Of a DNA stretch of 64,000 nt, positions 1 to 64,000 are shown one piece after another. The notes beneath the pieces are model-generated. The model had not been told where the DNA came from. It did not search any database and saw only the letters and a list, made by a program, of their open reading frames with translations. Source of the stretch: Vicia villosa. Taxonomy: Eukaryota; Streptophyta; Magnoliopsida; Fabales; Fabaceae. The position numbers and the translations under genes are program-made. How positions within the stretch are numbered: the first letter of the stretch is position 1; every line of letters starts with the position of its first letter. Location of the stretch: assembly GCF_029867415.1 (NCBI RefSeq), contig NC_081181.1:74620144-74684143 (forward strand), given 5' to 3'.

Positions 1-466
1 TTCAGTGGAACGTTGGTGTGTCTCTTTTCTACCTTCAGTGAAAGACTGGTAGCTCACATTCAGTGGAACGTTGGTGTATTTTGTTATATCTTCACCGTCA
101 GTGGAACGTCAGTGTATCTCTTTTCTACCTTTAGTTAAAGATCGGTAGCTCACCCTCAACGAAAGTTGGTGTATCATCGCATCCCCAGTGAAAGATGATG
201 GCTTAGCCTCGCTGGTGTGAAATATTTCCCCCAATGAAGTTTTCTTTTTGTAGCAAAGTCTCGTTTCCACAATGAAGTCTTGTTCCCCCCAGTGGAGTTC
301 TTTCCACAAGACATTCGCTCTCCCCAGAGACGATATGTTGTTATATGCATTCATTAAACATTGAATTACATCTTAGCTTCAAACATTATGTGATTTATAT
401 TTAATTCTCTTCGATCGCGTCGAAACGAATATTTACAATCATCGTATATCTGGATAGAAGAAACTT
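1..466 (+). other. 3' untranslated end of Ogre-like element I
   Basis: This is the tail of a sense-strand Ogre-like element whose body lies left of the window. Positions 1-180 hold imperfect copies of a short unit with the core cagtggaacgttggtg, alternating with versions such as cagtgaaagactggtag. Positions 180-330 carry a looser series of ccccagtgaa-type units. The same units occur on the opposite strand in element II (10980-11935), so the two elements belong to one subfamily. The segment ends in a purine-rich tract directly before an LTR start. No protein-coding frame is convincing here. Confidence 0.75.
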
Positions 467-479
467 AAATAAGGGAATC
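467..479 (+). promoter_or_regulatory. Polypurine tract of element I
   Basis: The purine-rich stretch aaataagggaatc lies immediately before the TGTCATACCC start of the LTR. Its counterparts in elements II and III (aaataggggcatc) sit at the same place on the minus strand. It would prime plus-strand DNA synthesis. Confidence 0.8.
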
Positions 480-742
480 TGTCATACCCAAATTTTTGAC
501 CCTAAGATCATACATCATTTCCATCTCAATCATCAATCAAGAGTTTAATCTTAAATCTTTATTTCTGGTGGTATGATCACTTCATCTGTAATGGGGATCA
601 TCGAGCACCAATGTTTTTTAGTTTGTATATGTTATACTAACCAAAATACCAAAAATATTGGTTTGTGCTTTTGTATGTTTGTGTTTTGTAGGTACCAAGT
701 CAAAGTATCCATAAAAAAGGGCAGATTTCAACATTTTCATCG

Positions 743-910
743 TGCAAATCGATTTGCATAAAGTGTAAATCGATTTACACAACTGTTTCTGCACTAGATT
801 TGCTTCTGTCATCAGTGCAAATCGATTTGCATAACTGTTTTTGCACTAGATTTTGCCTTTTTCAAGTATGTAAATCGATTTGCATAAGGTGTAAATCGAT
901 TGCACCAGTG
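743..910 (+). repeat. AAATCGATTT palindrome cluster in LTR I
   Basis: Perfect palindromes lie at 743-758 (TGCAAATCGATTTGCA), 763-780 (GTGTAAATCGATTTACAC) and 816-831 (same as the first). Imperfect copies are at 869-884 and about 890-905, and another at about 1603. They sit about 250-400 bp upstream of the LTR TATA box, where a U3 enhancer would be. Confidence 0.85.
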
Positions 911-1145
911 CGAATTTTGAAAAATGAAGGCAATTTTCAGCTTTTGAGGAATGTGTCACCATTTTCATGTGTGGGGTGAATGTTCTAGATTGTATTCCCT
1001 ACATGTTTTGATCATTTGTATCATGAACCCTCATTTGATGACATACACACCATTGGATCATATTTTTGGCTCCACATTTATTTACCAAACCTAATTTCAT
1101 TTACCAAGCCTAACTCCAAATCTCCACTAACCCCAAGCCTAAATC

Positions 1146-1155
1146 CTATAAATAG
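1146..1155 (+). promoter_or_regulatory. TATA box of LTR I
   Basis: CTATAAATAG followed by aggcc matches the plant TATA consensus. The same CTATAAATAGAGG block occurs on the minus strand in both element III LTRs, so it is a conserved Ogre LTR promoter. Transcription would start about 30 nt downstream. Confidence 0.65.
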
Positions 1156-2626
1156 AGGCCCTCACCTCTTCATTCATTAAGCTTGATAAGCCAAAGAAAC
1201 TCTTGCATTTTATCTTCTCATCCCTTTCTAAACCCATTCAAAGCTCTTCTTCTATAAAAGTTAGTGAGTTACATCTTGAACCTCACTAACTTTGAGCTAA
1301 ACTTTCTCCTAAACACTTTTTATTCATCAATTTTGTGAGAGATCAAGGCTTGTGGTTGTGTGTTCTTGAAGAAGATTCAAAGTTTCTGAAAGAATTGGTT
1401 AATATCAAGATCCTTTCCATAATCGAAGATGTGATCCTTTGTTGTTTGTGTTTGATGCACCTTAGGTGCTACATTACTGATTTTTGCTTGCTCATTTGAT
1501 ATATTTTCTTGCACAAGTTGATCCAAGATCACAATGTGTTTGGTTTTATGCTTAAACAAGTTTTCTTCTCTTTATTTGCTGTTTTTTTTGAAAAATTGTG
1601 GTGTGCAAATCGATTTATATAACTGTTTTTTATGCAGTTGACAGAATGTGGTTTTTTTTGCCTTTTTAACCTTGTTTTTTGTATCTCTTCTTCCTCTACT
1701 TCATTAATATCATTGGATTTAGGATGTTGATAGGTTTGAAAGAGCCAAATCCATAATATTAGATGAACGATAAGTTCATCTGGATCCCTATGTAGTAATG
1801 CGTTGGTTTAGTGTTGGTAGTCCAAAGGATGGGAAATCTACCTTGACTCTTAATGTCAAGTGTTGGCTTCTTATTTTGGTTAGACCGTTCCTTTCCTTAG
1901 CTTTTATTTTACGCACTAGGATAGCCTCTTCATCTCCTCCCCTTCTTAGATTTTCAAAATCTTCTTTTATTTGTAAAATATATTTATACCTTTCTTGAAA
2001 ATATATCTTTTGCCCCTTTGTTGCCCTTTTGCAAAGTTTAGACATGATTAATTATTGATGTGAGTGGTGATACCCCACGATTTTGAAATTGATCGATATA
2101 ATAGGATCTTTTCCACGTGAGGGAGCTAGTGGCATACTCGTTGATTTTCATCCGAGTTGGAGCCCTTCTCTCATTTGTGATGCAAAGAGTCCATTTGTTC
2201 TCCTGCTCAAGATCAATGGCTAAGTATTTCTCCCTGGTGATGATAAAGTGTTTATTCCTTTTTTAAACCTTTTCCCTTTTAAGTGGAACTACATTCACTC
2301 TGACTTCTCCATTGCACCGAGGAGGTATGTAGGCACAAGATGTAATGTGTTGCCGAGCATATTTTAAAAACAACCTTTCTTTTACACACACACACAACAC
2401 AGATTTTCAAAAAGGTTCCTATGGAGTACCATAGATATGATGGTCGCTTAAAACCTTCGCCTTGTATAATCATCACCCGTACCTAAGATATCTTCTTGTT
2501 TTAAACTTTGGGTTTTCTTCGTTCTTTTCCCTTTTCCTTTGGAAATAATAAAGCGCGGTGGCAATTTCACTAAAATAATAAGTTGAGTCAATCTAATGGC
2601 TTCGATCTCAGATTTTCCTCGCTACA

Positions 2627-3618
2627 CTTGTCACATGTTGTGACTAGGTTTTATCACTGAGGTGATTGGTAGAAAGTGAGAGGTGGATCTCATATATATA
2701 TGGTTCTAAGTAGAAGTTGTACAAGGTAGTAATTAGGAGATAAGTTGTAAACTGGGATTGTGTAGGCTTTGAAGTGATATTATCATAGTGAATTTCCTTC
2801 TTAGCTTGGTAGCCCCTATAGTTAGTGACGTTACACCGAATTGAGTTAAATATTGATTGTGTTCTGTTACCTTCTGCAATTTAATTCTGTATCGTTTCTA
2901 TTTTGGTAAAATTCTTTTCTGTCAGAAGAAGGTGTTATAACATTTGTCTTGACATTGTGTTTTGTTTTGAGACATCAGTCTTGACATTTGTATTCCAAGT
3001 GCCAGAATTTCAATTTCCATCAGAGCAGGCACCTTGTTCTATTTATTGGGTTAACTCTATGGATAATATTTTCAGGTACTATGGATAAGGAAGGGGGGAT
3101 ATAACAACACACCATATTTCTTAGATGGTTCAAGCTATGACGGGTGGAAAGTCAAAATGGTGGCTTTTCTGAAATCCATGAACAATAAAGCTTGGAAGGC
3201 TGTTTTGAAAGGATGGGATCATCCTGATGAGAAGGACAAATATGAGAACATGTCTTTGAATCCAGAGGAAGATAATAGAAAATGCATCTAGTGCCTTGGG
3301 AGAAAAGATGTCAGAAGAAAAGCTTATGAGAAATATTCCCAGGTCTTTACCTAGGAAATTTGACATGAAGGTGACAACCAATTGAAGTAGCTCATGACAT
3401 CGGGATTATGAGGGTTGATGAAGTTTTTGGCTCACTTCAAAATTTTGAATTGGCTATTAGTAACAAGTTTGAGAAAAATAACAAGAGCATAACTTTTGTA
3501 TCCAATGCTAAAAATGAAAAAGGTTAAGCTAATCTGGATACTGAGGAAGGACTGTCCAATACCATTGTGTTACTTGGGAAGCAATTAAATAGAATTATGA
3601 AGAGAATGGATAGAAGAG
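2627..3618 (+). mobile_element. Decayed Ty1/copia remnant hosting both outer Ogre insertions
   Basis: This 1 kb island lies between the 3' LTR ends of elements I and II. Its left part (to about 3015) reads like the end of a copia LTR. A degenerate primer site (ccatcagagcaggc, 3017-3030) resembles the tRNA-Met PBS, and broken gag follows. It is the oldest layer in the window. Flanking target-site duplications cannot be checked because both Ogre elements extend out of the window. Confidence 0.6.
3081..3618 (+). pseudogene. Copia gag fragment (UBN2-type), frameshifted
   Basis: Conceptual translation across frames gives typical copia Gag text: PYFLDGSSYDGWKVKMVAFL near the start, then MRNIPRSLPRKFDMKV and FGSLQNFELAISNKFEKNN. 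The ATG at 3081 runs into a TAA after eight codons because of a frameshift in a G run. Stops and an apparent internal deletion around 3280-3300 follow. The fragment ends where the element II LTR starts at 3619. It cannot encode a protein. The family call is firm; the exact lineage is not resolved. Confidence 0.7.
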
Positions 3619-3989
3619 TGTAGCGGGGAAATTCTGAGAACGAAGCCATTAGATTGACTCGACTCAATATTTAGTTTGAAATCGCCACCGCGCTTTATTG
3701 TTTCCAAAGGAAAAGGGAAAAGAACGTAAAACCCAAAGTTTGTTTTAAAAAAACAAAAAGAGAACTCAGGTTCGGGTGTTGATTATACAAGGGGAAGGTT
3801 TTAAGCACCCCTCATATCTGTGGTATTCCACAGGAACCTTTTTGAAAATCTTTGTTGTGTGTGTGCTAAAATGAGTTTGTTTTATTTTAAAAATAAGCTC
3901 GGCAAGACATTAAGCCTTGTGCCTACATACCTCCTCGGTGCAATGGAGAAGTCAGAGCTAATGTAGTTCCTCTCACTACACCAAATTTG

Positions 3990-4285
3990 GCTTTTAGCAG
4001 CACATCTACGAAAGCGCTTTTAGAAAAAAGCGCTGCTATAGGTCTCGTTAAAAACAAAACTAAAAAACAAGGAAAAAAAGCGCTGCTATAAGGGATCCTA
4101 CGAAAGCGCTTTTAAAAAGCGCTGGTATAGGGGATCCTACGAAAGCGCTTTTATAAAAGAGCTGCTATAGGGTAAGATATGAAAGCGCTTTTAAAAGCGC
4201 TGCTATAGGGTAGGCTACGAAAGCGCTTTTTCTCTAAAAAGCGCTGGTATAGGGCTAGTTACGAAAGCGCTTTTAAAAGCGCTGT
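3990..4285. repeat. CACTA left subterminal repeat array
   Basis: About six units of the type tacgaaagcgctttt-aaaagcgctgctataggg alternate in direct and inverted form. Each unit can fold back on itself through AGCGC/GCGCT. Such arrays are the usual CACTA transposase-binding regions. Confidence 0.85.
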
Positions 4286-5065
4286 CGTAGCTTATTTAAA
4301 ATTAAAATTTATTATTAAAGTATTTAAACGTAAATTGATTGAAAAATTATTAAAATTTATTATTAATATCTATAATATCTCTATATTTATTACAAAATAT
4401 TAAAAAAATGCATAAAAATTAAACGAAAAAAATAAAAAATTTGTGCAATAAAATATTAAAAAATATTAAAAAAATTTGTCCAATTAAAATATTAAATAAT
4501 TAAAAAGTAAAAATATTTGCAATAAAAAATTAAAAAAGTAAATATTTGTAAAAATATTTAAAAAAATTGTGCAATTAAAATTTACTTTTAATAATTGTTT
4601 TTTTTAAAATCATTCTGTTAAAATAATTTTTAAGAAAACATTAATGATGTTAAAATGTGTTTTTTTAATTTATAACAAATAAACTAAAAATAAAATTTAT
4701 TTTTATAGTAAACTTTCATTAAAAAGGAATTTAAAACTTATAATATTAACTAGTATTTTAGAAAAAATCATAAAAGATTTATATAAGTTAAATATTTAGA
4801 AAAAAAATATAAATAATGAAAAAAAGGCACAATCTTAGGATCAGCTCTGTGAAACCCTTGTTCTCCCTCTCAGATCTACGCAGACGCCAAACCCTTTTTC
4901 TCATCTTGATTGAAGGTCATTATACTTTGATATATTCGTCGTTATCTCTCTGAACTTCAAAAACTCTCCAACTCTTCATCTTCTTCATCTAGTCTCATGA
5001 ATTTATTCTATTTGCTTTTATTTTGAAGAGTCTCATGAATTCATCTTCTTCAAATCTTTTCTCAG

Positions 5066-5378
5066 ATATGTTGTTGGAAATGGACTTCATATATTTGGTG
5101 CTCACACGGATAGTCCTTCTCTGAAACTGAAATCGGTGTCAAAGGTGATTAGTTAATTTTGTGTTAATTTTGATTAGTCGACAGATGTTGGATTAGTGAG
5201 AGGTTTAGGGTTTAATTTAAATGGGTTTATGTAGGTGGTTAAGGCTGGAATATTGGAGGTTGGAGTTCAAACCTACAAAGGAGCTTTATGGCACACGTGG
5301 TTTGATCGGGATTTGACTGTGGCTGGGAGGGTTATTTTGAAGAAAGGTCACGCGAATGGAGGAATGCTTACTGGTTAA
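5066..5378 (+). pseudogene. Captured aspartyl aminopeptidase (M18) gene fragment with intron
   Basis: Two exons of a plant aspartyl aminopeptidase-like gene are visible. Exon 5066-5144 encodes GAHTDSPSLKLKSVSK, which includes the metal-ligand motif HTDSP of the M18 family. An intron with GT at 5145 and AG at 5233-5234 follows. Exon 5235-5378 encodes [20 protein letters not shown] and then [16 protein letters not shown], ending at a TAA after GGMLTG. The rest of the roughly 500-residue enzyme is missing, so this is not a working peptidase. The retained intron shows capture at the DNA level, as is known for CACTA and Pack-type elements. Confidence 0.82.
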
Positions 5379-6340
5379 AGCGATGAAGAGAAGAGAAGAA
5401 AATGCAGCTTTCGATCTTGCTCACAAGGTATTCGATAAAATGTCTCACCGGAATTTTTTCCTCTTTTTGCTTCTATTTTACTTTTGAATTGTTGTTGTTG
5501 TGTTTCTTAGTTGCCATTGATGATTATGCTCAAGTTGGTTTTCATTTTTATATTTGTTGAATTAGGTTTTCATTTTGGTGCTATTAGATCTTCCAAGACT
5601 TCTGTTCTTCCATTTGTAGAGGCTACTCTTAAACTTGTTCTTCAGCTAATGGATGTCAAAGGGACAATGATAGAGCTGATATTGCCAAGATTGCGTTTGT
5701 TGCCTATGTAAAATAACTCGAGTCATGTACCTTTTGCGGAAATTGAACAAATAGAAAGTTAAGTTTCAATGTTCTATGTATAAGTTAATATTGAATTTTT
5801 TTCTATGGTTGTTTAGATAACCACAAAAAGGATTATAGGTATTTGGTTGATCTTTTACTTTTTTATGAGCTGCTAAATTACTTTAACTTTATTTCTTGAA
5901 AAAATTCCTTTGGATTTGGATTATATTGCTCTATTGTTTATGATCAGAGCTAGAATCAAGACAAGTTCTACAACGAGTCTGGTGCAATGCAGTGAAAGAA
6001 TAAGAAGAATATGTGCTGATGATGAACTGCTGCACAAGAAAAAAGGAATAAAGGATGAAGAAAAGTTTTATGGATGCAGAGAAAGATTCAACCACATTTT
6101 GATTTTGGCATCACTTCTTTGAAATCTCCAAACCAACCACATTTTATACATCAATATCAGAACTTCATCATTGAGATTGAATTCCACCAGCTTACTCAGA
6201 GCAAAAATGTAACAGGTATTGACAGTGAATTCTTCTCCTCTATCTATAAACCATTTATTTAAATTGGTATAACTGTGTGTGGATGGATAACATCATAAAA
6301 TATAATACTATTATAAATTAATAATAATAAGTAACTTCAG

Positions 6341-6341
<1 letters not shown>

Positions 6342-6382
<41 letters not shown>
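6342..6382. repeat. (TA)n microsatellite in CACTA interior
   Basis: About 20 TA units lie in an AT-rich, non-coding part of the CACTA element. Confidence 0.95.
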
Positions 6383-6384
<2 letters not shown>

Positions 6385-7689
6385 AAATTTGAGTACTAAT
6401 CAATGGCATATTTTAGGAAGATAAGAAAATGTAAGCCATTAACTTGAATCTTCAATCTACCATATACTACAATTCCTTATTCTAGTTCTGATTTAAGACA
6501 AAAGTATAAACTCTCTCTTATGATATGGAGGAGTTGTGGTGTAGATTCAACATGAATAACCTTAGAATCAATAAACACTAAACACTTATAACATTGATCT
6601 GTTACTCATTGTTTGTATGAAGGAGCTGATAAATATCTAGCTTCATGAGAGCATGAAGTTTATAGAAAATGCAAATGTACAAATCCATAAAAACAGTGAC
6701 TTATTTAATGCTCCGTCTATCTTATGTCTACTACCTAACATTATTGTCTTTGTATGACTACCTACAAAAAAACCACGTGAAAAGCATGATATGTTAATAT
6801 TAACTAGGTTCAATGAGATTTTTATATATATTCACAGTGTTTCTAGTGATATTTAAATAACATACCAAACAAAATTAATACTTTTTTGTCTTAACTATCT
6901 GATTTAAAAAAATATAGAATTTGATAAAACTCATAAATCATTTGTATTTTAGTCTCATTCTTAATAAAGATGATAATTATGATAGCTTGTGGAGTTCTTT
7001 GGAAAGACTTTTGTTGCAGGTTAGATTTATAATCAAAGATAGTTTTAGTTACATACACTTGAGAGCTTAGGACTGAGCTTTGCCACATATGCATAGTTTT
7101 TCTTAATGAAAATTTATTTTTCTTGTTCAGGTGTGTCATTTGTGGTTGCAATAGGCTTCTTGCTATATGGAGGAAGGTGAATCTTCTGCATCTTTAGTCT
7201 AAACCTGCTACTAATCTATTTGGTTAACTATAATATCAGGGTGTTTTGGTTGCTTCAACTCTTTCAATAGGATCAATATTATTACAGCAGGCTGTAATCA
7301 AAGAGTCGTGAAAAGTTCGATAGCAATTCGGGAAGTAATGACGAGCAAGATAATGAAAGTGTAGGCTTAAATAATGTGTTTAGTTGTTTTGGTAATGTTA
7401 GAGATATGTGAATCGGTGTATATATATTTTGGATTAATTACAATGGTATATAATGTAATATTAATATTTTGTATATAATCGAAATCACTTCCTTGTTGAA
7501 ATAATGAGATTACTGAAATAATGGGATTATGATTGTAAATTATAAGTTTTATGGGATAACAATGGTAAATTACAGGTTCATGAAATAATGCTGCCAAAAA
7601 TGCAGGTTTAAAAATTATAAAAATAATAGTTTTATTAAAAACACGAACGAAAGCCTTTTTCATCAATAAAAAATAAAAAAAAACCGCAA

Positions 7690-8006
7690 CCTACGAAAGC
7701 GCTTTTGGAAAAGCGCTCTTATAGGGGGGGCTATCAGAGCGCTTTTTCCAGAAAAAGCGCTCTAATAGGGGGGATACCAGAGCGCTTTTCTGGAAAAAGC
7801 GCTCTTATAGGGGGAGCTACCAGAGCGCTTTTTCCAGAAAAGCGCTCTTATAGGGGGGTCTACCAGAATGTTTTTCTGGTAAAAACGCTCTTATAGGGGG
7901 GGGGGGGGGTCTACCAGAGCGCTTTCAAAAGCGCTTTTGTTACCTACGCCAGCGCTGGCTTTGACAGCACTTTAAAGCGCTTTTAAAGCCCAAAATAAGC
8001 GCTTTT
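7690..8006. repeat. CACTA right subterminal repeat array
   Basis: Units of the type accagagcgctttt-ccagaaaaagcgctcttataggggg are repeated about seven times, with a GGGGGG-containing spacer, ending in agcgcttttaaag before the terminal repeat. The internal spacers differ from the left array (GAGCGC and TCTTATAGGGG versus GAAAGCGC and TGCTATAGGG), so the two ends are distinguishable. The apparent 63-codon frame across it is a repeat artefact. Confidence 0.85.
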
Positions 8007-9761
8007 AAAGGTCTTCCGTGTTGTAGTGTCTTAAAAGGGAAAACGTTTTAAAAACGAATAAACACTTTATCATCATCGGAGAGAATACTCAGCCATTGAT
8101 CTTGAGCATGAGAACAAATGAGTTCTTTGCATCGCTAATGAAAGAAGGGCTCCAACTCGGATAAAATCAACGAGTATGCCACTAGCTCTCTCACGCGGAA
8201 AAGATCTCATTATATCAATCAATTTCAAAATCATGGGGTATCACAACTCACTACAACAATTAATCGTGTCTAGACTTTTGAAGAAAAGCCACTAAGGGCA
8301 AAAGATATTTTTAAGAAAGGTTTTGAAAAGGTTGCAAACATAAGAAGATTTTGGAAAAAGGGAGAATATTTTGAAAATCTAAGAAGTGGGAGGAGATGAA
8401 GAGGCTAACCTAGTGCATAAAATAAAAGCTAAGGAAAGAAACGGTCTAACCGAAATAAGAAGCCAACACTTGACATTAAGAGTCAAGGTAGATTTCCCAT
8501 CCTTTGGACTATCAATACCAAACCAACACATTACCACTTGGGGATCCAGATGAGCTTATTGTCTTTAGCACCACTTTGCATTAAGCACATTAAAATTTTG
8601 ACGAAAAAACGGGCAGAGTAACGGCTGTTTTCGGGTAAAATCCTTATCTCAATGCCTTGGAATTAACCATCAAGGACTTTCAAGGAAATACCTGCATACA
8701 CAAACAGACAACAATCCAATGCCAGACAGACAGAACAACCATAGAGTAATAACAGAATAAGGGTCCAGAGGCACTAAGTCCATAAGTCCGAATCTCCAAA
8801 ATGCTCGGGATAATAACCAATAGTCCGAAAGAGAGCCTTATGTGTTTTTTAGATTTTTGTTGATTATTAGTGTTTTAGCATAAAAGTAAAGTATGGTCCA
8901 AGTGGACAAAAAGAAAAAAGCGGAAACATAAACAATACGTCCAAATGGACAAAGAGAAAATAGCGGAATATAAACATCCAAATGGACAAAGAGAAAATGG
9001 CGGAAACATAAACATGATGAAATGATAAAGTAAAACATAAAACAAAATATAAAGAGCAACATAATAAATTGTGGAAATTAAAGTCAATTGTTAGATGTTA
9101 AAGATAACCATCTTTAAACTTGTCAAGTATGTTATCAAAGTTAGTAAGAAAGATCGATGGTGAGTGAAGGATGTTCTCGGATTTAAATTCAATGGACATT
9201 TATCAGAAGCTTGATAAAATCATAGCGACTACACGATAAATTTCCATAAGTCTTAAATCAACCGCGTACAATTCTCTTCCATATTTGATCTTTTTATGAT
9301 TCGGGACACGAAATATTGCACTATGTTAAGCAGATCGCCAAGTGATTTATGTAGAAATCACCCTACAACGAGGTCAGTCAAAACTTTATGTGCTAATGCA
9401 TGCGAGAGAAGCGATATGTAGATCACTCTTCGAAAGCAATACCGCACGAAAAGAAAAATAGGGAGCGATCTAGTCTTTACCAAGAATCCATAAGAATTCT
9501 CAAGGTATTAAGACTTTCATCGATCAAAATAAAAAGAAGCAAAAGATGGAACCATATTAAAAGCTCCTTTCATCCATAATTTCAATCACTTAATTTTGCG
9601 AATTTGGATTCTCATCCTATCGACGCCCTAAGTCCATTGAAATTAGATAGAAATTAGGCCTCTAACTTGTGATTCAAAGAAAATATCAAAAGAATGAAGT
9701 AGAAGAAGAGTTAGAACCAAAAACAAGTCAAAAACCACAAAAACAAGCATTCTGCCTCACT

Positions 9762-9869
9762 GGAAATCGATTTACCTCTGTAGGAAATCGATTTCCTGCC
9801 TGTAGAATTCAAATCTGGCGCAAAAAACATAGTGGAAATCGATTTCCCTCTGTAGGAAATCGATTTCCT
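9762..9869 (-). repeat. GGAAATCGATTTCC palindrome cluster in LTR II
   Basis: Four copies lie in 108 bp, including two perfect 16-bp palindromes AGGAAATCGATTTCCT (9782-9797 and 9854-9869). A weaker pair is near 10550-10578. The core AAATCGATTT is shared with LTR I but the flanking bases differ (GG/CC against TGC/GCA). Confidence 0.85.
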
Positions 9870-10839
9870 GCGCACAGTTTTCAAAAAAACAGCATTTTGA
9901 ACTATAAAACTTGATTTAGACAAACATACAAACACCTTATGATCACATATCCATTGGAACACGAATTTTCCACCAATTCACCATCAAATAGGACCAATAT
10001 AGCATCAAAGATGCATTGAACACAAGCAACAAATATCTACATCTTAGAGTTTAGGAATTTACCAATTCGTGAATCAAATGTTAAAGTGGCTTCAAGAATA
10101 AGCACAAAGTGTGTAGATCCTTCAAAATTGGAGATGAACAAACAAAGAAAAGAGTGAAATGTAGGAGGCTTAGTTCAAAACTAGTAAGATTCAATGTGAA
10201 TCTCACTAATTCTATGAGAATGAACTTTGGGTGAGGGTTTTGGAAAGGGTGAGAAATGAATTTGCAAGAACTTTTTTGGCTCTCCAAGCTTGAGAAATGA
10301 GAGAGTAGAGAACTCTATTTACAGGATGGGAGCAAGAGTAGTGGCAATTTGGTCTTTTTGAATTTGGTAATTAATTTGTGCTTAATTGGTTTTTAAATGG
10401 TAAAATGAGGTTAAAATGGGATTAAGGAAGGAAATTAATTTTGGTGAGGTGGAAAATTGATAAAATGGCAAAATTGATCAAAGAAAAATAGGTGCCAAAA
10501 TGATGTCAAGTTTCCCTCTTTATTTTTTTGAATTTTGCGCACAGGAAATCAATTTCCCATATGGGTGAATCGATTTCCACCTTCAAATTTTCAAAAATTT
10601 TCTTCTTGCACTGTTTTGATTTTTGTCCGATCTTTTACCTGTAAAATATAAACAAAATAGAAAAAATACATATTTTTGGATTGTGGTTAGTATTAAACAA
10701 ATAAAAAGCTAGAAATGCTCGATAATTCCCCTCAGAGATAATCAAAGTATCAAGAGATAGAGCTTCACAATGGTGCTCTTGATTAGTGATTAAAATGCAA
10801 AGGATGTATGATCTTAGGGTCAAAAATTGGGGTATGGCA

Positions 10840-10852
10840 GATGCCCCTATTT
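10840..10852 (-). promoter_or_regulatory. Polypurine tract of element II
   Basis: On the minus strand aaataggggcatc lies directly before the LTR start. It is identical to the tract of element III. Confidence 0.85.
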
Positions 10853-10979
10853 AAGTTTCTTCGATCCGGAGATACGATGATTGTAAATCTTCGTTTTGAC
10901 GAGATTGAAGAGACTTAAATATATAAAACACACAATTTTTGAACCTAAGATGCAATGAAATGTTTAACGGATGCATATG

Positions 10980-11935
10980 ATGATGAAATAAAACACCACT
11001 GTTGAGAAAAAGAACTCCATTGGGGAAAAAAAACTTCGTTGGAGAAGCGAGACTTTGCTGGGAAACGAAACTTCACTGGGGAAAACATTTCGCACCAGAG
11101 AGGTTAAAGCATCACCTTTCACTGGGGATGAGAGAAAAAAAGGGGGGCATCCTCTTTCACTAGGGATGAGAAAATATGCATCCTCTTTCACTGGGGAATC
11201 AGAATACCAATCTTTCATAACACACCATCGTTCCACTGATGATATGAATAGAAATGCATCGACGTGACATTGACGATGAAAATAATAAGATACACCAACG
11301 TTCCACTTAAGGTAGAAAAGAGATATATCTCTGTGCCATTGACGATAAAATATACCATCGTTCCACTGATGATATAAAAAGATATACATCGACGTGCCAT
11401 TGACGATGAAAATAATAAGATACACCAACGTTCCACTGAAGGTGAGCTACCAACGTTCCACTGGAGGTAGAAAAGAGATGTACCGTCGTACCATTGACGA
11501 TATAAAATGATATACATCGACGTGCCATTGACGATGAAAATAATAAGATACACCAACGTTCCACTGAAGGTGAGCTACCAACATTCCACTGGAGGTAGAA
11601 AAGAGATGTACCGCCGTGCCATTGACGATAACATATACCAACGTTCCACTGAAGGTATGAAAGAGAAATACATCGACGTACCACTGACGATGAAGATAAC
11701 AAGATACACCAACGTTCGACTGAAGGTGAGCTACCAACGTTCCACTGGAGGTAGAAAAGAGATGTACCGCCGTGCCATTGACGATAACATATACCAACGT
11801 TCCACTGAAGGTATGAAAGAGAAATACATCGACGTACCACTGACGATGAAGATATAACAAGATACACCAACGTTCCACTAAAGGTGAGGAGAGATGCACC
11901 GACGTACCACTGATGGTGGAGAGCAATCAATAATA
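10980..11935 (-). repeat. 3' UTR tandem-repeat array of element II (156-bp unit)
   Basis: Next to the polypurine tract are short cactgggga-type units (10990-11210). They are followed by a denser array of units containing ccaacgttccactg and gacgtaccactgacgatg. The clearest higher-order period is 156 bp: 11551-11706 and 11707-11862 are nearly identical apart from a few substitutions and a 2-3 nt insertion. Because 156 is divisible by three, open frames persist on both strands; these long frames are repeat artefacts. Ogre 3' UTRs are known to be prone to tandem repeats that can seed satellites. Confidence 0.85.
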
Positions 11936-12968
11936 CTTTCCTTTTCTTATCAAAGGTTGAGGGTGCAAACATAAATGCACAATCTCAACATTCATCATCC
12001 AGCGACCAAAATTTAATCCATGGCCAAATGGAAAGAAACTGCCAAATAAGACCAGATCAAGTGAGAGAATAACTCACTAGATTTCTGTTCGTAAGCATCT
12101 GAACAGAATAACTGAAACATATTATCCACATAGAAATAAATTCAGTGGTGATTTCAAGGAAAGTGAGTATTTTCTGCCTAAAGACACTCTAAATGAAAGA
12201 GAAATCTGATTGACAGTAAACTTCATGATAGCAAATATGAATGCATGATTGTTTTTGATGCATGTTAATGATGCATATGCTGCCAAAACTTAGCACAAGG
12301 ATCAACTCAAGAGATAGAGTACAAAAAATAACATAATCAAGCATGCCTCGAGCTGAGCACTCGAAGTATCATCCACAAACAGGATCGAAAATTGCTACAT
12401 CAAACTCTTGATGGCTTCAGAATAAATGCTACCCAATACTGAGGAAACATTGGAACAAAATAGCTGAGTTCTACATCATATTTGAACCAGGGCAAAGGTA
12501 CACCAACTGGAATACATTCTTACTCTTTTGCACCTAAATACATCAACATATCCATTCCTTGTAATGCACTCATGAATCAAAACAAAACTTCTTTTATATT
12601 TTTTCAAAAAAAGATTTTGTTGAAATCAATTTTCTCTTTGTTTCAAAAAGTACTATCAACAATAAATGACATTTTTGAGAGGTATGAAAGAAATAGGATT
12701 GCCAATAACGGGTAAAGGCTCAAACTTTATTAACGGAATGGTAGCCTGCAAAAGGCAAGACCCCATGGATGATTACAAAGTTTGGAAAGTGGTAATTTTG
12801 TGGAAAAAGGTACATTGAAATATAATGACCCAATCCTCTCTCTTAACTTGGAATTCCTGAGCAAAGGCTTCCGTTGAAATGTGTTGAACTTCTCATGATA
12901 AACAAATGACTGCTGATGATCAAGTCTTGTCTGATGTAGTTACTTGCCATGAATCCCTAACTTTTGCC
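11936..12968 (-). other. Non-coding spacer between integrase and repeat array, element II
   Basis: About 1 kb of AT-rich sequence lies on the 3' side of the integrase pseudogene. I see no domain, no convincing frame and no further repeats apart from the hairpin array that begins at 12969. The matching part of element III (21990-23436) keeps only patchy similarity. Confidence 0.6.
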
Positions 12969-13112
12969 TGGACCGCCCTTTCGGGTTTTCAGTCCACCGG
13001 GTATTTTATTCTATTTATGTCTCTAATTTTTGCCTGGACCGCCCTTTCGGGTTTTCAATCCACCGAGACGCTCTTTTTTTTGCCTCAGTCGCCCTTTCGG
13101 GTTTTCAACTTA
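12969..13112 (-). promoter_or_regulatory. Three tandem RNA hairpins after the integrase stop, element II
   Basis: Three units (12969-12996, 13035-13062, 13085-13112) share one fold in minus-strand RNA: a 5-bp outer stem, an asymmetric UGAAAA bulge, a CCC/GGG inner stem closed by a GAAA tetraloop, then CG. Outer stems are UGGAC/GUCCA, UGGAU/GUCCA (one U.G) and UAAGU/ACUGA (one A-G mismatch). The first hairpin starts 23 nt after the integrase stop. Element III has the same array with different but complementary stems. The function is unknown; the structure is inferred from covariation. Confidence 0.75.
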
Positions 13113-13134
13113 GCGAGCTGTTCTTTTATTATTT

Positions 13135-14898
13135 TTAGGCGAAGTATTTCTTGACTACATCAGCATTCACGGGACGTGGGAGCTCTTCTCCATCCATTGT
13201 TGCAAGAATTAATGCACCGCCAGAGAAGGCTTTCTTAGCAACATATGGTCCTTCAAAATTAGGAGTCCACTTGCCCATTGAATCGGAGGTGAAAGACAAG
13301 ATCCTTTTGAGCACGAGGTTGCCTTCTCTGAATACACGAGGTCGAACCTTCTTATCAAAAGCTTTCTTCATTCTTTTCTGGTACAGCAGACCATGGCATA
13401 AAGCCGTCATTCTCTTTTCTTCTATCAAACTCAATTGATCAAACCTTTTCTGACACCATTCAGCCTCAGATAACTTGGTTTCCATTAAAACTCTCAATGA
13501 TGGAATCTCAACCTCGACGGGTAGCACTGCTTCCATACCATAAACCAAAGAAAAGGGGGTTGCCTCGGTTGAAGTACGAACAGATGTACGGTACCCATGC
13601 AAAGCAAATGGGAGCATCTCATGCCAGTCCTTGTACGTAACAACCATCTTTTGAACAATCTTCTTAATATTCTTATTTGCTGCTTCAACAGCTCCATTCA
13701 TCTTAGGCCTATAAGGCGAAGAGTTGTGATGTTCAATTTTGAAACTTTCACACAGTTCTTTCATCATGCTATTGTTCAGATTCGAGCCATTATCAGTGAT
13801 GATCTTGCTCGGTACACCATATCTGCAGATGATGTTGTTCTTGATAAATCTAACCACAACTTGCTTTGTTACATTAACATATGAAGCAGCTTCTACCCAC
13901 TTGGTAAAGTAATCAATTTCTACCAGGATGAATCGATGTCCATTCGAAGCCTTGAGTTCAATCATGCCAATCATATCAATACCCCACATAGAGAAAGGCC
14001 ATGGAGAGGAAATAACATTGAGAAGTGTCGGAGGCACATGAATCTTGTCAGCATACACTTGACACTTATGACACTTCTTTACAAATTTGTAGCAATCAGA
14101 TTCCATTGTCAGCCAATAGTAACCTGCTCTAAGCCTCTTTTTAGCCATCGAATGTCCATTGGAATGAGTACCAAAAGATCCTTCATGAATTTCATGCATC
14201 AACATGTCTGCTTCGTGTCTATCCACGCATCTGAGCAAAACCATGTCATAATTTCTCTTATACAAAACATCCGCATTGATGAAGAAACTGCCAGCCAATC
14301 TCCTCAAAGTTTTCTTATCCTTATCTGATGCCCCAAGTGGGTACTCTTGGGTTTGAAGAAAATGCTTAATATCGAAGTACCAAGGCTTCTCATCTGCTGA
14401 TTCCTCAACTGCAAACACATGAGCAGGTCTATCAAGACGCCTGATTGTAATCCGAGGCTCCTCATTATGGAAATTCACTTTGTACATGGAAGACAATGTG
14501 GCTAAAGCATCAGCCATCTGATTCTCATCTCGAGGGATGTGGTGGAATTCAACTTTGTTGAAGAATGTCAATAGCCTTCTGGCGTAATCTTTGTAAGGGA
14601 TTAAACCAGGATGACGAGTTTCCCATTCTCCATTAATCTGATTAATCACAAGCGCGAAATCTCCATAAACATCAAGAATCTTAATTCTCAGATTAAGGGC
14701 TTCTTCAAGTCCTATGATGCAAGCTTCATATTCAGCAATATTATTTGTACAATCAAAACATATCCTTGTAGTGAAAGGAATATGTGAACCTTGCGGGGTG
14801 ATAATAACAGCACCAATACCATGGCCATGAACATTAGAAGCTCCTTCAAAAATTAAACCCCATTTGGATCCAGGATCTGGTTCTTCTTCTGGAAGCGG
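13135..14898 (-). pseudogene. Archaeal-type RNase H and integrase of element II
   Basis: The frame is open from after the stop at 14899 to 13135. The first part (about 14650-14880) is the second RNase H domain that marks the Tat/Ogre lineage. Its first catalytic Asp is replaced by Glu (FEGA where element III has FDGA), and a conserved YGDSP reads YGDFA. Then come the integrase zinc-binding HHCC region (HEGSFGTH, CHKC) and a DDE core (WGIDMIG, ITDNGSN, GAVEAAN), ending in the C-terminal motif GPYVAKKAFSGGA. There is no chromodomain. The RNase H change and the upstream stop make the polyprotein non-functional. Element III carries the homologue. Confidence 0.88.
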
Positions 14899-15486
14899 CT
14901 AATCCCAATCTTGAGCTCTCAAATACATTATATCTTCATCCGGGAAGTCCATTCTGATAGATTGACGATCATCAATTGGTTGGTGAGCGAGATACTCTGC
15001 CAACGCACTTCCTTTCACAGCTTTTTGAGCTCGATATTCAATATCATATTCAGATAACAACATTTGCCAGCGAGCAATCCTTCCGGTTAATGCAGGTTTT
15101 TCAAATATGTACTTAATTGGATCCATTTTGGAAATCAATAGGGTGGTGTGGTTCAACATATACTGTCTCAGTCGGCGAGCAGCCCACACCAAAGCACAAC
15201 AAGTTTTCTCAAGCAGCGAGTATCTTGTTTCGCACTCGGTAAACTTTTTTCTAAGGTAGTATATTGCATACTCTTTTCGACCAGACTCGTCATGCTGACC
15301 CAACACATATCCCATTGAATTCTCAAGCACTGTGAGGTACATAATCAAAGGTCTTCCTTCAGCTGGAGGGAGCAAAATGGGGGGTTCAAGCAGATATTCT
15401 TTGATGTTGTCAAAAGCTTTCTAACAATCTTTATTCCACACACATCCCTGATTTTTCTTTAACAACTTGGAGATTGGCTCGCAGGT
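14899..15486 (-). pseudogene. RT C-terminus and first RNase H of element II
   Basis: On the minus strand this begins at the solo-LTR insertion point (15486) with the thumb end of RT and continues into the classical gypsy RNase H (YLTVLENSMGYVLGQHD, TGRIARWQMLLSEYDIEY). A TAG follows NKDC at about 15421-15423, and another TAG after QDWD at 14899-14901 where element III has Glu. The missing N-terminal part of RT lies 31 kb away at 46502-47437, beyond the nested insertions. Confidence 0.85.
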
Positions 15487-17185
15487 TGTAACACCCCACT
15501 TTTCCCAATTATAAATTACGGTAAAATAGTAATAATATTATCAGAGTAATTCAACACAAGTGGAATGTCACACTTTTCCAATAAACCAGAAACTAAAGTT
15601 TAAATACTTTATTTATTCGTTTCTCACAAAAAATCAATAATACAGCGGAAATAGTTTTTATTTAAACCAAATCACGGCACACTTGCCACTAACAAACAAA
15701 ATCCACCTTAACTTGTGGTTCTCCAAAAATTAGAATTTAAAAGCGATACGTAACAAAATTCCATAAAATAACATTTGAAATAAATTCCCAAAAATTCCCG
15801 TGTTACGTATCAGAGCGACTCCTAGGACTCGATCAAGCAACACGTACTCCACGTACAGATTAGGTACTTGAGTTACCTGTACTTCCGAAGAAGCAAAGAC
15901 ACAACAAAAAGGAAAGAAAAGGGTGAGAATTACGTTCAATAAATAACGGTGAATAATACATGCTAAGGAGTAGTACTCACACCTATCACACAATATCACA
16001 TAACCACAATTTAACAATCAATTACAATAATGCAATATGACTCCATGTCTTGACACAAATGCATGTGGTACCAAACTCGGTTCATTCAATCGAACCCGAT
16101 TCACTAAGGAATCCGGATAATTCGCATACACTCCACTGAGCAACGAATTATCTCCACAACGACTCCACAAGTGAGTCCGGACCTACTAGGCATCTACCAA
16201 AGATCTCCACCTAGCAGTCTCAATGCGATGATATGCAATGCACCAAAACAATATACACATTAAAATATACACAATATGCATATTACACGATCCGCCCGAT
16301 CCACGATCCCCCTGATCACTCGTAAGCAACGCTTACTGTAATTCACATCGGAATTACAATCGCTGTCCAAATACATCACACAATCAACAATAGCGTTATT
16401 CCGACTAAAACTTGTTAATTGTCAAACCACACCTAGACTGATATTAAATACTGATAATACGCTTCCACGAATATCATTTTTCTGCTAAGGTAATATTACT
16501 GCTAGTTGTCGCGGGCGAAAAATCGTTGTCTTTTTTCGGGATGAGACACCTGATGCCTTCTTTGGGCTCGAGTGCTCAAAAAATGATTTTTCTTTTGTAC
16601 CGACCAAACTTTTTATTGTTTCCAAAAGAGGAAAAGGAAAAAAGCTGCAATAACCTAAAAGTGGGGGGAGAGATCTTTGGGTAAGAGGGTTGGTTTTACG
16701 AAGGGAAGGTATTAGCACCCAACGTATCTATAGTACTCCATAGGTTTCTTTGCTTTGTTTTTCATTCCATGTTATTGAGAGGTTCTTGTGAAATAGGTGG
16801 GACCTAAGGTGTTTGTTTGATTATGCTCGCAAAGATCATCGCGATCCTCTGCATACATATCCCTTAGAGGGAATCAGAGCATCTGTAGCTCGGGTCTACG
16901 GGTGCTAAGGTTTGAATGGTTTGAGGGAGAAGTTTTGCTCGCCAAGGATACGACCTTGTGCCTACGTATTCTCAAAGGGATGTTGAGAAAGTCAGAGCAA
17001 TCGTAGTTCCCACTTATGCTAGTGGAAGCAAAGGAAAAGAGACAAATGTCATCTCAATGCTAGATGTATCTAATCTATATCATCACATACATCTGTTTGT
17101 TTTTGTTTGAAAATCTGTTCATTATAAGCCCTGGGCCATGCCACTTATGGCGCTTAGAATGATAAAGATGTTTTTATTTGTTTAA

Positions 17186-17395
17186 CCAGCCTTGTGGCAA
17201 AAACTTTCAATGAAGTCAGCTTTGTGACAAAAAGTTTTGATTAATCAGCCAGCCTTGTGGCAAAAGTTTCAATGAAGTCAGCCTTGTGACAAAAACTTTG
17301 ATTAATCATCCAGTACGGTGGTAAAACAGATTGATTGATTAGCCAGCCTTGTGGCAAAAAGAAGTTTGATTGATTATCCAGACTTGTGGCAAAAA
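17186..17395 (-). repeat. CAAGGC-loop mini-hairpin array in Ogre III LTR
   Basis: Seven imperfect units of about 30 bp follow one another. Read on the plus strand, each has a stem around the loop GCCTTG: CCA/TGG in five units and TCA/TGA in two, so both sides change together. Each is followed by caaaa. The same loop with longer stems recurs in the 3' UTR at 21775-21977. The matching array in the 5' LTR is at 40732-40941. Confidence 0.75.
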
Positions 17396-17511
17396 AGTTT
17401 GATTGATTGATTGTTTGTGATGATATAGAAGAGATACTCCTATCATAGAGATGATAAATGTCTAATCTCCTAGGGTATTTGTTTTGGATATTGGGGATGA
17501 TTATAAGAAGC

Positions 17512-17775
17512 CCGTGGGTCCTTGTACGAAGCCCAAGAGGAGGCTATTCGAGGGTCCTTGCATTGTAAGCCCAAGAGGAGGCTATGGGAGGGACAATCCA
17601 GGGTCCTTGCATTGTAAGCCCAAGAGGAGGCTATGGGAGGGTCACTCGTTTGTACAAAGCCCAAGGGGAGGCATGGTATAGTTGGTTTGAGCTCTTAGAG
17701 CGATTTCACCGGGAAACCATACTCTATGTCCTAACCTAAACTAGTGGAGATTCTTTGCACGAAGCCCAATAGGAG
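17512..17775 (-). repeat. aagcccaagaggaggct repeat array in Ogre III LTR
   Basis: Five copies of agcccaagaggaggctatgg-type units lie within 260 bp. Most contain the inverted repeat AGCC/GGCT around an 8-nt loop; one copy (near 17657) has lost it. The second LTR has the same array at 41058-41321. Confidence 0.75.
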
Positions 17776-18859
17776 GCTATGGGGAACCTAGTGTTGTACT
17801 AAGTTGAACAAGCACACATATCACACATATGAACAAACATGAACAAGTATGAACAAACATGAACAGGTATGAACAATTATATATATATGACAGAGTGTGT
17901 GTATATAATGGAGTTTATGAAGGAAATATACCTGTAAGCATGATCCATTTGTATACACGGGGGCTCGGGACTCATACTCGGGGAGAGACCCACTTGAGTT
18001 TATTCAAAGCTATGTAAACAAGTATTTACAAAGGGCTTGGGACTTATACCTACATGGAGGCCCATGGTATTTTTGGGAAGATTTAAAGAAAACCTTCATT
18101 TTTTGATTTGTTATTCAAAGTTAAAAAACAAACTGATCGAGGTATGTACAAAAAGGTGTGTGTACAATGAAATACCTAATTTCATGTACAGGAATGGGAC
18201 TTATACCTATGTGGAGGCCCATGTTTTATTTTATAAAACATGGTTGATTGTTTTGAAAAAAGATGCGAGGTTTGAAAAACTGTTTGAAAGTTTTTTGTTT
18301 TGAAAGAAGTTTATTGTTTAAAGAAGAAAAAAACTGTATAAAAGGAAAAAGGAGTGGGTCTTATACTCTCTAATATTCGAGAGGCCCCACATCGTTTTGA
18401 AAATCAATTGATCAATTAAAAAGATTTAATCAATAGTTTCAAAAAGAAATGGTTTATCGTCTTTGAAAAGAATCGCGATCGCTTGTTTTAAATCGGTTTG
18501 AATTTTGAAAGGAGTCAAATTAATCAAGATAAACAAAAAGATTATCTTCAATTAACACTTAGATGATCAGGGTTTGCTCAAAAAATATTTACAAGTGATT
18601 AAGTTTGAAAATCAAATGAAAAATAATATTTAAAAGTATTAAAAATACTTAAAAATAAGTCATTTTAAACCTATTTAAAAATGTATCAAATAAATATATT
18701 TTGATGATTTTTTTTGATATTCTTAAAATATATGTGTTAAACAAGAAGTGTGTAAAAAATGAAATTAAAATGAGCTAATTTGATTGGTCAATTAATTACT
18801 TAAAGTTGTGTAAAAAATGGAAGAAAAATAGTGATAAAAAATATGTTTTGGCCCCTAGA

Positions 18860-18914
18860 GGTGTTGAACTCGTGACCTGAGGGTTACCACTCAAAAACAA
18901 TACCAACTGGACCA
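18860..18914 (-). other. tRNA-like A-box/B-box segment in Ogre III LTR
   Basis: On the minus strand TGGTCCAGTTGG (18903-18914) matches the RNA polymerase III A box, and GAGTTCAACACC (18860-18871) matches the B box imperfectly. They are 31 nt apart, the spacing of a tRNA gene, and the intervening sequence resembles tRNA-derived SINE heads (GTAACCCTCAGGTCACGAG). It is in the sense direction of the element. It is probably an old SINE head or tRNA remnant; it does not fold into a complete tRNA. The 5' LTR copy is at 42406-42460. Confidence 0.6.
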
Positions 18915-19869
18915 CGCGCGTGGTCTGACTAACAAAGGCAAGGATTTGGTTATATTTCAAACTCAATTTTTGAATTTCCTTCGCAAAAAATGGCGCCAAG
19001 AACACCATCCCCATTTGAATTTGAAAATCTCTGAAACTGAACCAAATTGATCAAGTGAAGGGTCTATCTCACTCGTTTTTTCACAAGGAACATGATGGTA
19101 CCATTTAATTTCATTAATTTTTACCCTAAGATCATTGATTTTCTGATGAACACGAAGAACCCTAATTTCTGAGTTTCAATCTGAAATCGTGTATGTGCAA
19201 GATAAGTTGCAATTGATTGAGGGTTAATGATCCTCATGTGTGCAGAAATGAGATGGTATGTTCATATTTCATTCATGATGCATGATTCATAGAGTTTGAA
19301 ATTCAAGTAGCTTACCTTCAAAAACGGCAAAAGTGAGAATCGAATTCTGCAAATGAGGAGTTCTAGTTGTTGTTTCTTGATCTGAACACCTTCAGTGGAC
19401 CTTATGGAACATGTTTGGATGCCTGGAACAATTTGAAAACCTCTTGATCAATCCATGGTACTCGATCTGCAGTATGGTTCAAGTGAGGATCAAGCTTAGT
19501 GATTTTGGTGTTTCAGATCATGTATGATGGTTGGAACAGTTCATATGAAGTATATGGATGATGTTTAGAAGGTTAGTTTGGACAGAATTTGCTTGGTATG
19601 GATTTTGGCATGATAAGGCTAGTGTTATGCATATTTGGAGGTGAGATGATGATTCTGAGTTTTGGGATGATTTGAGGTGTGTGAATGGTTCAAACACATC
19701 ATATATGATGTTTATGAGATGTTAGAATCATTACTTTGGCCAGAACTTCAAGGGTTTGGAGGTTGAGTTTTCTACCTCTCTTTGAAACTTAAAACTTGCA
19801 ATTCAAGAAAGAAAGAGAAAACATATCTTTTGTGAGGTTTTGGTGTGATTTTGAATGGAGTTTGGACCT

Positions 19870-19879
19870 CTATTTATAG
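19870..19879 (-). promoter_or_regulatory. TATA box of Ogre III 3' LTR
   Basis: The minus strand reads CTATAAATAG followed by aggtcc, matching the box in LTR I. It sets the U3/R border near 19840. The same box in the 5' LTR (43416-43425) would drive the genomic RNA. Confidence 0.65.
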
Positions 19880-21463
19880 GCCAAAGTGTCTGAACTCAGA
19901 GCTTTGCAACTTGCTTCAAGAATTGGTGATTTGGCGTAAGAGATAAAAAGGAATCTTTTACATTTAATGCAAAATGGTTAAAGTGACCAAACCATGGTTA
20001 AAACTCAAGCTTCTTATCCTCTTCCATTCTGATCTCAAATCAGAAAAATATCTTCAATTATTGCCTCTATGCATCATTATTTGGATCATTTGGCAAATTG
20101 GTTCATAACTTAGTGAAAATGGCATGAAATTTCAAGTGAAAAGTTCACTAATGTCAAAATTCAAAACCATGGCTACACTCCATATTTTTTCATGCTCTTG
20201 GACATTTTGGAAAGCTCATCTTGCATACTTCAAAACCCTAGTTGAAAGTTTCTTCAAGACCTTTAAGGAAATGGGTGAAAAAGATCCATGAACTTTGAAG
20301 AAAATGAGATTTTGAGTGAAGTTTTCAAAAAGTACCAACTTTGAAGCTCCATATCTCTTAAATGGTTGATCTTATGGAAAAAAATTATATGTGTCAAAGT
20401 TGTTTATTGGATCAAAATCTACAACTTTCATGTTGGAAGTTTTTTTCAGTTTGTAGGTGAAATTTTGAGTTATTCCCTTCCAAAGTTTGGAAAAAACCAT
20501 TGAAAAACACTTAGAAAATTTTCTAAGTATGAAAAGTCAAACTTTGACTTTTTGATTCTTGATTGATTTTCTTGATTTTTCTTGATCAAATGACTTCTCA
20601 TATCATATATTGATGATTCAAAACTTCAAAAGTCATGGTTGACCAAAATTCCCAAAAGTCAAAGGTGTTCTTGTACAGTTGACTTTTTCAGACGAATCGT
20701 GTTTCTGGAGATTTCAAATGAAACAGGCTATCCTCACCAAATGAATGGTATGAATGGATCTCATTGAAGCATTAGAGGTTATTGAGCCATGTTTTGAGTT
20801 GTAGCATCATTTCCTGATTAAAAAGTCAGTTGTTCAGTGAATTAGGTCAAAAAACCCTAATTGTCGACCAGATGAAATTGATGACTGTAGGTCTTGAATT
20901 GAGATGTAATTTCCATTGGATTTTGTCATAGGGATTATTTGAGGATGATTGAAACTTTTGATTGACTTCCTGGGGATTTTTAGGGTTTCCCAAATGTGAT
21001 CCCTGATTTCAGTCCCTGACAGTTCAAAAACCCTTATCTGATGATTTGAATTTTCACTGTTGATCAATCCTTGTGTAGGAGATATTCTGAGTCAATGGAT
21101 TAGGTCAAAATGATGCACTTGGGGTATTGAGGTCATGTCCCAAGTCATTAGATCAAATTCTGAGCAAAAGTCAGGAGTATGCTATCTTCAGTCAAAACCC
21201 TAATTTGATTATTTCAGAGCCTTTGAGATTGTTGAAATGAATCTCTGAGGACCAAATGTTGATTATTGATGAAGATAATTCTTTTGAGATGAAGGGAGAA
21301 CAAAACCCTAATTGATTGTTACTTGTACTAATGAGTGATTTCTTGATTAAACCCTGCTGAGTCACAAGTAGCAAACACAAGCTATGCAATTTGTTAGAGA
21401 TGCAAATGATGCATATGCAGATGATATGAGGTGGTATCTTAGGTCAAAAATTGGGGTATGACA

Positions 21464-21476
21464 GATGCCCCTATTT
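21464..21476 (-). promoter_or_regulatory. Polypurine tract of Ogre III
   Basis: On the minus strand aaataggggcatc lies immediately before the 3' LTR. It is repeated at 27392-27404 by the false duplication. Confidence 0.85.
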
Positions 21477-23436
21477 AAGTTTCTTCAACCTGAGACATGA
21501 AGATTGAAAATCTTCGTTTTGATAGGGTGGAAGAGACTTAAATATTAGAAGACGCAAATTTTGGACCTAAGATACCAAAATTGCGAATGATGCAAGGATA
21601 TCTTTACCGAGGGATATCAAAACTGACTCTACTGGGGACAAAAGATTGAGAAGGATGTCTCAATCCGTTTTTAGGAAGAGAATCCGTTTTTTTTTCTTTT
21701 GCGGGAAAGCAAGTGTATGCTTCACCGGGGAATGATAGCTTTGTAAGAAAAAGCTTACCTATCGACATTACCGACTATCAGCACAGGGATAGACTTGTTA
21801 ATAATGCGAAGGTGAAAGGTATGAAACTGTATTACCGACTACCAGCATTGTGATAGACTTGACAAGGTAAAAAGAGTTTCAAAGGTTCGGTTAATATTAC
21901 CGACTATCAGCCTTGTGATAGACATGTTGAATAATATAACCAGAACAAAAGGTTACCGACTACCAGCCTCGTGATAGTGGTTTTGAAGACATGATCAATT
22001 ATCAGCCAAGTGACAAAATGATCCTGGAGACTTTGCTAGGGGAATTACTGGTTATTCAGCCTTGTGAACAGTAATAAGGCCCTAATTGTCAAATGGTCTT
22101 CATGATTGATTTCCTAGAGAGGAAGAATCTTTTGAAAGAGACATAAGCTGCTCTGATGACGAGGCTATTGCTTATTGTCTATTTTTTCACGACTCTGTTT
22201 GAGGAATCGGAATTTGAATCTTTGGTAAAGACAGGGTTCTAACCAAGAATGAATTGGAAAGAAACAATCAAACAAGACTTTGTACCCATGAGGAATGAAC
22301 TCAGCTGGGGATTTTCTCCTTTGTTTTGAGAGGAGAAAACTAAAGCAACCTTCTTCCACGAGGAATGATCTCAGTGGGGAACTGGAGAAAGAAGATGTTC
22401 TTTCTGCTCATGGGTGACAACCTACTGGAGAGATGACACGCCCATATCTGCTTTGTTTTTTTCTTTTTCTTTTTTTTTTCTTTTTCTTCTACTTTTTTGG
22501 GATAGATATATCCTAAACAAGTGATTTTAAGCAGACATTGAAAAATGCAAGAATGCATAAATGATGCAAATATGTATGAATGATGAATGTCATGAATGTC
22601 GCAAGCATGCTAACAATACTGACAGACAGCGAAGTATACTGGAGAGGGACCGACGTCGCAATACAACCAGATACTTGGCAAATGTTTTTCAACACGGTGT
22701 AGATAACACGGGTGATGAATGGTGTTGCGTGCTTTAGACTTCTCTGGGGAAGATAAGCATTTTTCCTTATTGAGATGGAAGAACCTTTTCACTGGAGATA
22801 GAAAATCTTCGTTACTGGGGATAAAAGACCTTCTTCAATGGGGATAGAAGAGCTTCTCCACTGGGGATAGAAGAGCTTCTTTACCTCGAGGGATAATTGC
22901 TTCAAGAATTCTTTTCTGGGACAAGAATACCGTTGTCTCAACAATTTTTCAGGGAGAATCCTTTTGTTCATCCTATGGAGACGACTGCTGATGTTCCTTC
23001 CGTTGTTCACAACTCAAAGGAAAATTTTGCTTTTATTTTGAAAAAGAAAAGTGAAGTAAATTCATTTAAAACTTATTTTTTTCTTCTTTTTTTTTTTTCA
23101 AAAGTGAATAACACAATTAAAGCGTCATTTTGCAAGCTGAAAGAAATTAAAGATTGCAAACAAATGGGCACAAGGCTCAAATTTATTTAATAGGATGGTA
23201 ATCAGCTAAAGGTGTGATTCCATGGAGTATTTACAAAAGTTGGAAATGGTAATTATGCGGAAAAGGCTACATTGAAAGCAATAACCACTATTCCCCCTAA
23301 CAACTTTGAGTTCCAACTGTGCTTGTCGCTTCAGATTGGCGATGATTTGATTGAAGATCCTTTGATGAAAAAGACTCCTCAGGTGACAAAGTACGGACTG
23401 ATGCAGTTACTTTGTCATTACTCCCTAATTTTTGCC
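21477..23436 (-). other. Repeat-rich 3' UTR of Ogre III
   Basis: This stretch has no coding domains. It contains four hairpin units with 6-nt stems around GCCTTG-like loops (21775-21792, 21839-21856, 21904-21921, 21960-21977). A set of actggggatagaag units lies at about 22795-22880, and pyrimidine tracts near 22445-22495. The several 60-97-codon frames overlap on both strands and show no family features. Confidence 0.75.
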
Positions 23437-23583
23437 TAGATTGCCCTTTCAGGTTTTCAATCTACCAGGATGAATTTTTTTCTGTTTATTGTCTCTAATT
23501 TTTGCCTGGACCGCCCTTTCGGGTTTTCAGTCCACCGAGACGCTCATTTTTGCCTAAGTCGCCCTTTGCGGGTTTTCGACTTA
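23437..23583 (-). promoter_or_regulatory. Three tandem RNA hairpins after the integrase stop, Ogre III
   Basis: Units at 23437-23464, 23507-23534 and 23555-23583 share the fold seen in element II. Sense-strand outer stems are UAGAUU/AAUCUA, UGGAC/GUCCA and UAAGUC/GACUUA, all fully paired although the sequences differ. The first unit also has CCU/GGG in the inner stem, a U.G pair in sense RNA. The loop is GAAA in two units and GCAAA in the third. The nearest hairpin starts 24 nt after the integrase stop. Confidence 0.78.
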
Positions 23584-23606
23584 CCGAGCTGTTCTTTTGT
23601 AATTTT

Positions 23607-25519
23607 TTAGACAAAGTATTTCTTGACTGCATCAGCATTCACAGGATATGGGAGTTCATCACCATCCATGGTTGCAAGAGTCATGGCGCCGCCAGAAAAT
23701 GTTCTTTTGACAACATACGGGCCTTCGTAATTAGGAGACCATTTGCCCCTAGAATCTGGTTGAAAAGACAAGATCTTTTTAAGCACGAGGTCGCCTTCTT
23801 GAAATTCACGAGGTCGAACCTTTTTGTTGAAGGCTTGTTTCATCCTTGCTTGGTATAACTGTCCATGGCATAGAGCAGTCATACGTTTTTCTTCGATTAA
23901 GTTCAACTGATCGTATCTACTTTGACACCATTCAGCCTCTGATAACTTAGTCTCCATGAGGACTCTCATTGATGGGATTTCAACTTCTACGGGGAGCACA
24001 ACTTCCATGCCGTATACTAGAGAAAAGGGAGTTGCCCCTGTTGAAGTACGCACTGAAGTACGGTACCCATGTAAAGCAAATGGCAGCATTTCATGCCAGT
24101 CTTTGTAAGTGACGACCATTTTCTGGACAATCTTCTTAATGTTCTTGTTGGCAGCTTCAACGGCGCCGTTCATTTTTGGTCTGTAAGGAGAAGAGTTATG
24201 ATGCTCAATCTTGAATTCCTCACATAATTCTTTCATCATTTTGTTGTTCAAGTTTGAACCATTATCAGTAATGATCTTGCTGGGAATACCATATCGGCAA
24301 ATGATGTTATTCTTGATAAACCTCACAACCACTTGTCTTGTAACATTGGCGTAAGATGCTGCTTCGACCCATTTGGTGAAGTAATCAATGGCTACCAGGA
24401 TGAAACGATGACCGTTTGAAGCTTTTGGTTCGATCATTCCAATCATGTCGATACCCCACATGGAGAAAGGCCATGGAGATGAGAGAACGTTGAGTAGAGT
24501 CGGTGGCACATGGATCTTATCTGCATAGATCTGGCACTTGTGACATCTCTTCACGTGTTTGTAACAGTCTGATTCCATTGTCAACCAATAGTATCCTGCT
24601 CTTAAGATCTTCTTGGACATTGCATGCCCGTTTGAATGAGTTCCAAAGGACCCTTCATGCACTTCATGCATTAACATGTCTGCTTCGTGTCTATCCACGC
24701 ATCTGAGCAAAACCATGTCGAAGTTTCTTTTGTATAGCACATCTCCGTTCAGGAAGAAACTGCCAGAAAGTCTTCTTAGAGTTTTCTTATCTTTGTTTGA
24801 TGCCCCAAGCGGGTACTCTTGAGTTTGAAGGAAGCGTTTGATGTCGTGAAACCACGGTTTATCATCGATGACTACTTCGGTTGCAAACACATAGGCGGGC
24901 CTTTCAAGGCGCGTGATTCTGACTTTAGGCACATCATTCCAGTGACTGACTTTGAACATGGAAGATAGAGTAGCCAAGGCGTCTGCCATTCGATTCTGAT
25001 CTCGAGGTATATGATGCAATTCAACCTTGTTGAAGAAAGTCAACAGACGTCTTGCATAATCTCTGTAAGGAATCAAGCCAGGGTGGTAAGTTTCCCACTT
25101 GTCTTTGATTTGGTTGATCACGAGGGGTGAATCTCCATATATGTCGAGGATCTTGATCCTTAAGTCAATGGCTTCTTCGAGACCCATGATACAAGCTTCA
25201 TATTCTGCGATGTTGTTGGTGCAATCAAATAGCAATCTGGCGGAGAACGGGATATGAGTACCCTTGGGAGTGATGATGATTGCCCCAATTCCATTGCCAA
25301 AAGCGTTTACTGCTCCATCAAAAATTAGGCCCCATCTTGATCCAGGATCAGGACCTTCTTCAGGTAACGGTTCGTCACAATCTTTCATCTTCAAGTACAT
25401 GACATCTTCATCAGGGAAGTCAAACTTGAGAGATTGATATTCATTAATTGGCTGATGTGCCAAGTGATCGGCGAGAATGCTTCCTTTGACCGCTTTTTGA
25501 GCATGGTATTCGATGTCAT
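23607..25519 (-). CDS. RNase H-integrase of Ogre III, first assembled copy, cut by gap
   Basis: This is a partial copy of the 29533-31773 reading frame, identical in protein as far as it goes. It carries the last part of the first RNase H, the archaeal-type RNase H and the whole integrase. It stops at the assembly gap rather than at a biological boundary. I read it as the end of one contig overlapping the start of the next, not as a second gene. Confidence 0.85.
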
Positions 25520-25619
25520 NNNNNNNNNNNNNNNNNNNNNNNNNNNNNNNNNNNNNNNNNNNNNNNNNNNNNNNNNNNNNNNNNNNNNNNNNNNNNNNNN
25601 NNNNNNNNNNNNNNNNNNN
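25520..25619. other. Assembly gap (100 N)
   Basis: Exactly 100 N separate two stretches of near-identical sequence; the round length suggests a placeholder of unknown size. Frames running through it are meaningless. Confidence 0.99.
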
Positions 25620-28600
25620 AAACACATCATATATGATGTTTATGAGATGTTAGAATCATTACTTTGGCCAGAACTTCAAGGGTTTGGAGGTTGAGTTTTC
25701 TACCTCTCTTTGAAACTTAAAACTTGCAATTCAAGAAAGAAAGAGAAAACATATCTTTTGTGAGGTTTTGGTGTGATTTTGAATGGAGTTTGGACCTCTA
25801 TTTATAGGCCAAAGTGTCTGAACTCAGAGCTTTGCAACTTGCTTCAAGAATTGGTGATTTGGCGTAAGAGATAAAAAGGAATCTTTTACATTTAATGCAA
25901 AATGGTTAAAGTGACCAAACCATGGTTAAAACTCAAGCTTCTTATCCTCTTCCATTCTGATCTCAAATCAGAAAAATATCTTCAATTATTGCCTCTATGC
26001 ATCATTATTTGGATCATTTGGCAAATTGGTTCATAACTTAGTGAAAATGGCATGAAATTTCAAGTGAAAAGTTCACTAATGTCAAAATTCAAAACCATGG
26101 CTACACTCCATATTTTTTCATGCTCTTGGACATTTTGGAAAGCTCATCTTGCATACTTCAAAACCCTAGTTGAAAGTTTCTTCAAGACCTTTAAGGAAAT
26201 GGGTGAAAAAGATCCATGAACTTTGAAGAAAATGAGATTTTGAGTGAAGTTTTCAAAAAGTACCAACTTTGAAGCTCCATATCTCTTAAATGGTTGATCT
26301 TATGGAAAAAAATTATATGTGTCAAAGTTGTTTATTGGATCAAAATCTACAACTTTCATGTTGGAAGTTTTTTTCAGTTTGTAGGTGAAATTTTGAGTTA
26401 TTCCCTTCCAAAGTTTGGAAAAAACCATTGAAAAACACTTAGAAAATTTTCTAAGTATGAAAAGTCAAACTTTGACTTTTTGATTCTTGATTGATTTTCT
26501 TGATTTTTCTTGATCAAATGACTTCTCATATCATATATTGATGATTCAAAACTTCAAAAGTCATGGTTGACCAAAATTCCCAAAAGTCAAAGGTGTTCTT
26601 GTACAGTTGACTTTTTCAGACGAATCGTGTTTCTGGAGATTTCAAATGAAACAGGCTATCCTCACCAAATGAATGGTATGAATGGATCTCATTGAAGCAT
26701 TAGAGGTTATTGAGCCATGTTTTGAGTTGTAGCATCATTTCCTGATTAAAAAGTCAGTTGTTCAGTGAATTAGGTCAAAAAACCCTAATTGTCGACCAGA
26801 TGAAATTGATGACTGTAGGTCTTGAATTGAGATGTAATTTCCATTGGATTTTGTCATAGGGATTATTTGAGGATGATTGAAACTTTTGATTGACTTCCTG
26901 GGGATTTTTAGGGTTTCCCAAATGTGATCCCTGATTTCAGTCCCTGACAGTTCAAAAACCCTTATCTGATGATTTGAATTTTCACTGTTGATCAATCCTT
27001 GTGTAGGAGATATTCTGAGTCAATGGATTAGGTCAAAATGATGCACTTGGGGTATTGAGGTCATGTCCCAAGTCATTAGATCAAATTCTGAGCAAAAGTC
27101 AGGAGTATGCTATCTTCAGTCAAAACCCTAATTTGATTATTTCAGAGCCTTTGAGATTGTTGAAATGAATCTCTGAGGACCAAATGTTGATTATTGATGA
27201 AGATAATTCTTTTGAGATGAAGGGAGAACAAAACCCTAATTGATTGTTACTTGTACTAATGAGTGATTTCTTGATTAAACCCTGCTGAGTCACAAGTAGC
27301 AAACACAAGCTATGCAATTTGTTAGAGATGCAAATGATGCATATGCAGATGATATGAGGTGGTATCTTAGGTCAAAAATTGGGGTATGACAGATGCCCCT
27401 ATTTAAGTTTCTTCAACCTGAGACATGAAGATTGAAAATCTTCGTTTTGATAGGGTGGAAGAGACTTAAATATTAGAAGACGCAAATTTTGGACCTAAGA
27501 TACCAAAATTGCGAATGATGCAAGGATATCTTTACCGAGGGATATCAAAACTGACTCTACTGGGGACAAAAGATTGAGAAGGATGTCTCAATCCGTTTTT
27601 AGGAAGAGAATCCGTTTTTTTCTTTTGCGGGAAAGCAAGTGTATGCTTCACCGGGGAATGATAGCTTTGTAAGAAAAAGCTTACCTATCGACATTACCGA
27701 CTATCAGCACAGGGATAGACTTGTTAATAATGCGAAGGTGAAAGGTATGAAACTGTATTACCGACTACCAGCATTGTGATAGACTTGACAAGGTAAAAAG
27801 AGTTTCAAAGGTTCGGTTAATATTACCGACTATCAGCCTTGTGATAGACATGTTGAATAATATAACCAGAACAAAAGGTTACCGACTACCAGCCTCGTGA
27901 TAGTGGTTTTGAAGACATGATCAATTATCAGCCAAGTGACAAAATGATCCTGGAGACTTTGCTAGGGGAATTACTGGTTATTCAGCCTTGTGAACAGTAA
28001 TAAGGCCCTAATTGTCAAATGGTCTTCATGATTGATTTCCTAGAGAGGAAGAATCTTTTGAAAGAGACATAAGCTGCTCTGATGACGAGGCTATTGCTTA
28101 TTGTCTATTTTTTCACGACTCTGTTTGAGGAATCGGAATTTGAATCTTTGGTAAAGACAGGGTTCTAACCAAGAATGAATTGGAAAGAAACAATCAAACA
28201 AGACTTTGTACCCATGAGGAATGAACTCAGCTGGGGATTTTCTCCTTTGTTTTGAGAGGAGAAAACTAAAGCAACCTTCTTCCACGAGGAATGATCTCAG
28301 TGGGGAACTGGAGAAAGAAGATGTTCTTTCTGCTCATGGGTGACAACCTACTGGAGAGATGACACGCCCATATCTGCTTTGTTTTTTTCTTTTTCTTTTT
28401 TTTTTCTTTTTCTTCTACTTTTTTGGGATAGATATATCCTAAACAAGTGATTTTAAGCAGACATTGAAAAATGCAAGAATGCATAAATGATGCAAATATG
28501 TATGAATGATGAATGTCATGAATGTCGCAAGCATGCTAACAATACTGACAGACAGCGAAGTATACTGGAGAGGGACCGACGTCGCAATACAACCAGATAC

Positions 28601-31445
28601 TTGGCAAATGTTTTTCAACACGGTGTAGATAACACGGGTGATGAATGGTGTTGCGTGCTTTAGACTTCTCTGGGGAAGATAAGCATTTTTCCTTATTGAG
28701 ATGGAAGAACCTTTTCACTGGAGATAGAAAATCTTCGTTACTGGGGATAAAAGACCTTCTTCAATGGGGATAGAAGAGCTTCTCCACTGGGGATAGAAGA
28801 GCTTCTTTACCTCGAGGGATAATTGCTTCAAGAATTCTTTTCTGGGACAAGAATACCGTTGTCTCAACAATTTTTCAGGGAGAATCCTTTTGTTCATCCT
28901 ATGGAGACGACTGCTGATGTTCCTTCCGTTGTTCACAACTCAAAGGAAAATTTTGCTTTTATTTTGAAAAAGAAAAGTGAAGTAAATTCATTTAAAACTT
29001 ATTTTTTTCTTCTTTTTTTTTTTTCAAAAGTGAATAACACAATTAAAGCGTCATTTTGCAAGCTGAAAGAAATTAAAGATTGCAAACAAATGGGCACAAG
29101 GCTCAAATTTATTTAATAGGATGGTAATCAGCTAAAGGTGTGATTCCATGGAGTATTTACAAAAGTTGGAAATGGTAATTATGCGGAAAAGGCTACATTG
29201 AAAGCAATAACCACTATTCCCCCTAACAACTTTGAGTTCCAACTGTGCTTGTCGCTTCAGATTGGCGATGATTTGATTGAAGATCCTTTGATGAAAAAGA
29301 CTCCTCAGGTGACAAAGTACGGACTGATGCAGTTACTTTGTCATTACTCCCTAATTTTTGCCTAGATTGCCCTTTCAGGTTTTCAATCTACCAGGATGAA
29401 TTTTTTTCTGTTTATTGTCTCTAATTTTTGCCTGGACCGCCCTTTCGGGTTTTCAGTCCACCGAGACGCTCATTTTTGCCTAAGTCGCCCTTTGCGGGTT
29501 TTCGACTTACCGAGCTGTTCTTTTGTAATTTTTTAGACAAAGTATTTCTTGACTGCATCAGCATTCACAGGATATGGGAGTTCATCACCATCCATGGTTG
29601 CAAGAGTCATGGCGCCGCCAGAAAATGTTCTTTTGACAACATACGGGCCTTCGTAATTAGGAGACCATTTGCCCCTAGAATCTGGTTGAAAAGACAAGAT
29701 CTTTTTAAGCACGAGGTCGCCTTCTTGAAATTCACGAGGTCGAACCTTTTTGTTGAAGGCTTGTTTCATCCTTGCTTGGTATAACTGTCCATGGCATAGA
29801 GCAGTCATACGTTTTTCTTCGATTAAGTTCAACTGATCGTATCTACTTTGACACCATTCAGCCTCTGATAACTTAGTCTCCATGAGGACTCTCATTGATG
29901 GGATTTCAACTTCTACGGGGAGCACAACTTCCATGCCGTATACTAGAGAAAAGGGAGTTGCCCCTGTTGAAGTACGCACTGAAGTACGGTACCCATGTAA
30001 AGCAAATGGCAGCATTTCATGCCAGTCTTTGTAAGTGACGACCATTTTCTGGACAATCTTCTTAATGTTCTTGTTGGCAGCTTCAACGGCGCCGTTCATT
30101 TTTGGTCTGTAAGGAGAAGAGTTATGATGCTCAATCTTGAATTCCTCACATAATTCTTTCATCATTTTGTTGTTCAAGTTTGAACCATTATCAGTAATGA
30201 TCTTGCTGGGAATACCATATCGGCAAATGATGTTATTCTTGATAAACCTCACAACCACTTGTCTTGTAACATTGGCGTAAGATGCTGCTTCGACCCATTT
30301 GGTGAAGTAATCAATGGCTACCAGGATGAAACGATGACCGTTTGAAGCTTTTGGTTCGATCATTCCAATCATGTCGATACCCCACATGGAGAAAGGCCAT
30401 GGAGATGAGAGAACGTTGAGTAGAGTCGGTGGCACATGGATCTTATCTGCATAGATCTGGCACTTGTGACATCTCTTCACGTGTTTGTAACAGTCTGATT
30501 CCATTGTCAACCAATAGTATCCTGCTCTTAAGATCTTCTTGGACATTGCATGCCCGTTTGAATGAGTTCCAAAGGACCCTTCATGCACTTCATGCATTAA
30601 CATGTCTGCTTCGTGTCTATCCACGCATCTGAGCAAAACCATGTCGAAGTTTCTTTTGTATAGCACATCTCCGTTCAGGAAGAAACTGCCAGAAAGTCTT
30701 CTTAGAGTTTTCTTATCTTTGTTTGATGCCCCAAGCGGGTACTCTTGAGTTTGAAGGAAGCGTTTGATGTCGTGAAACCACGGTTTATCATCGATGACTA
30801 CTTCGGTTGCAAACACATAGGCGGGCCTTTCAAGGCGCGTGATTCTGACTTTAGGCACATCATTCCAGTGACTGACTTTGAACATGGAAGATAGAGTAGC
30901 CAAGGCGTCTGCCATTCGATTCTGATCTCGAGGTATATGATGCAATTCAACCTTGTTGAAGAAAGTCAACAGACGTCTTGCATAATCTCTGTAAGGAATC
31001 AAGCCAGGGTGGTAAGTTTCCCACTTGTCTTTGATTTGGTTGATCACGAGGGGTGAATCTCCATATATGTCGAGGATCTTGATCCTTAAGTCAATGGCTT
31101 CTTCGAGACCCATGATACAAGCTTCATATTCTGCGATGTTGTTGGTGCAATCAAATAGCAATCTGGCGGAGAACGGGATATGAGTACCCTTGGGAGTGAT
31201 GATGATTGCCCCAATTCCATTGCCAAAAGCGTTTACTGCTCCATCAAAAATTAGGCCCCATCTTGATCCAGGATCAGGACCTTCTTCAGGTAACGGTTCG
31301 TCACAATCTTTCATCTTCAAGTACATGACATCTTCATCAGGGAAGTCAAACTTGAGAGATTGATATTCATTAATTGGCTGATGTGCCAAGTGATCGGCGA
31401 GAATGCTTCCTTTGACCGCTTTTTGAGCATGGTATTCGATGTCAT
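25620..31445. repeat. 5.83-kb duplicate of 19692-25519, probable false duplication
   Basis: Sequence right after the gap restarts at the equivalent of 19692 inside the 3' LTR (end of LTR at 27391), then repeats the 3' UTR, hairpins (29363-29390, 29433-29460, 29481-29509) and integrase up to the base where the first contig stops (25519 equals 31445). The only difference I found is a T run of nine at about 21688 against seven at about 27615. That is what two overlapping contigs left unmerged would look like. Confidence 0.9.
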
Positions 31446-31773
31446 ATTCGGATAACAGCATTTGCCATCGGGCAATCCTTCCGGTTAATGCAGGCTTTTC
31501 AAAGACATACTTGATCGGATCCATTTTGGAGATTAACCAAGTAGTATTGTTGATCATGTATTGGCGGAGACGTTTTGAAGCCCAAGCCAAAGCACAACAT
31601 GTTTTTTTGAGCATGGAGTAACGAGACTCACAGTCTGTGAATTTCTTACTCAAGTAATAGATGGCATGCTCCTTCTTACCGGTTTCATCTTGCTGTCCAA
31701 GCATACAAACCATGGATTCTTCTAAAACAGTAAGGTACATGATTAATGGTCTTCCTTCAACCGGAGGAATCAA
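29533..31773 (-). CDS. RNase H, archaeal-type RNase H and integrase of Ogre III
   Basis: The 746-residue frame holds, in order: the classical gypsy RNase H (about 1-135); an archaeal-type RNase H (about 168-300) with D177, E215, D239 and D289 in FDGA, AEYEA, YGDSP and MADAL; the integrase zinc region (H397, H404, C435, C438); and the DDE core D467, D528, E564 with the standard 35-residue spacing. The C-terminus ends in GPYVVKRTFSGGAMTLATMD without a chromodomain. Dual RNase H is diagnostic of Tat/Ogre elements. The frame continues from RT in the same phase and is cut off only by a TAA at 31783-31785. Key residues are intact. The start at 31773 is just the first ATG after that stop. Confidence 0.92.
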   Translation of the reverse strand: MIPPVEGRPLIMYLTVLEESMVCMLGQQDETGKKEHAIYYLSKKFTDCESRYSMLKKTCCALAWASKRLRQYMINNTTWLISKMDPIKYVFEKPALTGRIARWQMLLSEYDIEYHAQKAVKGSILADHLAHQPINEYQSLKFDFPDEDVMYLKMKDCDEPLPEEGPDPGSRWGLIFDGAVNAFGNGIGAIIITPKGTHIPFSARLLFDCTNNIAEYEACIMGLEEAIDLRIKILDIYGDSPLVINQIKDKWETYHPGLIPYRDYARRLLTFFNKVELHHIPRDQNRMADALATLSSMFKVSHWNDVPKVRITRLERPAYVFATEVVIDDKPWFHDIKRFLQTQEYPLGASNKDKKTLRRLSGSFFLNGDVLYKRNFDMVLLRCVDRHEADMLMHEVHEGSFGTHSNGHAMSKKILRAGYYWLTMESDCYKHVKRCHKCQIYADKIHVPPTLLNVLSSPWPFSMWGIDMIGMIEPKASNGHRFILVAIDYFTKWVEAASYANVTRQVVVRFIKNNIICRYGIPSKIITDNGSNLNNKMMKELCEEFKIEHHNSSPYRPKMNGAVEAANKNIKKIVQKMVVTYKDWHEMLPFALHGYRTSVRTSTGATPFSLVYGMEVVLPVEVEIPSMRVLMETKLSEAEWCQSRYDQLNLIEEKRMTALCHGQLYQARMKQAFNKKVRPREFQEGDLVLKKILSFQPDSRGKWSPNYEGPYVVKRTFSGGAMTLATMDGDELPYPVNADAVKKYFV

Positions 31774-31782
31774 TATTGGTGG

Positions 31783-32793
31783 TTATAACAGGTACTCTTT
31801 GATACTGTCGAACGCTTTCTGGCAATCTTCAGTCCATACAACCCCTTGATCTTTGCGGAGAAGCTTGAAAATCGGCCCACAAGTAGCAGTCATTTGAGAG
31901 ATGAATCTGGAGATATAGTTCAATCGTCCGAGAAATCCTCTTACTTGTTTTTCAGTCTTTGGTGCAGGCATCTCTTGAATAGCTCTGACTTTGTCGGGAT
32001 CTACTTCAATACCTCTTTGGCTGACAATGAAACCCAAAAGTTTTCCAGATCTAACCCCAAAAGTACATTTGTTAGGATTCAAGCGAAGCTGATATTTCCT
32101 TAGTCGTTGAAACAACTTCAAAAGGTATTCAATATGTTCTTCTTCTGTGCTGGACTTGGCTATCATGTCGTCCACATAAACTTCTATTTCTTTATGCATC
32201 ATGTCATGAAAGAGAGTAGTCATTGCCCTTTGGTAAGTTGCGCCTGCATTCTTCAATCCAAACGGCATCACTTTGTAGCAAAAGGTACCCCATGGGGTGA
32301 TGAAAGATGTCTTCTCCATGTCTTCAGGAGCCATCTTGATCTGATTATAACCAGAGAACCCGTCCATGAAGGAAAAGACGTTGAACTTAGCGGTGTTATC
32401 AACCAACATGTCAATATGTGGTAATGGAAAGTCATCTTTTGGACTGGCCTTGTTCAAGTCACGGTAGTCAACACACATTCGGACTTTTCCATCTTTCTTC
32501 GGAACTGGCACTATGTTGGCCAACCATTGAGGATACTCAGAGGTGACAAGAAAACCTGCATCGAGTTGTTTTTGAACTTCCACTTTGATATTGTTAGCCA
32601 TATCAGGGTGAGTCCTTCGTAATTTCTGCTTAACTGGCGGACATTCTGGCTTCAATGGCAAGTAATGCTGAACAATATTGGTATCCAACCCAGGCATGTC
32701 TTGGTAGGACCAGGCAAACACGTCAACATATTCTTTGAGAAGGTCTGTCAACTTACTCTTGATATCAGTATCAAGCAGCGATCCAATGGTCAC
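31783..32793 (-). CDS. Reverse transcriptase of Ogre III
   Basis: The 336-residue frame contains the gypsy RT palm and fingers: VPKKDGKVRMCVDYRDLN, FSFMDGFSGYNQIKMAPED, and the catalytic YVDD motif in EVYVDDMIAKS. The thumb motifs LGFIVSQRGIEVDPDK and RGFLGRLNYISRFIS follow. RT copies the genomic RNA inside the capsid. The frame is bounded by nonsense codons on both sides, TAA at 32806-32808 and TAA at 31783-31785, each in phase with its neighbours. Element II has Glu at both places, so these are point mutations in an originally continuous pol. The ATG at 32793 is therefore not a natural start. Confidence 0.92.
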   Translation of the reverse strand: MTIGSLLDTDIKSKLTDLLKEYVDVFAWSYQDMPGLDTNIVQHYLPLKPECPPVKQKLRRTHPDMANNIKVEVQKQLDAGFLVTSEYPQWLANIVPVPKKDGKVRMCVDYRDLNKASPKDDFPLPHIDMLVDNTAKFNVFSFMDGFSGYNQIKMAPEDMEKTSFITPWGTFCYKVMPFGLKNAGATYQRAMTTLFHDMMHKEIEVYVDDMIAKSSTEEEHIEYLLKLFQRLRKYQLRLNPNKCTFGVRSGKLLGFIVSQRGIEVDPDKVRAIQEMPAPKTEKQVRGFLGRLNYISRFISQMTATCGPIFKLLRKDQGVVWTEDCQKAFDSIKEYLL

Positions 32794-32805
32794 TTCTTTT
32801 TTGTC

Positions 32806-32998
32806 TTATTCAGAACCCAAGTTGATCTTTTCTAAAGGCTCTTTGTGAGGCAGAATGGCTCTTTCCTCGTGCTTAAGTAATCGAGAGATCTCGTCCGGAA
32901 TCTCTTCTTCTTCCTCTTCTTCGGCTTCGAACACAGGAAACTCAAAGTTGGGAGAGGGCATAGGGTTATTGCATTCAATGGGTTTATCAATAGTAAAT
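32806..32998 (-). CDS. N-terminal pol segment of Ogre III (exon 2 start)
   Basis: About 64 codons connect the intron acceptor to RT. They are acidic (a run of Glu around 32900-32930) and include PSPNFEFPVFEAEEEEEEEI and LLKHEERAILPHKEPLEKI. Element II has a clear homologue at 47440-47612. A TAA replaces the second Glu of the pair before DKKEV, separating it from RT. No catalytic motif is present; it is a linker between protease and RT. Confidence 0.75.
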
Positions 32999-33348
32999 CT
33001 GCACATGTGATTTATATTTATTTCAGAAAATTTATGAATGCAGGAGTGTATGCAGATTTTTTTTGAAAAAGTTTTTTTTTTGGTTTTTTAGGATTACCAT
33101 TTCCAGAAAAAAAGCAAAAATAAAACATATAATGTAGGGAATTCAAAATGACACTTTATTTATGATTCATTTTTGAAACAAAGCCCTAAACACAAACTCA
33201 TTTGTCTTGGGCAGGACAAAGAGGGAAACTTTTAAAACAAAGCCCTATACACAAAGTTATTTGGGCGGAACATTTAAAAGCAAAGCCCTATAAAACATCT
33301 CTCTGCTTTGGGCAAGGCAGGAGGTCAAAATAACAGCGAGGTGATTAC
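32999..33348 (-). other. Ogre intron between protease and RT (350 nt)
   Basis: On the minus strand the donor GTAATC follows TCAAA at 33349, and the acceptor TTGTGCAG-like site (ATGTGCAG) ends at 32999. Removing the 350 nt joins the protease frame to the pol frame in phase and removes the TAA that ends the protease ORF, because that stop lies inside the donor. The interior is AT/T-rich. Splicing at this place has been shown experimentally for pea Ogre; here it is predicted from sequence only. Confidence 0.75.
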
Positions 33349-36047
33349 TTTGAGCGGCGAACAACATTCGGAACGTCGACAGCTTTCCAGTAACAACGAA
33401 CTCCTCTGTGTATTATGTATTCAGGAAAATTCTCTCCAGAATTATCTTCAGTATTGACATTGACCGCTGGTCGGGCAGGATTTGAAGGTCCTGGTTTGTC
33501 ACCCTTGTTCTTTGTAGAGTTGAAACGGTCTTCTTCTATTTCTTGAAGAGCATAAGACGAGTCACAATCTTCAGAATTTTCAGGATGTATTTCCCAGTCT
33601 TCAGGATGAAGAGACTCATTGTCAGCGACACTTTCCGAGCCAGTTGCGGGACCATCTTCCCCTTCATCTTCAAAAATGGCATTTATGTGATAATAACCAT
33701 CTTCAGGATTATAAACCTTGGTAGATGCATTGAAATCTTCAGTAATTTCAGGTTGCTGAGAAAATTGACAGGGCTGATAAGCCTCTTCTGGTTGACTATG
33801 ATATTCAAAGGGATCTCCCCATCCAGTTGGTTGGATATCCTTAATCGCAATCTTTGAACTTTCAGGCGCAGTATATTTCACCATATAATCAAATTTTCCA
33901 CTTGGTTGTCCCAAGGTGTCCCAGATTTCTGCAGGAACAGGCTCAGTTTCTTTGCCTTTGGATTTCTCTGAAGGAGGATATGGTTCTTCCTGAGATATAT
34001 ATCCCGAGTCATTGAGATAACATTTCCATTCTTCTTCAGGATCGGGTAAACCTTCTTCGATGCATTCTTCAATAAGGACATTAACCTCTTGAGGAATTGG
34101 GTTAAGGAATCCTCCACTAATGAATGTTTCTTTGATCGGACGAAGGGTTTCATCCTTCTTGGTGCAGTTTGAGAATGTTGGTGAACATCCGAGACCTGCT
34201 CTAGTTTCATTCTTGGTAGGGATCACAACTTGCCCCCAGCCAGTGGTAGTTCCATCTTTCACTACTTTTACCGCCTCTTGGTAAGAAGAGATTGATGCTT
34301 TCTTCTTGGAAGATTCGTCTTCTACAGAGAGACCTTGGAACTGAGTCCCTTCCACATCATCAGCACCAATGAAAGAGAAATTGGATAAATGGCTCACCAT
34401 CAAGGCTTGTTCTCCACTTATTGTTACCAATTTTCCATTTGTTACAAATTTTAACTTTTGATGGAGCGTAGAAGTTACTGCCCCTGCTTCATGGATCCAT
34501 GGTCGTCCTAACAGACAGCTATAAGCAGCTTGAATGTCCATGACCTGGAAAGTGATTTGAAATGTATGTGGACCAATTGTCATGGGAAGGTTGACTTCTC
34601 CGATAACAGATTTTCGCGATCCATCAAATGCTTTGACTACTACACCACTGAACTTCATAGGCATTCCTTGGTAAGACAAGCGAGCAAGAGACGTCTTTGG
34701 CATAACATTCAAGGAAGATCCAGTGTCTACCAACACATTGGACAAAGAGTCTGACTGACAGTTCATAGAAATGTGCAAAGCAAGATTGTGATTTTTACCC
34801 TCCTCGGGGAGTTCTTCATCACAGAAGCTTAAATTGTTGCAAGCTGTTATGTTAGCTATTATCCCATCAAAGTGATCAACAGTCACATCATGATCTACAA
34901 AAGCCTGATCCAAAACTCTCATTAGGGCTTCCCTGTGGGCTTCTGAGTTCAACAGCAATGAAAGTATTGAGATTTTTGAAGGAGTCTGCATAAGCTGATC
35001 CACAATCTTGTATTCACTTCTCTTGATAAGCTTCAAAATTTCATCAAAGTCAGGATTGACATTGGTTCCACTGGATTGACCAACATCAGTGTTTGTATTA
35101 CTGACAGGAATTTCCACAGGATTTCCTACTGGTGTATTGATAGGATTTTGTCCGGCTGTAGGAGCAACAGGCTGCTTTGGAGGTAGTGGAGTATACACAC
35201 GTCCACTTCTTGTTACTCGACTCACATCGGCGATATTTACGACAGATGAAAGAGTAGGTAAAGGAACTTCTTGTCCATTCTTTATCATTATAGCATTGTA
35301 GTTGTATGGAACTGCCTTGTCAGAGTCATAAGGAACAGGTCCAGGTAGACAAATGATCAAAGGAGCAATAGGAACCTTTGGCTTGTTGTAAGTAACTTCT
35401 ATGCGCTCGGGCATGTTGAAATGAGGAACGATGACGTTAACTGTAGGCATTTCCGAGTTGATATCTGAGACTAAAAGCTCATGCGGATAACATCCTATCA
35501 TGTTAACTTCATTTTCATCCCTATTTCTGTAGATCTGAATAGTACCATTATCCAACAGTACTTGGAGATCTCTTCTCACAATCGAACATCCGTGAGGATC
35601 TACACAACATATGCTACAGGAACCATAGTGATGCTGGCGAAAACTCGGCCCTCGACAGAGAGTGGCGTGCATTTGTACCAAATCTGCTCTTGAGAAATTG
35701 ATATTATAGACTCGGTATGGACCAGGACATCCATACACCATGTTTACAACATGCCCTCCATGATTGGGCAGCGGATTTGCTTGCACATTTGGGTTCAAAT
35801 TTCTGAAAGAGAGGAGATTAGATCTAACCAACCTCTGAACTTCATATTTCAAAGCTATGCAATGCTCGAGATCATGGCCAGGTGCTCCTTGATGATAAGG
35901 GCATGAGACCTCAGCTTTGTACCACCATGGAAGTTTCTCAGGTACTGGTGGTGGTGCTTTAGTTTGAACAAGACCTCTTTCAATCAAAGCAGGGTACAAT
36001 TCTGTGTAGGTCATTGGAATCGGATCAAACTGTGGAGCTCTTTGCAC
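33345..36047 (-). CDS. Gag C-terminus and aspartic protease of Ogre III
   Basis: The 900-residue frame starts with a proline-rich part, then a CCHC-like zinc motif (CPYHQGAPGHDLEHC, about residues 50-64). A long linker follows, then an aspartic protease with the active-site motif NVLVDTGSSLNVM and the downstream CLLGRPWIHEAGAV. The last 250 residues are acidic and of unknown role, and longer than in element II. The protease matures Gag and Pol. It is in the same phase as gag, from which a TAG at 36105-36107 separates it. Its own TAA lies in the intron donor. Confidence 0.9.
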   Translation of the reverse strand: MQRAPQFDPIPMTYTELYPALIERGLVQTKAPPPVPEKLPWWYKAEVSCPYHQGAPGHDLEHCIALKYEVQRLVRSNLLSFRNLNPNVQANPLPNHGGHVVNMVYGCPGPYRVYNINFSRADLVQMHATLCRGPSFRQHHYGSCSICCVDPHGCSIVRRDLQVLLDNGTIQIYRNRDENEVNMIGCYPHELLVSDINSEMPTVNVIVPHFNMPERIEVTYNKPKVPIAPLIICLPGPVPYDSDKAVPYNYNAIMIKNGQEVPLPTLSSVVNIADVSRVTRSGRVYTPLPPKQPVAPTAGQNPINTPVGNPVEIPVSNTNTDVGQSSGTNVNPDFDEILKLIKRSEYKIVDQLMQTPSKISILSLLLNSEAHREALMRVLDQAFVDHDVTVDHFDGIIANITACNNLSFCDEELPEEGKNHNLALHISMNCQSDSLSNVLVDTGSSLNVMPKTSLARLSYQGMPMKFSGVVVKAFDGSRKSVIGEVNLPMTIGPHTFQITFQVMDIQAAYSCLLGRPWIHEAGAVTSTLHQKLKFVTNGKLVTISGEQALMVSHLSNFSFIGADDVEGTQFQGLSVEDESSKKKASISSYQEAVKVVKDGTTTGWGQVVIPTKNETRAGLGCSPTFSNCTKKDETLRPIKETFISGGFLNPIPQEVNVLIEECIEEGLPDPEEEWKCYLNDSGYISQEEPYPPSEKSKGKETEPVPAEIWDTLGQPSGKFDYMVKYTAPESSKIAIKDIQPTGWGDPFEYHSQPEEAYQPCQFSQQPEITEDFNASTKVYNPEDGYYHINAIFEDEGEDGPATGSESVADNESLHPEDWEIHPENSEDCDSSYALQEIEEDRFNSTKNKGDKPGPSNPARPAVNVNTEDNSGENFPEYIIHRGVRCYWKAVDVPNVVRRSK

Positions 36048-36104
36048 ACGATTCTGATTATTGTTAAACTGCTGAACCTGTGGTCGAGGCTGTTGTTGTT
36101 GAAA

Positions 36105-37367
36105 CTACGGAGTAAACCCCGGATTCGGTGCGGTATTAACGACTGGTGTGACAGCAGCAATCTGTCGTTGACGATTGACATTTCCTCTTGGCCTCCCTTG
36201 GGATACCATGTCAACACTTTGTTCCTTCTTCTTTGGGAAACCACTTCCGAACTTTTTGGTTCCGCTTGAAGATCCACCTTCTTTAGTTAGGCGTCCGGTT
36301 CGGACTCCTTCTTCTAAACGCATACCCATGTTTACCATTTCGGTGAAATCACTTGGAGCACTAGCAATCATGCGTTCATAATAAAACGGACTGAGAGTAT
36401 TCAAGAAGATCTTTGTCATCTCTTTCTCTTTTAACGGTGGATTAATCTGAGCAGCAGTTTCTCTCCATCGTTGGGCATACTCTTTGAAAGCTTCATGGTC
36501 TTTCTGAGCCATGGATCGAAGCTGATCTCTGTCCGGAGCCATATCCGAGTTATACTTGTATTGTCGGACAAAGGCCTCACCTAGGTCATTGAATGTTCGA
36601 ATATTAGTGCTATCCAAGCCTGTGTACCACTTCAGTGCGGCACCAGTTAAACTGTCTTGAAAGTAATGGATAAGCAACTGATGATTATCTGCATAAGTAG
36701 ACATCTTCCTGGCATACATCACAAGATGGCTTTGTGGACAAGAACTACCTTTGTACTTCTCAAAGTCTGGGACCTTGAATTTAGCAGGTATTTGTACACT
36801 GGGAACCAAACATAGCTCCTGGGCATTCTTTCCAAACAAATCTTTTCCACGGATAGCTTTAACTTCAAGCTGCATCTTGTTAAACTGCTCTTGGAGATCT
36901 CCCACAAGATTACGCTGATTTGTGCTATCACCTTGATCATGATAAATCTCATTGCCATCATAAGGAACAGTGTGAACCGTAGGGGTCGGAACTGTCATAG
37001 TGGGTTGAGAAAGTGCCATAGTGACTTGAGAAAAAGTTACCCCCTGATTTGGAGTGAACTGTGAACTTTGTGCAGCAGGCGCTTCAGTTGTGGATGTTTG
37101 AATCCCAGAAACATTATGGCGGAAACCTGTACCGAAGCTGAAAGGCGTGCCCCAACCTTCTAACATGGAAAAAGATGGAATGCTGAACGCCACTGTAGAA
37201 ACTGGAGTGGTGACTTTAGATGTCACTATTGCTTGACTGTTTGGTGGCGGCGGCTGATTCTGTGCGGCCATTAAGGAGTCAACTAGAGTAGTGAGACTTT
37301 CCAACTTTTCCTGAAGGGTGGTCACTGTACCACGAAGCTCAATATTCTCTTGTTCAGAGTGTTCCAT
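36105..37367 (-). CDS. Gag of Ogre III
   Basis: The 420-residue frame starts with a short coiled coil (EQENIELRGTVTTLQEKLES) and a Gln/Pro/Thr-rich linker. It then has the retrotransposon gag domain at about 200-350, with SLTGAALKWYTGLDS, FVRQYKYNSDMAPDRDQLR and FKEYAQRWRETAAQINPPL. Gag forms the cytoplasmic capsid. Upstream of the ATG the frame stays open for about 26 codons (YNTRSSRR), so the true N-terminus may lie further 5'. The frame ends at a TAG followed in phase by a Gln-rich segment leading into the protease ORF. Element II has no stop here, so this is probably a point mutation. Confidence 0.9.
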   Translation of the reverse strand: MEHSEQENIELRGTVTTLQEKLESLTTLVDSLMAAQNQPPPPNSQAIVTSKVTTPVSTVAFSIPSFSMLEGWGTPFSFGTGFRHNVSGIQTSTTEAPAAQSSQFTPNQGVTFSQVTMALSQPTMTVPTPTVHTVPYDGNEIYHDQGDSTNQRNLVGDLQEQFNKMQLEVKAIRGKDLFGKNAQELCLVPSVQIPAKFKVPDFEKYKGSSCPQSHLVMYARKMSTYADNHQLLIHYFQDSLTGAALKWYTGLDSTNIRTFNDLGEAFVRQYKYNSDMAPDRDQLRSMAQKDHEAFKEYAQRWRETAAQINPPLKEKEMTKIFLNTLSPFYYERMIASAPSDFTEMVNMGMRLEEGVRTGRLTKEGGSSSGTKKFGSGFPKKKEQSVDMVSQGRPRGNVNRQRQIAAVTPVVNTAPNPGFTP

Positions 37368-37709
37368 TACTCTTCTTCTGCTTGAACGAGTATTGTATCT
37401 GTGATCTGATTGCGAGCGCGGTCGAGAAACTTTGAGACGCGACAGCTTGACGATCTAATGGAGAAAGATCCAAAAGATGAGACTCTATACAACGGACTCG
37501 ATATGCAGAATGATGTATGCAAAAAGAAATTTATGATTTTTTCCAAATATTTTAAAGATTATTTCCTTGCAAACATTTGAACACAAACAAATCTTTTATT
37601 CATTCATTTTTTTTTATATATTTTTTTTATTGCAATAATGGGAAATGTTACAACATTGGAGCGTAGCTCCTTACAAAAGCAAATGATAAATAAAAAATCT
37701 AAACAAATC
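37368..37709 (-). other. Spacer between ORF1 and gag of Ogre III
   Basis: This is 342 nt of AT-rich sequence with T and A runs near 37600-37630, and a short in-phase extension of gag at its 3' end. It could contain regulatory or splice signals for gag expression, but I recognise none with confidence. Confidence 0.5.
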
Positions 37710-39233
37710 CTAAACATCTTCATCAGACGAAGAACCAAATGCATTGTGCAGCTTGAGCTTCATGATTTCTTTCCCATAGTAAGCTTTCAATTCGGCCTTT
37801 TCGGCTCTCAGCTTGTCAACAACATTCTTCCAATCATCAGGAGTCGGAGCGTTGCTTGTCGAGTCTTCCAGATTTTTCTTGCTTTCTTTGATGTACCTCT
37901 TGATTGCAGCGTCTTTCTGACGAATCTTCTCATCTTTACTCATGAGCCATCCATCTTGATAATAGAGAGTTTCTTCGTGATCTTTCACTCTTTTCTTCAA
38001 CTTTCTATTTTCCACCTCAGTGCTACGAAACTTTTCTTCCCAAGCATCTTTTTCTGTCCTCATTTTAGCCAAAGTGTCTTGGTATTCTTTCATAGTGGCA
38101 ATGTTGGGTCGTTGAGATACTGCAGGAAACATGGGTTTTTCATTAGCATAAGGCATTTGGAACTCTTTTGCTCTTTTCTTTACCCAGCAGGTGTAGGCGT
38201 CCATGGCAATGCAATTTCTTTCCTCACCTTTTTCTTTCCATCGGATGTCGTACCAAGCTCTCACCATTCTTGCTTTCAACCTTTTAGGATTATCCCCTTC
38301 TCGGTAGAAGTAACCTTCCACTGTAGGACCAATGGGTTTAACTGAATTTGCATACCCGAGTTGTCGTCGGGCTAGGACCGGATTATAGTTAATTCCTCCT
38401 TGTGTACCAATGAGGGGTATGTTGGCGAACTCTCCACAACTATCAATGGTTTCTGTACCACAGTGAGCCAAGGTATACCAACGGATATCATTATTAGTAA
38501 GAGACATAAGTCTTCGAGGCCAATGCAAGCCTTCTCGGTTTTCTGTGAAAATAGGAGACTCAGGTAAGTGTGAAACAATCCATTGGAACAACATAGGTGC
38601 ACAACATACAATGATTCCACCGCCTTGGCGATTCCTATGATGGACAGAGAAATACATGTCACCAAGTAAAGTCGGAACAGGATTTCCAATCAGAAAGATC
38701 TTTATGGCATTGATATCAACAAAGTTGTCGACATTGGGAAACAGAACCAACCCATAGATGAGCAAGGCTAGTATAGCTTCAAAAGCTGTCATGCTACCAG
38801 TTTCGATGAAATCAAAGGCTTTCTTTATTAGGAAGTGTGAAGTTAATCCCGGGAGGTTTCCTTTGGTAGTCCAATTACTCTCTACTTCAGACTTTTTCAT
38901 GTGGATACTTGCTGCAATGACGTGTGACTTAGGAATGGCTTCCAAACCATTGAAGGGTATTTTGTCAGACACAGGAATACCCAAAAGATTGGCATATTCT
39001 TCCAAGGTCGGTACCAACTGGTAGTCTGGAAAGGTGAAACACCGGTAGACGGGATCATAGAACTGAACCAGAGTTTTGAGAAGTCCTTCATCAACATGAG
39101 TGTTCAAAATAGGCAAAAGCTTTCCATAACTTTTCCTAAAATTACAAGGATCTTGTACAGAAGATGCTAACTCTATCAGTCTTTCTACATCAGGCGCTTT
39201 GAAACCGTACTTTTTGGTATACCTTTTTTCCAT
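37710..39233 (-). CDS. Ogre ORF1 protein, DUF7745-like
   Basis: The 507-residue frame lies upstream of gag, the place of the extra ORF1 known in Ogre elements. The N-terminal 380 residues look globular, with FTFPDYQLVPTLEEYANLLG, AILALLIYGLVLFPNVDNFV and GGINYNPVLARRQLGYANSV. This resembles the plant domain DUF7745 found in retroelement ORFs. The last 120 residues are a charged coiled coil (MRTEKDAWEEKFRSTEVENR onward). No enzyme motif is visible and the function is unknown. The ATG at 39233 has a purine-rich context (aagttATGGAAA). The frame is intact, unlike gag and pol in this copy. The family name is from memory and not checked. Confidence 0.8.
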   Translation of the reverse strand: MEKRYTKKYGFKAPDVERLIELASSVQDPCNFRKSYGKLLPILNTHVDEGLLKTLVQFYDPVYRCFTFPDYQLVPTLEEYANLLGIPVSDKIPFNGLEAIPKSHVIAASIHMKKSEVESNWTTKGNLPGLTSHFLIKKAFDFIETGSMTAFEAILALLIYGLVLFPNVDNFVDINAIKIFLIGNPVPTLLGDMYFSVHHRNRQGGGIIVCCAPMLFQWIVSHLPESPIFTENREGLHWPRRLMSLTNNDIRWYTLAHCGTETIDSCGEFANIPLIGTQGGINYNPVLARRQLGYANSVKPIGPTVEGYFYREGDNPKRLKARMVRAWYDIRWKEKGEERNCIAMDAYTCWVKKRAKEFQMPYANEKPMFPAVSQRPNIATMKEYQDTLAKMRTEKDAWEEKFRSTEVENRKLKKRVKDHEETLYYQDGWLMSKDEKIRQKDAAIKRYIKESKKNLEDSTSNAPTPDDWKNVVDKLRAEKAELKAYYGKEIMKLKLHNAFGSSSDEDV

Positions 39234-40026
39234 AACTTAATCCTATAATGTTTGCAAAGAAAATTCTCTAAATTTTTTTGGAAAAATCATGTTTTTTATG
39301 GAAAAAGATGGGTTTTCTAATGAATGTATGCATGCGTGGATGCATGGATGCCACATATTCAAACATGGTAAAGCAAACATGGTAGTTCAAACATGGTAAC
39401 ACTAACATGGTACTACAAACATGGTACACAAACATGGTAACGCAAACATGGTAACGCATAGGTTCAAAGGTCCAAAGTCACGAGCATGAGGTCAGAGAAC
39501 CAAAAATGGGATAGTTCTAGTTAATCACCTGCACAACATGTTCTACTGATACGTCAGAGTCTACATTTTTCTTTCGGATATTATCGGCTTTCCACAATTA
39601 AACTTATGAGCCAGTAATATTCTCAAGAAAAACTCGTCTGAGTGTGGTTCTCCGCATGACAACTAATCCAAGTCTTCACCTGAATAGTTTCTGCACCACA
39701 ACCTAATAAGGCCAGGATGGGTTGGGGTTCTACGGCCAACTCAGCTTCTACAGTTCAATGAAAGTAATAATGTCTTCGCTACGAAACATGCTAAACATAT
39801 ATTACCAACAAGGAACCTCCACTGAGCGGAAGGATTCTCACGTGCGCCTGCACATGACTATACCCTCCACCTAATTTCTTATGTGTACTTAATCCGGGTT
39901 AGGATTTGTCCATAATGTATCACTTGTAACAGAACCACGCAAGTAACAGAACCAGAACCACACATAAAATGAAATGAAAAATAAAGCAAATAGAATTAAC
40001 CCTTCCTTTGGAAACAATAAAAAGAT
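39234..40026 (-). other. 5' leader of Ogre III with aaacatggta repeats
   Basis: The untranslated leader between PBS and ORF1 has about eight spaced copies of caaacatggtaa (39356-39459, spacing 13-17 bp). These put several ATG triplets on the plus strand but none of that repeat type in sense. The rest (39460-40026) has no recognised feature; a packaging signal would be expected somewhere here. Confidence 0.65.
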
Positions 40027-40046
40027 GGTCCCCAGTGAAGTCGCCA
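40027..40046 (-). promoter_or_regulatory. Primer-binding site of Ogre III
   Basis: The minus strand reads TGGCGACTTCACTGGGGACC six nt after the 5' LTR end. The initial TGG would pair with the CCA end of a tRNA. Ogre elements are reported to use tRNA-Arg; I did not check the complement here. Confidence 0.8.
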
Positions 40047-40052
40047 TTTTTC

Positions 40053-43000
40053 TGTCGCGGGCGAAAAATCGTTGTCTTTTTTCGGGATGAGACACCTGAT
40101 GCCTTCTTTGGGCTCGAGTGCTCAAAAAATGATTTTTCTTTTGTACCGACCAAACTTTTTATTGTTTCCAAAAGAGGAAAAGGAAAAAAGCTGCAATAAC
40201 CTAAAAGTGGGGGGAGAGATCTTTGGGTAAGAGGGTTGGTTATACGAAGGGAAGGTATTAGCACCCAACGTATCTATAGTACTCTATAGGTTTCTTTGCT
40301 TTGTTTTTCATTCCATGTTATTGAGAGGTTCTTGTGAAATAGGTGGGACCTAAGGTGTTTGTTTGATTATGCTCGCAAAGATCATCGCGATCCTCTGCAT
40401 ACATATCCCTTAGAGGGAATCAGAGCATCTGTAGCTCGGGTCTACGGGTGCTAAGGTTTGAATGGTTTGAGGGAGAAGTTTTGCTCGCCAAGGATACGAC
40501 CTTGTGCCTACGTATTCTCAAAGGGATGTTGAGAAAGTCAGAGCAATCGTAGTTCCCACTTATGCTAGTGGAAGCAAAGGAAAAGAGACAAATGTCATCT
40601 CAATGCTAGATGTATCTAATCTATATCATCACATACATCTGTTTGTTTTTGTTTGAAAATCTTTTCATTATAAGCCCTGGGCCATGCCACTTATGGCGCT
40701 TAGAATGATAAAGATGTTTTTATTTGTTTAACCAGCCTTGTGGCAAAAACTTTCAATGAAGTCAGCTTTGTGACAAAAAGTTTTGATTAATCAGCCAGCC
40801 TTGTGGCAAAAGTTTCAATGAAGTCAGCCTTGTGACAAAAACTTTGATTAATCATCCAGTACGGTGGTAAAACAGTTTGATTGATTAGCCAACCTTGTGG
40901 CAAAAAGAAGTTTGATTGATTAGCCAGACTTGTGGCAAAAAAGTTTGATTGATTGATTGTTTGTGATGATATAGAAGAGATACTCCTATCATAGAGATGA
41001 TAAATGTCTAATCTCCTAGGGTATTTGTTTTGGATATTGGGGATGCTTATAAGAAGCCCGTGGGTCCTTGTACGAAGCCCAAGAGGAGGCTATTCGAGGG
41101 TCCTTGCATTGTAAGCCCAAGAGGAGGCTATGGGAGGGACAATCCAGGGTCCTTGCATTGTAAGCCCAAGAGGAGGCTATGGGAGGGTCACTCGTTTGTA
41201 CAAAGCCCAAGGGGAGGCATGGTATAGTTGGTTTGAGCTCTTAGAGCGATTTCACCGGGAAACCATACTCTATGTCCTAACCTAAACTAGTGGAGATTCT
41301 TTGCACGAAGCCCAATAGGAGGCTATGGGGAACCTAGTGTTGTACTAAGTTGAACAAGCACACATATCACACATATGAACAAACATGAACAAGTATGAAC
41401 AAACATGAACAGGTATGAACAATTATATATATATGACAGAGTGTGTGTATATAATGGAGTTTATGAAGGAAATATACCTGTAAGCATGATCCATTTGTAT
41501 ACACGGGGGCTCGGGACTCATACTCGGGGAGAGACCCACTTGAGTTTATTCAAAGCTATGTAAACAAGTATTTACAAAGGGCTTGGGACTTATACCTACA
41601 TGGAGGCCCATGGTATTTTTGGGAAGATTTAAAGAAAACCTTCATTTTTTGATTTGTTATTCAAAGTTAAAAAACAAACTGATCGAGGTATGTACAAAAA
41701 GGTGTGTGTACAATGAAATACCTAATTTCATGTACAGGAATGGGACTTATACCTATGTGGAGGCCCATGTTTTATTTTATAAAACATGGTTGATTGTTTT
41801 GAAAAAAGATGCGAGGTTTGAAAAACTGTTTGAAAGTTTTTTGTTTTGAAAGAAGTTTATTGTTTAAAGAAGAAAAAAACTGTATAAAAGGAAAAAGGAG
41901 TGGGTCTTATACTCTCTAATATTCGAGAGGCCCCACATCGTTTTGAAAATCAATTGATCAATTAAAAAGATTTAATCAATAGTTTCAAAAAGAAATGGTT
42001 TATCGTCTTTGAAAAGAATCGCGATCGCTTGTTTTAAATCGGTTTGAATTTTGAAAGGAGTCAAATTAATCAAGATAAACAAAAAGATTATCTTCAATTA
42101 ACACTTAGATGATCAGGGTTTGCTCAAAAAATATTTACAAGTGATTAAGTTTGAAAATCAAATGAAAAATAATATTTAAAAGTATTAAAAATACTTAAAA
42201 ATAAGTCATTTTAAACCTATTTAAAAATGTATCAAATAAATATATTTTGATGACTTTTTTTTATATTCTTAAAATATATGTGTTAAACAAGAAGTGTGTA
42301 AAAAATGAAATTAAAATGAGCTAATTTGATTGGTCAATTAATTACTTAAAGTTGTGTAAAAAATGGAAGAAAAATAGTGATAAAAAATATGTTTTGGCCC
42401 CTAGAGGTGTTGAACTCGTGACCTGAGGGTTACCACTCAAAAACAATACCAACTGGACCACGCGCGTGGTCTGACTAACAAAGGCAAGGATTTGGTTATA
42501 TTTCAAACTCAATTTTTGAATTTCCTTCGCAAAAAATGGCGCCAAGAACACCATCCCCATTTGAATTTGAAAATCTCTGAAACTGAACCAAATTGATCAA
42601 GTGAAGGGTCTATCTCACTCGTTTTTTCACAAGGAACATGATGGTACCATTTAATTTCATTAATTTTTACCCTAAGATCATTGATTTTCTGATGAACACG
42701 AAGAACCCTAATTTCTGAGTTTCAATCTGAAATCGTGTATGTGCAAGATAAGTTGCAATTGATTGAGGGTTAATGATCCTCATGTGTGCAGAAATGAGAT
42801 GGTATGTTCATATTTCATTCATGATGCATGATTCATAGAGTTTGAAATTCAAGTAGCTTACCTTCAAAAACGGCAAAAGTGAGAATCGAATTCTGCAAAT
42901 GAGGAGTTCTAGTTGTTGTTTCTTGATCTGAACACCTTCAGTGGACCTTATGGAACATGTTTGGATGCCTGGAACAATTTGAAAACCTCTTGATCAATCC

Positions 43001-45009
43001 ATGGTACTCGATCTGCAGTATGGTTCAAGTGAGGATCAAGCTTAGTGATTTTGGTGTTTCAGATCATGTATGATGGTTGGAACAGTTCATATGAAGTATA
43101 TGGATGATGTTTAGAAGGTTAGTTTGGACAGAATTTGCTTGGTATGGATTTTGGCATGATAAGGCTAGTGTTATGCATATTTGGAGGTGAGATGATGATT
43201 CTGAGTTTTGGGATGATTTGAGGTGTGTGAATGGTTCAAACACATCATATATGATGTTTATGAGATGTTAGAATCATTACTTTGGCCAGAACTTCAAGGG
43301 TTTGGAGGTTGAGTTTTCTACCTCTCTTTGAAACTTAAAACTTGCAATTCAAGAAAGAAAGAGAAAACATATCTTTTGTGAGGTTTTGGTGTGATTTTGA
43401 ATGGAGTTTGGACCTCTATTTATAGGCCAAAGTGTCTGAACTCAGAGCTTTGCAACTTGCTTCAAGAATTGGTGATTTGGCGTAAGAGATAAAAAGGAAT
43501 CTTTTACATTTAATGCAAAATGGTTAAAGTGACCAAACCATGGTTAAAACTCAAGCTTCTTATCCTCTTCCATTCTGATCTCAAATCAGAAAAATATCTT
43601 CAATTATTGCCTCTATGCATCATTATTTGGATCATTTGGCAAATTGGTTCATAACTTAGTGAAAATGGCATGAAATTTCAAGTGAAAAGTTCACTAATGT
43701 CAAAATTCAAAACCATGGCTACACTCCATATTTTTTCATGCTCTTGGACATTTTGGAAAGCTCATCTTGCATACTTCAAAACCCTAGTTGAAAGTTTCTT
43801 CAAGACCTTTAAGGAAATGGGTGAAAAAGATCCATGAACTTTGAAGAAAATGAGATTTTGAGTGAAGTTTTCAAAAAGTACCAACTTTGAAGCTCCATAT
43901 CTCTTAAATGGTTGATCTTATGGAAAAAAATTATATGTGTCAAAGTTGTTTATTGGATCAAAATCTACAACTTTCATGTTGGAAGTTTTTTTCAGTTTGT
44001 AGGTGAAATTTTGAGTTATTCCCTTCCAAAGTTTGGAAAAAACCATTGAAAAACACTTAGAAAATTTTCTAAGTATGAAAAGTCAAACTTTGACTTTTTG
44101 ATTCTTGATTGATTTTCTTGATTTTTCTTGATCAAATGACTTCTCATATCATATATTGATGATTCAAAACTTCAAAAGTCATGGTTGACCAAAATTCCCA
44201 AAAGTCAAAGGTGTTCTTGTACAGTTGACTTTTTCAGACGAATCGTGTTTCTGGAGATTTCAAATGAAACAGGCTATCCTCACCAAATGAATGGTATGAA
44301 TGGATCTCATTGAAGCATTAGAGGTTATTGAGCCATGTTTTGAGTTGTAGCATCATTTCCTGATTAAAAAGTCAGTTGTTCAGTGAATTAGGTCAAAAAA
44401 CCCTAATTGTCGACCAGATGAAATTGATGACTGTAGGTCTTGAATTGAGATGTAATTTCCATTGGATTTTGTCATAGGGATTATTTGAGGATGATTGAAA
44501 CTTTTGATTGACTTCCTGGGGATTTTTAGGGTTTCCCAAATGTGATCCCTGATTTCAGTCCCTGACAGTTCAAAAACCCTTATCTGATGATTTGAATTTT
44601 CACTGTTGATCAATCCTTGTGTAGGAGATATTCTGAGTCAATGGATTAGGTCAAAATGATGCACTTGGGGTATTGAGGTCATGTCCCAAGTCATTAGATC
44701 AAATTCTGAGCAAAAGTCAGGAGTATGCTATCTTCAGTCAAAACCCTAATTTGATTATTTCAGAGCCTTTGAGATTGTTGAAATGAATCTCTGAGGACCA
44801 AATGTTGATTATTGATGAAGATAATTCTTTTGAGATGAAGGGAGAACAAAACCCTAATTGATTGTTACTTGTACTAATGAGTGATTTCTTGATTAAACCC
44901 TGCTGAGTCACAAGTAGCAAACACAAGCTATGCAATTTGTTAGAGATGCAAATGATGCATATGCAGATGATATGAGGTGGTATCTTAGGTCAAAAATTGG
45001 GGTATGACA
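40053..45009 (-). mobile_element. 5' LTR of Ogre III (4957 bp)
   Basis: It starts TGTCATACCCC at 45009 and ends CCCGCGACA at 40053 on the minus strand. It has the same content as the 3' LTR, including the TATA box (43416-43425), tRNA-like boxes (42406-42460) and both hairpin arrays. The roughly 0.2% divergence from the 3' LTR implies recent insertion. This copy holds the promoter that would make the genomic RNA. Confidence 0.95.
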
Positions 45010-45293
45010 CTAGTGTAAACCAACTTCCATGTTTCACTGCTACTAAATATTATGCTAGATATGTAAATAATCTCTATAACTTAATGTTACTAATTCAGCC
45101 CCTTAACAATTATATTTAATTCCAAACTCTTTAAATATTATCCTATTAATAATATTAAGCATTATTATCATGTAACTTAATTAGGAAAAAGGCTTCTAAC
45201 TAAAAATCATGTTAACAAATAATTCCTATGGCTAACTGATACATTAGTGAAACAAAACAACACATGTACAATAGTATAATCAAAGCAACACCA

Positions 45294-45303
45294 TATATAT
45301 AAA
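45294..45303 (+). promoter_or_regulatory. Candidate TATA box of the solo LTR
   Basis: TATATATAAA lies in the right part of the interrupted element, upstream of a cluster of GGGG...CCCC inverted repeats. The orientation of this element rests mainly on this site. Confidence 0.4.
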
Positions 45304-45312
45304 AACTAATAT

Positions 45313-45567
45313 GGGGTGGTCATCCCATTTAGGGGGCCCCCATCCCAAATGAATTATGTCTCTTATAAAAAATAATTTCTGTTGATTGACTCAAGGGTTA
45401 ATTTAGTGTTTTAATTAACTTACAGTAGATAATCAAACGAATATATATATTCTAAAGCATGGGGCGGTCACCCCAAATCATGAGCCCCCGTCCCAAATTA
45501 ATTTTTTTCTTCCCGGCATATGGGACGTTCGTCCCTCCCTCACATCTCAACATGGGACGGTTGCCCC
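45313..45567 (+). repeat. G/C-rich inverted-repeat cluster in the solo LTR
   Basis: Four short inverted repeats stand out in AT-rich surroundings: GGGGTGGTCATCCC (45313-45326), GGGGCGGTCACCCC (45461-45474), GGGACGTTCGTCCC (45522-45535) and GGGACGGTTGCCCC (45554-45567). The first two are followed by related GCCCCC-TCCCAAAT blocks, so they are diverged copies of one unit. Confidence 0.7.
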
Positions 45568-46183
45568 TTAACCCTCATGGGCATACCACCAATTCTTTGC
45601 ATTCTCTTCGTTGCACAGCAAAAATTACCCATACATTCATAGTTCTTTCCGTCTTAGATTCCTACCTTCTCATCAGCATCGTTCTCAGGATTATAATCTT
45701 TCCAGCAACAATAATTATTTCTCGATTCATCTCAATACCATTTTATCAGTACATAATATTCTCAAAAATCTTAATTCATGTTTGAACAATTCACTCCCAA
45801 ATGAACACAGCAGCAACCAGCACAAACAACATGTTCATCCAATAATTATTCCAGCACACGAATTAATTAATTACAATTAAACAGTCATACGAAACAGAAA
45901 TTAGCATACAAAATTTCTAAGAGGGAAAGGACCCCTCACTACCCTCTCATGATTAAATCACCTATAATGAACCCATTCTCCCCCCTTACCTCGATTCCGA
46001 AACTAGCTTCAACAATGGTGAAATCCTCGTTTGGCCTCTATGATCTTCCCTCTTCCGTTGCTTCTCTCTGTTACGGTTTGTTTCTCAATGAAAACTAACT
46101 TCTCCTCTCTTCCACTAAACCCTTATACTCTTATTATTAAAATACCATTTCTACCCTTAACCCTTAATCACTTAGTTTCTCCA

Positions 46184-46330
46184 TTATATTAATAACAATA
46201 ATATTAATAATAATGATAATACTAATAATATTAATAATGGTAATAATAATAATAATACTAATAATATTAATAATAGTAATAATAATAATAATAATAATAA
46301 TAGCAATATTATTAATACTATCACTAATAA
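46184..46330. repeat. (AAT)n-type microsatellite
   Basis: About 145 bp of interrupted AAT/ATT units lie in the right part of the solo LTR. Confidence 0.9.
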
Positions 46331-46501
46331 TTAATCTATCCCAGTCTAATATTACTAAATTAATATTATATCGACATTTCTAAATTATCCGTTCCGGTAA
46401 GGGTACTTCGCCTACGCGCTCGATCACACACCCAAAACAAGGACAAACAATTAAAATATAACCTACTGACTAAATAATTTAAAATGGGGTGTTACACAGG
46501 T

Positions 46502-47612
46502 AGCAGTCATATTGGAAATGAACCTGGAGATATAATTCAAACGTCTGAGGAAACCTCTCACTTGTTTCTCAGTCTTTGGTGCTGGCATTTCCTGAATTGC
46601 CTTGACTTTATCAGGATCCACTTCAATTCCCTTCTGACTGACAACGAAACCCAATAATTTTCCGGAACGGACACCAAAAGTGCATTTGTTTGGATTTAAG
46701 AGGAGACAATACTTTCTCAAACACTGAAACAATTTTAAAAGATCCTCCATGTGCCCTTCCTCTGACTGAGACTTGGCAATCATGTCATCAACATAAACCT
46801 CAATTTCTTTGTGCATCATATCATGGAAAAAAGTGGTCATGGCCCTCTGATACGTCGCGCCAGCATTCTTCAACCCAAAAGGCATTACTTTGTAACAGAA
46901 TGTCCCCCATGGCGTAATAAAGGTTGTCTTTTCCATGTCTTCAGGTGCCATCTTAATCTGGTTGTATCCTGAAAAACCATCCATGAAGGAGAAAACCTCA
47001 AACTTTGGTGTACTGTCTACCAACATAATAATGTGAGGTAGAGGAAAATCATCTTTCGGACTAGCTTTATTCAAATCTCTATAATCAACACACATGCAAA
47101 CTTTTCCGTCTTTCTTTGGCACAGGCACAATATTGGCAATCCATTGAGGATATACAGAAGTGACAAGGAAACCTGCATCTATCTGCTTCAAGACCTCATT
47201 CTTAATCTTCTCCGCCATATCGGGATGACTCCTTCTTATCTTTTTCTTGACAGGAGGACATTCTGGTTTCAATGGCAAACGATGCTCCACAATATCTATG
47301 TTCAACCTAGGCATATCTTGGTAGGACCATGCAAAAATGTCAACATACTCTTTAAGAAGCTCTACAATCCTCTTCTTAACATCTTGACCAAGCAGTGTCC
47401 CAATCTTGACTTCCTTTTTATCCTCTTCAGAACCCAAGTTGATGACTTCTAATGGCTCTTTATACGACTGAATGGTGTTTTCCTCGTGCTCAATCAGTCG
47501 GGAAACCTAATCAGGAATACATTCATCACTTTCTTCTTCCGCCTCATACACAGGACACTCGAAGTTAGGAGAGGGTGCAGGGTCATTACTTTCAACGGTT
47601 TTATTGATTAAT
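46502..47612 (-). pseudogene. RT N-terminus and upstream pol segment of element II
   Basis: The minus frame 47437-46502 has the same RT motifs as Ogre III (CVDYRDLNKASPKDD, SFMDGFSGYNQIKMAPED, EVYVDDMIAKS) and ends abruptly at the solo-LTR insertion. The last few apparent residues are LTR sequence. The acidic linker 47438-47612 is broken by a TAG after CIPD near 47508. The remainder of RT is at 14899-15486. Unlike Ogre III, this copy keeps Glu-Glu before DKKEV. Confidence 0.88.
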
Positions 47613-47747
47613 TTGCACAAGTGATTATTATTTCAGGAAAAGGAAAGATATATGCAAACATGTAATCATGCAGATTATGGAAAAATGAAAACATATTTTT
47701 AAGGTTTTTTGTGTTACCACTTTCCAGAAAAAGCAAAAAGGTAAAAA

Positions 47748-47786
<39 letters not shown>

Positions 47787-47907
47787 GAAACAAAATGACT
47801 TTTATTGATGATTTTAATGTTTAAAACAAACAGGAAAAAGCCCTAACAACTTTTCTTTCATCTTGGGCGGAATGAAAGGATTTTTGAAAAACATAAAAGC
47901 AAATTAC
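47613..47907 (-). other. Intron equivalent of element II, acceptor lost
   Basis: The donor TCAAAGTAAT is conserved at 47906-47907. At the acceptor position the sequence reads GTGCAA instead of the GTGCAG of Ogre III, so the AG is gone. The interval includes a (TA)n microsatellite at about 47752-47781. Splicing at the original site should fail in this copy. Confidence 0.6.
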
Positions 47908-49943
47908 TTTGAAGCATGAGTACAATCAGGAACATCAATGGTGATCCAGTTCTTGATCATCTTCCCACGGGTCACAAAGTTTGGCACTTATGGCTCTGGT
48001 TCATCTTCCATAATAGCGTCCACTTCTGGAGGAGTCGGATGTAGGAACCCAGCACTATGAAATATCTCCTGATAAGGACGAAAAGCAGACTCAGGCTTCA
48101 TCACAGACTTGCCTGAGGCAGAAAATCCCAAACTAGCTCTATTCTTGTTCTCTTACAGACTCACCACTTGTCCCCATACTCCTGAATGTCCATTCTGAAC
48201 CACCAGCTGGGCATCTTTGAAGGAGGCAATGGAAGCTTCGTCCTTTTTGAATTCATCATTAACAGACAGGGCTTGGAATGCAGTTCCAATGACCACTTCA
48301 TCAACTTCTATGGCACGGAATGAAGAGAGATGACTGATCAGAAAAGCTTGTTCTCCATTCACGACCACCATCTTTCCATCTTTCACAAATTTCAACTTCT
48401 GGTGAAGAGTCGAAGTAACTGCCCCAGCTTCATGGATCCATGGGCGTCCCAATAAGCAACTGTATGCAGGAAAGATATCCATCACTTGAAAAGTAATCTT
48501 GAAGACAAACGGTCCGATACCAATAGGCAAATCAACCTCTTCGACCACTGATTTCTTTGATCCATCAAAAGCCTTCACAATCACATTGCTAAATCTCATT
48601 GGTGTACCACCATAAGATAGCTTAGCAAGAGTGGATTTTGGCATGACATTCAGCGATGATCCAGTATCAATCAACACATTAGACATTGAGTCCTCTTTGC
48701 TACTGACAGAGATGTGCAAAGCCAAATTATGATTTCTTCCTTCCTCAGGCAAATCTTCATCACTGAAACTCAAATTGTTACATGCAGTAATATTACTCAC
48801 AACCCCATTAAACTGATCCAACGTCATATCATGATCCACAAAGGCTTGATCAAGTATCTTCATCAAAGAATCCCTATGAGCAGGAGAACTCGTCAGTAAT
48901 TCCATTATAGAGATCTTATACGGAGTGCGATGCAACTAATCCATGATCTTATAATCACTCATCTTGATAAGCTTCAAAATCTCATCCATTTCATTTCCTG
49001 AAGGCGACCCATCATTAACTCTTGTCGTATCATTCACAAGCACTTGAGTAGGATTCCTCTGGACATCCACAGTTGCTTGGGGCTGAGTAAAAACTCGTCC
49101 ACTTCTAGTCACTCTACTAACATCTGCTATATTCTCAACAGAAGACAGAGGCTTAATCTCGACTTCTTTTCCAGCTTCCAGCATGGTGGCATTGTATCTG
49201 TAGGGTATAGTTTTATCAGAGCTATAAGGTACAGATCCAGACAAACATATCACAAGAGGTTCTACAGCAGCTTTTCCATAATAACCAATTTCTACACATT
49301 CCGGAATTTCGAAGCACGACTCAATCACATTAACATCATCTTCATCTCTGTCCCTCAGAATCTCAATGAGCCTTTGATCTATCATCTCTTGTAAATCTCT
49401 TCTCACAATGTAACATCCTCGAGGATTGACTGAGCAAATCCTACAAGCAGCATGATTATGCTCATAATGACTATATTCACACAGAGTGGCATGCATCTCC
49501 ACCAATGATCCTGTGATGTGTTCCACACGATAAATCTTATACTTTCCAGGGCATCCATGCACCATGTTCACAGCAGACGCTTCATGAGTCGGTAATGGAT
49601 TATTCTGCACATTTGGGCCAATATCACGGAAGGAAAGCATACCATAACGGACCAGTCTCTGAACTTCATTCTTTAAAGGCCAGCAATTCTCTAAGTCATG
49701 CCCAGGAGCATTCTGATGAAAAGCACAAGTGGCATCAGCCTTATACCACCAAGGAAGCTTCTCTGGAACGGGAGGTGGTGACCTTGGTTGAACCAACTTC
49801 TTATGAATTAGAGCAGGATACAGTTTAGTGTATGTCATGGGAATTGGATCAAAATTAATTCGAGGATACGGATTCCGCCTTGCTGGTTGCTGATTAACAG
49901 GAGCTACAGGCACTGAATTCACAACAGGAGTCACTGATGCCAC
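47908..49943 (-). pseudogene. Gag C-terminus and aspartic protease of element II
   Basis: It is homologous to the 900-residue frame of Ogre III: a CAFHQNAPGHDLENC zinc motif, the protease NVLIDTGSSLNVM and CLLGRPWIHEAGAV. It is broken by TAG at 48936-48938 (a Gln in Ogre III) and a stop at 48153-48155. The acidic tail after the protease is much shorter than in Ogre III. It is not functional as it stands. Confidence 0.88.
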
Positions 49944-49964
49944 TTGTTGAGGTTGATTTCTAGA

Positions 49965-50489
49965 TCAACTATTCCTCCCATGAGAGACAGCATTAGCATC
50001 TGATTCCTTCTTCTTATGGAAAGAAGAACCATACTTCTTCGCACCACCAGACGGATTGTCATTCAGAACCAGGCGACCTTCTCGCACAGCTTCTTCCAGT
50101 CTGACACCCATACCCACTATTTCAGTGAAGTCTACAGGAGCACTTGCAATCATCTTCTCATAATAAAACGGGCCAAGAGTCTTCAAGAAAATCTTAGTCA
50201 TCTCTTTTTCTTCCATTGGAGGAATCTCTTGGGCGGCAACCTCACGCCATCTCTGAGCATATTCCTTGAATGATTCCTTCTCTTTCTGCATCATAGCTCG
50301 CAGTTGATCGCGATCAGGAACCATGTCCATATTATACTTATATTGCTTCACAAACGCCTCAGCTAAGTCATTAAAAGTGCGAATATGGGTACTATCAAGG
50401 CCCATATATCACTTAGAAGCAGCTCCAGTCAAACTATCTTGGAAATAATGGATCAACAGACGTTGATCATCAGTGTGAGTGGACATCTT
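49965..50489 (-). pseudogene. Gag of element II, truncated by copia A
   Basis: The gag domain (FVKQYKYNMDMVPDRDQLR, FKEYAQRWREVAAQEIPPM) is recognisable. It carries a TGA where Ogre III has Trp (50406-50408) and a TGA before the protease part (49965-49967). The N-terminal half is absent because copia A begins at 50490, in the Lys codon region of KMSTHTDD. The missing part should lie beyond the right edge of the window. Confidence 0.88.
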
Positions 50490-51957
50490 TGTAAGTACAA
50501 GCTTACCCTCACCAAGGAGAGTTTTTGACTCATGGCAAACAAATACAAAAGCACAAGTGTATGACTCAAGGAAAAGCAAGCTTTGGCAATATTTGCATCT
50601 GTTAGGTCGACCTAGCTCATCATCAGGTCGACCCAAACTGAAGGAAATAAATGATATCTCTGCTAGGTCGACCTAGCCCACAATCAGGTCGACTCAAACT
50701 GAAGCAAAAACCACATGTCTCTGCTAGGTCGACTCACTCACGATACCAGGTCGATCTAAACTGAAAGAAAGCATCAAGAATGTGTTTTAACTGATTTTAG
50801 GTCGACCTAAGCTCCACACAGGTCAACCTAACTGACAACAATTTCAATCTTGCTTAATATACTTCATTTAGGTCGACCTAATCAATGAAGTAGGTCAACC
50901 TATTTCCTCAAAAAGTGCCAAATTGGATGTTTGATCTGCACCAACATACCAGCTCCTTATATATCATCTAATGCTAATTATTTCTGATTAACACTCACAA
51001 CTGAAAGAGACACAAAGGCTTCTCATCTTTGTTCTTCTTCTCATCTCCGACACAACTACACACAATCATTTTTGCATCGAGAGTTTGCGATCAAGATCGA
51101 TAACGTCCATGGAACGGAATTGAAGATTCCTAGTGGGTGAAGATTTGTGGGGTTGTGGTGCATAAAATCCGTGGATTTTATCCTCCAAGATTGGTGAATC
51201 TTGGGGGTTTTTATCAAGAGACTTCATAGAAGATTCAGCTGAGTGTGAAGATTGAAGAACAAGGGTTCTAAAGAGTCAAAGCACTGCAGAAAGTGAAATC
51301 AAAGTGAAGCTCTTGGAGATACTTGATCAGGCTCAAGATCAAGGGGAAGAAGTTTCAAAGGATTCGCATATTTGGTTTATCGTTATCTCTTTGACTCTTC
51401 TTTGTACAAACTGTTTTCAAACTCAATGATATATTACCCAATTCCCGTTTGGAATTGGGGGCAGACGTAGTCGTAGCGAGGACGATCGACGAACTGCCTA
51501 AACAAATATCGTGTGCTTATCGCTCTTATCTTTTGGTTTACGTTTCGCTTATTTCGGGTTATAATTGCAAATTGATCAAAGGTTCAAGTGTTAAACTTGT
51601 GTGTTAAAACCTATTACAAACATCACAAGTCACCACACATTGAATCATAATCAATTTAGTTATTATCACCAAGTGTTCGATATATTGCTTCCCTATTATC
51701 AAGTCATTGCAAACAAGTTAATCAAGCGACTAGTTTAAACGATTTACATTAGTGTAACTGTTTGATTCTCTAAGCGATCTTTTCATCATTAATCCTTAAC
51801 TATTTTGTGGTTTTATAACATATCCGATTCTTTCAATAGAGGTTCGGAATAGACGCAAGTCGATCCCGATACGCTTTCGCCTAAGTTTGAAATAATTCCG
51901 AAAAATTCTGAGAGATCTATTCACCCCCCTCTAGATCCTTAAGCCTAGCGTCTAACA
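50490..51957 (+). mobile_element. 5' LTR of copia A
   Basis: The 1468-bp LTR runs from TGTAAG to the aca before the PBS. It has a palindrome cluster at 50602-50910 and a TATA-like TTATATATC at about 50957-50966, then a pyrimidine-rich leader. No coding sequence is present. Confidence 0.85.
50602..50910 (+). repeat. AGGTCGACCT palindrome cluster in copia A LTR
   Basis: About ten copies of the palindrome lie in 310 bp. Perfect ones include 603-614 (TAGGTCGACCTA), 663-676 (CTAGGTCGACCTAG) and 797-810 (TTAGGTCGACCTAA), counted from 50000. Others carry one or two changes such as AGGTCGACTC or AGGTCAACCT. They end about 50 bp upstream of the TATA-like site. Confidence 0.9.
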
Positions 51958-51959
51958 AG

Positions 51960-51972
51960 TGGCATCAAGAGC
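51960..51972 (+). promoter_or_regulatory. Primer-binding site of copia A
   Basis: TGGCATCAAGAGC lies two nt after the LTR end and resembles the tRNA-iMet PBS of plant copia elements (TGGTATCAGAGC). Confidence 0.8.
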
Positions 51973-52012
51973 TCTGGTTTATTCCGTGCTACGTGAAACA
52001 CTTATTGGAAAG

Positions 52013-53108
52013 ATGGCTTCCGGACCTAAAGGGGCTCACAATAGAGCTCCAGTTTTCAACGGTGAAAACTATGGCTATTGGAAGGATTGTATATGCGTTC
52101 ATATCAATGCCATTGATAGGAACATCTGGACAACAATTGTCAATGGTCCCTTTCAAATTACCATGACAAATGCAGCTGGTGCTGTTGTCCCTAAACCAGA
52201 AAATACTTGGGATGCTGAAGATGAAAAGAGATATGGATACGATTGGAAAGCGAGAAACATTCTAATATCAGCTCTAGGAGTTGATGAGTACTATCGTGTT
52301 TCCCATTGTAGATCCGCTAAGGCTATGTGGGACACATTGCAAGTTGCCCATGAGGGAACAGATGATGTCAAACTAGCTAGAATCAATACGTTAACTCAAG
52401 AGTTTGAACTCTTTCACATGGAAGATGGTGAATCCATCGAAAACATGCAAAAGAGATTCGTGCATCTCAAAAATCATTTAAATTCTCTTGATAGACCTGT
52501 TTCCAATGCAATTGCTACTAACAAAATTTTAAGATGTTTAAACAGGGAATGGCAACCCAAGGTTACAGCCATAAAGGAAGCAAATGATCTAAATACCTTA
52601 GACCTCACCACTCTCTTTGGTAAACTTGAAGAACATGAGCAACACATTAAATGCCTTGACATGCATGAGAAAAGAGGAAAGAAGGATAAGAACATGGAGA
52701 AAGAGGTTGAGAAGAAGTCAATAGCTCTAAAGGCTTAAAGCTCCAAGACCTCAAAGTAAGAGCAAGAGGATAGTGATACAAATGATGAGGAAGACTCAGA
52801 TGATGAAGAAATGGGACTGTTTGTGCGAAGGAACAACAAATATATTAAGAAAAATAGAGCAAAACATTCCGACAAAAGCTTGATCAACTATAGGAAACAA
52901 TTTAACAAGTTCAAACAAGATGAGAATAATAAAGGAGAATCTTATTACATGTCACTATTGTTGCAAAAAGAAACATACCATTGAGAAATGCAAATTTAGG
53001 AGAATCTTAGTTCCTAAAGGTGTCTTTCAATGGTTGCCTAAATGCAACACCTTATTTGCTCACTATCAAGGACCCAATGAAGATTGGGGACCTTCAATTC
53101 TAAATTAA
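52013..53108 (+). pseudogene. Gag of copia A
   Basis: The likely start is the ATG at 52013 (MASGPKGAHNRAPVFNGENY), not the upstream one overlapping the PBS. The UBN2-type Gag domain (FVHLKNHLNSLDRPVSN, ILRCLNREWQPKVTAIKEAN) runs to a stop at 52736-52738. The C-terminal half continues in another frame, with an acidic stretch and a zinc knuckle CHYCCKKKHTIEKC (C-X2-C-X4-H-X4-C) ending at 53108. Frameshift and stops make it non-functional. Confidence 0.85.
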
Positions 53109-55164
53109 TTTTGCAGGAAAAGTGTCTTGACATTGCCGAAAGGTTGTGGTTCCTAGATAGCGGATGTTCAAGACACATGACGGGAGACATATCACTTTTT
53201 GTTGAGTTTCACGCAAAGAAAAAGGGGTATGTTACCTATGGAAACAACAATCGGGGAGCTATACTTGGTAAAGTAAGTGTAGGTAACCCATCTACCACAA
53301 CTATAACTGATGTATTACTAGTAGAAGGTCTTAAACATAATCTCTTAAGTATAAGTCAATTGTGCGACAAAGATTTCAAAGTAACTTTTACAAATTCTGG
53401 TTGCACAATAAAACATACTAAGAAGAGAGACATTATGTTTAATGGCATAAGAGTAAACAATATCTATATGCTGAATTTGGATGAAGTATCTAAGTCAAGT
53501 GCCAAGTGTCTCATTGCTCCAGGTGAGGACTCATGGCTTTGGCATAGATGCCTTGCTCACATAAACTTTGACTTACTAAATAAGGTTGTCACAAAAGACT
53601 TAGTAATCGGTTTATCAAAAATAAAGTTTTCAAAGAATCATCTATGTGATGCATGTCAAAAGGGGAAGCAAACAAAAACTTCTTTTAAATCCAAAAACGT
53701 GGTTTCAACATCACGTCTCCTTGAGCTTCTTCACATGGACCTCTTTGGACCTTCAAGAACAAAAAGCTTAGGTGGAAACATCTATGGTTTTGTGATTGTT
53801 GATGATTACTCTAGATTTTGTTGGACAATCTTCCTACCTAGTAAGGATCAAACTTTTCCAGATTTTACTCAATTTGCAAGGTTATGTCAAAACAAAATGA
53901 ACTCTAAAATAGTTGCAATCCGTAGTGATCATGGTGGAGAATTTGAAAACTATCTTTTTGAAAAATATTGTGATAAACATGGAATTGAACTTAACTTTTC
54001 AGCTCCTAGAACACCACAACAAAACGGAGTGGTTGAACGCAAAAATCGTGTTCTAGAGGAGTTGGCAAGAACAATGCTCAATGAAGGTAGTCTACCTAAA
54101 TATTTCTGGGCTGATGCTATTAGCACCGCATGTTATGTTTTGAATAGGATACTAATACGTCCTATACTGAACAAAACACCTTATGAACTATTAAAGGGTA
54201 GAAAACCAAATGTGTCACATCTCCACGTATTCGGTTGCAAATGTTTTGTGTTAAATAGCGGTAAGGATAACCTTGGGAAATTCGATGCTAAAGCTGACGA
54301 AGGCATATTTCTTGGTTACTCTCAATCTAGTAAGGCATATAGGATTTACAACAAAAGGTTACTTATAGTAGAAGAGTCAGTTCATGTGTCCTTTGATGAA
54401 TCTTATGCAAAATGTGTCGAGAAAGGTATATCTTTTGACAGTGCAGGCCCGTCTACTGAAGACATTGTCAAAGACAAGGAAGACGAAAGTGAAAGTGTTG
54501 CAAAGGAGGATGCTAAGCAAGAGAAAAATGAGTCTCATGATAATGTTGAAAAAGAAAGCACCTCAAACAACGAAGAACTTCCTAAGGCCTGGACAAAAGT
54601 AAAAGATCATCCAATCGATAACATAATAGGGGACATCTCAAAGGGCGTTACAACACGCTCCAAGATAAGTAACTTTTTTCATCATTTTGCTTTTGTTTCA
54701 CAAGTTGAACCGAAAAACGCTAAGGACGCATTACTTGATGAGCATTGGCTAATGGCCATGCAAGAAGAATTAAACCAATTTAAATGGAACAATGTTTGGG
54801 ACCTTGTCCCTCATCCGGGAGCACATCAAGTAATCGGTACAAGATGGGTTTTTCGTAACAAACTTGATGAAAACAGAGTTATTACTAGAAACAAGGCTAG
54901 ATTAGTAGCTCTAGGCTACAACCAAGAGGAAGGTATTGATTATGAAGAGACGTACGCTCCTGTAGCACGTCTCGAGGCTATTCGTCTCTTACTTACTTAC
55001 GCTTGTTCAAAAGATTTTAAGCTCTTTCAAATGGATGTTAAAAGTGCCTTTCTAAATGGCTACATTAATGAAGAGATGTATGTAGCTCAACCACCCGACT
55101 TTGAAAATTACAAGTATCCAACCCATGTTTATAAGTTGAAACGCGCTCTATACAGTCTTAAACA
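53084..55164 (+). pseudogene. Pol of copia A, truncated in RT
   Basis: The open frame contains the protease site LDSGCSRHMTG, the GAG-pre-integrase HHCC region ([27 protein letters not shown]), an integrase core ([27 protein letters not shown]) and the first part of RT ([21 protein letters not shown]). It is cut after VYKLKRALYSLK by the copia B LTR, before the YVDD motif. The last few residues and the stop at 55201 belong to copia B. Apart from truncation this frame is open, so copia A is only moderately old. Confidence 0.9.
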
Positions 55165-56458
55165 TGTAATTGCAAAGCATCTCAAGCATAGTTTGTTTTG
55201 ATGAAGACAATATGGACATCAAGCTTTCATAAAGGATGTGCAAAAAGAATCTCAAGTCTTAAGCAAAGAACACACAATTTCAAAGTCTTGAAGAAATAAT
55301 AAAGATTCAAGAATCAAGCAATAAATGGCAAAGGTATAAACAATACTCACTTTGACATATAATTGTTCACAAAATATACTCTCATGCATATCATAATCAT
55401 GAACAAGTCTCATATATCAAAGAGTTCTTTCAAAACCTTTTTCAAAGATAAATTTCAAAGTAAAGGTTTTAGGAACCGGGTTGTCCCTACAGGGGAACCG
55501 GTTCCCAGCATTCTATTTTTTCACCTCTCTGTGTTTTACTATGGGGAACCGGGTTGTCCCTAGGCAGGAACCGGTTCCTCAGTTCAAAATTTGAATATTT
55601 CTGCTGTAACGTTCAGCAGGAACCGGGTTGTCCTATACAGGAACCGGTTCCTACTGAACCAGTGTGTTTTTCCATTGCATTTTACACTCAAACGAAATTG
55701 TCTTTATACCTTTTAAACATTGCATTGCTTCATGGAAAAATAACCTTTTGAAGAGGTGTTTTACACACTATATATTACACATCTTTCATATTCAAAAATT
55801 ACCTTCTTCATTAACAATTCATAAACCATATTCTTCATCTTTAAATATTCTCAAGTGTTCATAAATTCTCATTTTCAAGTGAAACTTTCCATACACATTT
55901 TCATTGAGAAATCTATTCAAAGTTTCATGCATACATTGTGAACATTTATATTCATTGCTAGAATTGTTTATTTGAAGAAGAAGATCAATCCAAGATTGAT
56001 AGTGCTATACAAATTTCATCTAAATCTCTTGTATAAATTCAAAAGTATTATCTCCTTACTATCCAGGATTGTTGGAAGTAAGTGTTGTGTTTGAAGAGGA
56101 TTGTTCTTCACTCACATTAGTATTGATTTGATCTTAAAGGTGTTAAGAACCTTTGATCACCCTATAGGTTAGATAGTTGATATAGGATTGTACAATATTT
56201 CTAACTATAGTGAAATCTCTTTCGTGTTTGAAAGGGGACTGGAGTACTCTCGGATTGTGAGGGGAACCAGTATATATCGTTGCGTCCTTTACTTTTCCGC
56301 ACCTTATAGCTTTTATCACCATTACCAAAGAAAAGAAAAGAACCTTACAAAAACCTTCAAACACTTAACCAAAAAGTATTAGAAATATTCTCATAAAACC
56401 GATTAAATTTTTTAAAACCTAATTCACCCCCCCTCTTAGGTGCACTCTTATACTTACA
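55165..56458 (+). mobile_element. 5' LTR of copia B
   Basis: The 1294-bp LTR runs from TGTAATTGC to acttaca. It has an AACCGGTT palindrome cluster (55470-55660) and a TATA-like CTATATAT at 55768-55775, followed by a leader rich in C, A and T. No coding sequence is present. Confidence 0.92.
55470..55660 (+). repeat. GGAACCGGTTCC palindrome cluster in copia B LTR
   Basis: Three repeats pair a ggaaccgggttgtccc half with a perfect or near-perfect GGAACCGGTTCC palindrome (AACCGGTT cores near 55497, 55571 and 55642). The last core is about 120 bp upstream of the TATA-like site. The same palindrome recurs four times in the pol-ORF spacer at 61565-61675. Confidence 0.88.
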
Positions 56459-56460
56459 TT

Positions 56461-56472
56461 TGGCATCAGAGC
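56461..56472 (+). promoter_or_regulatory. Primer-binding site of copia B
   Basis: TGGCATCAGAGC lies two nt after the LTR end and matches the tRNA-iMet PBS of plant copia elements with one difference. Confidence 0.9.
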
Positions 56473-56505
56473 AAGTTATAGGTAACTTGTTCCTAAAGAT
56501 CCAGA

Positions 56506-58029
56506 ATGGCTTCCGCAAATCAAAGACCGGTTTTCAAAGATGGTGGTTCTAACAACAAGCCTCCATTGTTTTGTGGTGAATATTTTGACTTTTGGAAAAT
56601 TCAAATGAAGGCTCATCTAGAAGCACAAGGAGAAGAAGTTTGGGAGGCTGTCCTACAAGGTCCTCATGTTCCTACAACGGTCGTTAATGGTGTTGGATCG
56701 GAGAAACCTAAAGCGTCGTGGGATGATAATGATAGAAAAAGGGTTCTTGCTGACAAAAAGGCGATCAGTCTCCTTCATGGTGCTCTTAGTATGGATGAAT
56801 TCTTCCGAATATCAACATGTACAACATCAAAGGAAATTTGGGATACTCTTGTAGAAACTCATGAAGGTACCGCTGAAGTTAAAAGATCAAGGTTGAATAC
56901 TTTAAGCCAAGAGTACGAACTGTTTAGAATGAAGCCCGGAGAAACTATTCTCGATTTGCAAAAACGATTCGTACATTTGACAAATCACTTGAAGGCACTT
57001 GGTAAGACTCTTACTACCGAAGAACTTAATCTTAAAGTGCTCAGATCCTTAACTAGAGAATGGCAACCGAAAGTAACAGCGATATCCGAGAAAAAGAATC
57101 TATCTAGAATGACTTCCGCAACATTGTTCGGCAAACTTCAAGAATATGAGACGGAACTTGGAAGATTAGAAAAGCATGAAAACTTAGAGAAGAAATCCAA
57201 AGGCATTGCATTAAAGGTAGATTCAAAGGAAAGCAAAATGAAAGATACATCGGATGAAGATGAAAACTTCATGCTTCTTGTAAAAAGGTTAGGCAAATTT
57301 TTTGGTAATAAAAATAATATTGATAATGCTAACTTTATCAAAAGGAAGAAATTCTCAAAGCATAAGGATAAAGAAGCATCCACTTCATCACAAGAAGTAA
57401 CATGCTATGAATGTGGGAAACAAGGACACATAAAGCCGGAATGTCCAAAACTTTCTAAGAAGAATGGATTCAAAGGCAAGAATGAATTCAAAAAGAAAAG
57501 GGCCTACATAGCATGGGAAGATAATGAAGTAAGTTCTTCATCGGACTCCGATAGTGACGAAAGTGCAAATCTAGCATTGATGGCATCACACCACTCCGAT
57601 GATGAAGAAGGCGAGGTTAGTTACGATGATTCTCTTTTTAATAATGGTGCACAAGGTGCAATAAATGAATTGTTAAATGAGTGTAAAATTCTCTATAAAA
57701 CTATCTCATCTCAAAAGAAGATAATATCATCTTTAGAAGAGAAGGTTAAGATAATTGAAGAAGAACATAAAAATGACAAAGAAAAAATGATTAGTGTTCA
57801 AGAAGATAATGTTGCATGCAAGAATTGTGAATCACTTTCCTTCCAAATTGTCCAATTAAAACGTGTTTTAGAAAGATATGAAAAAGGGCAAATTGGATTG
57901 GAAAATGTTCTTAGCACACAAAGATACTCCAATGATAAGAGCGGACTTGGTTTCTCTAAATTTGATAAACCAACATCCAACAAGACTATCTTTGTCAAAG
58001 CTAGTAACCAACCAATTCAAGAAAAGTGA
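56506..58029 (+). CDS. Gag of copia B
   Basis: The 507-residue frame starts at ATGGCTTCC, 34 nt after the PBS. It has the UBN2 Gag domain (LFCGEYFDFWKIQMKAHL, FVHLTNHLKALGKTLTTEE), a zinc knuckle CYECGKQGHIKPECP (C-X2-C-X4-H-X4-C, about residues 303-317) and an acidic Ser-rich stretch. A C-terminal coiled coil (SSLEEKVKIIEEEHKNDKEK) is typical of the long Sirevirus Gag. Gag assembles the particle and binds RNA. It ends at a TGA after NQPIQEK; similarity continues at once in the -1 frame, so either one base was lost or a -1 shift at GAAAAG is used. Confidence 0.9.
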   Translation: MASANQRPVFKDGGSNNKPPLFCGEYFDFWKIQMKAHLEAQGEEVWEAVLQGPHVPTTVVNGVGSEKPKASWDDNDRKRVLADKKAISLLHGALSMDEFFRISTCTTSKEIWDTLVETHEGTAEVKRSRLNTLSQEYELFRMKPGETILDLQKRFVHLTNHLKALGKTLTTEELNLKVLRSLTREWQPKVTAISEKKNLSRMTSATLFGKLQEYETELGRLEKHENLEKKSKGIALKVDSKESKMKDTSDEDENFMLLVKRLGKFFGNKNNIDNANFIKRKKFSKHKDKEASTSSQEVTCYECGKQGHIKPECPKLSKKNGFKGKNEFKKKRAYIAWEDNEVSSSSDSDSDESANLALMASHHSDDEEGEVSYDDSLFNNGAQGAINELLNECKILYKTISSQKKIISSLEEKVKIIEEEHKNDKEKMISVQEDNVACKNCESLSFQIVQLKRVLERYEKGQIGLENVLSTQRYSNDKSGLGFSKFDKPTSNKTIFVKASNQPIQEK

Positions 58030-58268
58030 TCAAGCCTAAAGTAATGCAACATTATCCTAAAAGGAAGAACTTTATTAAGAAGAAATCTTATCCTCCTAGA
58101 TATAGAAGTAACTTTGAACCTACTTGTTTTTATTGTGGTATTATTGGTCACACACCCAATGCTTGTTATGTAAGGAACTTTAGTGTTCCTAGTGGACATT
58201 ATGTATGGGTGAAGAAAGGAACTAACTATGATGGACCCAAAGCCATTTGGGTACCTAACAAAACTTAA
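58008..58268 (+). CDS. Second zinc-knuckle segment between gag and pol, copia B
   Basis: This short frame, -1 relative to gag, has no good ATG. It encodes a basic stretch (HYPKRKNFIKKKSYPPRYRS), a second zinc knuckle CFYCGIIGHTPNAC (C-X2-C-X4-H-X4-C) and KAIWVPNKT, then TAA. Copia A has the same arrangement (CHYCCKKKHTIEKC). It is in the same phase as pol but separated from it by TAA (58266-58268) and TAG (58278-58280). It looks like the linker between Gag and protease in the polyprotein. Confidence 0.75.
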   Translation, partial: PTNSRKVIKPKVMQHYPKRKNFIKKKSYPPRYRSNFEPTCFYCGIIGHTPNACYVRNFSVPSGHYVWVKKGTNYDGPKAIWVPNKT

Positions 58269-58286
58269 TTTGTTTTGTAGGTTTGC

Positions 58287-61200
58287 TTGAAAACCACTTC
58301 AAACCTATGGTATCTAGATAGTGGTTGTTCAAAGCATATGACGGGTGACCTAAACCAATTTTCAGATCTAAAGTTAAAGGCCAAGGGTTTTGTCACTTAT
58401 GGAGACAACAATAAGGGAAGAATTCTTAGCAAAGGCAAAGTTGGTGCACCACCTTTTACATCAATTGAAGATGTTCTTTATGTTGAAGGACTAAAGCATA
58501 ATCTTCTAAGCATTAGCCAACTTTGTGACAAAGGCTTCAAGATCAAATTCACTAAGGAAGAATGCTTGATCATCGATGAAGTCACCAATGAGGTAAAACT
58601 CAAAGGTACAAGAATTAATAACATTTTTATGATTTCTTTAAATGATTTATCTTTGAAAGTAAAATGCCTTTTGGTAAACAATAATGAATCATGGTTATGG
58701 CATAAAAGAGCAGCCCATATTCATATGGATCACTTAAATAAATTAACCAAACATGATCTTGTTATCGGCTTACCTAAGATAAAGTTTGTCAAAGATAAAT
58801 TATGTGATGCATGTCAAAAGGGAAAACAAACCAAATCATCTTTCAAACCAAAGAATGTGGTGACTACAACAAGACCACTTCAATTGTTGCATATGGATCT
58901 ATTTGGTCCATCAAGAACAAGAAGCTTCGGAGGTAATGTATACGCTTTAGTTATTGTTGATGATTATTCTAGATATTCTTGGACTTTGTTTCTTGTGCAG
59001 AAAAGTGATGCTTTTAGAGCCTTTAAGAAGTATGCAAAACAAATCCAAAATGAAAAATCATTAAAGATTGTATCCATAAGAAGTGATCATGGTGGAGAGT
59101 TTCAAAATGCATCGTTTGAAGAATTTTGTGAAGAACATGGTATCTCTCATAATTTTTCAGCACCAAGAACTCCACAACAAAATGGAGTAGTTGAAAGGAA
59201 AAATAGGTTTCTAGTGGAACTTGCAAGAACAATGCTTAGTGATGCAAATCTTCCTAAATATTTTTGGGCGGATGCGGTTAGTACGGCATGTTATGTTGGA
59301 AATCGAATAATCATTAGACCTATCTTAAAGAAGACTCCATATGAACTCTTCAAAGGAAGAAAGCCAAACATTGCTCATTTTCACATTTTTGGATGCAAGT
59401 GCTTTATTCTTAACAATGACAAAGACAATCTTGGTAAGTTTGATGAGAAATCCGATGAAGGTATATTTCTTGGTTATTCACTTTCTAGTAAAGCATATAG
59501 AATTTATAATAAAAGAACTTTAACTATTGAAGAATCCATGCATGTATCTTTTGATGAGACTAACACTTCCAAAGAGGAAGAAGTTGTTTGTGATGATGAT
59601 GATCCTTTAGATTTACCCCCGAAAGAACCTTCAAATGATACAATTGTGAAGGCACCGGAAGAACTTTCAAAAGATATAATTGAGAAGGCACCGGAAGTAC
59701 AACAAGAAAGTGTTCAACAAGAAAGTGTACAACAAGAATCAAACACCAATGATCTACCAAAAGAATGGAGAACTCATAGAGATCATCCTATTGATAAAGT
59801 TATTGGTGATATTAGTCAAGGAGTTGCAACAAGATTAAATCTCAAAGATGCTTGCTTACACATGGCTTTTGTTTCTCAAATTGAACCTTCAAAAGTTGAT
59901 GAAGCCTTAGGAGACGATCAATGGATAAATGCAATGCAAGAAGAATTAAATCAATTCGAAAGAAATCAAGTTTGGGAACTTGTTCCTAGACCAAGTAATA
60001 AACATATCATAGGTACTCGATGGGTGTTTAAGAACAAACTTGATGAGAATGGTATAATTGTTCGAAACAAAGCAAGATTGGTGGCCCAAGGTTACAATCA
60101 AGAAGAAGGAATCGACTTTGAAGAAACATTTGCTCCGGTTGCAAGGTTAGAAGCTATCCGTCTTTTACTTGCTTATGCATGTTCATTAAATTTTCAGCTT
60201 TATCAAATGGACGTCAAGAGCGCATTCTTAAATGGCTACATCAATGAAGAAGTCTATGTCAAACAACCCCCGGGATTTGAAGACTTCAAAAATCCTTCAC
60301 ATGTCTTTAAGTTGAGAAAGGCTCTTTATGGATTAAAGCAAGCACCTAGAGCATGGTATGATAGACTTAGCAATTTTTTGTGTGAAAAGGGTTTCGAAAA
60401 GGGTAAGGTTGATAAAACTTTGTTCATTAAGAAAATCAAGAGTAACACTTTATTGGTTCAAGTCTATGTTGATGATATCATTTTTGGATCGACTAACAAA
60501 GAAATGTGTGAGGAATTCTCATTGATGATGCAAGGAGAATTCGAGATGTCTATGATGGGAAAGATGAATTACTTTCTTGGACTACAAATTAAGCAACTCA
60601 AAGATGGAATCTTTATCAATCAATCCAAATATTGTAAAGAACTATTGAAGAAGTTTGATATGGATAATTGCAAAGCAATGAATACTCCAATGGGCTCCGG
60701 TACATATGTTGATCAAGATGAATCCGGTACTCCAATTGATATTACTAAATATCGAGGTATGATTGGTTCTTTATTATATTTGACGGCAAGCCGTCCTGAC
60801 ATAATGTTTAGTGTTTGTCTTTGTGCTCGCTTTCAAGAAAATCCAAAGGAATCACATCTTATGGCGGTTAAAAGGATCATGAAGTATCTCAAAGGAACAA
60901 CCAACGTTGGCTTATGGTATCCTAAAGGTAGTGTTTGCAATTTAATTGGTTATTCTGACGCGGATTATGCAGGATGTAAAACTGATCGTAAAAGCACAAG
61001 TGGTACTTGTCATATTCTTGGAAATGCATTAGTATCATGGGCTTGTAAAAAGCAAGCATGTGTTGCTCTTAGTACGGCCGAAGCGGAATACATAGCAGCG
61101 GGTAGTTGTTGTGCACAAATTCTTTGGCTTAAGCAACAACTTCGTGACTACGGACTTGATCTCGGATGCATTCCTCTTCGATGCGACAATACAAGTGCTA

Positions 61201-61415
61201 TAAATATTACAAAGAATCCGGTCATGCATTCAAGAACCAAACACATAGACATTCGACATCATTTTCTTCGCGATCATGTGCTTAAAGGAGATGTTGAAGT
61301 CACTTTTGTAGATACTCATAATCAACTTGCGGATATCTTCACCAAGCCTCTCCCAAAAGAATCTTTTTACAAAATTCGACGAGAGCTTGGAATTTTAGAC
61401 GAAGGTGATGTTTAA
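58287..61415 (+). CDS. Pol polyprotein of copia B
   Basis: The 1042-residue frame holds protease (active-site DSG at residues 11-13, [12 protein letters not shown]) and the GAG-pre-integrase HHCC region ([27 protein letters not shown]). The integrase DDE core follows ([27 protein letters not shown]). Next are RT with [20 protein letters not shown] and the catalytic [10 protein letters not shown], and RNase H ([42 protein letters not shown]). All key residues are present and the frame is unbroken, so this pol may be active if translated. Its likely N-terminus is upstream; two stops just before it (58266 and 58278) would need bypass or reflect mutation. The ATG at 58287 is only the first available. 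Confidence 0.95.
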
Positions 61416-62038
61416 AATCTGTTCATACATCAAAGGTACATGTTTCTAACATTTTATGTGATAAAAAATGCTTTATAAATGTTCATTTATTATGACTTGG
61501 TAATTTTATATGGTATATGTGCTTTATATTTCATAAAATTAAAGTTTTTGGAAATTTTTTAGTCCAGGAACCGGTTCCCATGTGGGACGAACCGGTTCCC
61601 CATAGTAATTTCCAGAGGCATTGTTTTTGTGTTCTGCAGGAACCGGTTCCCATGTAGGGACGAACCGGTTCCCACGTACATTTTTCCAGATTTCACTTAT
61701 CCTTTTTGGCTGTACGTGAAAGGTTTGTGTGGTTAATTTTTCTTTTCCTTATTTTATTTTTTTTATTTTTATTTAATACACATTATATCACTTTACACCA
61801 CACATTTACACTCATTCACTCACATTTACTTTCATTCAACATTCATCTTCATCTTCTTCAACCTTCCACCTCCATTTTCAACCCTATTCAAAGCTCCACT
61901 ATCTCACCATAACTATCAAAATTAAAACACCCACTACCTCTAAACACTATATAATCCTCCACTCTTTCACATATCTCACTCAAATCCTCCTCCACTCACC
62001 AAATCCGAAAATCCCAACATAAACCCTAACTTTCAACA
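61416..62038 (+). promoter_or_regulatory. Spacer with LTR-like promoter module and ATG-free leader
   Basis: Four AACCGGTT palindromes lie at 61565-61675 (last core 61663-61670). A TATA-like ATTATATCA follows at 61782-61790, about 118 bp downstream, close to the 123-bp spacing in the LTR. A second TATA, CTATATAAT, is at 61947-61955. From 61653 to 62038 there is no ATG, and the sequence is C/T/A-rich like a plant 5' UTR. This suggests a separate transcript for the ORF at 62039. A splice acceptor leader is an alternative. Confidence 0.5.
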
Positions 62039-63196
62039 ATGGCACCCAAAGTCTCAAGAAGTGCAAAGGGAAAGAATAAGATTGGAGAGTCAAGTGAAGG
62101 TCCTCAAGAGCATCAACCAACTGTGAAGAGTCGGAGACTCACTTTCAACATTCGTAGTCGGAAACTCCTTCAGGCAAAATACGGTAAACTCCCGGATTTC
62201 CCTAATCACAGTTTCACTTTTCCGGCTAGACTAGCTAATGCAGGGGTAGCTAATTTTGTGCTTGACCATGGTGATTATTACCCGGATTTGGTTAGAGATT
62301 TTTATCATAACCTTAGGATAGTAACCGATGAATTTGATGATTTCACATTACTGTCAAAAGTGTCAAATAAAGATATATGCTTAGATGTTGAGGAATTTGG
62401 AAGAGTGTTAGGAATTCCATCTCAAGGCTTAGTGCTCCTTCAAGGTAACATACCGGAGGATTGGCAACCATATAGTAAGATGGATGTCTTTGTGGATATG
62501 TGCCGACCAACTCAACGCGACACCGTTCGCCAACAGCTTGCTACCAAATTTAACATGTTCGGTTCTAGCTTATCGGTAAGTGATAGGATGCTCCATCTTA
62601 TCATCGCTTATGTTTTATTTCCGAAGAATTCTAACCATTCCAGGGTCAATGAGTTCGAATTGATGGTCCTACATGCTTTGAGACGTGGCATTGAAGTCAA
62701 TTGGGCACTTTCAATTATGCGCCACATGCAGCTTATGGCTTCCCTTAAAGGAGGCTTACCTTATGCAAGGGCCATCTCTCATATTGTTCGGAATGCTGGT
62801 GTTCTCCTCCAAAGGGAACCAAAGAAAAATATGGATGAACAAGAGTGTGCTATCACCACCGCTACCGCTCTTAAAAATACAGGAATAGTTATGGATCGTG
62901 AAGGTAGATTTGTTTACAAAGTTGATTTTGAGCCAACCGTTCCACAAGTTCCTCAACCTCCCGAAGGTGGATACACAATGGATATGATGTTTGCCAAGCT
63001 TTGTTCTATTCAAACATCTATTGATAACAACAAGAGGGAGAATGACTATGAGCATAACCTTATGAGAAGACAAATGCGGGAAATTCAACGGACTCAAAAG
63101 CGTATCTTGGCTCATTATGAGGGAGAGGAAGGAAGCGAAGAAGAAGATGAACAAGATGATGATGATGATGAAGAACACATGGATGAAAGTGACTAA
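62039..63196 (+). CDS. Extra ORF downstream of pol in copia B (385 aa)
   Basis: The intact frame starts in good context (aacaATGGCA). The N-terminus is basic (PKVSRSAKGKNK). The middle contains VRDFYHNLRIVTDEFDDFTL, LDVEEFGRVLGIP and MLHLIIAYVLFPKNSNHSRV, resembling the putative plant transposon protein domain (PF20167-like, from memory). A short coiled coil (DYEHNLMRRQMREIQRTQKR) and a strongly acidic tail (EEGSEEEDEQDDDDDEEH) follow. I see no signal peptide or clear membrane segment, so the env-like label used for Sireviruses is not supported. It sits where the Sirevirus env-like ORF would be. The function is unknown; it may be a captured gene. Confidence 0.8.
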   Translation: MAPKVSRSAKGKNKIGESSEGPQEHQPTVKSRRLTFNIRSRKLLQAKYGKLPDFPNHSFTFPARLANAGVANFVLDHGDYYPDLVRDFYHNLRIVTDEFDDFTLLSKVSNKDICLDVEEFGRVLGIPSQGLVLLQGNIPEDWQPYSKMDVFVDMCRPTQRDTVRQQLATKFNMFGSSLSVSDRMLHLIIAYVLFPKNSNHSRVNEFELMVLHALRRGIEVNWALSIMRHMQLMASLKGGLPYARAISHIVRNAGVLLQREPKKNMDEQECAITTATALKNTGIVMDREGRFVYKVDFEPTVPQVPQPPEGGYTMDMMFAKLCSIQTSIDNNKRENDYEHNLMRRQMREIQRTQKRILAHYEGEEGSEEEDEQDDDDDEEHMDESD

Positions 63197-63660
63197 TTTA
63201 TTTCCTTTAAATTCTATGTCATGTTTTCTTTTTATTATTAAGTTTTTATTTATGTTCTAGACAATGTTCCATTCATGTTTGTGATGTTTAGGACTATTTC
63301 TGTTTTATGTTGTAACCGTAAAAAACTACGTTTCGTATCGTTTGTAGTATTTCATTTGTGTGTTAACTTTTTGGTATTTTACATTGTGTTATATTTCATA
63401 TATTTTTTCTCTTTTTCCCCATCCTTTTTGATAATAACAAAGGGGGAGAAGGATATGCATGTATTGTTGTTGTTTTGTTTCAAAGAAAATGCAGGCCACA
63501 AATGAAACTCATCACCATAAATCAAGGAATCATGGATTTAGGGGGAGTCTCTAACATAGGGGGAGCCTTGCATTGATTCAAACACTTTTTCAAAAGCACA
63601 AAACAACTCTCTTCAAAAACGTTTTCAAGTCTTGGTTGTCATCATCAAAAAGGGGGAGAA
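63197..63660 (+). promoter_or_regulatory. 3' UTR of copia B with repeated polypurine tracts
   Basis: AT-rich 3' UTR contains four PPT-like tracts: aaagggggagaagg (about 63439), tagggggagtc (about 63539), tagggggagcc (about 63558) and aaaagggggagaa ending at 63660, directly before the 3' LTR. The last is the functional PPT by position. Multiplied PPTs are a known Sirevirus trait. The 76-codon frame here is not supported. Confidence 0.85.
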
Positions 63661-64000
63661 TGTAATTGCAAAGCATCTCAAGCATAGTTTGTTTTGATGA
63701 AGACAATATGGACATCAAGCTTTCATAAAGGATGTGCAAAAAGAATCTCAAGTCTTAAGCAAAGAACACACAATTTCAAAGTCTTGAAGAAATAATAAAG
63801 ATTCAAGAATCAAGCAATAAATGGCAAAGGTATAAACAATACTCACTTTGACATATAATTGTTCACAAAATATACTCTCATGCATATCATAATCATGAAC
63901 AAGTCTCATATATCAAAGAGTTCTTTCAAAACCTTTTTCAAAGATAAATTTCAAAGTAAAGGTTTTAGGAACCGGGTTGTCCCTACAGGGGAACCGGTTC
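63661..64000 (+). mobile_element. 3' LTR of copia B (start only)
   Basis: The first 340 bp are identical by eye to 55165-55504, ending in the first palindrome cluster. The window stops within U3. Confidence 0.95.

What the first reader, a model, noticed from the sequence alone, without database searches (positions are those of the whole stretch)
12969..13112. Covarying triple RNA hairpin just after the Ogre integrase stop (element II copy)
Three tandem units keep one fold (outer stem, UGAAAA bulge, CCC-GAAA-GGG, CG, outer stem) while the outer stems vary. Compared with element III, stems are UGGAC/GUCCA, UGGAU/GUCCA, UAAGU/ACUGA, UAGAUU/AAUCUA and UAAGUC/GACUUA, so both sides change together. 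All three non-Watson-Crick pairs that keep the fold are U.G in element-sense RNA but would be C-A in antisense; only one A-G mismatch breaks the pattern. The distance from the stop is 23-24 nt in both elements. This indicates a selected RNA structure (3'-end, export, packaging or translation role unknown). I know of no named family for it.
Basis: partly seen in the sequence, partly recalled or inferred. Interest (0 to 1): 0.88.

Follow-up and report, generated by a model that had tools for sequence, protein, structure and literature searches.

The report
Conserved RNA hairpin module in Ogre retrotransposons
Right after the last gene of giant plant "Ogre" jumping elements sits a row of small RNA hairpins whose two sides change together and stay paired; gene-poor relatives still carry them, so they look like an address label on the element's own RNA rather than a chance repeat.

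Summary
Each unit in element-sense RNA: outer stem P0, G[G/C], 7-bp stem P1, AAAA bulge, 3-bp stem P2 with GAAA-type loop, P1', GGCAAAARUUA, P0'. In 50 arrays (138 units; window plus 48 loci of the same genome) 1357 of 1380 P1/P2 cells pair; 148 are G.U in sense, 1 is A.C. On an integrase-based tree 1148 of 1170 cells pair, null 997±39, 0 of 1000 as high; one-sided changes break a pair in 0 of 16 internal-branch and 13 of 30 tip cases. 29 of 30 integrase-anchored loci carry three units. A pattern fixing only P0 and the internal loop has 18,181 matches, reversed control 1; interiors differ. Of its 30 fetched loci (28 places) 4 have integrase within 1.5 kb upstream, 19 gag or a gag trace instead, 7 neither. 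One, flanked by identical LTR-like pieces, shows gag and no pol. So it is a cis-acting RNA element not bound to pol; Gag recognition/packaging is my inferred best role, untested. No Rfam match; not described in the papers seen.

The parts
13070..13119 (-). Element II unit 1 (nearest the integrase stop): P0 GCUC/GAGC, P1 UAAGUUG/CGACUGA with one A-G mismatch, AAAA bulge, CCC-GAAA-GGG
   Evidence: model hit E 1.1e-16; the unit is a member of the model
13018..13069 (-). Element II unit 2: P0 GUCUC/GAGAC, P1 UGGAUUG/CGGUCCA (two U.G)
12952..13003 (-). Element II unit 3: P0 CCC/GGG only, P1 UGGACUG/CGGUCCA
23538..23590 (-). Element III unit 1: P0 GCUC/GAGC, P1 UAAGUCG/CGACUUA, loop GCAAA
   Evidence: not listed by the model search, perhaps because it overlaps unit 2 by 4 nt
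23490..23541 (-). Element III unit 2: P0 GUCUC/GAGAC, P1 UGGACUG/CGGUCCA
23420..23471 (-). Element III unit 3: P0 UCCU/GGGA with one U.G, P1 UAGAUUG/CAAUCUA, CCU-GAAA-GGG
29346..29516 (-). Second copy of the three units of element III, in the internal duplication
13135..14649 (-). Element II pol C-terminus (part of RNase H, integrase); its stop precedes the array
23607..25625 (-). Element III RNase H-integrase ORF, copy in the duplication
29533..31773 (-). Element III ORF with RT_RNaseH, RVT_3 and integrase domains
16507..21463 (-). 3' LTR of element III (TGTCATACCCC...GCGACA)
   Evidence: (99.8% to 40053-45009)
40053..45009 (-). 5' LTR of element III
36105..37367 (-). gag of element III (PF03732)
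37710..39233 (-). Extra ORF of element III (DUF7745); that Ogres carry such an ORF is recalled

Best explanation
The array is a cis-acting RNA element of the element's own transcript. Shown by sequence: tandem modules P0 - G[G/C] - P1 - variable interior - GGCAAAARUUA - P0' are kept as base-paired structure in sense RNA across Ogre subfamilies that are 61-79% identical at the integrase end (L063, with an odd flank, left out), and occur in relatives that have gag and no integrase next to the module. Inferred: the conserved unpaired letters (G[G/C] facing GGCAAAARUUA, held between P0 and P1) are the binding site; several modules in a row give several sites; the partner is most likely Gag, made by autonomous and gag-only elements, which selects this RNA for packaging. 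Stems and interiors then act as scaffolds whose letters may drift as long as they pair.
For: Structure. Strand: 148 G.U and 1 A.C of 1380 cells; over 34 distinct unit types 45 and 1 of 340. Kept in lineages, decaying after insertion: from a canonical pair, internal branches keep 20 and break 1, tips keep 17 and break 13, Fisher p 0.003 (P1+P2). Constancy: 29 of 30 integrase-anchored loci. Not bound to pol: of 30 frame loci 4 have integrase, 19 gag or a gag trace without integrase, 7 neither within 1.5 kb upstream. L132: direct repeats identical over 1205 nt (taken as LTR pieces), one open 485-aa gag frame, no tblastn match to RT or integrase of element III, a module pair. L134: gag, no match to pol, modules. 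[quoted passage not shown] BARE2, which makes no Gag, is packaged and keeps packaging signals (PMC3735527, passage).
Against: No binding, expression or mobility data; the Gag step is inference. Packaging sequences of Ty1, Ty3 and HIV-1 lie in the 5' end (PMC11381356, passage). An export or stability element would also be kept by gag-only elements. Seven of 30 frame loci show no gag within 1.5 kb, and two of the 19 (L118, L119, one place) only a 31-aa trace. Tests of single helices are weaker: double changes in P1 alone reached by 41 of 1000 null runs, P2 alone not decisive. One subfamily has lost P1 pair 7 in unit 3. L028, L040 and L062 type arrays have fewer standard units.
Confidence: 0.42

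Rival explanations
1. Nuclear export element: the modules recruit export factors so that the unspliced, intron-holding Ogre RNA leaves the nucleus, like CTE, RTE or MTE of animal retroelements.
For: [quoted passage not shown] The place between the last ORF and the 3' LTR fits CTE-type elements (recalled). Repeated internal loops suit several binding sites.
Against: Plants use TREX rather than TAP/NXF1 (PMC12786077, passage), so the known CTE receptor is missing. Gag-only elements presumably lack that intron (not tested) yet keep the module.
Confidence: 0.22
2. RNA stability element: the modules slow decay or deadenylation of the long transcript, as the ENE does in Evade.
For: The ENE of Evade lies in the spacer between ORF and downstream LTR and raises RNA stability and mobility (PMC12501189, passages). 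Such a role would also be kept by gag-only elements.
Against: ENE needs U-rich internal loops (same passages); the loops here are A-rich in sense RNA. Another way of slowing decay stays open.
Confidence: 0.17
3. Translation or NMD element acting at the integrase stop codon.
For: The first unit sits about 20 nt after the stop in the three-unit families.
Against: In elements with gag and no integrase the module lies roughly 0.6-1.1 kb after the end of gag (L103, L131, L132, L134). Spacing differs in other families.
Confidence: 0.08
4. DNA-level palindromes: repeats made perfect by template switching or recombination, without RNA function.
For: Template switching can change both arms at once (recalled).
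Against: DNA palindromes need no strand-specific wobble; here 148 sense G.U stand against 1 A.C. One-sided steps such as C-G to U.G and U.G to U-A are seen. Loops and the internal loop are conserved as well.
Confidence: 0.04
5. Ordinary 3' UTR tandem repeats of Tat/Ogre elements (satellite seeds).
For: Ogre 3' UTRs carry hypervariable tandem repeats (PMC7004042, passages).
Against: Those vary in sequence and length; this array keeps its place and loop letters across families and covaries.
Confidence: 0.04

Closest known systems
ENE poly(A)-binding element of the plant LTR retrotransposon Evade
   Same: structured RNA between the last ORF and the 3' LTR of a plant LTR element (passages of PMC12501189)
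   Different: ENE loops are U-rich and bind poly(A); the loops here are A-rich in sense RNA, in tandem modules with exchangeable interiors
CTE / RTE / MTE export elements of animal retroelements
   Same: cis-acting RNA of a retroelement; 3' position recalled
   Different: no Rfam match; plants lack the NXF1 route; kept beside gag in elements without integrase
Packaging signals of retroviruses and LTR retrotransposons
   Same: stem-loops with unpaired conserved letters; kept by elements that depend on others (BARE2)
   Different: 3' rather than 5' position; Gag binding untested
Hypervariable 3' UTR tandem repeats of Ogre/Tat
   Same: same general region, repeated units
   Different: conserved, structured, covarying; not hypervariable

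Membership tests
Ogre (Tat, Ty3/gypsy) as the carrier | gag, protease, RT, RNase H, second RNase H between RH and integrase, extra 5' ORF, long LTRs | tested here: met
   gag, RT, RT_RNaseH, RVT_3, rve, DUF7745, LTRs of 4957 nt; the protease match is below the Pfam cut-off; primer site not tested
Any Rfam 15 family | match at gathering score | tested here: not met
   0 in the window; only E 1.6 to 8.2, far under the cut-offs
ENE | U-rich internal loop in sense RNA | tested here: not met
   sense loops are GGCAAAARUUA and AAAA
CTE/RTE/MTE | promotes export of unspliced RNA | not testable with these tools
   needs an assay
Retroelement packaging signal | bound by Gag and needed for encapsidation | not testable with these tools
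   needs binding or particle assays
Retroelement packaging signal | kept in elements that must use enzymes in trans | tested here: met
   (L132 and L134 read over 10 kb, the rest over 1.5 kb); shared with other cis-acting roles
Hypervariable Ogre 3' UTR tandem repeat | monomers vary strongly between elements | tested here: not met
Conserved coding sequence | one frame kept through the units | tested here: not met
   sense spacings 50 and 66 (II), 48 and 70 (III), not all multiples of three, stops between units; one antisense frame is open through the three units of II

The most novel reading that the evidence does not exclude
Ogre and its gag-only relatives share one structured RNA label, a 2 x 11-nt internal loop held between two drifting stems and repeated in tandem, by which Gag picks their RNAs: a 3'-located, multi-copy packaging code of plant LTR retrotransposons, with more than ten thousand copies in one genome, read in trans, and with interiors exchanged between families.
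Probability: 0.37. Interest if true: 0.85.

Novelty: new variant of a known kind. Interest (0 to 1): 0.72.

Why it matters
Ogre-type elements make up a large share of Fabeae genomes (recalled). How their RNA is exported, packaged or shared with pol-less elements is open; a 2025 review says that export of LTR element RNA has not been studied directly in plants (PMC12786077, passage). A defined, covarying RNA module shared by autonomous and gag-only elements gives a concrete object for structure probing, pull-down and reporter tests, and a sequence tag linking pol-less elements to possible helpers.

Tried and rejected
Without result: viral contigs by hairpin pattern (13 loci; the flanks printed looked unrelated, taken as chance) and by integrase (none); genome contigs by integrase (none) and by pattern (10 bacterial loci, taken as chance, not inspected). 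Rfam. Pairing of GGCAAAAA with UUUUUGCC in the LTR (cyclization): three sites in each LTR of element III, but in an LTR minisatellite; L133 and L134 have none, L132 one outside the repeats seen; rejected. A 5' splice-site reading of GGUAAGU in some units was dropped, since other families have GCUAAGU. Antisense ORFs of other plants agree with pairing, but codon degeneracy leaves about two informative pairs per unit; used only for spread. P0 by best offset is weak: 4-5 of 5 pairs in 127 of 138 own units but also in 106 of 256 cross-unit controls. Left out of the tree tests: ten arrays without three standard units, and L063 with an odd flank.

Full report
What is there. The window is C2:74620144-74684143 of a 2.035-Gb genome (unnamed, a Fabeae legume by inference). 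Two Ogre-type LTR elements lie on the minus strand. Element III spans 16507-45009, LTRs 99.8% identical, with gag, RT, RNase H, integrase and DUF7745 ORFs. It seems to have inserted into the older element II, of which 12685-15456 and 46495-50489 align to III at 68-77% identity. The finding lies just after the integrase stop of II.

Fold. Single units fold in sense with z -1.7 to -2.6; the antisense of the same units gives z -0.2 to -1.75. The arrays give z -2.30 and -2.35. In III all three units form P0, P1 and P2 in the best fold of 207 nt. In II the best fold of 195 nt pairs unit 1 otherwise, while a slightly longer stretch forms it. In L062 and L066 several P0 stems are missing from the best fold. 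Energies alone would not carry the claim.

Sampling. The 12-mer CCCGAAAGGGCG occurs 5929+5931 times in the genome, its reversed control 42+56. I took 48 loci, all from one end of contig C1, plus the two window elements: 50 arrays, 138 units (40 arrays with three, 8 with two, 2 with one). The sample is selected for that core in one unit per array, and units for a near core and GGCAAAA within two changes, not for P1 or P0. P1 and P2: 1357 of 1380 cells canonical, 148 of them G.U, 1 cell A.C. Of the 23 misses 14 are the seventh P1 pair. Bulge AAAA 138 of 138 (favoured by the selection); GGCAAAA exact 120 of 138.

Free of the hairpin. A pattern for the integrase end gave 4507+4521 matches, control 78+77. 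Of 30 loci fetched 29 have three units; L080 has none and looks like a chance AT-rich match. Many of these loci are elements of the first sample.

Covariation. On 30 distinct units 99.0% of 300 cells pair; 6 of 10 pairs change on both sides (1 of 500 shuffles as high); 0 of 500 shuffles reach the paired fraction or the covariation score; the count of further pair types is lower than in all shuffles (12 against 13.9). Sliding the partner by one column drops pairing to 47-54%. That set mixes paralogous units. So I compared orthologous positions on an integrase-based tree of 39 three-unit arrays. P1 and P2: 1148 of 1170 canonical, null 997±39, 0 of 1000 as high; pair-keeping double changes 4, null mean 0.94, 10 of 1000 as high. 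P1 alone: 798 of 819, 0 of 1000; double changes 3, 41 of 1000. P2 alone: 350 of 351, 48 of 1000. Changes from a canonical pair: internal branches keep 20 and break 1 (a double change), tips keep 17 and break 13, Fisher p 0.003; P1 alone 0.015, P2 alone 0.33. With P0: 1672 of 1716 against 1394±55, but there the P0 partner was chosen by best offset. The tree has few deep branches, so independent events are few. Majority P1 arms of ten clusters pair throughout, but for pair 7 of unit 3 in one cluster and in L063; three clusters are single copies.

P0 on its own. Anchoring on P1 arms and GGCAAAA, unit A shows GCUC/GAGC, GCCU/AGGC, GCCC/GGGC and ACCC/GGGU; 48 of 54 modules have four pairs at the best of eight offsets; unit B 32 of 37.

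Model search. A covariance model of the 30 units finds 7 of the 9 window units and two weak sites, E 0.34 and 3.5, elsewhere; the missed two are unit 1 of both III copies.

The wider module. The pattern CCCGS-N(16-46)-GGCAAAARTTAGGG gives 9111+9070 matches, control 0+1. Interiors seen in the 100 rows listed: the CCC-GAAA-GGG type, CAAACC..GGUUUG, UAAGUC..GACUUA, UGGAC..GUCCA and UGACUGU..ACAGUUCA with a bulge. In the 30 fetched loci 26 of 26 unique interiors begin and end with three complementary bases (ends dealt anew: mean 17.1, highest 22 in 1000). Folding energies of interiors are weak (mean z -1.2).

Carriers. The 30 loci are 28 places (L118/L119 and L123/L124 are pairs from one array each). 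By tblastn 4 have the element III integrase within 1.5 kb upstream, 19 have gag or part of it and no integrase (L118/L119 only 31 aa), 7 have neither; by place 4, 18 and 6. A far-diverged integrase could have been missed. In the 10-kb locus L132 two direct repeats, taken as LTR pieces, are identical over 1205 nt; one open 485-aa frame matches Retrotrans_gag; RT and integrase of element III find nothing at E 1e-4; the module pair lies about 630 nt past gag. L134 has gag, no pol match and modules; no LTR pair in the stretch held. L133 shows only the 31-aa gag trace. So the module survives the loss of pol, in L132 in what looks like a recent insertion.

Other plants. The antisense frame through the units of II matches predicted peptides: 70 with E up to 10, 16 with E up to 0.001; 256 and 260 for two alignments, 120 listed each. 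The only plant named in the listed rows is Medicago truncatula; names are rare, most rows are short unnamed contigs, some the window's own source. Their frames read as TGGAC/GTCCA-like and CAAGT/ACTTG-like units. One is filed under Pseudomonas syringae on a 260-nt contig, probably plant DNA. No DNA of these could be had.

Function. What is shown fits any cis-acting role of the transcript. Packaging through Gag is my first choice because gag-only elements keep gag and the module, and because Ty3 and BARE2 give precedents (passages). Export and stability come next; a role at the stop codon is disfavoured. No tool here can decide between them.

Novelty. Paper searches: (listings). Passages found by term were seen in PMC7004042, PMC6317226, PMC4974528, PMC12786077, PMC10309623, PMC3902901, PMC12501189, PMC3735527 and PMC11381356; no paper was read whole. 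None of this describes the structure; 'hairpin' occurs 0 times in the main text of PMC6317226. The main Ogre papers (Macas and Neumann 2007; Macas et al. 2009; Steinbauerova et al. 2008) were not read; the last is not held, the others were not looked up. An earlier mention there cannot be ruled out.

Noticed in passing
window 19692-31445: Element III holds an internal tandem duplication: 19692-25519 repeats at 25620-31445 with 99.97% identity, including part of the LTR, the hairpin array and the RNase H-integrase end. Recombination product or assembly artefact.
   Followed up: partly
window 51959-64000: Ty1/copia ORFs on the plus strand; a second copia ORF set (56506-61415) lies between two identical 341-nt stretches (55164-55504 and 63660-64000), with a Transposase_32 ORF at 62039-63196.
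   Followed up: no
L026, L062, L066, L067, L068: Other Ogre families have, right after the integrase stop, units with a plain hairpin interior (CAAACC AAAAG GGUUUG or close; UAGGU..ACCUA or close), then two standard units.
   Followed up: partly
L028, L040 (after the integrase stop): CCUGAUC with a long A-rich loop and GAUCAGG (L040), CCUGAU with AUUAGG (L028), then CAAAAG: perhaps a worn first unit that still pairs.
   Followed up: no
L132, L134: Elements with an open gag frame and no pol match beside the module; possible partners of autonomous Ogres.
   Followed up: partly
window 17203-17395 and 40749-40941: LTR minisatellite of element III with UUUUUGCC in its units, complementary to the conserved GGCAAAAA; none in L133 or L134, one in L132 outside the repeats seen.
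   Followed up: yes
P0026: A 70-aa 'Pseudomonas syringae' protein on a 260-nt contig reads like the antisense of the plant hairpin array; probably plant contamination.
   Followed up: no
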